64,000 bases of DNA, taken from Blastocystis sp. Blastoise (Eukaryota; Sar; Bigyra; Opalinata; Blastocystidae). Below, piece after piece: positions 1-64,000 of the stretch. A program made the position numbers and the translations under genes. The DNA is taken from positions 1 through 64,000 of the forward strand of contig JBBPEB010000018.1 in NCBI GenBank assembly GCA_039096225.1, given 5' to 3'. Every line of letters starts with the position of its first letter. Positions within the stretch are counted from its first letter, which is position 1. The notes beneath the pieces were generated by a model. That model saw only the letters and a list, made by a program, of their open reading frames with translations, was not told where the DNA came from and ran no database searches.

Positions 1-59
1 TCATATTTATATTATTTATTTATTTATATGTTTTTATTGTATATAGGTTTAATAGTCTT

Positions 60-350
60 CTTATTCTTTCTTTCTTCTTCCTTCTTCATTTTACTTCTTC
101 CTTCTTCCTTATTCTTCTTTCTTCTTCCTACTTCTTCCTGCTTCATCATTCATCATTCTTCCTTCTTTCTTCTTTCCCATCCTTGATTCTTCCTTCTTCC
201 TTCTTCTTTATCCCTGATTCTTCCTTCTTCCTTATCCTTGATTCTTCCTACTTCCTTCTTCTTCATCCTTAATTCTTCCTTCTTCTTCTTCATACTTCCT
301 TATTCCTCATCCTTCCTACTTCTTCCTCTTCATTTCCTTCTTATTATATA
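60..350 (+). repeat. Polypyrimidine (CTTCTTCC)n tract in copy A
   Basis: About 290 bp made almost only of C and T on the plus strand, as irregular CTTCCTTCTT units. The same tract occurs in copies B (about 2050-2392), C (about 6885-7205, as purines) and F (about 63775-64000, as purines), always next to the cloverleaf RNA and an AT dinucleotide run. Open frames across it are artefacts of low complexity. Confidence 0.85.
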
Positions 351-392
351 TATATATATATATTTAATTATTATTATTACTCTTTAAACTCC

Positions 393-459
393 CTTTATGC
401 TCTAGAAGGAGAGAAGCAATCATTATAGATTGTTTTCAGGTTCAATTCCTGACATGAAG
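393..459 (+). ncRNA. tRNA-like cloverleaf, family 1, copy in element A
   Basis: A 67-nt sequence that folds into four contiguous stems. The outer stem CTTTATG (393-399) pairs with CATGAAG (453-459). A D-arm-like hairpin CTCT/AGAG (400-413) has GG at the end of its loop. An 8-bp middle stem AAGCAATC/GATTGTTT (414-435) closes a 6-nt loop. The T-arm is TCAGG-TTCAATT-CCTGA (436-452). GGTTCAATTCC is an exact B-box and TGCTCTAGAAGG a near A-box for polymerase III. Unlike a normal tRNA it has no nucleotides between outer stem and D arm, and its middle loop is too short for a standard anticodon loop. It is probably tRNA-derived; function is unknown. Confidence 0.65.
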
Positions 460-1907
460 TCTTATTTTTCTTTTTTTAAATATTTTATTTACATATTATT
501 ATATATATATATATTCTCTTTTTTTAATTTATTTTAATCCAGTTTAATTTATACTTTTCAATTTTGACCTTATATATATATATCTAACTTTTTATAGTTT
601 TTTTAGACTTACTCTTCTCAACAACAGTCACAATGAGAACAAATCCATTTTAACTGAAACAACTAAGTCATCTCAAAACTGTTTGAATCAATCAGTATAG
701 ACGTGTATGACATAATTTATGTATTTAAACTCAATTTTAATAATTAAAAGTAAACAAACCAAACACACATGTTGACTTTAAAACTTTAAACTCAGTGTTA
801 AATGGTTAGTTATAAAGAGTAGACACAAAACATTGATTTATACTAAAAGGAATGAAAACAATCAACTCTTGATACAACTTTACCATTTGACAAAACACTC
901 ATCCACAATATTTTTCAAAGTTCTTTTAGTGAAGTGTTTATATAGACATATAATGTATAAAATGAAAGTCAACTCTTTGAATCTCTTATTTTAGGACAGT
1001 CTTTAAAACATTTTGACAAATAGAGAACATTTAACTTGTTATTTAAAGCTAATATTTTAAGAGTAGACTTGACTTGAATGAATAAAAACAACAGCTAACA
1101 CTTTAAACATTTTAAGACATACTTTACATTTTGCCGATACACTTTGACCTTCATAATTTTGACTCTCCTTTTAATATAGTATGGAGTATTATCTCTAGTT
1201 TATTAAATAAAAGTCATTATATTGAATCTCTCACTCTAAGACCACTTAATTCACATTTTTCAAAATTGTCACTTTTAAACTCGTTATTTTAAGACTTTGT
1301 TTCTACTATAGTAGTTTGAGGACCTATTGATTACTATGATACAATATTAGTCAATTATAAGAAGATCGAAGAAAATATCGATCACTCAAAAATCGTCCTC
1401 AGGAGCTCAAAATCGCTACACCTAGGTTTTTTGACCTCCTGAATCAGAATATCATGTCAAATTGACAATCTAAATTTGACCGTTAAGGCCTCACGTGTTC
1501 AATATGAAAAAGTCTTTAAAAATAGATAAATATAAAGAATAAACACGGATAACGTATATTGTGGGATTGAGAAAAAATCAAGTTTACCCCATGTTTATTT
1601 TCCAATTGTCTGGTCAACAATTTTTATCGGGGTCATCCCAAAGAGCCAATCAAAAACGACTCAAAAATCATATTTTCTGTTCTTTTATTAATAACTGTTT
1701 AATTATAAATAATATCGCTTAACCAAATATATGTTGCAAAACTACACGTTATATCCTATTGAACTGTGTTTTAACCAAATCTTAACTCCCCGTAAGTTTA
1801 GAGGAGTTGAGGCTACAAACTCTAGTATATAGTAGCCAATCAAATGCATTTTCCAAAAACTGACCAATGGGAATTTTTTTGCCTATTCTCATATATATAG
1901 TAATGAT

Positions 1908-1973
1908 TTATGTTTTTTATTTATTTATTATATTTATTATATTTATTATATTTATTATATTTATTTATTTATT

Positions 1974-2004
<31 letters not shown>

Positions 2005-2388
2005 TTTTATGTTATCTTTTTATATTTTTTCTATTGTATATAGGTTTAATAGTCTTCTTGTTCCTTTTTCTTCTTTCTTCCTTCTTTCTACTTCATTTTA
2101 CTTCTTCCTTATCCTTCCTACTACCTTCTTCCTCATTCTTCATTCTTCATTCTTCATTCTTCATTCTTCCTTCCTACTTCCTACTTCCTCATCCGTCATT
2201 CTTCCTTCTTCCTTCTTCTTCCTTCTTCTTCCTACTTCCTCATCCTTCTTTCTTCATCCTACTTCTTCCTTCTTCCTTCTTCTTCCTTCATCCTTCTTCC
2301 TACTTCTTCCTTCTTCCTTCATCCTTCATCCTTCCTTCTTCTTTCTTCCTACTTCCTACTTCCACATTCTTCCTACTTCCTTCATTCC

Positions 2389-2426
<38 letters not shown>

Positions 2427-4454
2427 ATTATTATTATTACTCTTTAAACTCCCTTTATGCTCTGGAAGGAGAGAAGCAATCATTATAGATTGTTTTCAGG
2501 TTCAATTCCTGACATGAAGTCTTATTTTTCTTTTTTTAAATATTTTATTTATATATTATTATATATATATATTCTCTTTTTTAAATTTATTTTAATCCAG
2601 TTTAATTTATACTTTTCAATTTTGACCTTATATATATATATATCTAACTTTTTATAGTTTTTTTAGACTTACTCTTCTCAACAACAGTCACAATGAGAAC
2701 AAATCCATTTTAACTGAAACAACTAAGTAATCTCAAAACTGTTTGAATCAATCAGTATAGACGTGTATGACATAATTTATGTATTTAAACTCAATTTTAA
2801 TAATTAAAAGTAAACAAACCAAACACACATGTTGACTTTAAAACTTTAAACTCAGTGTTAAATGGTTAGTTTTAAAGAGTAGACACAAAACATTGATTTA
2901 TACTAAAAGGAATGAAAACAATCAACTCTTGATACAACTTTACCATTTGATAAAACACTCATCCACAATATTTTCCAAAGTTCTTTTAGTAAAGTGTTTA
3001 TATAGACATATAATGTATAAAATGAAAGTCAACTTCTTGAATCTCTTATTTTAGGACAGTCTTTAAAACATTTTGACAAATAGACAACCTTTAACTTGCT
3101 ATTTAAAGCTAATATTTTAAGAGTAGACTTGATTTAAACCTATATACACAACTGTCATCATCATAACACTTTTAAAGACACTTTACCATTTGCTCATACA
3201 CTTTGATCAAAACATTTTCGTCCCTTCTTTTAATATAATATAGATCATACACTCTAGTTTAATGAATAAAAGCTCTTATTTTGAATCTCGTCCTCTAAGT
3301 CACTCATTTTTACATTTTTCAAAATTTAAGACCCTTAGAGTTGATATTTTGACTCAATTTTTCTACAATGCACGAAATTCACGATTTTATATAAACTGAA
3401 GTGAAAATAAATTTTAAATAATAGTCACAACACCTCACACATCCACTCTCTAAAAATTATTTTCTTTGTACTTTTGATATGTTGTAGAGCTACTACAGCT
3501 GTATACTAATTAATATCTCTAAATTTTTTATTCACAGTTTAAGACTATGTTTTACACATTCTTTTAAATTTGACAACCTTAAACTATTTATTTAAAGCTA
3601 TTATTCATAGAATAGACTTGATATAAGATTCTATACACATATATAAACCATTTTACTTTTTAAGACACATTTTGTCATTTGGTCATACACTTTGACCTTC
3701 ATAATTTTGACTTTCCTTTTAACATAGAATAGAGTATTATCTCTAGTTTACTAAATAAAAGTCATTATATTGAATCTCTCACTCTAAGACCACTTAATTC
3801 ACACTTTTCAAAATTGTGACACTAAAACTCATTATTTTAAGACTTTGTTTTAGATATAGTAGTTTGATGACCTATTGATTACAATACTACAATATTAGTT
3901 GATTATAAGAAGATCAAAGAAAATATCGATCACTCAAAAATCGTCCTCAGGAGCTCAAAATTGGTACACCTAGGTTTTTCGACCTCCTGAATCAGAATAT
4001 CATGTCAAAATAAGAATCTAAATTTGACCGTTAAGGCCTCACGTGTTCAATATGAAAAAGTATTAAAAAGTAGATAAATATAAAGAATAAACACGGATAA
4101 CGTATATTGTGGGATTGAGAAAAAATCAAGTTTACCCCATGTTTATTTTCCAATTGTCTGGTCAACAATTTTTATCGGGATGATCCCAAAGAGCCAATCA
4201 AAAACGACTCAAAAATCATGTTTTCTGTTTTTTTATTAATAACTTTTTAATTATTAATAATATCGCTTAACCAAATATACGGTGCACAACTACACGTTAT
4301 ATCGTATTGAACTGTGTTTCAGCCAAAAGTTAACTCCCCGTAAGTTTAGAGGAGTTGCGGCGACAAACTATAGTATACATTAGCCAATCAAATGGTTTTT
4401 CCAAAAACTGACCAATGGGAATTTTTTTGCCTATTCTCATATATATAGTAATGA
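1908..4454 (-). mobile_element. Non-autonomous Helitron copy B (interrupted by A)
   Basis: Non-coding, minus strand. The 5' terminus is TCATTACTATATATATGAG read leftward from 4454, preceded by host A (complement of T4455). It carries the family's conserved first kilobase, several degenerate internal modules, a cloverleaf RNA at 2453-2519, an AT run, a pyrimidine tract, and TTTA repeats down to about 1908 where copy A interrupts it. It is nearly identical to copy C in inverted orientation. No protein is encoded. Confidence 0.7.
2453..2519 (+). ncRNA. tRNA-like cloverleaf, family 1, copy in element B
   Basis: Same 67-nt structure as at 393-459, with one difference in the D-like loop (A to G), so all stems are preserved. 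B-box GGTTCAATTCC is intact. It lies antisense to the host Helitron's 5'-to-3' direction, as in every other copy in the window. Confidence 0.65.
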
Positions 4455-4812
4455 TCTTATCTTCTTATTCTTCCTTATCTTCTTCTTATTATTATTATTC
4501 TTCCTATTCTTCTTCTTCTTCCTTATCTTCTTCTTATTCTTCCTTATCTTCCTTATCTTCTTCCTTATCTTCCTTATCTTCTTATTCTTTATCCTCTAAT
4601 CCTCTTCTCTTCTGCATTCCTTATTATTATAGATCTCTATATATCTATCTTTGTCATTTTTTATAAATTATTTTTCATTTTTTTTATTAATCTCAATAAT
4701 TAAAGACCCTATCTCATTCACTTGATATTTCTTTCTCTTTTTATTCTTTATTACTTTTTTCCCTATTTCTAGCATCCTTTTTCACTTATACATATATATA
4801 TATCTTTACACA
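4455..4812. other. Spacer between head-to-head Helitrons, no gene
   Basis: This 358-bp stretch separates the two Helitron 5' ends. Its left part (about 4455-4610) is a pyrimidine-rich CTTCTTATT tract; the rest is unremarkable AT-rich DNA. The open frame over 4415-4666 is a low-complexity Ser/Tyr/Leu run and is not supported as a gene. Confidence 0.75.
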
Positions 4813-6840
4813 TCATTACTATATATATGAGAATAGGCAAAAAAATTCCCATTGGTCAGTTTTTGGAAAAACCATTTGATTGGCTAATGTATACTATAGT
4901 TTGTCGCCGCAACTCCTCTAAACTTACGGGGAGTTAACTTTTGGCTGAAACACAGTTCAATACGATATAACGTGTAGTTGTGCACCGTATATTTGGTTAA
5001 GCGATATTATTAATAATTAAAAAGTTATTAATAAAAAAACAGAAAACATGATTTTTGAGTCGTTTTTGATTGGCTCTTTGGGATCATCCCGATAAAAATT
5101 GTTGACCAGACAATTGGAAAATAAACATGGGGTAAACTTGATTTTTTCTCAATCCCACAATATACGTTATCCGTGTTTATTCTTTATATTTATCTACTTT
5201 TTAATACTTTTTCATATTGAACACGTGAGGCCTTAACGGTCAAATTTAGATTCTTATTTTGACATGATATTCTGATTCAGGAGGTCGAAAAACCTAGGTG
5301 TACCAATTTTGAGCTCCTGAGGACGATTTTTGAGTGATCGATATTTTCTTTGATCTTCTTATAATCAACTAATATTGTAGTATTGTAATCAATAGGTCAT
5401 CAAACTACTATATCTAAAACAAAGTCTTAAAATAATGAGTTTTAGTGTCACAATTTTGAAAAGTGTGAATTAAGTGGTCTTAGAGTGAGAGATTCAATAT
5501 AATGACTTTTATTTAGTAAACTAGAGATAATACTCTATTCTATGTTAAAAGGAAAGTCAAAATTATGAAGGTCAAAGTGTATGACCAAATGACAAAATGT
5601 GTCTTAAAAAGTAAAATGGTTTATATATGTGTATAGAATCTTATATCAAGTCTATTCTATGAATAATAGCTTTAAATAAATAGTTTAAGGTTGTCAAATT
5701 TAAAAGAATGTGTAAAACATAGTCTTAAACTGTGAATAAAAAATTTAGAGATATTAATTAGTATACAGCTGTAGTAGCTCTACAACATATCAAAAGTACA
5801 AAGAAAATAATTTTTAGAGAGTGGATGTGTGAGGTGTTGTGACTATTATTTAAAATTTATTTTCACTTCAGTTTATATAAAATCGTGAATTTCGTGCATT
5901 GTAGAAAAATTGAGTCAAAATATCAACTCTAAGGGTCTTAAATTTTGAAAAATGTAAAAATGAGTGACTTAGAGGACGAGATTCAAAATAAGAGCTTTTA
6001 TTCATTAAACTAGAGTGTATGATCTATATTATATTAAAAGAAGGGACGAAAATGTTTTGATCAAAGTGTATGAGCAAATGGTAAAGTGTCTTTAAAAGTG
6101 TTATGATGATGACAGTTGTGTATATAGGTTTAAATCAAGTCTACTCTTAAAATATTAGCTTTAAATAGCAAGTTAAAGGTTGTCTATTTGTCAAAATGTT
6201 TTAAAGACTGTCCTAAAATAAGAGATTCAAGAAGTTGACTTTCATTTTATACATTATATGTCTATATAAACACTTTACTAAAAGAACTTTGGAAAATATT
6301 GTGGATGAGTGTTTTATCAAATGGTAAAGTTGTATCAAGAGTTGATTGTTTTCATTCCTTTTAGTATAAATCAATGTTTTGTGTCTACTCTTTAAAACTA
6401 ACCATTTAACACTGAGTTTAAAGTTTTAAAGTCAACATGTGTGTTTGGTTTGTTTACTTTTAATTATTAAAATTGAGTTTAAATACATAAATTATGTCAT
6501 ACACGTCTATACTGATTGATTCAAACAGTTTTGAGATTACTTAGTTGTTTCAGTTAAAATGGATTTGTTCTCATTGTGACTGTTGTTGAGAAGAGTAAGT
6601 CTAAAAAAACTATAAAAAGTTAGATATATATATATATAAGGTCAAAATTGAAAAGTATAAATTAAACTGGATTAAAATAAATTTAAAAAAGAGAATATAT
6701 ATATATAATAATATATAAATAAAATATTTAAAAAAAGAAAAATAAGACTTCATGTCAGGAATTGAACCTGAAAACAATCTATAATGATTGCTTCTCTCCT
6801 TCCAGAGCATAAAGGGAGTTTAAAGAGTAATAATAATAAT

Positions 6841-6880
<40 letters not shown>

Positions 6881-7264
6881 GGAATGAAGGAAGTAGGAAG
6901 AATGTGGAAGTAGGAAGTAGGAAGAAAGAAGAAGGAAGGATGAAGGATGAAGGAAGAAGGAAGAAGTAGGAAGAAGGATGAAGGAAGAAGAAGGAAGAAG
7001 GAAGAAGTAGGATGAAGAAAGAAGGATGAGGAAGTAGGAAGAAGAAGGAAGAAGAAGGAAGAAGGAAGAATGACGGATGAGGAAGTAGGAAGTAGGAAGG
7101 AAGAATGAAGAATGAAGAATGAAGAATGAAGAATGAGGAAGAAGGTAGTAGGAAGGATAAGGAAGAAGTAAAATGAAGTAGAAAGAAGGAAGAAAGAAGA
7201 AAAAGGAACAAGAAGACTATTAAACCTATATACAATAGAAAAAATATAAAAAGATAACATAAAA

Positions 7265-7295
<31 letters not shown>

Positions 7296-7499
7296 AATAA
7301 ATAAATAAATATAATAAATATAATAAATATAATAAATATAATAAATAAATAAAAAACATAAATAAATAAATAAATAAATAAATATAATAAATAAATAAAT
7401 ATAATAAATAAATAAATAAATATAATAAATAAATATATATAAATATAATAAATATAATAAATAAATAAATAAATATAATAAATAAATAAATAAATATAA

Positions 7500-7530
<31 letters not shown>

Positions 7531-7585
7531 AAAACATAAATAATAAATAATAAAAATGAAAACAATAAATAAAATATAAATATAT
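4813..7585 (+). mobile_element. Non-autonomous Helitron copy C
   Basis: Plus-strand copy of the same family. It starts with TC at 4813-4814 after host A. It holds the conserved 5' kilobase, internal modules, a cloverleaf RNA (6748-6814, minus), an AT run, a purine-rich GAAGGA tract (about 6885-7205) and AAATA repeats to about 7585. I could not find a CTRR terminus with a hairpin at the right end, so the 3' boundary is approximate or the end is degenerate. Open frames here are translations of simple repeats. Confidence 0.65.
6748..6814 (-). ncRNA. tRNA-like cloverleaf, family 1, copy in element C
   Basis: Reverse complement of the 2453-2519 copy, with all four stems and the B-box conserved. 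It is read on the minus strand and is again antisense to the Helitron. An AT microsatellite follows immediately, then the purine tract. Confidence 0.65.
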
Positions 7586-7587
7586 AC

Positions 7588-8020
7588 CTAATAGAATAAT
7601 CTGAAACCACAGACTAAGAAGAACGACATGAAAAAACGAAGACCACAACACATCAACAACATTTTCTTTCCTATAGAATAAAAATAATTAAAAACAATTT
7701 AATAGATGATATAAAAAGACAAAATAAATAATATAGATAATAAAATTAAATAATAACAAAAAGTAATTAGTAAAAAATAAACAGATGTTAAGAAATAAAT
7801 AATATATTTATATACCTGATAATAAGTAACCCATTTCACACAACCAGGACCACTTTAAGAACCACTCACCACCACAACCAAGACAAATACAAGAGAATCC
7901 TATAAAAAAGTGTATTATTATAAATAAATAAATTAATATATACAAATAAATATAAAAATAATAACTAAATAACATCAAATTAATTAATAAAACATACCCA
8001 GACAATCAATACAAACAAAT
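7588..8020 (-). CDS. Candidate Cys/Trp-rich mini-exons (unrecognised, probably a fragment)
   Basis: On the minus strand I can place an exon at 7899-7816 (84 nt, symmetric, phase 1) between TATAG and GTATATAAA. It reads FSCICLGCGG then EWFLKWSWLC. A following exon at 7670-7588 ends in TAG exactly at its 3' edge. A piece ending near 7998 reads FVCIDCLG, which resembles the start of the next exon and suggests a duplicated mini-exon, but an in-frame stop lies just upstream of it. No domain is recognised. The piece may be the decayed end of a mini-exon gene divergent from H1. Splice sites were inferred by eye and confidence is low. Confidence 0.3.
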
Positions 8021-8255
8021 ATTTAAAAAATGTAAAAAACTATAGTTTTTGGGTACCCAAAATGTTTTTAATAAAAAATGTCCCTATTATCAGCTTAGCA
8101 TAAGATAATAATAAAAATTCGAGGTTATTTATGATTCCTATTAATTTTTAAATATGCATATTTTAAATATTGTCCCTATTTTACAAAAGTTCAAATATGA
8201 ATATGTTTTTGTTTTCTACATAAAAATACTTATTTTTATTAAATTATTAAATAAG

Positions 8256-9492
8256 ATGCCTAGAAAAGGCAGAATGTCATCAAGGCGGAGGTCCTTGAAT
8301 CAAAAAAAATACGTTTCTCAAAGACGGTCCAGTATGTATTGTATTTATTTTTTTTTTATTATTCATATATAGGTTCTTCTACTCAACAGGATGCAAGTAT
8401 GGATGTCATTGATGGTGATGGTGCTTATCAATATGGTCTTGAAGGTATATATTTATACATTTCTTTTTGTTTTATTATTTTATATTATCTTAGACTCTTC
8501 TCTGTCCTTGGTGTCCTTTACTGATGATGGTATAATGTTTTCAAGTGGTCTTGAAGGTATGTTGTCAATCATTTGTTTTTATTTTTATATTTTTATTTAT
8601 CTATAGGTTCTTCTGTTGTTGTGGACTCTGTTGCTGGAGCTATTGATGATGATATACACTCCACTAATGGTCTTGAAGGTATGTTGTCAATCATTTATTT
8701 TATTTTTTTTTTATTTTTATTTATCTATAGGTTCTTATACTCATGATGATGTTGTTGCTGATGCTACTGATGGTGATGCTAACTCTTCTCATGGTCTTCA
8801 AGGTATGTAATCATTTATTTATTTATTTATTTTTAATTATTTCTTTTATTTCCTATTTATATGTTATTATAGGTTCTTCTGTTGCTATGAATGTTGGTGC
8901 TGATCTTAATCATAAAGAAGGTATATATAATATATTTTCTTTTTCTTCTTTTTGATTTACTTTTATTTTATAAATATATATAGGTCCTTCTGTTCTGATA
9001 GTGTCTTCTGTTCATGGTACTGTATCTGATGGTGATCATCCTTCTAATGCTAAAGGTATATAGATATATCATATATATATATTTTTTATTATTCTTTTAA
9101 TTCTTTCTTATTTGTTTTTATATAGGTCCTTCAACTCAGTTAGTACATGGTCATTCTTCTATTCCTTCTTCAGAAGGTATATATATATATATATATATAT
9201 ATGTATCTATGTTTATTCTATTTTATGATTCTATATAGGTGTGTCTTTTAATTTGGGATCGTGTGACTCTGTTGTTGGTCTTGATATAGTTACTACTAAT
9301 ATATATAAAGGTATATATATATATATATAATATTATTTATTTATTTATACTTATACTATTGTATATATATATATAGGTGATGGTGTTAATAATTCTTCAG
9401 TCGTTGATGGTGTCAACAATTCTTCAATTATTCAATGTATATTTATACTTATATTATATTCTATACTTATATAGGTTCAAATAAAGTTGTGG
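8256..9492 (+). CDS. H1 gene 5' part: start codon plus tandem symmetric mini-exons
   Basis: The likely start is ATG 8256, giving a basic leader MPRKGRMSSRRRSLNQ. Exons: 8256-8331, 8373-8444, 8494-8556, 8607-8678, 8731-8802, 8873-8920, 8984-9055, 9126-9176, 9239-9310, 9377-9436, 9475-9492. After the first, lengths are 72, 63, 72, 72, 48, 72, 51, 72, 60 and 18 nt, all multiples of three. All junctions are phase 1, and introns run GTAT to TATAG. Several exons encode one degenerate unit that begins GSS or GPS, has an Asp-rich middle and ends GLEG. No known domain is seen; the product is low-complexity, acidic and Ser-rich after the basic leader. The last exon (GSNKVV) resembles the start of the exon at 17032 (GSNKDK), so I infer splicing to the Rep/helicase exons across X1. 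The chain could instead be a separate gene. Confidence 0.55.
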
Positions 9493-10554
9493 GTAAGTAT
9501 TATTTATTATTTTAGTTTCTTTTTCTTTTGTTTTATTATTTTTTTTCTTTCACAGATAATAGCTTTCTGTTGTCTGCTTTCTTTTTATTATCTATTTATA
9601 TATTTATTTACTAAGCTTAGCTTTAGCTACTTAGTATTTAAATATTTAATAGAATCCTTTCTTTTTTCATTTTTGTTTTGTTATTTTTTTTTTTATTTTA
9701 ATTTTACTTTAATCGTATCGATTAACGGGAAGGTGTCGGATATTAAGATAATTTTTGAATTACTTAATATTAAATAGTGTTGAGTATTTTAATATTTGTA
9801 TTTAATTTAATTAATACAACTATTGATTACCTATATGACTCATACTATTGCTGACTATTGTTCGCTTCTAACTCTATATAGTCTAACCGATGTAATACTA
9901 TCAATGATGAGATATCTAAGTGTTAAGATTCTTCACTTACTCACATTGTATATGATATTAACTGGTAGTTAGCTATATGTTTATAGAATGTTGTAACAAA
10001 GCACAATAGCTATAGATGTCCTCTATGAGGTTGAATCATATAGATTGTTTAATAAATTATACAATATTAATTACCTATACTTATTTAATATTAGTTTTCA
10101 TTAATTATAATATTATCTTTCATTACATTATAGTATTGAAGATAATTATTAATTAATAAAGTTTTTACTTTATATTATTTAATATATCATACTATATGTA
10201 TGTATTATTATATTAATAAAGGTTATATACTTTATATTAATAAATATATCATAGTATATCTATGTATTATTATATTAATAAAGGTTATATACTTTATATT
10301 AATAAATATATCATAGTATATCTATGTATTATTATATTAATAAATGTTATACTTTATATTAATTAATATATCATAGTATATTCTATGTATTATTATATTA
10401 ATAAAGGTTATATACTTTATATTAATATATATAATATCATACTATACTTATGTATTATATTATATTAATAAAGGTTATACTTTATATTAATAAATATATC
10501 ATAGTATATCTATGTATTATATTATATTAATAAGAGTTATATACTTTATATTAA
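9493..10554. other. Intron-like region with a possible alternative exon and satellite
   Basis: No strong gene. A CACAG acceptor at about 9551-9555 followed by DNSFLLSAFF and a stop about 60 nt on could be an alternative last exon for H1, but evidence is weak. Positions 9780-10150 are plain AT-rich DNA, then a tandem repeat of about 62 bp runs up to the X1 boundary. Confidence 0.4.
10150..10553. repeat. Tandem repeat, period about 62 bp
   Basis: Repeated units contain CATAGTATATCTATGTATTA and TTAATAAAGGTTATATAC. Two adjacent copies start about 62 bp apart (near 10248 and 10310), and the array runs to the edge of X1. The same satellite resumes at 16659-16930 on the other side, so X1 inserted into one array. 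Confidence 0.8.
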
Positions 10555-13500
10555 CAAGCGTTTCACGACTGGCTACGCCAGCCTACGCTTGAATCTAAAT
10601 AAACATAAAAAAATAATTTGTAAAAAGACTATCTTTTCATTATATAAAAATTATTTATTTCAAATTTTGTTTTGTTTTATTAATATTATCAATAATGGTT
10701 TCATATTTTATTAATATTATCAATAATTGTTTCATAAAAAGAAAATTAAAAAATAAAAATTAACTATATATAAAATAAAGATTACATTCTATTTCATTAG
10801 TAAATATATTTAAATACTTAAAAAACTATAGTATTGTTTATAAAATAGAGTTTACACAACAAATAAGTTATTATAAAAAAACTCTAAAAAACTATAACAT
10901 TTTGAAATACATATACTCACTTTTATTAAAACGAATTTTGTGCTAATATACATATATATTTGATTTATTATTTTTATTTATAAAGAATAACTTGAATTTC
11001 ATTTATTTAAAGTCACAATTACAAAAAAATGAGTTCTTTTGAAAGACAAAAAACATTCTTTAAACAATAATAGTTTTGTATTTAGTGACATAAAAACGTA
11101 TTATACGGTTTTAGAAGCAATTAAAATCATTTTACCCATTTTAACATTCCCTATCAAACAGTCAACCATGTTTAATTAAATTAATTTTTAATATTTTATG
11201 TTCTATAATAAGTCTATTTATTATTTTAATAAAAGGTAACTTGAATCTCTTGACTTAACTATTGTAATTCTAAAAAAATAATTTTTTGAACAACTTAAAT
11301 TATTTATTTATTATAGATTTTAATATAAAACAATTTAAAAACACTCTATACATACTTATTACAACCATTTTAGAAAAATAGACTCATTTTAACATTTTGG
11401 TCAAACACACAACCACCTTTATTTCAAACAATTCTTTTATTATTATAAACATTAAACACTCTAATACTCATTTTTACAGAAAGTGTATTGAATCTCTTCA
11501 CTTAAGACAGTCAAACAGACAATTCAAAATTATTTTACCCTTTAAACTCATTATAAAGTGATAATATTTATAGAATTGCTTTGATATGTGATTTAGGACA
11601 TATTGAACTACTTTTTACAAAATTATGAGTCAACATTTCCAGTTTGTCATTCACTCGTCTAACCCAATTTTGACCATTTTTTTGAGAAATGCAATACATA
11701 TAAGGTCTAATTTACAAAAATGTAAAAATTAATTGTCAAATATGAATTTGATTTGTCAAGTTTTGGAAAATTTTTAGAAAAATGATTTTTCAATTTTCAG
11801 TTTTTTAACATGTTATACTATTGACTCTACTGAACTCATTTTTTTATTAATTTCAAATATTAAAACTTATATTATTAATATGTTTTATTCTCTATATTTA
11901 TTTGTTATAATTATATAAAATAATTAAATATTGACTGAGAAATTAATGTTATAAAGTATACCCTTTTTTCAAAAAATGATTTTTTTATATTTTGCATATA
12001 TAATTTTTTATCTCAAAAGTTATTTTATATTTAGATAATATTTTTATAAATATATAAACTATAGGTTGTCTAGTTTATAAATAAGTTTTATTTATTTTTT
12101 AAAAATTAATATTGATGGAGAAATTATCAAAATAAACTATAGTATCAAAAATGCTTTCTTCTTTTTAAACGACTTATTTCACTAATTAAAGATTTTTAAA
12201 AACTAATTTTCTTATTTAAAGCTTATTTATGACATTTCCAAATCATAAAGACTGACAACTGACTTTTTAAAACAAACATTGTCAGTATCAGTTCAACATG
12301 TTGTCTTAACTTTTGTAAATAAGTCACATACAGTGTCTATGAGTGATTCTAAACACTAATCTAAACGTTTTAAGAGTTTATTGAGTTAACATTGTCTGGT
12401 GATCTGTTGTCAAAGTCTTTTAAAAACAAAATAAAATAATAAAATATGTTTATTTTGGTATTTAGTGATTCAATATAGAGTCAAATATCAAATATATTTA
12501 TAAATGATGAAATTATTGACAACAAACAAATGAAAAAATTTTAACAAAATTTTCGAACGTCATTTTTTTATTGAGTTTAACTCTTGTCTCCTGTGACTTC
12601 ATTTTTTAATATTTTGAAAAAATGGCAAAAACGGATGACATTTAGGTCGTCCTATATCTAAATAAGCTTTAACCTTTTTATTTTATAAAATATTGACTGA
12701 GAACTGATGATAACAAAATATACCATTTTTAGAAAATTCTCATTTTTATGTTTTTCATATAAATTAACATATCTCGGTCAATATTAAATATTAAACAAAA
12801 ATATAAAAAATGGATGACATTTGGGTTGTCTTGTTTACACATATGTTTTTATTTTTATTATATGTTGAATATTGACTGAGATCTGATGATAACAAAATTG
12901 GTTATCAAAGATGAAAAATTTTTATAAACAAATATTTCTCTTTTAAAACATATTATTAAAATATAAAACATATTTATGACGGATATAGAGTTAAATAAAT
13001 ACATTAAAGCTCAAATAAGTTTATTAAGAAGGAATGTGTTGGATATCAGTTTGTCTTTTGTCGTTATTTAAAAGATTTATTGTTGTTTCAGAGTAGTTAA
13101 GGTCATTGTCATGACAACTGAAACCACTTTAGAGTTTATAGTTAGTAATGTGTGTATTGATATGTTGTCAAGTTCTTAATATAAACAAATTTACCCGTCA
13201 AAACTATTTATTAGACTAACCCGTCAATAAAAGTTAATTTTATAAAAATAAATATAGAGTATGTTAATAGATATAGGAAAAATAAGAAAACAATAAAAAA
13301 TGAAAAACGAAAAATAAGTGTTTTTATAAAAATGAATAACATCATTACTATTATAAAGCAAATAGGCAAAAAAATTCCCATTGGTCAGTTTTTGGAAAAT
13401 GCATTTGATTGGCTACTATATACTATAGTTTGTCGCCGCAACTCCTCTAAACTTACGGGGAGTTAACTTTTGAGTGAAACACAGTTCAATAGGATATAAC

Positions 13501-15773
13501 ATGTAGTTGTGCACCATATATTTGGTTAAGCGATATTATTTATAATTAAAAAGATATTAATAAAAGAACAGAAAACATGATTTTTGAGTCGTTTCTGATT
13601 GGCTCTTTGGGATCATAAAGATAAAAATTGTTGACCAGACAATTGAAAAATAAACATGGGGTAAACTTGATTTTTTCTCAATCCCACAATATACGTTATC
13701 CGTGTTTATTCTTTATATTTATCTATTTTTTAATACTTTTTCATATTGAACACGTGAGGCCTTAACGGTCAAATTTAGATTCTTATTTTGACATGATATT
13801 CTGATTCAGGAGGTCAAAAAACCTAGGTGTGCCAATTTTGAGCTCCTGAGGACGATTTTTGAGTGATCGATATTTTCTTCGATCTTCTTATAATGGACTA
13901 ATATTGTATCATAGTAATCAATAGGTCCTCAAACTACTATAGTTAAAACAAAGTTTTAAAATAATGAGTTTGAGTGTCACAATTTTGAAAAATGTGAATT
14001 AAGTGGTCTTAGAGTGAGAGATTCAATATAATGACTTTTGTTTAGTAAACTAGAGATAATACTCTATTCTATGTTAAAAGGAGAGTCAAAATTATGAAGG
14101 TCAAAGTGTATCACCAAATGACAAAATGTGTCTTAAAAAGTAAAAGGGTTTCTATATGTGTTTAGAATCATATATTAAGTTTATTTTATGAATAAGAGCT
14201 TTAAATAAATAGTTTAAGGTTGTCAAATTCAAAAGAATGTGTAAAACATAGTCTTAAACTTTGAATAAAAAATTTATAGATATTAATTAGTGTACAGCTG
14301 TAGTAGCTCTACAACATATCAAAAGTTCAAAGAAAATAATTTTTAGAGAGTGGATGTGTGAAGGGTTGTGACTATTATTTAAAATTTATTTTTACTTCAG
14401 TTTATATAAAATCGTGAATTTCGTACACTGTAGAAAAATTGAGTCAAAAAATCAACTCTAAGGGTCTTAAATTTAAAAAAATGTAAAAATGAGTGACTTA
14501 GAGGACGAGATTCAATATTTGAGTGTTTATTCATTAAACTAGAGTGTATGACCTATATTATGTTAAAAGAAGGGACAAAAATATTTTGATCAGAGTGTAT
14601 GACCAAATGGTAAAGTGTCTTTAAAAAGTCTAAAGTGATGACTAATGTGCTTATAGGGTCATATAAAGTCTACTATGAAAATATTAGCTTTTAAAAATAT
14701 GTTTAAGCCTTTCAATTAGTAAAAATATGTTCAAAGAGACTCATAAAATGAGAGTTTTAAGAAACGAGATATTGTTCAGTATACACTAAGAGACACTCTA
14801 CAACATATCAAAAATATAGCAAAATCTATTTTTAGAGACTGCATGTGTAAAGGGTTGTGAGAGTTATTGAAAAAATATTTTTCACTCAGTTTGAGCAAAA
14901 TCGTGTTTTTGGAACACTGTAGAAAAATTAACTTCAAAAATCAACTCTAAGGGTCTTAATTTTTAAAAATGTGAAAATGTTTGACTTAGAGGACGAGATT
15001 CAAAATTCCATCTCACTTTCATATAACTAGAGCACACACTCTATATTATGTCAAAAGGAGGGACGAAAATATTTTGGTCGAAGTAAATGAGCAAATGCAA
15101 AAGGTTTATAAAATGTCTTAAAGTGATCACCAATGTGTAGCTAACACTATACTGAGTATAGTATGTAAATATTAGCTTATAAAAATGAATTTAAGTGTGT
15201 CAACTTTTCATAATGTGTCAAAAAAGGTCTTTAAGAAAGAGATTCAAAACATTTACTTTTATTTAATAAATTGTATGATAAACTCTATACTATATCAAAA
15301 GACTGACGGAAACTGTTTTGATACAGTGGATCTTGAATGGGTAAAGTCTCTTTAAAAGTTATATTTTTGAGTTATTTGTGTTTAAGATCATTATTAGAGA
15401 CGACTGTAGAAATATTAACTTTTTAAACCATGTTTTATTAGTCAAAGTTAGAATGAATGCTGACTTTGTTATGATTAAAGCTTTCTAATTCTTTTAAAAA
15501 GTATGAAAATGAGTTTAAATCATTATATTACGTTTATTTAAATAAATTTTATGAATTAAAAATACTTCAGAGTTCTTCACATTGTGACTCATTTCTAAAG
15601 TTATTGACTTTAAAAACTCACAAAATGTTTAAAACAGTTGTATAATTATTAATAAATACAAAATATATTTTAAAAATAATAAATAATATGTATAATGATT
15701 CAAAATAGTTTTTTTATTTTCTTTCAAGTATTGTTTTTAGTTTTTTTGATATCATTTAAAGAATTTATTTAAT

Positions 15774-15841
15774 TCTTATATCAGGAATTGAACCTGATTA
15801 CAATCAATAAATGATTGTAACTCTCCATATAGAGTATAAGA
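15774..15841 (-). ncRNA. tRNA-like cloverleaf, family 2, copy in Helitron D
   Basis: On the minus strand, the outer stem is TCTTATA/TATAAGA, the D-like arm CTCT-ATATGG-AGAG, the middle stem TTACAATC/GATTGTAA with loop ATTTATT, and the T-arm TCAGG-TTCAATT-CCTGA. Total 68 nt. The outer and middle stems differ in sequence from family 1 but remain fully paired. B-box GGTTCAATTCC is intact. It is antisense to Helitron D. Confidence 0.65.
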
Positions 15842-15856
15842 AGTGTTATTAAAGTA

Positions 15857-16340
15857 ATATATAATATATAATATATAATATATAATATATAATATATAAT
15901 ATATAATATATAATATATAATATATAATATATAATATATAATATATAATATATAATATATAATATATAATATATAATATATAATATATAATATATAATAT
16001 ATAATATATAATATATAATATATAATATATAATATATAATATATAATATATAATATATAATATATAATATATAATATATAATATATAATATATAATATAT
16101 AATATATAATATATAATATATAATATATAATATATAATATATAATATATAATATATAATATATAATATATAATATATAATATATAATATATAATATATAA
16201 TATATAATATATAATAGATAATAATATATAATATATAATATATAATAGATAATAAATAATAAATAATAATATATAATAGATAATATATAATAGATAATAA
16301 ATAATAAATAATAATATATAATAGATAATATATAATAATG
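15857..16340. repeat. ATATAAT-type microsatellite in Helitron D
   Basis: Long 7-bp-period run (ATATAAT)n ending in variant TAATAGATAATA units. The equivalent run in Helitron E (about 60456-60605) is much shorter, which explains most of the length difference between D (3087 bp) and E (2759 bp). The 193-aa open frame over it is an artefact. Confidence 0.95.
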
Positions 16341-16381
16341 AAAAAAAGAAAATAAAAGCCAAACTGTTATTATTTTATGCA

Positions 16382-16428
16382 GCCGCGGTCCGGTGCCGTT
16401 AGGCCCCGGACCTGCGGCGTGACCCTAG
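16382..16428 (+). other. Helitron D 3' terminus: GC-rich hairpin plus CTAG
   Basis: GCCGC pairs with GCGGC at the base, and GGTCCGG with CCGGACC above it, around a loop containing GTTAGG. The hairpin (16382-16418) is followed by GTGACCCTAG. It is strikingly GC-rich in a very AT-rich setting. Confidence 0.9.
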
Positions 16429-16658
16429 TTGGATAAAATAAAAATAATCCAATAATTTTGGTTAAAATTTTGTGCGAAAATGGTTTTTTGCGTTTTTTAG
16501 CCAGAAATTTAGAGTTTTCGAAAAATTTTTTTAACAGTCATTTTCAGAATTGTGTTCCGGATTTTATGATGTAATTTTTATTTTATAAAAGTTAATAACA
16601 AAGTCAATAATAGTGAAAGTGTGTGAGACACCGTACTTTTGCAGAACTAAATTAAGGA

Positions 16659-16930
16659 TATTAATAAATATATCATACTATATCTATGACTTATATTATA
16701 TTAATAAAGGTTATACTTTATATTAATTAATATATCATACTATACTTATGTATCATATTATATTGATGAAGGTTATACTTTATATTAATTAATATATCAT
16801 ACTATACTTATGTATGTATTATTATATTAATAAATGTTATACTTTATATTAATATATATATTATCATACTATATCTATGTATTATATTATATTAATAAAG
16901 GTTATACTTTATATTAATTAATAAATACTT
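16659..16930. repeat. Tandem repeat, period about 62 bp (right part)
   Basis: Continuation of the satellite at 10150-10553 on the other side of X1, with units containing ATATATCATACTATA and TTAATAAAGGTTATAC. Positions 16930-17031 are AT-rich intron sequence leading to the acceptor at 17030-17031. Confidence 0.8.
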
Positions 16931-17031
16931 CAACAACTATAACAATGAAAGTTAATTTATATACTACACAACTAAACTTTATTCTAAACTTAAACATAAT
17001 ATATTTAATATCTAATAATTAATATATATAG

Positions 17032-20000
17032 GTTCCAATAAGGATAAAATAAATAATAATGATTTATCTAAATCATTTGGTTTTAACTCAAAACCTTTAG
17101 CTTTGTTTTCGACTTTTAATTTTCAAAATAATATTCCTTTACAAAACATTCAAAACAATAATTCAAATAACAATATTGATATTGATATCGATAATCGTTA
17201 TTCACAAATAAATAATAATAATTCTATATTAAATAATGGTTCAAACCTATTCAATCAAATGAATCCAGTTAATCAATCAATTAATAACATATCTATTGTT
17301 CAAAGTCAAATTAATAATAATAATCAATCTATTCCTATATCAACTACTATTATACAACCTACAGAAAAAAATACTTCTGTTTCTAATAATAATAATGATT
17401 CTATTAATACTTCTTCACACTCTTTACCTGTTGTTACTACTATTCCAACTGATGTAAATATATCTAACAATAATAATTCTACAATCATTAATGATAATAC
17501 AAATAATTCAAGAAATAACACTAATACTAATAATAATGAAACAATAATACATAGAAATAATAGATCTATTAATTCCATTATGAATAGTTATTTAACTATT
17601 CCTGATTTAAGTCCTATTCTTCCTCCTTTAAGTATTCTAACAAATATTCCTCATATTAATTTAAATAATGATAATGAATCAGAAATTATAACAACAATAC
17701 CTAATAGTAGTAGTAGTAGTAGTTCAAGTGATAGTAGTAGTAGTAGTAGTAGTAGTTTTTCTGATAATGATTCTGATTCTGATTATATTGATCCTTTTCC
17801 TAATATTAATAGTAATACTCAAAATAATGACGAAATACCAGTTGTAAGAACTATTAGAAGACCTATAACAGATAATAGTATGTTTTTTATTATTTAAATA
17901 TATTTATTTAATACTTTTTTATAGTTGAAGAAGATATAATTATTCATCCTATTATTAATAGAGGAAGAAGAAGAGCTTTAGATATTTGTATGCTATTTAT
18001 TTTTTATAATTCTTTATGAATAATTAAATAACAAATTATTTTTATAGATAATCAACAAAGATTATTATATCCTGGATTACATAATTGTATTGCTTCTATT
18101 CAAAGAAGTATTTATATATATTTAATATTTATTTTATATTATTTTATATAGATTCTCATGGTGATTTCGTATTAAATGAAGCATTGAATACTTATAAAGC
18201 TAATTATTTAGGTGATTTTAATGTTCATTGTGAATATTGTCATGCTAAACATTTTGAATTAGAGAAAGGAATGAATGATAAGTTTTATACTTGCTGTGGT
18301 AGTGGTAAAGTAGTTCTTCCTGAGCTTCCTGATCTTCCTAATACTATTCGTTCTTTATTACAAAGAGATAATCCAGATTCAAGAGAATTTATTAATAATA
18401 TTATTCGATATAATAATTCTGTTGCTTTAGCTTCTTTAGCTGGAAATAATACTTCTGATGATGATTTAAGAAATTCTTCTGGACCTTTACTATTTAAATG
18501 TGGAGGTAATATATATCATACTTTTAAGAGTGCTTTAGATTTTGATGTGAATGATCCTACAAGACATCCTGTATTCAATCAATATTATATGATAGATGGA
18601 GATGAAGCTACTCATATGAGAAGTATGAATCGATATTTTTGTGATTTAAAACCAAATATTTTAGAGATATTAGATAGTACAATAAGAGAATATCATCCAT
18701 TAGCTCAAATATATAATTCACTTCGAGAAAGAGTAGATGAAGTATTAGAAGAGAATAGTCAAATGAATAGAAATAATATTAATTTATTAATAGAGTTTAA
18801 GAAACAAAGAAGAGAAGTACCTGATATAAGAAGATATAATACTCCTCAAGTAGATGAAGTAGCAGTAATATATCAATATAGAGAAGGAGGAGTAATGCCA
18901 GAAAGAAGTTATTGTTGTTTTCCTAGAAGTGGTATGGAAATAGTAGCTACTAATAGTAATAATGAACAGAATCGTTATACTTCAGGTCAATATATAGTAA
19001 TGAAGAATACTAATTCTTATATAGATTGTATGGTTTATCCAGTTATGTTTCCAACTGGAAGACAAGGTTGGTATCCAGATTTATTATCATTGAATCGTTC
19101 TAATCAAATTACTATTACTATGTTAGAATATTATAATTATATGCTTCAAATGAAAGATCCACCTTATGATAATTATTTATTAAAATATAAGAAATTAACT
19201 TTACAATATATTACTGATAATTATATTCGAGTAGAACAAAATAGAATTAATTATATACGAAATAATCAAAATAAGTTAAGAGCTTCAACTTATCAGAATA
19301 TAAATAATATGTTAGAAGAGAGAGGAGATCAAATAAATGAGAATGATAGAAATATAGATAGAATAGGTAAAGCTATTATATTACCTTCTTCTTTTGTTGG
19401 TAGTCCAAGAAATTTGCAACAGAAATATATGGATGCTATGAGTGTAGTTCGAGAATATGGTAAACCTGATTTATTTATAACATTTACTTGCAATCCAGAT
19501 TGGTTAGAAATAAAGAATAATATTCCAGAAGGTTATACTGTTAATGAATTTCCAGATTTAGTTTCAAGAGTGTTTCATTTAAAGTTGAAACAATTACTTT
19601 CTGATATAAAGGATAAGAATATATTTGGTACTGTAGAAGCTTTATTATATTCAGTGGAATTCCAAAAGAGAGGTTTACCACATTCTCATATATTAATTAT
19701 TTTAGATACGAATTCTAAATATAGAACAGAAGATGAAGTAGATAGTATAATAAGTGCAGAGATTCCTGATAAAGAATCAACTCCTCTTCTTTATGAATTA
19801 GTTAAGAAACATATGATTCATGGTCCATGTGGTCCTGATTATGATACGAATTGTGTTTGTATTGATAGATCAACAGGTAAATGTAGTAAGAGATTTCCAA
19901 AAGAATATATAGAGCAAACTAATTGTCATTTAAATTCTTATCCTTTATATCAAAGAAGAAATATTCCTGATAGAACTATTACTCTTATTCGTAGTCATAA

Positions 20001-22764
20001 TACTTATACTATTGATAATCGTTGGGTAGTTCCTTATAATCCTTATTTATTATTGAAATATCAAGCTCATATTAATGTAGAAGTCTGTTGTAATATTCAA
20101 AGTACAAAATATATATATAAGTATGCATTAAAAGGAAATGATTCTGTGATAGCTCAATTAAGAAGAGTGAATGATAATGGAATAGTAGATGAAACTCAAG
20201 CTTATTTAGATTGTCGATATGTTTCTCCTCCTGAAGCTTCTTATCGTTTGAATTGTTTTGAAATTACTTATAATTCTGTTTCTATTAATAGATTACCTAT
20301 TCATTTACCTGATGATCCATATATATTATTTCGAGAAGGACATGAAGTAGAAGCATTAAGGAATAGTTTAGAGAAAGGTACTAAATTAACAAAATACTTT
20401 GATTTAGAGAAAGAAGTTCAGAATCAAAGAAAGATATATACTTATTATTATATAGAGAAGAAGCATGGTATTCGTAATATGAATAATGTAGAAGAAGAAA
20501 GAGAATTGATTCAAGTTCGTTTAGAAGAGATAAATAGAATAAATAGTTATGAAGTAGATGATGATAATATATCCGAAGAATTATTGAAAATATTAGATGA
20601 GAAATATCCTATTTATGCTTATCATGAAATACCAAAATATTATGTATGGAAATCGAATACAAATACTTGGAATAGACGTCAGAGAGATATAAAAGCTTTA
20701 GGAAGAATGTATTATGTGAATCCAAAAGATAAGGAACGATATGCTTTGAGATTATTATTATTGAATACGAAAGGAGCTGATAGCTTTGATTCTTTGAAGA
20801 TAGTAAAAGGATTGAATAGTAATGAACCTTATAGAACCTTTAGTGAAGCAGCTATAGCAAGAGGATTATTGAATAATGAGAGAGAAGTATTTGATTCATT
20901 TTCAGAAGCTATTGTTTTTGCTACTCCATGTCAATTGAGACAATTATTTATTACTTATATTTCAGAATCATTATTAACAAATGTGAAAGAGTTTTGGATT
21001 CGATTTAAATCATTTCTTAGTGAGGATTATAAACATTCAATGCATAATAATGAAATAGATTATATAAATACTCCTTTAGCTCAAGATTTAGATTCATCAA
21101 GTGTTATAGAAGATGATACTAATAGTGTTCTTCAAGATTATGAAATACGTACTTTACAAGATATAAAAGAGATGATGATAAGTATAGGAGTGAATTATAA
21201 TGATTTAGGATTACCTCAAGTAGAAGAACAACATCATTATAATGATTATAATTATAATCCTACATTAGAATTACAAGAAGCTAATAGAGTAATAGAATTA
21301 TTAAATGAAGAACAAAGAAATGCATTTGATAGAGTAATTCATTCAATAGAAAGTAGTAGAATAGAAGATAAGTTATGTTTCTTTATAGATGGTCCAGGTG
21401 GAAGTGGAAAGACTTTCTTATATAATAGTTTATTAAGTTATTTACGTGGACATAATAAGAATGTATTACCTGTAGCTTCAACAGGAATTGCTTCTACTTT
21501 ATTACCAGGTGGTAGAACAGCTCATAAACAATTTGGTATTCCTTTGAATGTTGATCCTGATTCTACTTCAAATATAGATTTAGCTAGAGATAGAAGAAAA
21601 GTAGAAGAAATAAGAATAGCTGATTTAATAATATGGGATGAAGCTCCTATGATGAAAGGTGATTGTTTTATGGTAGTACATAGATTATTATGTGATATAA
21701 TGAATACAGAATTAGATATTCCTTTTGGTGGTAAAACAGTAGTATTAGGAGGAGATTTCAGACAATGTTTACCAGTTATAAGAAAAGGAACTCAAGCTCA
21801 GATTGTTAGTTCTTCTATAAAGTTTTGTTCCTTATGGAATTCTATCAAAAATAATGTCATTCATTTATCAAGAAATATGAGAGCTTTAGAAGGAGCAGAT
21901 GATTTTAGACAATGGTTATTACAAGTAGGAGATGGTGTTCTTTCTAATAATTATACTATTAGTCATCATTTAGATATAGATTATATTCCTATTCCTCCTC
22001 AATGTATTGTGAATGATGATTTATGTGTTACTGTATTTGGACATCGAATCAATACTTCTCTTGATTCTGATATCAAACGATTAGCTTCTTCTGTTATATT
22101 AGCTTCTACTAATGATTGTGTTGGTACTTTAAATGATTTCATTGTTGATAATCTTCTTTCTGGAACTACTACTCCTTATATCTCTTCTGATTCTATTCTT
22201 GATTCTGAAACAGATGATCCAGAATCAAATTATCCTATCGAGTTTATCAATTCTCAAACACCTTCTGGAATGCCTCCTCATATATTAAATTTAAAAATAG
22301 GTTGTATCATTATGCTTTTAAGAAATCTTAATCCTTCTAAAGGATTATGTAATGGTACTAGACTTATAGTAACTCGATTAGGATCAAATAATATTACTGC
22401 TACTATTTTAAATCCTCCTCCTTCTCTTACTATTGATGAACAAACTGTTATTATTCCAAGAATCATCTGTAATTCAAATCCTGAAGATCTTCCTATTATT
22501 ATATCCAGAAGACAATTTCCTATTCGTTTAGCCTTTGCCATGACTATCAACAAATCTCAAGGACAAACATTTGAAAGAGTTGGTGTTTACTTAGATCGTC
22601 CTGTCTTCTCTCATGGTCAACTCTATGTTGCTTTCAGTCGTGCTCGATCTTTCAACGCTCTTTTTATTAAGGTAGTTGATAGTGTCTCTCAAGGTAAGAT
22701 GATTAGTAGTAGTAATGAAATATTTACTAAGAACGTGGTCTTCAGGTCTACTCTAAATAATTAA
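17032..22764 (+). CDS. H1 Helitron Rep/helicase transposase (3' exons)
   Basis: Exons 17032-17877, 17925-17987, 18048-18107 and 18152-22764 (TAA). The first is an Asn/Ser-rich linker of 846 nt; the next two are 63 and 60 nt; all are symmetric and phase 1. The last holds the enzyme. A Cys zinc motif CEYCHAKHFE with TCCGSGK comes first. The Helitron Rep domain follows, with LFITFTCNPDW, the HUH-type motif GLPHSHILII (about 19673) and the tyrosine motif YIYKYALKG (about 20110). The Pif1-like helicase has Walker A GPGGSGKT (about 21391), Walker B IIWDEAP, LGGDFRQCLPV, and NKSQGQTFERVGVYLDRP with QLYVAFSRARS near the end. Known Helitron proteins nick and copy a strand at CTRR ends by rolling circle and unwind DNA. 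All key motifs are intact. The open frame extends upstream to 18085, but its first 22 residues would be intron. Confidence 0.9.
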
Positions 22765-22953
22765 ATGCTTTATTTTTTCTTTTTTCTTCTTTTGTTATAT
22801 TTGTTTGTTTTTGTTTTATGTTTGTTTATTATTTTTTCTTTTTAATCTATTACTTCTTCACTTTTTATTTGTTTTTTAAATGTTTATAATAAACAAGGTT
22901 GTTTTGTTCAATAAAGTTAAAGAAATAATTTTAAAACCCAACTGCACAACGCA

Positions 22954-23000
22954 GCCGCGGCGCGTCGCCGTTAGGCGGTGCGCCAGCGGCGTTACCCTAG
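22954..23000 (+). other. Helitron H1 3' terminus: hairpin plus CTAG
   Basis: GCCGC (22954-22958) pairs with GCGGC (22986-22990) and GGCGC with GCGCC above, around a GTTAGG-containing loop. The 10-nt tail GTTACCCTAG ends at 23000, followed by T. The hairpin lies about 190 bp after the helicase stop codon. Confidence 0.9.
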
Positions 23001-23059
23001 TCATACTGATCTCATTATTCCTACTATTTTACTTTCATTTTTTTTTTATTCTATATTAT

Positions 23060-23127
23060 CCTTAAGCTTATATTGGTAAGTATCTATCAGTTGATGATAG
23101 AAAACAGGTTCAATTCCTGTCTTAAGG
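23060..23127 (+). ncRNA. tRNA-like cloverleaf, family 3
   Basis: 68 nt with outer stem CCTTAAG/CTTAAGG, D-like arm CTTA-TATTGG-TAAG, middle stem TATCTATC/GATAGAAA (one mismatch) around loop AGTTGAT, and T-arm ACAGG-TTCAATT-CCTGT. Each stem has changed relative to families 1 and 2 yet stays paired, including the T stem. B-box GGTTCAATTCC is identical. It lies 60 bp beyond the H1 terminus and not within a recognised element, so it may be a free-standing gene. Confidence 0.65.
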
Positions 23128-25030
23128 TCAATTACATAACTAATTCTTTATATATAGGTATCAATAATTATATTATATTAATTTTTTCAAAAATTATCTA
23201 TTCAAATAGATGAAGATAAATTAGATCAATTACTATTTTTTCTTTACATACGTATTTATTTCATTATTGAATGCATTGATAATATATAGATCAATCAAAA
23301 ATAGAAATCGAGATTATCTTTTTATCAAAAAGAGACACAACAACAGTCAATTACTTAATTAAGTTTATTATCAAACACAGAATCTTCTCAATAGATTATT
23401 CAGGTCGTTTTATAATGTGTATATGTGAAAAATTAGTTTAGTTCAAAATAATAATTCTCATTTTCAAAATTTGATTATCAAATTATTCTGCGTAATTTTT
23501 TTTTTATATAACAACTATACCCTTTTACACTAGAAAATAATCATTTAAATTCATTTTTAACTTGATAAATAATAAATTAAGAATTTATTCTTGTTAAAAA
23601 ACAAAATTCTTAGAAAATATTACTAGAATCATACAAATAATCAATGCAACTATTCAATCATACACCTTTAACGTGATTTAAGACAAGTCATAAAAATGGA
23701 GATTGTCAATATTTTATATTTTTTAACTAATTGATATCTTAATAACTTTTAAACTTTATTAAAACACTAAGTATGTAATATAATATGTTTTTGTCATTTT
23801 CGAAATTAGAATATGTATTTTAAATAATTTTAGTTTCACTAAAAATCACTTAAAATGAATACACAGAGTTTATAGACAATAAATAAATTATGAATAAAAC
23901 TATATATCGATATAAGACAGTTTTTAACAAAAAAGTGATTTTTGCATTTGTTTTATAATAAACTATCAACACGACTCCGACTATTCAACTAAAAATATAA
24001 AAAATATGATTTTTGTTTGTTTATACGTATATTTGATAATAGTAAGTCCTTGAATACTAGAAAGAGTTGTTCTTGAGTAATTATAAAATAATAATTTGAT
24101 TTGTTTTTGATATTATTTAAATGAAAAACATTATTTTTACTGGAAAACACTCACTCTATACGTTTTGAGTTTATGAAGAGGTTTTAAAAGACTTTTACTT
24201 GATTACAATTGTTGACTCAATTGACTTTAAATGTTTTTTGTTCCTTTTCAGTCATATTATGATATTAAAATAATTGAAAATCTACACAAATAGATTAAAA
24301 AGTTGATATTTCATAACAATTTTGACTCTAGACCTTTTTTATCATCTTTCTCTTTATTTAATCATTTTATTGAAAGTTAGTGACTCAAAATAATACTCTA
24401 AATGAAGATTCAGACAATCATTCTGGATTATATAAATGACTTTTATTCTGGAAATAGAAGTTTCAGAGTCTTCTCTATAAGTCTGTATTATAGCCTAGGT
24501 TTATTTAAAAAATAAGTTATACTTACAAAGTGATACTAAGAATAATTTTGATAATTAACTATAAAAATGACTCTTCTGTCGTCTAAACTAATTATAAAAT
24601 GATATAATGATAAATAACTATATAATTCTTTAAAATAAAACAATTTTTGTATTACTTATGATAATTATGATAAATTGAAAATAACAATAACAATATCCAT
24701 TTTCCTCATAGAAATAAAATTTCTCTTTCTCTTTTATTCTTAACCATTCATTTCATTTATGATGAAGATTCTCTATATTTAGTAGATATGAGATTATTCA
24801 TGTTTATTTTCATTATTTCAGCTATATCTTTTAAATTCCTATTACACCCTTTTACAACAAAACAAAAAAGCAATATGACTTATTACATATTTATTTTATT
24901 ATATCTTATATGATTAATATGATATATTATTAAATTTTATTTTTATTTTATTATATATGATACTATTATGATGGTAGGTGTTTGCTGTTTCTTTATATTT
25001 TATTTTTTCTACTCTATTCATTCATTTTCT
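23128..25030. other. AT-rich stretch, no gene seen
   Basis: About 1.9 kb without a credible open frame or splice chain. It contains scattered phrases similar in style to the internal modules of the X elements, such as AAGAGATT-like and CACTCTATACG segments, so it may be a decayed element. Nothing firmer can be supported. Confidence 0.5.
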
Positions 25031-25062
25031 ATACTAGCTGTCTCTGCTTGGTGTTTTGACAC

Positions 25063-25620
25063 TTGCTGGTCTCCTTAAACGTTCTGGTCCTTCTTTTGTG
25101 TGGTCGTGGCTCTCTTATAGATGGGTTCTTTAGGTCTAGAATGGAAGGAATCAATGTTAAAAGAAGGTATATATCATCTATATTATCTATTACATATTAT
25201 ATAACTAACCCCACTTTATATTTATATAGCAGTAATGTATATATTTATATTTTATTATTCTATATTAATTTACTTTATTATATATTATTATATTATATAA
25301 CTTACTCTATCTTTATATAGGTTTCCGGGGGTTCCGTTGCTGTCGTTGTTGTTAATTGGAGAGAATGGCTTATCAAAGGTATGTATATATATTAATTATA
25401 TTCCTTTTTATTACTTATACTATTTAATATATCTTTTATAGGATGGTTCCTTGCCTTTGGTCCTTGCTTTTTCTAGTAATGGCTTCAATAAAAGGTATAT
25501 ATTTTTATTTTATTATTATTTTAAAATGTTATATATATTACTAATAGTACTAGTTAATTAATATCATCTCTTTATATAGGTTGGCTTGGTTTGGGTTTCC
25601 AATTAAAGACTGAAACTGTC
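25063..25620 (+). CDS. Candidate small multi-exon gene (unrecognised)
   Basis: Three or four exon-like islands of raised GC are separated by AT introns with GTATAT and TATAG ends: one ending at about 25166 (frame reads GRGSLIDGFFRSRMEG), then about 25321-25379 (FPGVPLLSLLLIGENGLSK), 25442-25494 (DGSLPLVLAFSSNGFNK), and a last piece from about 25580 (RLAWFGFPIKD, stop). Junction phases are 2, 0 and 2, unlike the Helitron mini-exons. The pieces loosely repeat a Leu-rich then Gly-Asn pattern. The 5' end is unclear and no family is recognised; it could be a decayed gene. Confidence 0.3.
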
Positions 25621-25639
25621 CTGCTGCTTAAATATTATT

Positions 25640-26557
25640 AAATATTATATATACTAAATTATATTGTTAATTATATGTTTTATTATCTTTTTTTAAATAT
25701 TTATTATATTGTTTTTTATATATTTATTATTCTTGTTTTTATTATATGTTTTTAATTATAATTTGATGTTATTTAATTTGCTTGTTTTGTTGTATCGTTG
25801 ATTATTACACCACAAAAATAATATAAAGACCAATAAATATAGAATAAAGGATGAAAATAAGCATTTCTATTGGCCAATTATCTATTTTAAGGTGTGTCAT
25901 ACTTATTCACTGCTCTGTTGATAAAAAAAACCACTGAAACTCTGACCAAAAATGACACTGCTCCACCACTGGGGAAACCAAACTGAAATTTACAATTATC
26001 TTTTTACTAAAGCATATTTAAAAATTCCCACTGAAATGTCAAAATATGTTTCTACTGCTTGATCACTGGGGAAACCAAACTAAAATTTTCAATTATCTTT
26101 TTACTAAAGCATATTTAAAAATTCCCACTGAAATGTCTTTAAACCTTTTTACTGCTCGATCACTGGGGAAACCACACTGAAATTTGCGATTATCTTTTTA
26201 CTAAACCCCAAAAAACTGTCCGTAGTGAACATTTTTGGTAGATTAGGGGAAATTTAGTGTTTGTGTCTATTTCGATAATCATGATAATGATACATTCCTC
26301 TTTTCATGTTTATTTGGATGAGTATAGTAAGAAAATCATTTTTTCATAAAAACGAAAGATAAACACGACACTATTAGATGTTAGCATACATAAAAAGAAA
26401 AAAGACCTTAAATATAAATCTCAGATGGCCTATATAGAAAGGACAACCTGATTCATTTAAGGGCGCATATATTTTTAAACAGACATGATTTATGATTTTC
26501 ATTTTACAAAGATTTTTTTTTATATTATTTATTGAACTATATTGTTTATAGATATAA
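25640..26557. other. Upstream region of the TULIP/PDZ gene with a 97-bp repeat
   Basis: No gene seen. About 2.7 direct copies of a 97-bp unit lie at 25950-26215; ACTGGGGAAACC recurs at about 25968, 26065 and 26162. The rest is AT-rich and includes GGGCGCATATA at about 26461. This is the likely promoter region for the gene starting at 26558. Confidence 0.55.
25950..26215. repeat. 97-bp direct repeat, nearly three copies
   Basis: Each unit carries a CACTGGGGAAACC core, then AATTATCTTTTTACTAAAGC and ATTCCCACTGAAATGTC. Spacing of the core is 97 bp twice. It is located 340-600 bp upstream of a start codon. Confidence 0.9.
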
Positions 26558-29500
26558 ATGGAAACAGAATCTACTCCTGTGTTATCTCCTATAAGTTCTG
26601 AAGTTCATGAACTTGAAAAGGAATTTGAAAGTGTTGCCGCTGAATTAAAAGAAGCTAAAAATCGTGATTCTGCTGGTGAAGGTATGTTTTTTTACTATTT
26701 ACTAATTTGTTTCCATCAGAATAAATTATACATCTTGCTTATATAGAAGCCACTAGTTCTGATGGTGAACATACTAGTGAATGGTTAAAAAAGAAGAGTC
26801 AAGAACTTCAAGAGAAGATTTTAGCTAAATTACCAGAAGGTAAAAAAGAAGAATGGATTAGTAAAGGTCAAGGAATGCTTGAAAAATATGGTTTAATGGA
26901 AGAATCACAAGATTTAAAGAACTCTTTTATTCAAAAGGGTATGGAGATTCTTCGTTCTAATAAGGAATTAAGTAAGTTGCTTCTATTTAAATATTATTTT
27001 ATATTTGTTTCGTGTATATATTGATATATATATATATTCTATATAGCGAAAACAATCAAAAATTTAGCTAGTAATACTGAACTTCAAGGTCAAGTAGCTG
27101 AGAAGTTTGAGCAAATTAAAGATAATGAATTAGTTAAAAAATCAACTGATGCTTTTAATGTTATTAAAGAAGATAAAAAAACAAAGAAGGTATATATTTC
27201 GTTTGTTTTTAGATATTCTTATTCTATAAATTTTTATTATGTTTATTGTTTTATTAGTTATGTTTATTATATTTATGATTCTATAGTTATTAGATGAAGG
27301 TAAGAAAGTTGCTAAAGATTTATTAGAATCTGAAGAAGCTAAAGAATTAGCAGATATTTCAAAAACATTATTCAGTGATTTCTCAAAATCAGAAACTGTT
27401 ACTAATGGAATTGAAAAAGCTAAGAAAACTTGGAATGAAAAGGTATATATATTGATTTTATTATATTTATTATGTTATTATTATTATTATTATGTTTATT
27501 ATTATTAATATTATTATGTTTATTCATATTCATATAGGGAGAGGAATGGACAGAGAAAGGAAAAGAGTTGACTCAGAAGGGTATTGATGGCGTTATGAAG
27601 GGACAAACTTATGTTAAAGATCATGAAGAACAATTAAAGAAAGTGAAATTAACAGATGAAGATAGTAATAAAATTACGAATAAGAGTGAAAAAGTCATTG
27701 ATAATATTGTTGAAAATAGACAAAAATATGCAAAGATGGGTATTGATGTAAGTTTATATTTATTATTGATATTATTCTATTTATTATTAATAATATTATA
27801 TTTATTATTGACAATAATAATATTAATATATATAGGTATTAAAGAAGGTTCAAGAAGATGATACAGGTAAGAAACTTCTCTCTCAAGGTCTCGAATATGC
27901 TAAGAAAGTACAACAGGAAGGAGGGTATATATATACATATATATATAACACTTTATTAATATGGATCATTTCTTTTTATTTATTTACTGTTATTATAATA
28001 ATATAATTGATTCCAAATGATTTATATATATAGTATTGAAGCTATGTTAAAGAAAGGACAAGCTCAATTGAAAGAATTCCAGAGTAACGAAGAAAAGAGA
28101 GATGAAATGATTAATAAGGTGAAAGATACAATCCTTGATTTCATTCTTAAAGTATATTCATTGTTATTTATTATATTATGTCGTCATTATAATAACATTT
28201 TTTTTTTTTTTTAAATTTCTTACAATTATATATATATTAATATATTAATCAATAATGATAATAATTATATATATATATAGTTTTTACCTTCTATATCAGT
28301 ACCTGATATAAAAGGAGAATATAAAGATATTCATTTCAAAGTAAGTAATATTGATTTAAAGGGTTTTAAACTGAAATCTAAAGATGTGAGTGTGAAATTC
28401 TTATTAAATCACGGTAAATTAGATGGTGCAAAAGTTCGTATTGCTGTTGAGAACTTAAAATTAAAGATGAAAGATTTGAAATGGAAGGTAAAGAGAAGTA
28501 CATTCCCTAAGATTAATATGAAAGGATTATGTACTGCAGGAACTAAACATGCTCGTTTTGGTTTATATTTTGTAATGAATGTTATTCAAGAAAAACCTCA
28601 ATTATATATATTAAGACCTTATTTAAGATTAGAGAATTTAGATATTACTTTAAAGGATAGTTCTATTGCTGGATTTGCTAATACAATTATTAATATGTTT
28701 AAGAGTGTAATTCGTCATAAGTTAGAACAGAAAGTACATGATATATTAAATGAACAAGCAAATGCCTTATTAACACCTGTTAATAATTTAGCTGTTCAAT
28801 ACTGGCCTATGTTAAATGAATTAGTAGATGCTAATAAAGAATTAAAGAAAGTTCGTGAAGTTAAAGATAAAGATGGTAATATTACTTATGTAGAAGAAGA
28901 ACAAGTTGATTTAGATGAAGTTGATGTTGTTTTTGAAGAAGGTAGTTTAGGTTTAGAATTAGAAGCAGATCTTAATGAACATTGTATCTCTCATACTAAG
29001 GTATATATAGGTTTTAATTTTTATTTTTTTAATTTTTAATTTTTATTTTTTTAATTTATTAATTTTTATTTTTATTTTAAATTTAACTATTTTTAGACAT
29101 TTAATTATTTCTAAAGAACTTTTATTATGAATAAACCTCACTATATATATATAGGTATCTGCATTTAGTCGTGATGGATTAAAACAAGGTCAAGCTCAAG
29201 CTTCTAAGTTAATTAGAATTGGTGATCATATTACTAAGATTAATGGAGAAGATGTAGGTAATAAATCTCATGATGAAATTGTTGAATTACTTGTTTCTTC
29301 TTCTCGTCCTTTTGATATCACTTTTGCTAGAATATTTAAAGTATATATATATATATATATATATTGATTATTATTCATTCTTTTTAATGATTTATTTTTT
29401 TTTATATATTTAATATATTCTTATATATAATATATAAATATATAGGAAGGTGATAGTTCTGATTTTGATGATGCTCTTTCTGAAACTACTAGCGATAGTG

Positions 29501-30453
29501 ATGATTCTGATAGTGATGATGAGAAATCTAAGAAGAAGAATCATAAGAAGGCATCCAAGAAATCTAAGAAACATGATTCCGATAGTGATTCTGATTCCGA
29601 TAGTTCTGAAGAAGAAAAACCTAAGAAGAAGGCTTCTAAGAAACATAGTAAGAAGGTTGAATCTGATAGTGATTCTGATTCTGACAGTGAAAGTGAAGAA
29701 GAAAAGAAGCCTGCTAAAAAGGCTGCTAAGAAAGTAGAATCTGATAGTGATTCTGATTCTGATAGTTCTGAAGAAGAAAAAAAACCTGCTAAGAAATCTT
29801 CTAAGAAACCCGCTAAGAAGGTCGAATCTAGTTCTTCTGAAAGTGAATCTGAATCTTCTGAAGAAGAAAAACCTAAGAAGAAGGCTTCCAAGAAATCCAA
29901 GAAGGAAGAATCTAGCTCTTCTGAAAGTGAATCTGAAGAAGAAGAAAAGAAGCCTGCTAAAAAGGCTACTAAGGCACCTGCTAAGAAAGTAGAATCTTCT
30001 TCTGATAGTGAAAGCGAATCTTCTGAAGAAGAAGAAAAGAAACCTACTAAGAAAGAAGAAAAGAAGGCTTCTAAGAAAGTTGAATCTGATAGTGATTCTG
30101 ATAGTGAAAGCGAAGAAGAAAAGAAACCTACTAAGAAAGAAGAAAAGAAACCCGCTAAGAAAGTAGAAACTAGCTCTTCTGATAGTTCTGATTCTGAAGA
30201 AGAAGAAGAAAAGAAACCTGCTAAGAAATCTTCTAAGAAACCCGCTAAGAAAGTAGAATCTAGTTCTTCTGATAGTGAAAGCGAATCTTCTGAAGAAGAA
30301 AAGCCTAAGAAGAAGGCTTCCAAGAAAGAAGAAAAGAAGCCTGCTAAGAAAGTAGAATCTTCTTCTGAATATGATTCTGAATACGATTCTGAATATGATT
30401 CTGAATCCGAAAGTGAATCTGATAATGAAAATGCTACTTTTAGAAAGATTTAA
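26558..30453 (+). CDS. 992-aa protein: charged helices, TULIP-like domain, PDZ, Ser/Lys-acidic tail
   Basis: Ten exons: 26558-26681, 26747-26971, 27047-27189, 27287-27442, 27538-27747, 27836-27924, 28034-28151, 28281-29000, 29155-29340, 29446-30453. They join in one frame to 992 codons plus TAA, with mixed intron phases. The N-terminal 350 residues are charged amphipathic helix. Exon 8 (240 aa) looks like a TULIP-type lipid-binding domain (BPI/SMP/HAM1-like), with alternating hydrophobic strands such as VSNIDLKGFKLKSKDVSVKF; this is a judgement from pattern, not a search. Exon 9 is PDZ-like, with LIRIGDHITKINGEDVGN. The last 335 aa repeat SDSDS/EEEKKPAKKV units, like nucleolar or trafficking Ser-Lys tails. 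No signal peptide or membrane segment is evident. Possible role: lipid transfer or membrane-contact scaffold. Confidence 0.75.
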
Positions 30454-30761
30454 ACATATATGTACCATATTATTAATTCTATATTATTCTTTTGAAATAT
30501 TTATCTTGTGTCAAGGTATTTAGTTTTATGTTTTCTATTTTGATTTTTAAATATACGCTATTCATATGCTTCAAGTTTTTTTGTTTTGTTTATATATATA
30601 TATTTCATTTAAAAGATTTAAACGATATATTTTTCATGTGTAACAATAAGTTTTTATAATAATATATATATACATTGTGTATTAACTTATAATTGACAAA
30701 TTTAATTAATTCATTATGAACAAAACAAAAATAATACATATGTTTATTATACATTCTTAGG
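30454..30761. terminator. Convergent 3' ends, no gene
   Basis: A 308-bp AT-rich intergenic stretch lies between the stop codons of two convergent genes (plus-strand gene ends 30453, minus-strand gene ends 30762). TTTTATGTTTTC and AATAA-like stretches on both strands would serve 3' processing, but no single signal stands out. Confidence 0.5.
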
Positions 30762-32827
30762 TTAGTACAATGAAGGATATCTAGTCTTTAGAATATTGAT
30801 TAATTGTATATACTCTTCTTTATTCTTATAAGTATCTTCACCATATATATATACATTTAAATATTTATTTAAATGAACAAGTTTATTAGTAAATATAGGA
30901 AGCAATAAAGATTCATTACCAATAGACATAAAATGGCATAATATCTATATATAGAATAATATATAGGAAACGAAGAATAATAATATATAAAAGATATATA
31001 ATAATAATAAATATACTTGAATTGTACTAAGATAATAGTTTTCTACCACTTTCTTCGACATTCCATCAGTTTTATATTCCCACGTGTCTCCATAAGATTT
31101 TTGAAACGTATTTATAGTAAGTAGAATATCTTCTAATAGCAGAGAAACACAATTTAAAAAAGGAATATCCCCAAATAATGAAAGAGGAGACAAGGAACAA
31201 AGACATAAATAGATAGCAGTCTTAATCTATATAGTATATAATAAAATAGTATTGATACAATTGAATAGTATTGAATAGTATATAATATAATTACAGTATA
31301 CTTTAATATTATGAGGTTTATATAAAGAGAGAAGAAGAGATATAGAAATAGTTCGAATTTCATAAAGTTGCTCCTTAACAGAAATAGTCGTTTTTATATA
31401 TAACTTTGATATATATTGAAAAAAAGAGGTTAAGAAATAGATTATTGAAATGCTTAATGCTGATGAAATCGATTCAGTCTGTTGAAGATTGGATAGTAAT
31501 GGAATAAAATCAGAAGGAGATAAATAAAAGCATATATATCGTAAGAGACGAAAGAGACTACATAGATATTCATCATTCCCACGGTAATATGAAGTAATTA
31601 TAGATTTCAATGGAGAGATTAAAATAGAAAGTTGTTGTGAGTTTTGTTGAGAATGACTATTAATATATTTAAATAGATTACATAACGGAGAAAAGAGTTT
31701 AGAATATAGATCATGATCTTGTGTTAATAAAAGTTGAGATATAAATAACTGAATGAATTGATCCGATAATTCAAAATACTATAAATATATAGGATCCTGT
31801 TTTATCATATAAACAATTTTTTTATAAATAGTGAAGATGTGAATTATAAAATAAAAAGAATATATATAGTATGTTTGTAAAATATAACATAATAGTGAAT
31901 GATAAGAATGAGTAATATAACAAGAATATATACTACAATAGTAGTTGCTAATGTTTCAATAGCTTTTAATAATGTAAAATATGAATCTTTTTGATTGAAT
32001 GAAACTAACATACAATTATATAGTGATTCGCACAAGTCACGCAGTGATGGATGATGACACGCTTCAAGTTGTTTTTCATTAATTGATGAAATAGATGTAT
32101 ATATATAAAGAGAAACAGAAGGAGTAGCATTATGGAGACAGTTTACGTAGAACTGAATACATTGTGTCAGAACTGACTCCTCCATGGATTGAAGAGGGAC
32201 CTATAATAATATATTATAATATATATAATACGTTATATATATACAATGTACAAAAAGAGAAGACAAAAAAAGTTATAATCATAAATAATAATAATAATAA
32301 TATAATAATATACAGAAGTAGATAGTGTAACACTTTTTATTATAGACAGCGCGTTGATACGTAAGTGAGGGTCATAGTACGAAAATGCACGTGATAGGAA
32401 TGTAACAATGTCTGACCAATAATACCTATATATATAGATATAGATATAATTATTAGATATAGATATCTAGAATAAATTAAATACAAGAATGATTGTGTAT
32501 GATATTTGGCAATACATGAAATAAGCTCAATACTCGAATCCGATATACTAAGAGGAGAAGGAGAAGAAGAAGAAGAAGGAGAAGGAGAAGGAGATAAGAG
32601 AGAGAGAAGATATTTCATAAGTGTAGAATCCTATATATATAGAAAGAACAATGAATATATATATATATATAAAGAATAAACTTTGTATATATATATATAT
32701 ATATATACATGTTTATTAGAGGGTACAATAAACGATTCGAAAGAGTATGATGGTATACTAAGAGAGAAAAGAGAAGAAAGAGAAGAAAATATATTATCCC
32801 TTAATTGAATCCCTTTTTCAGGAAGAG

Positions 32828-32875
<48 letters not shown>

Positions 32876-34981
32876 TTATATGAGGGAGATTAAGTAACCA
32901 AGAATAGAGAAAAGTGATAAAGATTAATATAGAATAAGAGTATTCATAATAATTAAAAACAAAGTATATGTAAATAGAATGATATATATATATTAATACC
33001 TATATTTCCTAATTGATTTATAAGTAGCAGAGTTATTGTTGATGACTGACGTTGATATTTATATGTATATAAACTGATTTTACAAAAATATTGAATTACC
33101 TATATACATAAATAAATATATAAATATATGAATCAATAAATCAATATATATACATATATACTTTAAATAACTCAAGAAGAATATTTTGAATATGATTATT
33201 ATAGTATTTCAGTGAGATAATGATAATTAAATGAAGAAAGGATACTATTTTATACATATCATGAGATCTGGACATATAACTACATACCCTTGTATTCTAA
33301 GAACAAGAAGTTATAGAGTATAACATAAGAATTACAAGAAAATAGATTATGAATTATAATACAAATTATATATATATATAATTATATACACTATCTGATG
33401 AAATTTTCATCCATTTTTCGAGTTGTAGTTTCTTACAGAGAGTTATATAAAGTTGAAGACATAGGCATATATTTGTTGAAGAATGTTCCATATAAATAAG
33501 TGTAGCAAGAATACTAGGCACCGATTCCCATGGGAACGTGAGTAAATCATTAGAAAGTCTAATAAGGTTGTTTAAAAAAGAGAGAATATTTCCAGTTAAT
33601 TTTGAATATCTATATATATAACTATATATACTATTATATCTATATATATATATATATATATACAATAGTTGGTCTTCATTTTGAGATATTATATTTCGAT
33701 CAATTAAATAGTTAGGTAATACTGATATATCAGTTAATTCATCAATATCTTTATATGTATCTATATTTATAGTACTATCATTATTATCTGTGATTAAAGT
33801 TGAATTGAAAATAGTGCTATTATTATATATATTGAGAAGAGCATCCATGTTAGGAAGAGAAGAAGTAGTAGTAGTAGGAGAAGAAGTATTAATAATAGAA
33901 GAAGTATTAATAGAAGAAGAAGTATTAGTAGGAGAAGAAGTATTAATAATAGAAGAAGTATTAGTAGAAGAATAATTATTAATAATAGAAGAAGAAGAAA
34001 CAGATGCAGATAAAAGAGAGACAATAATTGAGTATAAACAAGAAGATGAAGAAGAATTTAGAAGAGAAGGAGTTACAGAAAGAAGAGAAGAAAGACAATG
34101 AAAAATATAGGTTAAAATCTATATATTTGGAATATTAAAGTAAGTAATAATTATTTAGTATGTAAATCTATATAATAAAAATAATATACTTTCGTGAATT
34201 GTGGATCTTTATATCCAGCAGGATAATGTACGGATAACAAAACATATAACTGATTCCAAAGATGTGATTTCTCTTCAAATGTTAAAGATAAGGAAGAATG
34301 GCATATATATGTAAGTAGATAAAGAGAAGAGAGTTTGATCTGAATATTCGTTGAATGTGGTTGAATATATGGATAAATTAGTTGAATAATATCAGGATAA
34401 AACTATATAGAGTTAAAAATTAAGTTATATAATGAATTACTATTATATACTGATGCCATATAGTTACTATACTGCTCTAGCAAACTAGATAAACATTTAA
34501 ATAAATCAATTAATATCATTGGCTCTGAATCCTTTGACTGTTTAAGAATGTACATTACAATTTCTTTGATATTCGAAACAGAAAAAGATGGCTAGAAAAA
34601 TTAAAAGCATTAAATAGTTCTTTTGAAATAGTTACCTTCTGTTTTAAACATAAAATCCCAAGCCATTCACAGAATTGACTTATTGGTTGACAAGATGTTC
34701 CTTGAATGCACTCTAGCACATGTAATACAGTTTTGGCCATAATCTATATATATTAGAAAGAATGAAACAAATGAAAATGAATAGAATACGTCTTTAGAAA
34801 CAGAATAAACTGGATAATCTTGTTTGCAAAACAAATTCATGCATTCCTGTAGCTTCTTATCATTAGACACATTATTCTGAGATGAAAGAGATGAGAGACA
34901 GTTTAAGGCTTGAGACCATGAAGACTGAAGCGAACTTTTTGGATTTCTTTTCTTTTGATATCTTGATGTGAAGCTATTCAT
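30762..34981 (-). CDS. 1025-aa all-helical (HEAT/ARM-like) protein, 15 exons
   Basis: Exons on the minus strand: 34981-34790, 34743-34636, 34591-34451, 34402-34190, 34118-33664, 33609-33390, 33296-33162, 33099-33000, 32830-32709, 32630-32485, 32425-32314, 32200-31937, 31778-31302, 31226-31017, 30944-30762. They sum to 3078 nt and read through to TAA. Intron phases are mixed. The protein is Leu/Ile/Ser-rich, with repeated paired amphipathic helices (for example ILIDLFKCLSSLLEQYSNYM and YDPHLRINALSIIKSV) suggestive of HEAT or ARM repeats. A Ser/Thr/Asn low-complexity insert is encoded around 33840-34040. Size and helix pattern recall karyopherin-beta or other solenoid scaffolds, but I do not recognise a specific family. 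Confidence 0.7.
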
Positions 34982-35352
34982 CGACTTCTAGTACTTATTT
35001 TCAACCTTATTATACAGAAAGGAAAAACTATTTACAATTGTGGGAAAAAACAATTATGAAGTTTTTTATTGTTATATTTATTTCATATATTTTGTGTCAG
35101 TTTTAGTGTGTTTAATTTTGTTTAATCATTAATACTATAAAAAATAATTAAAAAAACACATTTTATTGTAAACGTTGTATATTCTTAATAGCAAACTATT
35201 AAAAAATATATTATAAACTGTAAAAAGGATACAAAAATGAAATATTTAATATATTAGCATGTAATTGACCGCTATTAATTCAAAAATAAAAACATTTCTT
35301 TCTGTAAATAGAAACAAATATGCTTTTGTTTTTCATTTTTTTTAATTATTTG
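34982..35352. promoter_or_regulatory. Upstream region of the HEAT-like gene, no gene
   Basis: AT-rich, about 370 bp, between the start codon at 34981 and the stop of the small gene at 35353. It must hold the promoter of the former and the 3' end of the latter. No motif is conspicuous. Confidence 0.4.
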
Positions 35353-35582
35353 TCATAAAATCATTTTGTAAAGAAACAATAGTATTTGAATGTAATAAGA
35401 TTGTTCTCTATATATAGATAAACAAGTGTGAGTGAGAAGATTACATAAAGAACTCAAATTATTAATTACTCTTTTTCCCATAGAGCACGAATCTCTGAAA
35501 AAAATTATGTAGACACATACGCTACTCACCTACAAATATATGATACCATAGCCAGTGCAGACTGCTTCTCATTTATTATCAT
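35353..35582 (-). CDS. Small two-exon gene, 64 aa, unrecognised
   Basis: Start ATG at 35582. Exon 1 (35582-35530) encodes MIINEKQSALAMVSYIC. The intron runs GTGAGTAGCG to TTTTTTTCAG, closer to textbook consensus than most introns here. Exon 2 (35494-35353) continues RDSCSMGKRVINNLSSLCNL to a TGA. The joined length is 195 nt and the frame is open throughout. It has five Cys residues and a hydrophobic C-terminus but no recognised domain. It is on the same strand as, and upstream of, the HEAT-like gene. It could be a part of a larger transcript. Confidence 0.45.
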
Positions 35583-35947
35583 TTTTCAGTCTACACTATG
35601 AGGCAGTTTTCTTTTGCAAAATCTCTCCAAAATGAAGATTTGTAATCAGACTGAATCAGAACTCTTTCAGCTGGTTTATATTTACGGTTATTCACTATTT
35701 ATTGCCCAATCAGTGTCTAATTTAGGATGGTTAATTTCATATAAAAATAGTGATTATTCTCAGTCTTAATTTATCTTAAAATTACATTTTCAGATAAAAT
35801 CTAATTGATCAAATATCTGCTGTAACTAACAAAACAATGTAATCAAACACAAAAACGTATTAATCATACAATTCGCTACAAGAATTACTAATAAAAAACG
35901 ACACAAACCAAAGTGATCAGTTAATCGGCATATATCAGCATATACAA

Positions 35948-36215
35948 CTAACTCCTAATTCCTGTGAATTGAATCCACTCTTCATCTGTACAAGGTTCTA
36001 CATGGAAAAAAACTAAAAAAAATTATATTATAAAATAGATAATTAGCAAAAAACAAAACATACAAATATAAATCATTGAATATATACCAGTTGATTTCTC
36101 ACTCTATATATGATATATTCATAATATATGTATAATAATATATAAAGACATATACATCCAACATCTGCCACTTGTTAGCCCTATTTCTTCGATGATATTG
36201 GCCATAGTTGTTAGT
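35948..36215 (-). CDS. 3' exons of an unrecognised small gene
   Basis: Minus-strand exons at 36215-36156 (60 nt, TNNYGQYHRRNRANKWQMLD), 36103-36088 (a 16-nt micro-exon, SEKST) and 36012-35948 (VFFHVEPCTDEEWIQFTGIR, Ser, stop TAG) join in frame across GTATAT...TATAG or TTTAG introns. An upstream exon near 36253-36296 is suggested by a TATATAG acceptor, but its frame closes, so the 5' end is unresolved. The charged, aromatic sequence is typical of protein rather than random AT DNA. No family is recognised. Confidence 0.4.
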
Positions 36216-36762
36216 CTATAATAATGAATCACAAATAAAGAATATATCATACAATTTAAGCCTCAAACTAATTAATTTGGTGTCCCTCTATTATGATTCT
36301 GTTCATTATCTATATATATAAAATAAAAAGTAAAACATTTGATTAATAAATAAATATTTATTGTAATAAAGTATATACTTCTTGAAATTGTCTTATCATC
36401 TACGAAGGCATATAATATTAGTCATTCATAACTATAAATAGAAAACATATTGAAAGTCTAATAATAAATATATACATATTAAATTATTCCCTATCTTATT
36501 CTATTCACATAATATTGACTAAGAAATTATAACCATTAATAAAGTTTATAACTAATTTCAATAATCATACTATAAATAAAAATTATAGAAATAGAAATGA
36601 AAGAAAGATATGTAGAAAAATATTTAAATAACATCAAAATTGATAATAACAGATATAAATACTTTATAAGCGTGTTATATCACTCACAACCATTATTATA
36701 ATCATTTATAAATCTCTCTTTTAATCTAAATATGTATAATAATATATATTTACTAATTAATA
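36216..36762. other. AT-rich region left of X2, no gene
   Basis: No convincing coding frame beyond the possible first exon of the small gene at 36253-36296. The X2 insertion site (A|TC) is at the right edge. Confidence 0.4.
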
Positions 36763-39733
36763 TCCTTAATTTAGCAGCCCAAAAGTACGGTGTCTCACAC
36801 ACTTTTTGTGTTATTGACTTTGTTATTAACTTTTATAAAATAAAAATAACATCATAAAAACCGGAACACAATTCTAAAAATGACTGTTAAATTTTTTTTT
36901 CGAAAACTCTAAATTTCTGGCTAAAAAACGCAAAAAACCATTTTCGCACAAAATTTTAACCAAAATTATTGGATTATTTTTATTTTATCCAATATTTTTC
37001 ATTTTTTTAAAAACACTTATTTTTCGTTTTTCATTTTTTATTGTTTTCTTATTTTTGCTATATCACTTCACATACTCTATATTTATTTTTATGAAATTGA
37101 CTTTTATTGACGGGTTGGTCTAATAAATAGTTTTGACGGGTAAATTTGTTTATATTAAGAACTTGACAACATATCAATATAAAGATCACTAACTATAAAC
37201 TCTAAAACCATTTCATATGTAATGAATATGACCTTAACTACTCTGAAATAGCAACAATTCCTTTAAATAACGACAAAAGACAAACTGATATCCAACACAT
37301 TCCTTCTTAATAAACTTAATTGAACTGTTTTGTATTTATCTAACTCTATATCCGTCATAAATATGTTTTATATTTTTATAATATCAATTAAAAGAGAAAC
37401 ATTTGCTTTTAAAAATTTTTGTGTTTGACATCCAATTTTGTGATCATCAGATCTCAGTCGATTTTAAACATAAAATAAAAGTTAAAACATATTTGTAAAC
37501 TAGACAACCTAAATGTCATCCGTTTTTTATATTTTTACTTAATATTAAATATTGACTGAGAAACATACATTTATATGAAAAACATAAAAATGAAAAATTT
37601 CTAAAAAGGGTATATTTTGTGATCACTAGATCTCAGTCAATATTTTATAAAATAATAAAGTTAAAGCTTATTTAGATATAGGACAACCTAAATGTCATCC
37701 GTTTTTGTCACTTTTTCAAAATATTAAAAAATGAAGTCACAGGAGACAATAGTTGAACTCACTAAAAAAATAACGTTCGAAATTTTTCTCAAAACTTTTT
37801 TATTTGTTTTTTGTCAATAATTTCATCATTAGCAATTTTATTTGACATTAGACTTTATATTTAAAAACTATATATCAAAATAAACATATTTTATAATTTT
37901 TTATGGTTTTTAAAAGACTGTGACAACAGATCACCAGACAATGTTAACTCAATAAACTCTTAAAACGTTTTAATTAGTGTTTAGAATCATTCATGGACAC
38001 TGAATATGATTTATTTGAAAAAGTTAGGACAACATGTTGAACTGATACAGACAATGTTTGTTCTAAAAAGTTAGTTATGAGTCTTACTAAGTTGTAAATA
38101 TCATAAATATGCTTTAAATAAATAAATATGCTTTTAATTATCTTTAATTAGTGAAATAAGTCGTTTAAAAAGAAGAAAGCATTTTTGATACTATAGTTTA
38201 TTTTGGCAATTTTTCCATCAATATTAATTTTTAAAAAATAAATAAAACTTATATATAAACTAGACAACCTATAGTTTATATATTTATAAAAGTATTATCA
38301 AAATATAAAATAACTTTTGAGATAAAAAATTATATATGCAAAACATAAAAAAATTAATTTTTGAAAAAAGGGTATAGTTTATCGTTTTAATTTCTCAGTC
38401 AATATTTAATTATTTTATATATTTTTAACAAATAAATATAGAGAATAAACTATATTAACAATATAAATTTTAATATTTGAAATTAATAAAAAAATGAGTT
38501 CAGTAGAGTCAATAGTGTAACATGTTAAAAAACTGAAAATTGAAAAATCATTTTTCTAAAAATTTTCCAAAAGTTGACAAATCAAATTAATATTTTACAA
38601 CTATTTTTTATATATTTGAAGACTAGGCCTTATATGTATTGCATATCTCAAAATAATAGTCAAAATTGGGTTAGACGAGTGTATATATATGCACATGTTG
38701 ACTCAAAATTTTATAAAAAGTAGTTCAATGTGTCCTAAACCACATATTAGGACAATTCTGAAAATATTATCACTTTATAATGAGTTTAAAGGGTAAAATA
38801 GTTTTGAATTGTCTGTTTGACTGTCTTAAGTGAAGAGATTCAATACACTTTTTATAAAAATGAGTATTAGAGTGTTTAATGTTTATAATAATAAAAGAAT
38901 TGTTTGAAATAAAGGTGGTTGTGTGTTTGACCAAAATGTTAAAATAAGTCTATTTTTCCAAAATGGTTGTAATAAGTATGTATAGAGTGTTTTTTGACTG
39001 TTTTATATTAAAATCTACAATAAATAAATATTTTAAGTTGTTCAAAAAATTATTTTTTTAGAATTACAATAGTTAAGTCAAGAGATTCAAGTTACCTTTT
39101 ATTAAAATAATAAATAGACTTATTATAGAACATAAAATATTAAAAATTAGTTTAATTAAACATGGTTGATTGTTTGATATGAATGTTAAAATGGGTAAAA
39201 AGATTTTAATTGTTTCTAAAACCGTATAATACGTTTATTTTTGACTAAATACAAAACTATTATAGTTTAAAGAATGTTTTTTGTCTTTCAAAAGAACTCA
39301 TTTTTTTGTAATTGTGACTTTAAACAAAAGAGATTCAAGTTATTTTTTATAAATTAAAATAACAAATTAAATATATATGTATATGAATATAAAATTCGTT
39401 TTAATAAAAGTGAATGTGTGTATTTAAAAATGTTAAAGTCTTTTAGAGTTTTTTTAAAATGACTAATTTGTTTTATAAACGATATTTTATATCAATAATA
39501 AAAGTTTTCAAAGTACTAAATCTATTTACTTATGAAATGTAGTGTATTCTTTGATTAATATTTTAGTTTTTAGTTTTTATTTAATGAAATAGTCATTAAT
39601 GTTATTATTAAATTTTAATTTATTATGAACTATTAATTTAAAATAATGAAAAGATATTTTTTTATAAAACTATTTTTTTTTATTTTTATCTAGATTCAAG
39701 CGTAGGCTGGCGTAGCCAGTCGTGAAACGCTTG
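36763..39733 (+). mobile_element. Helitron-like element X2 (2971 bp)
   Basis: It begins TCCTTAATTTAGCAGCCC after host A and ends GAAACGCTTG before host T. The hairpin CTGGC-GTA-GCCAG (39707-39719) sits 14 nt from the end, within the outer pair CAAGCG/CGCTTG. Closely similar in sequence to X3 in the opposite orientation and, less closely, to X1. It is non-coding, with internal degenerate modules. It lies between gene-like regions and has no nested insert. Confidence 0.75.
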
Positions 39734-40281
39734 TATACCTTTAATAATTTAGCCAATATAATGTTGATAACCACATCTAAAGAATTATATATATTTAACC
39801 TTTCTAGATATAGAGAGTTAATGGCTTAATATATAAATATAAATATACAATATATTATGAAATCGCTTTATATCAATTCTAACATATTCTGTTGTCTTAT
39901 TCAATTGAAATACATAATAGTAACACTTCATTTTCCTAAACTTAAGTATGTATATAATTTATATAAAACTATTTACCTGTGATTCAACTACTAAGATGTA
40001 ATTCAAGCTTATATTGGTGTAGATTTATTAGTGACCTTTCGACGTAACTAATAATCAGATTTTAGCTGAAATATGTAATTCATCAATCTATAATATATAT
40101 ATAATTAATTATTATTATCATAAATAATGGATACAATAATCAAATAAAAACAAAACGTTTATTATATACAATGGCAAATCAATTAAATACATAGATGAAC
40201 AGACCTTTTTAAATATTTTTGAATGACATGTAGCTACAATAGTAAAAAACACGAAAACAAATTCTCAATCAAAGACTAATG

Positions 40282-40306
40282 TTGATTTCAAAGGCTTTGA
40301 AATCAA
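40282..40306 (+). other. Perfect 11-bp hairpin
   Basis: TTGATTTCAAA and TTTGAAATCAA flank a GGC loop. It is the only perfect short hairpin of this length noticed in this gene-free stretch outside transposon ends. It could be a structured RNA element or chance. Confidence 0.6.
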
Positions 40307-41060
40307 AGAAGGCTACATGGAAATGTTCAAATGACCAAGAGAAAGCAATAATGAATTGTGTTAGGTTTATAGAAGTCAGGCACCCTTTTTAACGTTGGAC
40401 AAAGACTATAAAATGTTATTACTATTATTATTAATTTATACATATGTAATTAAAATAATAACTTGCCATATTGAAATACACATTCAACGAAATAGACCAT
40501 AAAAGTCTAAACTACAGTGAATTTATCAAATCATCAACAAAAATAGCATGAAATATGTAAAAATAAAAAATTAAAAAAAATGAATCTTCAAAAAAAATTA
40601 TACGAATCTCGTCGTTTTTTTTTCTTTTTCAATACGGTATTTTTGTATATAAAAATGAATATATATTGGTTAAGATTTCCACTTTAAATGATGAAGTTGT
40701 CTTTAACCACATTCATTATGTTTTTTAGTGTGATGCTATTTACTTTCTTTTATTTCAATAACGAAGCTGATTTCTATGAATTGATGATGCTAATACCTTT
40801 TCTTACTTCCTTTTTCTCTATATATTTAATTTTATTTATTTTTTTAATTTTATAGTACACTTTCCAGTTTTTATTTGCTTATACTGAGAGTATTCTGTTG
40901 CAAACTTCAATATAATACGTTGACCGTTTTTGAAGTTCTTTTGCCAAAAATTAATTTGTAGTTTTTGCTTTTATTTAACTTATCAATTCATTTTATATAC
41001 TTTATCTATTCTCAATAAGTGAATAAATACATATTAACAGAAGCACTATGAAAAAAGTAA

Positions 41061-41122
41061 CTATGCTCCATAATGGATGGAAAGAGTCTTTATTCTTCAG
41101 GTTCAAATCCTGGCATACGTAT
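41061..41122 (+). ncRNA. Degenerate tRNA-like sequence (family 4)
   Basis: The B-box GGTTCAAATCC lies in a T-arm TCAGG-TTCAAAT-CCTGG (41099-41115). The A-box-like TGCTCCATAATGG at 41066 resembles family 1. A D-like hairpin CCAT-AATGG-ATGG forms at 41070-41082, but the outer stem AACTATG/CATACGT pairs only partly. It looks like a decayed relative of the cloverleaf families or a tRNA pseudogene. Confidence 0.4.
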
Positions 41123-41807
41123 TGATATGATATAAGAATTTCTATATTGTCTTAAATATGCTTAACTTACACGTTTCATTTAGCATTATATCTTGTAGTT
41201 TTTGTATAAATTATGCTTCTACTATTTGATGATCATGTAGATCTTATAAATATGTATGTCAAACTTATCTTTTGGTTTAGCTTTAACGAATATGTTTTTT
41301 GATTTCCATTGTATCTGTTATAAACTATTTAAACTATTTTTTTATATTATATTTTATAATATAAATATATAATTAATGTAAAACTTAATTAATATTCAAT
41401 TTAAATATAAAACATATCTAGTTTTAATTATTTTTTAATAAAATTAAATTTATATTTAAATAAAATAGTATATTAGTTTATAATATCTAGTACATAGATT
41501 ATTCATTATTTCTAATTTTAAATTGAATATATTATTATTAATACTAGTAGTATAATAATAAATAATGATTTCAAAAACAATAGTATAAGGCAACATGATA
41601 TATTTAGTTATTTATAACATATGAACATAATTTTACTAAAACATAAGATTCTTTTTTAACTCATACAATATTATTACACAAATATGACAGTCTTCTTATT
41701 ATTAATTTATCCTCACATTTTAATCTTTTTATTGTTTTCTTCTTTGGATTTATTCTCCATTCTTGTTTCTATACATGTTTAAAAGTAATATGAAGTACTA
41801 ATATTAT

Positions 41808-42490
41808 TTATAACACTATATATCTTACATTATAATTATAATTATCTTTTCCTTTCACTTCAATACCATTTTTCTATATAGATACAATAGAAATGTTATA
41901 AAAATATGATAAATAAACTTATAAAACATACAGTACGAGTTTCATTTCCTTGGTCTGGCACTTCACTATCAGCTTTAATCATATTAAAATATTTATAAAA
42001 CGTATTATTTTTCTTCTTATCATTCAACGACTTCTTTAAAGTATTAGCTACCATTCTTTTTGATATATTTAAATCACCAGCAAATGTATTTGTGTATAAG
42101 CAACATAATTTATACATTTTTTTAAATAATAAGCTTTCATCCTGTAAAGAAATTGTTCCATCTTTACTAATAAATAAATCAAAACAAAGATTTTGATCTT
42201 CATCACTTAATACATATGATATACATCGTATAACATCCTAAATACAGTATAAAATGACTACAATTATATACGGCAATAAGTTTTGAATTTAGTTTGTAAT
42301 TCGTAATCGTGATTTTTCTTGTAAGACACTCATGGCGCAAACATTCTTCAATGTTAGACGTTAATAAACGATTAGAATTTTCTATATACAATATAATTAT
42401 TTTTTAATATTTACCATTTCCAAGTTCATTTTTTGTGTGACTAATAAAACAATCCAGAGCTTCAATCATTTCTTTGCGAAAAGCCTCCAT
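41808..42490 (-). CDS. Four-exon gene, 185 aa, unrecognised, head-to-head with the transposase
   Basis: Exons 42490-42415, 42381-42272, 42237-41932, 41873-41808 join to 558 nt ending TAA. The start MEAFRKEMIEALDCFISHTK is supported by an open frame, a good ATG and the short intergenic gap. The product is mostly helical and charged, with LSDEDQNLCFDLFISKDGTI and LNISKRMVANTLKKSLND. No domain is recognised. Because only 74 bp separate its start from the TNP2-like transposase start on the other strand, the two could be partners in one DNA transposon, as in two-gene CACTA elements, or a host gene beside one. Confidence 0.55.
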
Positions 42491-42564
42491 ACATAAGAAT
42501 TTACTTAAAACAAAATAAAATATTAATGGTTTTTTAAAATTTTTATATAAAAGGTTTTTTCACA
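42491..42564. promoter_or_regulatory. Putative bidirectional promoter
   Basis: 74 bp between divergent start codons (42490 minus, 42565 plus). It is AT-rich with TTTTTATATAAAAGG near 42540, a TATA-like stretch about 20 bp before the plus-strand ATG. This is inferred from spacing only. Confidence 0.45.
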
Positions 42565-48906
<6,342 letters not shown>

Positions 48907-48913
48907 CGTAGAT

Positions 48914-49050
<137 letters not shown>

Positions 49051-49301
49051 TATGTATCTATTAAGTCTATTTCAGTCAATTATTTCTTGTTTTTTGTTAT
49101 TTATTTATTTTCTTTTGATAATGATAAAGAATTATAAACTAAACAATATAAATTTTAAGAATTAATTATTAACAAATAAAAATAAACAAATATACAATTT
49201 AAAATTGAAAATTAACAAAAAGTATTCATAAACAATAAGAAAAATAAGAAAAATTAGAAAATCGAAAAAAATATAAAACAAAATACAACAACAAAAATAA
49301 A

Positions 49302-52300
49302 TTATAATACTCCATTAAATACACAATTTTTCGTAAACCATTCATTACTATTTCTGATTAATTGACCTTGATTAATATTATCATTCTTTATAAACATTTT
49401 TATACCATGAAAAGAACGTACTCTACTTAAAGCAACATATAATTGACCATGACTAAATACAGGTCTTTCTAAATAAATACCTACATTTTGAAATGTTTGA
49501 CCTTGTGATTTATTAATAGTCATAGCAAAAGCTAATCTGACAGGAAATTGTTTTCTACTTAACTTACATGGTAAATCACTATCATCTACTATAAATTTAA
49601 TTCTTGGAATCAATACTATATCTTGTCCTTCTAACATATTATCAGTTCTTACTAATAATTGACTTCTTATTACATTTGGTTTTGTATCTAATACTACTAA
49701 TCTCGTTCCATTACATAATCCTCTCTTTATATCTAAATTTCTTAATAACATAATAACTGAACCTCTTTTCAATTCTAAATCATGAGGTGGACATCCTTGA
49801 GGAATTAAACTATTTAAATATTCTGTACTATAAGCATCTCTTTCATCTATATCTTCTACTTCTTCTGCTAATTCATCATGACTATAATAATGATGAGAAC
49901 TTGATCTTATCATATTTTGAATTCTTTCATTAATTAAAAATGCTTGTTCATTTGTTGCACATAATATACAATTTGAAGCTAATTTCTGTCTATATATATC
50001 TGTATTTGAATCATTAATAAATTCATGAAATATCTCTTCACCTATATTCTCATCACAAATGCATTCTCTTGGAATATGTACTTTATCTTTTGATAATAAT
50101 CTTAATTCATTATTACATCTCTCACCATTTCCTATCTTCAATAAGAATTCTTTAAATTCTATTTCATTTGCATTTGCTCTCATATTTTCTGTTAATTGAA
50201 ATTGATTAAATTCATTCCAAATATCTAAATATTTAATACATAAAGGAACTATATCAGCTTCTTTTCCATGAGCTACTACTGGTAAACATTGTCTAAAATC
50301 TCCACCTAATACTATTGTTTTACCTGCAAATGGAATATCTATCTCATCATTATATAAGAATCTTAATAATCGATCAACTACTTTTAAAGCATATTTAGAA
50401 GCCATAGGAGCTTCATCCCATATTATTATTTTACATTTCTTAATTTGTTCTGCTCTTGGAGATCCTCTTGAAATAGAAGAAGAAGAAGATTCATTTAATT
50501 CAAAAGGTAATCCAAATTGTGAATGAGATGTTTTTCCTCCACATAATAAAGTAGCTGCAATACCTGTCCATGCAACTGCTATCACATCATCTATATTATT
50601 TCTTATTGATTTAATTATTGTATTATAAAGAAATGTTTTTCCAGTTCCTCCTGGTCCATCTATAAAAAACATATTATTTCTATGAGGTTCATTATTATTC
50701 ACTGATTCCATTATTGATTCATATACTCTTCTTTGTCCTTCATTTAATAAACTTATATTTCTTTCTGCTATTCTATGATCTTCTTCAAAATTAATTCCTT
50801 CAGATTCATAATCTATCATATTAGTATTATTATCAAATTGTGGTAAATTAGTACTTTGATATCCTCCATTATGTTTATTTGTATCTATGACACTTCTTAT
50901 ATGATTTAATGCTCTAGGTATACAATATTCTTCTATTATTCTATTCACTTCATTATCTTCTGAATCTAATACATATGCATCTTGTCTATCTATACTTATA
51001 TATTCATTTATATATTGATGAAAGAAATCATCTATCATATCATTCCTATAAGTATTCCAAATAGATAATGGATCAGTAATAGGATAATAAGAACAAAGTA
51101 AACCAAATAATTGTCTTAATTGCCAAGGAGTAGCATCTATTACTTCATTTGCAAGAATATCATAATATTCTGTATCATCTACTAATAATCCTCTTGCTAT
51201 ACAGGATTCTCTATATGTATTATATATTTGGCCTTCATAACATTTTAAATCATCAAAACTTAATGGACGACTTACATGTAATAAAAGTATTCTTAAACAA
51301 AATAAATTATCATTTGTAGGATCTATATAAGGAAGTCTTCCTATTACTTTATTATTTCTTCTTCTATGATTCCATTTCTTTAATTTTGAATCATATGTAT
51401 AATATTTAGGAAATTCTATATAAGTTAAAATAGAGGGTTCATCCATTGTTCCTCTTGATTCTTCATTTATATATAAATCATTCATTTTAAAATATGCTGT
51501 TAACATTGTATCTTGATTCATTATTCTATCTAAAGCTCTTTCTTCATCTCCTTCTACATAATATACAGTTCTATCATTCTCATCATGAATATCTAAAGTA
51601 ATTACACTCACATTACAATACTTTATTGGAAATCCATATATTCTCCACATTGCTTCAGGAGCTGATAAATATCTTCCTTTTAAATAAGATTTCATTTCAT
51701 TTGGTATTTCTATTTCATTTCTATTTGAATTATTTGGATTATTATTATTAGTATTATTATTAGTATTATCTTCTCTTTCTATTTCTGCATTAATAGAATC
51801 ATGTCCTTTAAAAGCATATTTAAATATATATTTAGGACTTCTTACAGAAGAACATACTTCTACATTAATATGGCAACCTATTCTTAATGATAAATATGGA
51901 TTATATGGAACTACCCATCTATTATCTAAAGTATTATTTACATTTGATTGCCTACCTATTACATATACTCTACCATTATCTCTTCTTCTATAATTTGGAT
52001 ATCCATCTTCATTTATTGTAGTTTCATTTCTATATTCTTTTGGAAATTTCTTTGAACAATATTGTTGACCATTTATTTCTTTCATACATTGAGATGTTCT
52101 TGTATGAGGACCATGCATATTCATTGAAGTAATAATTTCATATAATCTTGGATTCTTTATAGGATCAGGAATTTCTGCACATATATAGGAATCTATATCT
52201 TCAGGAGTTCTTAATTTATATTCATTCTCTAAAGTAATTAAAATATGTGCATGAGGCATTCCTCTCTTTTGATATTCTATTGAATAACATAAACATTTTA

Positions 52301-55300
52301 CTTCTCCAAATACTTTAAAGTTTGTTATCAAATGAGTTAAGATTTTCAATTTTATATAAAATACTCTATCTACTATATCAGGTCTCATCCAAGGTTGTTG
52401 ACCTTCTTCTAATGATTCTAAGATTTCTGGCCAATTTGGATTGCAAGTCATGGTTATAAATAAATCTGGTTTACCATAAGCTCTTACAATAGCCATTGTT
52501 TCTAAGTAAGAATTCTTCATATATCGAGGACCACCTACAAAACTTGATGGAATAATAACTGCTTTTCCCATTCTACTTCTTATATATTCATCACTAAATC
52601 CATTTCGTATCATCTCATTCACTGTATCTCTAAATACAGAATATTTCTCAGATCTTAATTTTGTTTGATTATTTGCTATAAATAATAATCTTGAATATTC
52701 TATTTTTGTAGCTGCATCAACCATAAATTGTAATAATAATTTTTCAAATAATAATAAATAATTCTTATGATTAGGATGTCTTGTATATAATAAATAGGAA
52801 TAGAATTCTCTTAATGAAATAGTAGGTATAGTATAAAATTCATTTCCTAAAATATCTAATGGAAATCCTCTTTCTGATCTATTTCTAAAAATTGGAATAA
52901 TTCTCATCGATTTTGAATCATCTCCATTACTATCATTATTCTCTGTATGATTACTATTTATTCTATAATTATTTCTATTATTTAATTCATTTTCTACTTC
53001 TTCTATTATTTCATTCTCATTATTATTATTATTAGTTGAATTTGAAATATTTCTATTATTATTATTATTATTTTGACGATTTAAATGTAATTCAGAATTA
53101 CGTATAATATTAGAAGTAGATTCTAAACTCCATAATGGTAATCCATAAGGAAACATTAATGGATATATTAAAGGATCACAAAAAGGATTATTATAACTAA
53201 GATTTGTTATTTGTTGTTCTGATATATTTTCATTATTATTTTCATTTTCATTTTCAATTTCATTATTACTATTATTTCTTCTTCTTCTTCTTGGATAACA
53301 TGAAAGATTAATATTTGGTAAACCTTCATCATTTTGTTTTGGTATAATCATAGCTATTTCATTTGTTGTAGTAGGAGCATTAAATCTTCTTCTATCATCA
53401 TAATTACTTATTTTAAATTGTAATTTTAAATTTACTTGTGAATAAGTAGTATTATTTATTCTTCTTGATTCTGTTACTTGTTCATGTAATGTTTTAAAAG
53501 ATTCATATATTTTATTATTATTTCTTATCATAGAATCAATACTTAATAATAAATCAGAAGATAATTCTGAAAACATACTATTTCCATTTCGAATATGAAG
53601 AGCTTCTTCTTCATCATAAATATATATTTGATTAAAAGAAGGAGGAGAATTATCAGAAGGATATAAATCACTCATAGAATGATATACATTACCATGAACT
53701 CTATAAAAATATGGTCCTGGACCATTCATTCTTGTTACTACATTAGAACATGACATAGAAGCAAAAGCAAAAGCATTATTATATCTTCTTATCTCATTTC
53801 TAAATAATTTATTATTTGGTGTTTGACTCTTTAATTGATTTAATAATTCATTTGGAAGATTTATAGGTGATTCTACTTTCACTTTCCCATTATTACAACA
53901 CATTGTATAATTTGAATTTCTTGTAATGATATAATCATGATCTCCTTCATAGTATTCAAATTGTATTCTTGAATCATTAATTAAATTAATGTATTTTTTA
54001 TATGTAGAATTTTTTGTGATATAAAAGTTTGTTTTTTCTGCTTCAAAATGAAGAGCTTCACAATGAATACAAACGTGATTCATTTTACCTATATTATAAT
54101 ATTCATATTTATTATTTCCTTGAATATCTCTTTCATTCTCTTCTATTATTTGTTCTCCATTTCCTATACATAATATAATAATAGTTTTATTATCATAAAG
54201 AAAGAATTATAAAAATGATATAATATTAAGCATACTTAATTTAATACATGCTTCACAATTTTCAAATCTTATCACAATAGGAATATTGCTATTATTTTCT
54301 TCATTATTATTTTCATTTTGATTATCTATATCTATATCGTTATTATTTGTAGAGTTTATTGGTTCTATTTGCAAAATAGGATTATTAGTAGTATTAGAAG
54401 GAATAATAGGTGTGAAATCACTATCTGTACTTGAATCATTATCTGAAGTAGAAGAATCAAAACTAATTCTTCTTCTATGATTATTTATATTTGTTGATAA
54501 TAAATTATTATTATTAGGATTTTGAATGGGAGATATTTGATAATAATTTAATATATCTAATATTGATGATCTTGGTAAAGGAGGAATAATAGAATGATTA
54601 TTATTACTATTATGAGAAGAAGAAGAAGAATTAATAATTCTTGAATCAAGAGGAGATAATCTAGGAGGTGTTATAATGAGAGAAGTAGAAGGAGATACTA
54701 TTTGATTATTTGTATTAGAATTTGGTGTATTATATATAGTTGGAGTATTAATATTATTGATCATATTATTATCTGAAAGTATATCATTATTGTGTTGATT
54801 ATGTAAAGGAGTTACAGGATTATTTAATATTATAGGTTGTGTATTATCATTTGTTTCATTATTTTCAAAAATAAAAGTAGAATTAAAACTATCATCAATT
54901 ATTGATTGAGATATACTTTCATTATTATTATTTATTTCAGATTCTATAAAATTTGTTTCATTAATTAAAGTTTCAGATATATTTTCGTTATTTAAACTTG
55001 TATTATTATTAGAATCTGGCTCTATTAAATTGATTTCATTAATTAATGTTTCGATTGTGTTATTATTATATGAATTTGTATTATTACTTTGAGTTGAAGT
55101 ATTATCTGAAATAGGAGAAGAAGAAGAAGAAGATATAGTTGCTATATTGTTTAGTTGTATTGGGTGTTGTTCAGTTACTATTTCTTCATTATTTAAAGAA
55201 TTATTTGTATTGAATAATGAATTGTCTTGATTAAAAGCATTTTGATTTTCGTTTAATATTTGGTCATTAATCCTTTTAGATTTGTGGGTATTCAAAAAAT

Positions 55301-55351
55301 TCCCAAATATATCTCTTCTCTTAAGAGAATTAAATCGCTTTCTTTTGTTTC
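49302..55351 (-). CDS. H2 Helitron Rep/helicase transposase
   Basis: Two large exons, 55351-54236 (1116 nt, symmetric, phase 1) and 54163-49302 (TAA), flank a 72-bp intron. The first begins NKRKRFNSLKRRD, a basic stretch, followed by a long Asn/Ser/Thr-rich linker. The second opens with an acidic piece, then the zinc motif CIHCEALHFE with CCNNGK. The Rep domain has LFITMTCNPNWPE, GMPHAHILITLE (about 52250) and YIFKYAFKG (about 51820). The helicase has GPGGTGKT (about 50650), IIIWDEAP, LGGDFRQCLPV, LTENMRAN, and NKSQGQTFQNVGIYLERP with LYVALSRVRS. All expected Helitron motifs are intact. An upstream start could be ATG 55295, but the phase-1 acceptor at 55352 argues that more exons precede it. 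Same role as H1: rolling-circle nicking, joining and unwinding. Confidence 0.9.
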
Positions 55352-55582
55352 CTATAGTATTATATATTATTAGTTTTATATATAAGATTTTATTAATTAA
55401 ATAATATTAATATTTGTAAACATATATATATAAAATATTTTTTTTTTTTAATAATTTAAAAATAAAATATTTAACTAAACAAAATATAATATAAAAGAAT
55501 AAATAATTAAAGAAAGAAATAAAATAATACAAAACAACAAAATATTTATAAGCAAAAACAAAAAAAAAATTTAAAAAACTCC

Positions 55583-56082
55583 TTAATAATATTCAGGAGA
55601 AGAAACAGGATAAACAGGAGAAGTAGGAGGTGAAACCCTTTCATCATAATAAGGAGGACTTGAGAGATCCTCGTCACTTTCATTCTCCTGATTATTATTT
55701 AAAGTAACTATCAAGTCATAATAGAATTTAAATAATAAAAATATTTACCTTGATTTGTTGGACATGTTGAAAATCTGTTTTTATTTGCAAAAAGAGTTGT
55801 GTTGTCTTTAAATATAAATTTATTTGTTATTTCTGAGTCTGTAGTTCCTATATATATTTTAGGTTGTTTTCACATCAAAACATACCTTCACAATTAATAG
55901 TAAACAGATTACTATTAAAAAGTATTTTTTCAAGGGTGTTTTTGTAGTTATTATTATCTAAAGACGAAACAATAAAAATATTTTTATTATTTTATTAGAC
56001 AATAATATACCTTTGTCTCCCTTGTTGTTAAGACAAAAGCAAGATGTATGAAACTCAAAAGTATTTTCAACTCTTTTACAAT
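55583..56082 (-). CDS. Four linked exons ending in a stop, upstream of H2 enzyme
   Basis: Exons 56082-56011 (72 nt), 55957-55886 (72), 55847-55749 (99) and 55707-55583 (terminal, TAA) read in one frame with phase-1 junctions: CKRVENTFEFHTSCFC, then YKNTLEKILFNSNLF, ITNKFIFKDNTTLF, and a Pro/Tyr-rich tail SSPPYYDERVSPPTSPVYPV. No domain is recognised. It could be an alternative 3' end of the transcript that otherwise splices into the H2 enzyme at 55351, or a separate small gene. The interval 55352-55582 has no coding sequence. Confidence 0.5.
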
Positions 56083-56569
56083 CTATATATATGATAATAT
56101 ATTTTGTAAGTTAATGAAAATATTTTCGAGATCAAACATATCAAAAACAAAAGTGTGTAACATTAATTTGCCATAACAAATAAGTTACAACACAGAACCA
56201 AAACAAACACATCAAAAAATATAAAACAGCAATATGATATTTGATATCTTCTATTCAAATTAATTAATATATTAAATACTATTTAAGTTTATAAACTTTA
56301 AACTATATAAAGAGACATCATGAACTTTAATAAAGCAGAGTCGGGCATTTTATATAGGTTAAACTTAAATAATAAATAATTTAAATTAATTAAAATAAAA
56401 GAATAACAAAAATAATAAAAGCTGTTAAATATTTAATGATATAAGAAATAAAAATAGAAAAAGAAGAAAAATTAAAAAGTTAAAAAAAAAATATAAACTA
56501 ATATAAAAAAGAATAAACAACAAAGCAACAAACAAAACTAAAAACAAAAAACAATAAAGAAAGATTTAC
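56083..56569. other. AT-rich interval within the H2 upstream region
   Basis: Nearly 490 bp of AT-rich sequence without a clear exon. It would be intron between the basic linker exons (to 56570) and either the exon at 56082 or the one at 55351. Confidence 0.45.
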
Positions 56570-56908
56570 TTTTTATATTTATATTAAAAAGGCCAGATAC
56601 ACTACTTGTTTTGCTTTTTTTTGGCTTTACTCCATTATTATTTAAATCTAAAAAAATAATATATATAGTTATAATATAAAATACCTTTCAATTTAATTTC
56701 ATTATTATGTTTTTTAGAGCCACTCTTTGAGAGAGTGCGGCGATTTTCTATAAATATAAATATAAATATAAATATAAATATATACTCTTCATTAGGGAAT
56801 GTTTTGATCGTTTGCATTCAGCTATATATATAGTATAGTATATATATATATATTAGTATATAATATATATGCATATACCATTATTTGAAGTATGATTCAA
56901 TTCATTAT
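56570..56908 (-). CDS. Four basic linker exons, all symmetric phase 1
   Basis: Exons 56908-56879 (30 nt), 56821-56786 (36), 56747-56685 (63) and 56647-56570 (78) join as NELNHTSNN, then ECKRSKHSLMK, NRRTLSKSGSKKHNNEIKLK and LNNNGVKPKKSKTSSVSGLF. The chain is Lys/Arg/Ser-rich, plausible as a nuclear or nucleic-acid-binding linker. They continue the micro-exon array in the same frame and lead toward the H2 enzyme. Introns are GTATAT or GTATTT to TATAG. Boundaries rest on sequence reading alone. Confidence 0.5.
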
Positions 56909-56949
56909 CTATATATATAGTGTTGATATATAATGTTATATATATATAC

Positions 56950-57240
56950 CTTCGGTCAATGGTTTTGATCCTGAATCTATATATATATTATAATATGATA
57001 TAACATAATATAATATTATATATACATTGAATCAATGGTTTTAATCCTGAATCTATATATATAATAAGTATAATATAATATAATATAATATAATATAATA
57101 TATACCTTGAGTCAACGACTTTGATCCTGAATCTATATATATAATATAATGTAATATAATACATATATATAATATTATATATATATATACCTTGAGTCAA
57201 TAGCTTTGATCGTGAATCTATATATATAATAAGTATAATA

Positions 57241-57296
<56 letters not shown>

Positions 57297-57462
57297 GAGT
57301 CAATAGTTTTGATCGTGAATCTATATTTATAATAAGTATAATATTATATTATATATATATATATACCTTGAGTCAATAGTTTTGATCCTGAATCTATATA
57401 TATAATAAGTATAATATAATATAATCTAATATATACCTTGAATCGACGGTTTTAATCTTGAA

Positions 57463-57497
<35 letters not shown>

Positions 57498-57706
57498 ACC
57501 TTCACTCGATTGTTTTAATCCTGAATCTAGATATATAATATAATATAATATAATATAATATTATATATATATACCTTGAGTCAATAGCTTTGATCCTGAA
57601 TCTATATATATAATATAATATAATATAATATAATATAATATTATATATATATATACCTTGAGTCAATAGCTTTGATCGTGAATCTATATATATAATAAGT
57701 ATAATA

Positions 57707-57760
<54 letters not shown>

Positions 57761-57853
57761 GAGTCAATAGCTTTGATCCTGAATCTATATATATAATAAG
57801 TATAATATAATATAATCTAATATATACCTTGAATCGACGGTTTTAATCTTGAA

Positions 57854-57890
<37 letters not shown>

Positions 57891-60800
57891 ACCTTCACTC
57901 GATTGTTTTAATCCTGAATCTAGATATATTATATAATATCATTACTATATATATGAGAATAGGCAAAAAAATTCCCATTGGTCAGTTTTTGGAAAATTCA
58001 TTTGATTGGCTACTATATACTCAAGTTTGTACCCACAACTCCTCTAAACTTACGGGGAGTTAACTTTTCGTTGAAACACAGTTCAATAGGATATAACATG
58101 TAGTTGTGCACCATATATTTGGTTAAGCGATATTATTTATATTTAAAAAGTTATTAATAAAAGAACAGAAAACATGATTTTTGAGTCGTTTTTGATTGGC
58201 TCTTTGGGATCATCCCGATAAAAATTGTTGACCAGACAATTGAAAAATAAACATGGGGTAAACTTGATTTTTTCTCAATCCCACAATATACGTTATCCGT
58301 GTTTATTCTTTATATTTATCTATTTTTTAATACTTTTTCATATTGAACACGTGAGGCCTTAACGGTCAAATTTAGATTCTTATTTTGACATGATATTCTG
58401 ATTCAGGAGGTCAAAAAACCTAGGTGTGCCAATTTTGAGCTCCTGAGGACGATTTTTGAGTGATCGATATTTTCTTCGATCTTCTTATAATGGACTAATA
58501 TTGTATCATAGTAATCAATAGGTCCTCAAACTACTATAGTTAAAACAAAGTTTTAAAATAATGAGTTTGAGTGTCACAATTTTGAAAAATGTGAATTAAG
58601 TGGTCTTAGAGTGAGAGATTCAATATAATGACTTTTATTTAGTAAACTAAAGATAATACTCTATTCTATGTCAAAAGAAGAGTCAAAATTATGAAGGTCA
58701 AAGTGTATATGACCAAATGACAAAATGTGTCTTAAAAAGTAAAAGGGTTTATATATGTGTTTCGAATCATATATTAAGTATATTCTATGAATAAGAGCTT
58801 TAAATAAATAGTTTAAGGTTGTCAAATTTCAAAGAATGTGTAAAACATAGTCTTAGACTTTGAATAAAAAATTTAGAGATATTAATTAGTGTACAGCTGT
58901 AGTAGCTCTACAACATATCAAAAGTACAAAGAAAATAATTTTTAGAGAGTGGATGTGTGAAGGGTTGTGACTATTATTTAAAATTTATTTTTACTTCAGT
59001 TTATATAAAATCGTGAATTTCGTGCACTGTAGAAAAATTGAGTCAAAAAGTCAACTCTAAGGGTCTTAAATTTAAAAAAATGTAAAAATGAGTGACTTAG
59101 AGGACGAGATTCAAAATAAGAGCTTTTATTCATTAAACTAGAGTGTATGATCTATATTATGTTAAAAGGAGGGACAAAAATATTTTGGTCGAAGTGTATG
59201 ACCAAATGGTAAAGTCTTCTTAATAAGTCTAAAGTGTTGACTAATGTGATTATAGAGTCATATAAAGTCTACTATGTGAATATTAGCTTTTAAAAATGTG
59301 TTTAAGTCTTTCAATTAGTAAAAATATGTTTAAAGAGAGTCATAAAATGAGAGTTTTAAGAAACGAGATATTGTTCAGTATACACTAAGAGACACTCTAC
59401 AACATATCAAAAATATAGCAAAATCTATTTTTAGAGACTGCATGTGTAAAGGGTTGTGAGAGTTATTGAAAAAATATTTTTACTTCAGTTTGTGCAAAAT
59501 CGTGTTTTTGGAACACTGTAGAAAAATTAACTTCAAAAATCAACTCTAAGGGTCTTAATTTTTAAAAATGTGAAAATGTTTGACTTAGAGGACGAGATTC
59601 AAAATTCCATCTCACTTTCATATAACTAGACCACACAGTCTATATTATATCAAAAGGAGGGACGAAAATATTTTGGTCAAAGTAAATGAGCAAATGCAAA
59701 AGGTTTACGAAATGTCTTAAAGTGATGACCAATGTGTAGCTATGGTATTATTAAGTATAGTGTGTAAATATTAGCTTATAAAAATGAATTTAAGTGTGTC
59801 AACTTTTCATAATGTGTCAAAAAGGGTCTTTAAGAAAGAGATTCAAAACATTTACTTTTATTTAATAAATAGTATGATAAACTCTATACTATATCAAAAG
59901 ACTGACGGAAACTGTTTTGATACAGTGGATCTTGAATGGGTAAAGTCTATTTAAAAGTCACTTTTTCGAGTCATTTATGATTAAAATAAGTATTTGAGAC
60001 AACTGAAGAAATATTAACTTTTTAAACCATGTTTTATTAGTCAAAGTTAGAATGAATGCTGACTTTGTTATGATTAAAGCTTTCTAATTCTTTTAAAAAG
60101 TATGAAAATGAGTTTAAATCATTATATTACGTTTATTTAAATAACTTTTATGAATTAAAAATACTTCAGAGTTCTTCACATTGTGACTCATTTCTAAAGT
60201 TATTGACTTTAAAAACTCACAAAATGTTTAAAACAGTTGTTTAATTATTAATAAATACAAAATATATTTTAAAAATAATAAATAATATGTATAATGATTC
60301 AAAATAGTTTTTTAATTTTCTTTCAAGTATTGTTTTTAGTTTTTTTGATATCATTTAAAGAATTTATTTAATTCTTATATCAGGAATTGAACCTGATTAC
60401 AATCAATAAATGATTGTAACTCTCCATATAGAGTATAAGAAGTGTTATTAAAGTAATATATAATATATAATATATAATATATAATATATAATATATAATA
60501 TATAATATATAATATATAATATATAATATATTATATATTATATAATATATAATATATAATATATAATAGATAATAAATAATAATATATAATAGATAATAT
60601 ATAATAATGAAAAAAAGAAAATAAAAGCCAAACTGTTATTATTTTATGCAGCCGCGGTCCGGTGCCGTTAGGCCCCGGACCTGCGGCGTGACCCTAGTAA
60701 TATAATATAATATTATATATATATACCTTGAGTCAATAGCTTTGATCCTGAATCTATATATATAATATAATATAATATAATATAATATAATATTATATAT

Positions 60801-60899
60801 ATATATACCTTGAGTCAATAGCTTTGATCCTGAATCTATATATATAATAAGTATAATATAATATAATCTAATATATACCTTGAATCGACGGTTTTAATC

Positions 60900-60963
<64 letters not shown>

Positions 60964-61259
60964 ACCTTCACTCGATTGTTTTAATCCTGAATCTAGATAT
61001 ATAATATAATATAATATAATATAATATTATATATATATACCTTGAGTCAATAGCTTTGATCCTGAATCTATATATATAATATAATATAATATAATATAAT
61101 ATAATATTATATATATATATACCTTGAGTCAATAGCTTTGATCGTGAATCTATATATATAATAAGTATAATATAATATTATATATATATATATATATATA
61201 TACCTTGAGTCAATAGTTTTTATCCTGAATCTATATATATAATATAATATAATATAATA

Positions 61260-61297
<38 letters not shown>

Positions 61298-61353
61298 GAG
61301 TCAATAGTTTTGATCCTGAATCTATATATATAATATAATATAATATAATATAA

Positions 61354-61390
<37 letters not shown>

Positions 61391-61530
61391 GAGTCAATAG
61401 TTTTGATCTTGAATCTATATATATATATATATATAATATAATAGATTATAATAGAATATAATAGATTATAATAGAATATAATATAATATTATATATATAT
61501 ATACCTTGAGTCAATAGCTTTGATCGTGAA

Positions 61531-61580
<50 letters not shown>

Positions 61581-61662
61581 ATAATAGAATATAATAGAAT
61601 ATAATAGAATATAATAGAATATAGCATATATATACCTTGAGTTAATAGCTTTGATCCTGAAT
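56950..61662 (-). CDS. Array of 24 tandem 27-bp micro-exons (split by Helitron E)
   Basis: Twenty-four near-identical 27-bp units, each flanked on the minus strand by TATATAG on the 5' side (one exception) and GTATA on the 3' side. Left edges on the plus strand include 56950, 57026, 57106, 57191, 57294, 57367, 57437, 57500, 57575, 57657, 57758, 57828, 57893, then 60727, 60809, 60879, 60966, 61041, 61123, 61204, 61295, 61388, 61505 and 61636. Read in phase 1 each encodes nine residues: DSGSKLLTQ, DSRSKLLTQ, DSRLKPSIQ, DSGLKQSSE and similar. Introns of 36-104 bp are almost pure AT repeats. No known domain matches. One unit (60879-60905) lacks the AG acceptor. The 5' start lies beyond Helitron F. 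If not spliced, the array would be an exon-like minisatellite. Confidence 0.5.
60373..60440 (-). ncRNA. tRNA-like cloverleaf, family 2, copy in Helitron E
   Basis: Identical to the copy in Helitron D at 15774-15841: four paired stems, B-box intact, antisense to the Helitron. An AT microsatellite and then the 3' hairpin follow. Confidence 0.65.
60651..60697 (+). other. Helitron E 3' terminus: hairpin plus CTAG
   Basis: Same hairpin (60651-60687) and tail GTGACCCTAG as Helitron D, with the 10-nt spacing shared by H1. Confidence 0.92.
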
Positions 61663-61709
61663 CTATATATATATATATATATAATAGAATAGAATATAAT
61701 AGAATATAA

Positions 61710-63737
61710 TCATTACTATATATATGAGAATAGGCAAAAAAATTCCCATTGGTCAGTTTTTGGAAAATGCATTTGATTGGTTAAGGTATACTATAGTTTG
61801 TACCCACAACTCCTCTAAACTTACGGGGAGTTAACTTTTGGTTGAAACACAGTTCAATAGGATATAACATGTAGTTGTGCACCGTATATTTGGTTAAGCG
61901 ATATTGTTTATAATTAAAAAGATATTAATAAAAGAACAGAAAACATGATTTTTGAGTCGTTTTTGATTGGCTCTTTGGGGTGACCCCGATAAAAATTGTT
62001 GACCAGACAATTGGAAAATAAACATGGGGTAAACTTGATTTTTTATCAATCCCACAATATACGTTATCCGTGTTTATTCTTTATATTTATCTATTTTTTA
62101 ATACTTTTTCATATTGAACACGTGAGGCCTTAACGGTCAAATTTAGATTCTTAATTTGACATCATATTCTGATTCAGGAGGTCAAAAAACCTAGGTGTAC
62201 CAATTTTCAGCTCCTGAGGACGATTTTTGAGTGATCGATATTTTCTTTGATCTTCTTATAATCGACTAATATTACAGTATTGTAATTGATAGGTCCTCAA
62301 ACTACTATAGTTAAAACAAAGTCTTAAAATAATGAGTTTGAGTGTCACAATTCTGAAAAATGTGAATTAAGTGGTCTTAGAGGATAAGATTCAATATAAT
62401 GACTTTTATTTAGTAAACTAGAGATAATACTCTATACTATATTAAAAGAAGAGTCAAAACTATGAAAGTCAAAGTGTATGACCAAATGACAAAATGTGTC
62501 TTAAAAAGTAAAAGGGTGTCTATATGTGTTTCAAATGTTAAGTCAAGTCAATTCTATGAATAAGAGCTTTAAATAAATAGTTTAAGGTTGTCAAATTCAA
62601 AAGAATGTGTAAAACATAGTCTTAAACTATGAATAAAAAATTTAGAGATATTAATCAGTGTACAGCTGTAGTAGCTCTACAACATATCAAAAGTACAAAG
62701 AAAATAATTTTTAGAGAGTGGATGTGTGAAGGGTTGTGACTATTATTTAAAATTTATTTTTACTTCAGTTTGAGCAAAATCGTGAATTTCGTGCACTGTA
62801 GAAAAATTGAGTCAAAAAATCAACTCTAAGGGTCTTAATTTTGAAAAATGTAAAAATGAGTGACTTAGAGGACGAGATTCAATATTTGAGTGTTTAGTCA
62901 TTAAACTAGACTGTATGATCTATATTATATTAAAAGAAGGGACAAAACTATTTTGATCAAAGTGTATGACCAAATGGTAAAGTGTCTTTAAAAGTGTTAT
63001 GGTGATGCCAGTTGTGTTTAAGGGTCTAAATCAAGTTTACTCTTAAAATATCAACTTTAAATAACCAGTTAAAGGTTGTCAATTTGTCAAAATGTTTTAA
63101 AGCGTGTCTTAAACAAAGAGATTCAAGAAGTTGACTTTCATTTTATACATAACATGTATATATAAACACTTTACTAAAAGAACTTTGGAAAATATTGTGG
63201 ATGAGTGTTTTGTCAAATGGCAAAGTTGTATCAAGAGTTGATTGTTTCCATTCATTTTTGTTTAAATCAATGTTTTATGTCTACTCTATAAAAATAACCT
63301 TTTAATACTGAGTTTAACGTTTAAAAGTCAACATGTGTGTTTGGTTTGTTTACTTTTGAGAGTTGAAAATCAGTTTAAAATGATAAATTATGACATACAC
63401 GTCTATATTGATTGATTCAAACAGTTTTGAGATGACTTAGTTGCTCGAGTTAAAATGGATTTTGTTCTCATTCTGACTGTTGTTGAGAAGAGGAAGTCTA
63501 AAAAAAACTATAAAAAGTTAGATATATGTATGCAATGTCAAAATTGAAAAGTATAAAGTAAAATGGATTAAAATGAATTTAAAAAAGAGAATATATATAT
63601 ATATATATAATATGTAAAAAATATTAAAGAAAAAGAAAAATAAGACTTCATGTCAGGAATTGAACCTGAAAACAATCTATAATGATTGTTTCTCTCCTTC
63701 TAGAGCATAAAGGGAGTTTATAAATAATAATAATAAT

Positions 63738-63772
<35 letters not shown>

Positions 63773-64000
63773 GGAATGAAGGAAGTAGGAAGAAAGAAGT
63801 AGGAAGTAGGAAGAAAGAAGTAGGAAGTAGGAAGAAAGAAGAAAGAATGAAGAATGAGGAAGAATGAAGTAGGAAGGATGAGGAAGGATGAGGAAGAAGG
63901 AAGAATGAGGAAGGATGTAAAAGTAGGAATGATGAGGAAGAAGGAAGAATGAGGAAGAAGAAGGAAAAAACAAGGATGAAGGATGAGGAAGAAGGAAGAA
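61710..64000 (+). mobile_element. Non-autonomous Helitron F (3' part beyond window)
   Basis: It starts TC at 61710 after host A, in the same TATAAT/TATAGA repeat DNA that borders the micro-exon array. The order follows copies A, B and C: conserved 5' kilobase, modules, family-1 cloverleaf at 63646-63712, AT run, purine tract. It runs off the right edge. Non-coding. Confidence 0.75.
63646..63712 (-). ncRNA. tRNA-like cloverleaf, family 1, copy in Helitron F
   Basis: 67-nt structure as in A, B and C. Here the middle stem reads AAACAATC/GATTGTTT: a G-U pair of the other copies is replaced by A-U, so pairing improves. B-box GGTTCAATTCC is intact. Confidence 0.65.

Follow-up and report, generated by a model that had tools for sequence, protein, structure and literature searches.

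By analogy, the nearest precedent for the locus described here is the 27-bp exon-2 array of the SmPoMuc mucins of Schistosoma mansoni. In the sections of the reports available, this exon is tandemly repeated together with an intron and a microsatellite in up to about 20 genomic copies, the number of repeats in the N-terminal domain varies, and the paralogues recombine (PMC2576457, PMC3757033). Schistosome micro-exon genes (MEG), according to extracts from two further papers, consist for most of their coding part of many very small symmetric exons (PMC4015677, PMC4350168). Among transposons, Mothra and other Helitrons carry internal blocks of tandem repeats with which element size varies; the extract available does not describe these blocks as exons, unlike the array reported here (PMC4683698). 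No precedent for a micro-exon chain in a Helitron or any other transposon was found by title or abstract among the literature matches listed.

The window analysed is a stretch of 64,000 nt from the gut protist Blastocystis sp. Blastoise (contig JBBPEB010000018.1, positions 1 to 64,000). The first-pass annotation had claimed a run of 24 micro-exons of 27 bp at 56950-61662, and the count on the minus strand agrees: all 24 units are exactly 27 nt long, GT directly follows every one, and AG directly precedes all but the unit at 60879-60905, which has AT instead. The units are open in phase 1, as had been proposed, with an in-frame stop in a single unit (61204-61230). Their description as near-identical was generous, since they carry 0-7 substitutions relative to the commonest type. 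Introns of 36-104 bp were likewise seen for 22 of the 23 spacers, but the remaining one owes its 2,807 bp to another Helitron nested inside it. That insertion is part of the history of this copy and not of the gene. The flanking exons of 30, 36, 63 and 78 nt are present with AG/GT ends and in the same phase (Table 1). The searches for tRNA and Rfam features found none in the window.

Table 1. Features of the array-bearing Helitron copy (window positions unless prefixed C7)
Feature	Position	Strand	Remarks
ATG exon	C7:68341-68412		beyond the window
First micro-exon	C7:68144-68170		beyond the window
Second nested Helitron	61710..64000	+	continues to C7:68112
Array, 5' block	60727..61662	-	11 micro-exons of 27 nt
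Nested non-autonomous Helitron	57939..60697	+	TC...CTAG, 3' hairpin; within one array intron
Array, 3' block	56950..57919	-	13 micro-exons of 27 nt, the last at 56950-56976
30-nt exon	56879..56908	-	DNELNHTSNN
36-nt exon	56786..56821	-	AECKRSKHSLMK
63-nt exon	56685..56747	-	basic
78-nt exon	56570..56647	-	
Exon c1	56011..56082	-	CKRVENTFEFHTSCFCLNNKGDK; phase 1
Exon c2	55886..55957	-	phase 1
Exon c3	55749..55847	-	phase 1
Exon c4	55583..55707	-	proline-rich; carries a stop
Rep/helicase exon 1	54236..55351	-	Asn-rich; starts GNKRKRFNSLKRR; phase-1 acceptor; 3' boundary read by eye
Rep/helicase exon 2	49302..54163	-	Helitron_like_N and PIF1 domains
Helitron 3' end	49022..49050	-	hairpin GCATCGGC-GAA-GCCGATGC and CTAG

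The comparison with schistosome genes made in the first-pass annotation is apt, with SmPoMuc nearer than the MEG genes. SmPoMuc and the Blastocystis array share a tandem array of 27-bp exons and a variable number of N-terminal repeats. As far as the SmPoMuc reports describe it, however, the mucin array has a genomic unit of ~1 kb with an intronic part more than 94% conserved and lies in a host gene, whereas most exon-plus-spacer units in Blastocystis measure about 63-210 bp, their spacers vary freely, and they lie within a Helitron. Serial symmetric micro-exons, as in MEG genes, are found in the array at the level of predicted exons; in the accounts available, MEG exons are not tandem near-identical copies as the Blastocystis units are, and MEG products appear to be secreted. 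In S. mansoni transcripts, Davis et al. reportedly found tandemly repeated 81-base exons that encode a repeat; these resemble the array in being tandem exons but differ from it in unit length and belong to a host gene.

A single odd locus was ruled out, as the last unit of the array occurs at nine genomic places and arrays are present at all nine. The 28-nt core, including its G, gave at least 40 genome matches (a lower bound) against none for a reversed-pattern control, and is more abundant than chance. A search of the nine arrays for ungapped 27-mers with at most five changes from six known types, which favours ungapped units, recovered 151 units, of which 146 keep both AG and GT; stops were present in 1 of the 151 in phase 1, in all 151 in phase 0 and in 14 in phase 2. 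When spacers of 76-899 bp were inspected with gaps allowed, two more units came to light, both decayed: the first is 26 nt long, the second has 27 nt and contains a stop. Arrays hold about 17-25 units (20 in C3, 24 in C34 and 25 in C7, the window copy), or 6 in two shortened copies, and the ATG exon (MESDCPVLSLLSQYEDAESSNNN) was found at 7 loci.

That the chain points toward a Helitron enzyme, as had been suggested, is borne out at the sequence level: all nine arrays lie upstream of a Helitron Rep domain (Helitron_like_N match) on the same strand, at 4.0-4.2 kb in eight cases and at 24.6 kb in C13. In the window, 49305-54206 matched PF14214 (E 7.5e-58) and PF05970 (E 4.2e-61), so that one protein carries both the Rep (Helitron_like_N) and the PIF1 helicase. 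NCBI protein WA158_000549 (P0001) contains PHAHIL, YIFKYAFKG and GPGGTGKT, which we take to be the HUH motif, the paired tyrosines and Walker A, respectively. The 5' end is TC in all seven elements compared, and the 3' hairpin followed by CTAG (Table 1) is present in all three copies compared at that flank (C7, C24 and C4a). The base after CTAG is T in all three, and the base before the 5' TC is A in four of seven and T in three, two of which represent one duplicated insertion. The array belongs to a canonical Helitron, which has Helitron_like_N and PIF1 domains, a TC start and a hairpin plus CTAG end in common with known Rep/helicase transposons and differs from them in its long 5' micro-exon chain that varies between families. 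Helitrons are known to capture genes, as stated in the part of the report available (PMC2267711), but that the chain is a captured host gene rather than the transposon's own is scarcely credible: 14 of 15 loci with the C-terminal exons have a same-strand Rep match ~3 kb downstream (the exception being C15:561922), families A, D and E share homologous exons, and another Helitron family likewise opens with a chain of small phase-1 exons.

Selection on these exons was compared between families. Six conserved pieces, families A versus E, gave a dN/dS of 0.22, with changes at codon positions 1, 2 and 3 numbering 36, 38 and 73 of 191; exon c4 alone had no synonymous excess (5.2/27.2 versus 22.8/95.8). 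For chosen micro-exons of the sister families, pN/pS was 0.48, 1.17 and 0.87 in phases 1, 0 and 2 in E (five exons) and 0.21, 1.08 and 0.44 in D (four exons), so that in both the synonymous excess is greatest in phase 1. The 27-nt units showed no phase-1 preference for synonymous change (0.88 in phase 1, 0.68 in phase 0 and 0.31 in phase 2). The conserved exons around the array, taken together, show phase-1 coding constraint, as judged from substitution patterns, and the 27-nt units themselves carry no such signal.

This lack of constraint would suit a non-coding minisatellite inside the Helitron, with AG and GT arising by chance where the 27-bp core meets TA-rich spacers. Such repeat blocks are known within Helitrons, Mothra among them in the extract cited above, and the other Helitron in the window has a 62-bp minisatellite in which no exon-like units were seen. 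We nevertheless regard a minisatellite as very improbable. All 151 units can be aligned at 27 nt without a gap and just one shortened unit turned up, even if the search favours this, while the spacers range over 36-185 bp and more; in family D, two copies each have 25 of 25 units of 30 nt with AG/GT and free of phase-1 stops (phase 0 is open too); an ATG exon precedes the array and constrained coding exons follow it, in phase 1 throughout; and the units are included in NCBI gene models.

The arrays of 27 nt, of 30 nt (D) and of diverged ~30-nt micro-exons (E) are dissimilar in sequence yet precede near-identical enzymes, the parts compared between families being mostly 97-100% identical. In the diverged sister family, exons retain their phase, boundaries and amino acids, and a similar 36-nt exon was read by eye in E. 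At the position of the micro-exon array, a distant family (41% identical) has 72-nt exons. An automatic exon finder applied to three further Helitron stretches (L032, L033 and L034) returned a clear small-exon chain in L032 only.

We therefore consider it likely that the array is the 5' coding part of an autonomous-type Helitron gene, yielding short proteins or Rep/helicase through alternative splicing or 3' ends. In such a gene, the ATG exon would lead into some 17-25 symmetric phase-1 exons of 27 nt, with larger phase-1 exons behind them; depending on the splicing or on the 3' end used, it would give either short proteins, ending at the stop in c4 or in the 78-nt exon, or Rep/helicase. Splicing, the link to Rep/helicase, the use of alternative ends and the function are all inferred here from sequence. 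The stop in c4 is conserved between families (..EYY* / ..DYY*; present in A, D and E), so that c4 is probably an alternative last exon; for the same reason the junction of the chain to the enzyme is only predicted. C34 has two occurrences of TGTTTGTT, the Blastocystis polyadenylation motif according to the part of the paper available (PMC4159000), at +415 and +740, where shuffling would predict 0.4. The copy at +415 follows the 78-nt exon, which may thus be another alternative last exon. C34, D and E, though not C24, have the motif in the interval from the 78-nt exon to c1, with the second of the two recurring in D and E and absent from C24.

These stops and motifs would also fit two or three separate genes per Helitron, namely a micro-exon gene ending at the 78-nt exon, c1-c4, and a Rep/helicase with its own start, and NCBI model P0003 does begin inside Rep exon 1. 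Separate genes nonetheless seem rather unlikely. No ATG exon with a phase-1 donor was seen before c1 or before the Rep/helicase exon, the short ATG frame that follows a TATA-like block in A and D closes in a different phase and has no counterpart in E (by eye), and conserved coding in the Rep exon begins exactly at the phase-1 acceptor. Three NCBI models (P0001, P0002 and P0029) fuse micro-exons to Rep/helicase: P0001, whose contig has the same length as C3, includes the C3 units in their order, 19 out of 20, and P0029, from a distant family, makes the same junction. The models look like ab initio guesses, because P0001 and P0002 cross the c4 stop via donor sites that differ between them, P0001 lacks c2 as well as the 78-nt exon, the beginning of P0002 is unrelated (a weak DDE_3 match), and P0003 has the odd start just mentioned.

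Residues 1-340 of P0001, compared with proteins of about 1150-3650 aa, gave three matches, two from Blastoise and one from Citrus, with no schistosome protein among them; the Citrus match (38% over 55% of the query) was taken as low complexity. The hand-spliced tail of 394 aa matched nothing at E <= 0.001 among proteins of up to about 690 aa, a size range below that of the fused models, and a phage tblastn with a host ORF returned nothing. The tail is of low complexity; attached to the transposase, it is probably disordered and free to vary in length and sequence.

These sequences are best read as coding for an N-terminal tail that is hypervariable, its tandem symmetric micro-exons expanding along with their TA-rich introns. 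Because the introns are TA-rich microsatellites, slippage, unequal exchange or rolling-circle copying would add or remove whole exon-plus-intron units, and the frame would survive since each exon is a multiple of three with equal phases. The host's short introns are probably recognised as units, so that 27-nt exons would be no obstacle. Copies differing in array size are recent: downstream of the array, C3, C34 and C7 are 99.9-100% identical over 3 kb, which argues against arrays that are unused, decaying relics, as does the C3 array, where 20 of 20 units have both splice sites and no stop, alongside one decayed 26-nt unit. Decay is nevertheless visible in a stop and lost splice sites in C7 and C34, lost donors in C4a and C24, and spacers of 0.8-15.7 kb in C7, C4b, C13 and C28b; we judge relics improbable as an account of the arrays. 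Copies C28a and C28b have a TGA within the Rep domain.

More tentatively, Blastocystis Helitrons may possess a swappable hypervariable tail, a transposon counterpart of the schistosome mucin array, whose 5' module is exchanged by recombination, whose TA-rich introns allow in-frame growth and shrinkage, and whose alternative 3' ends yield the tail either by itself or joined to the enzyme, perhaps escaping host silencing or tuning transposition. If the coding reading is true, a transposon evolves part of its protein by splicing-compatible repeat expansion, and the reading frame is never at risk because slippage is confined to introns. The natural copies, with differing unit numbers and types and very similar enzymes, are suited to studying the splicing of some 20 consecutive 27-nt exons and to asking what role a transposase tail plays, and they are a caution, for repeat-masking and gene prediction alike, that arrays of this kind may be coding. 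In the window copy itself, one unit contains a stop, one acceptor has been lost and two elements are nested.

The minus-strand array was found to consist, as the first-pass annotation had proposed, of 24 units of exactly 27 nt (24 of 24), and the accompanying exons of 30, 36, 63, and 78 nt were all present, each with AG/GT ends. The proposed bounds held for every unit at GT and for 23 of 24 at AG, and all but one unit, which has an in-frame stop, are open in phase 1, in which the commonest core (G/AT TCA GGA TCA AAG CTA TTG ACT CAA G) encodes DSGSKLLTQ. Introns of 36–104 bp had also been predicted; 22 of the 23 spacers fit, but one measures 2,807 bp because a nonautonomous Helitron is inserted there. 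This nested element has a TC start, a hairpin, and a CTAG end, and is 96% identical over 2,655 bp to a second nonautonomous element in the window, at 13342–16428.

The window corresponds to positions 1–64,000 of contig C7 in a 33.3-Mb assembly (34 contigs), and a protein search with the Rep region returned a Blastocystis sp. Blastoise match at 100% identity. A search of this assembly placed the last unit and its flanks at nine genomic positions with zero mismatches. All nine have a same-strand Helitron_like_N match downstream, at ∼4.0–4.2 kb in eight and at 24.6 kb on contig C13; 51 such matches are listed genome-wide. A TGA lies inside the match in each of the two copies on contig C28. The 5' end is TC in all 7 copies compared, and the 3 with compared 3' flanks end in GCATCGGC-GAA-GCCGATGC...CTAG; the copy on contig C34 spans ∼12.8 kb. 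The two copies on contig C4 have an identical 5' flank and are therefore counted as one duplicated insertion rather than two; a segment of C4 seems to have been duplicated ∼33 kb away.

Together, the nine arrays (family A) contain 151 ungapped units, of which 148 have AG, 147 have GT, and 146 have both; gapped alignment adds two decayed units. Stops occur in 1 unit in phase 1, in 14 of 151 in phase 2, and in all 151 in phase 0. The 27-nt types show no phase-1 synonymous excess (pN/pS of 0.88, 0.68, and 0.31 in phases 1, 0, and 2, respectively), which counts against reading them as coding exons. At the equivalent position, each of two copies of sister family D (contigs C10 and C28) has 25 units of 30 nt, with AG and GT in 25 of 25 and no phase-1 stops; phase 0 is also open, and phase 2 is closed. 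In family E, the other sister family, some twelve diverged micro-exons can be read by eye, most of them 30 nt long (e.g. DSSLIPNSMN). For small sets of micro-exons picked by similarity, pN/pS in phases 1, 2, and 0 was 0.21, 0.44, and 1.08 in family D (n = 4) and 0.48, 0.87, and 1.17 in family E (n = 5).

An ATG exon, MESDCPVLSLLSQYEDAESSNNN, with a phase-1 end lies 5' of the array at seven loci. Phase 1 is kept downstream through the exons of 30, 36, 63, and 78 nt and then through c1, c2, and c3, the first three of four exons preceding the Rep/helicase exons; the fourth, the proline-rich c4, terminates in a stop, after which the Rep/helicase exons start at a phase-1 acceptor. Homologous start, 36-nt, c1–c4, and Rep exons are present in the family E copies on contigs C15 and C23, with much changed DNA. 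Across six aligned pieces (the start exon, c1–c4, and the first 55 Rep-exon codons), families A and E differ with a dN of 0.22 and a dS of 0.97 (ratio 0.22); the counts of changes at first, second, and third codon positions are 36, 38, and 73 of 191. By direct inspection, LSLLSQY of the start exon is conserved in all three families, with synonymous changes only. Taken alone, c4 shows no synonymous excess (5.2/27.2 synonymous versus 22.8/95.8 nonsynonymous sites), despite which its last residues and stop are conserved.

Among the NCBI protein models, P0001 (WA158_000549) opens with the ATG exon, takes in 19 of the 20 units of the contig C3 copy in order, and runs on into the Rep/helicase, omitting the 78-nt exon and c2. 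P0002 includes part of the family E micro-exons after an unrelated opening sequence with a weak DDE_3 match, and P0003, on the C28 contig, begins within Rep exon 1. Both P0001 and P0002 cross the c4 stop, using different donor sites, and the junction is therefore doubtful. The array is best explained as the 5' coding part of the Helitron gene, a reading that we consider probable, with confidence lowered by the start of P0003 within the Rep exon and by the behavior of c4 alone. The claim that the units are exons of a Helitron gene is held with more confidence than the claim that the chain extends to the enzyme.

Expression of such a gene would probably involve a single promoter and a single start exon, with the micro-exons spliced serially, which should be easy given the very short host introns; Blastocystis ST1, ST4, and ST7 genomes are reported to be intron-rich, with very short introns (mode 30 bp; PMC5608401). 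Transcripts could end early, either at the 78-nt exon with the TGTTTGTT motif at +415 or at c4, or c3 could continue into the Rep/helicase, with a fit in phase 1 (CAA G/GA AAC). TGTTTGTT is described as a Blastocystis polyadenylation motif (PMC4159000). It occurs at +415 and +740 in C34 and once each in families D and E, and is absent from the contig C24 copy and from the scanned stretch of L032, another Helitron. All three families also have a TATA-like block, AACCTATATAA, in the interval from the 78-nt exon to c1 (about +560 to +740 in C34). It is followed by TGTTTGTT in C34 and in families D and E, but not in C24; this region might be a promoter or a transcript end. Escape from silencing and control of activity are guesses at the role of the tail.

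The C34, C3, and C7 copies are 99.9–100% identical over the 3 kb 3' of the array, despite which they have 24, 20, and 25 units, respectively; both C28 arrays have 6. In C13 these 3 kb are unalignable to the other copies because other sequence sits there. The enzyme hardly varies from family to family, unlike the 5' part: of the residues aligned between P0001 and P0002, 38% are shared immediately beyond the array, 58–73% in the next three bins, 94–96% over residues 501–1100, and 98.5–100% from there to ∼1700. The family D DNA compared extends roughly as far as the Rep domain; from +500 on it is 95–100% identical to family A, except for one 250-bp bin at 81%. The 5' end of family D aligns with family E at 78% over 493 bp, with no match found to the family A 5' end. 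This is the outcome that recombination between elements would be expected to produce. Four of the nine arrays are interrupted, by 2.8 and ∼6.5 kb in C7 (both nested Helitrons), 15.7 kb in the second C4 copy, 2.7 kb in C13, and 0.8 kb in the second C28 copy; insertions may favor the TA-rich introns.

The nearest known design is SmPoMuc of Schistosoma, in which a 27-bp exon 2 recurs, along with its intron and a microsatellite, in up to 20 genomic copies (PMC2576457); the two would work alike, although the Helitron array sits in a transposon. Matches to P0001 residues 1–340 (candidates of ∼1150–3650 amino acids) included no schistosome protein. Tandem repeats inside Helitrons are already known (PMC4683698), but in the portion of that report consulted they are not described as exons. 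Among the papers listed by literature searches on microexons in Helitrons or with transposases, and on Blastocystis Helitrons, none describes such an array in its title or abstract.

Coordinates of features in the window and on contig C4
Feature	Position	Strand	Remarks
Second Helitron family	8256-22764	+	Rep/helicase ORF 18085-22761
Small-exon chain of P0029	~8256-9500		Read as phase 1
62-bp minisatellite	10145-16923		5' of second family's Rep/helicase exon
Nonautonomous Helitron	13342-16428		Interrupts minisatellite
ATA x 77	43223-43454		Perfect
TAT x 36	48915-49021		Perfect; stops where family A Helitron begins
Family A Helitron	From 49022		Past right window edge, to about C7:71.03 kb
Micro-exon array	56950-61662	-	
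Nested nonautonomous Helitron	57939-60697		
tRNA 3'-half-like stretches	15781-15835, 60383-60435, 63652-63703		Near 3' end of nested nonautonomous Helitrons
GAAGAAGG-type purine/pyrimidine arrays	56-342, 2053-2389, 6879-7216, 63770-64000		Recurrent
Helitron copies with same 5' flank	C4:1523942-1525662, C4:1556640-1573959		

The second Helitron family in the window also has an N terminus made up of serial small phase-1 exons, among them tandem 72-nt exons that end in GLE/GLQ. Its NCBI models cluster as P0029 (17 members), and P0029 itself opens with the small-exon chain at ∼8256–9500. ARAGORN called no tRNA at the tRNA-like stretches, in which a T-arm-like CAGGTTCAATTCCTG can be read by eye on the minus strand.
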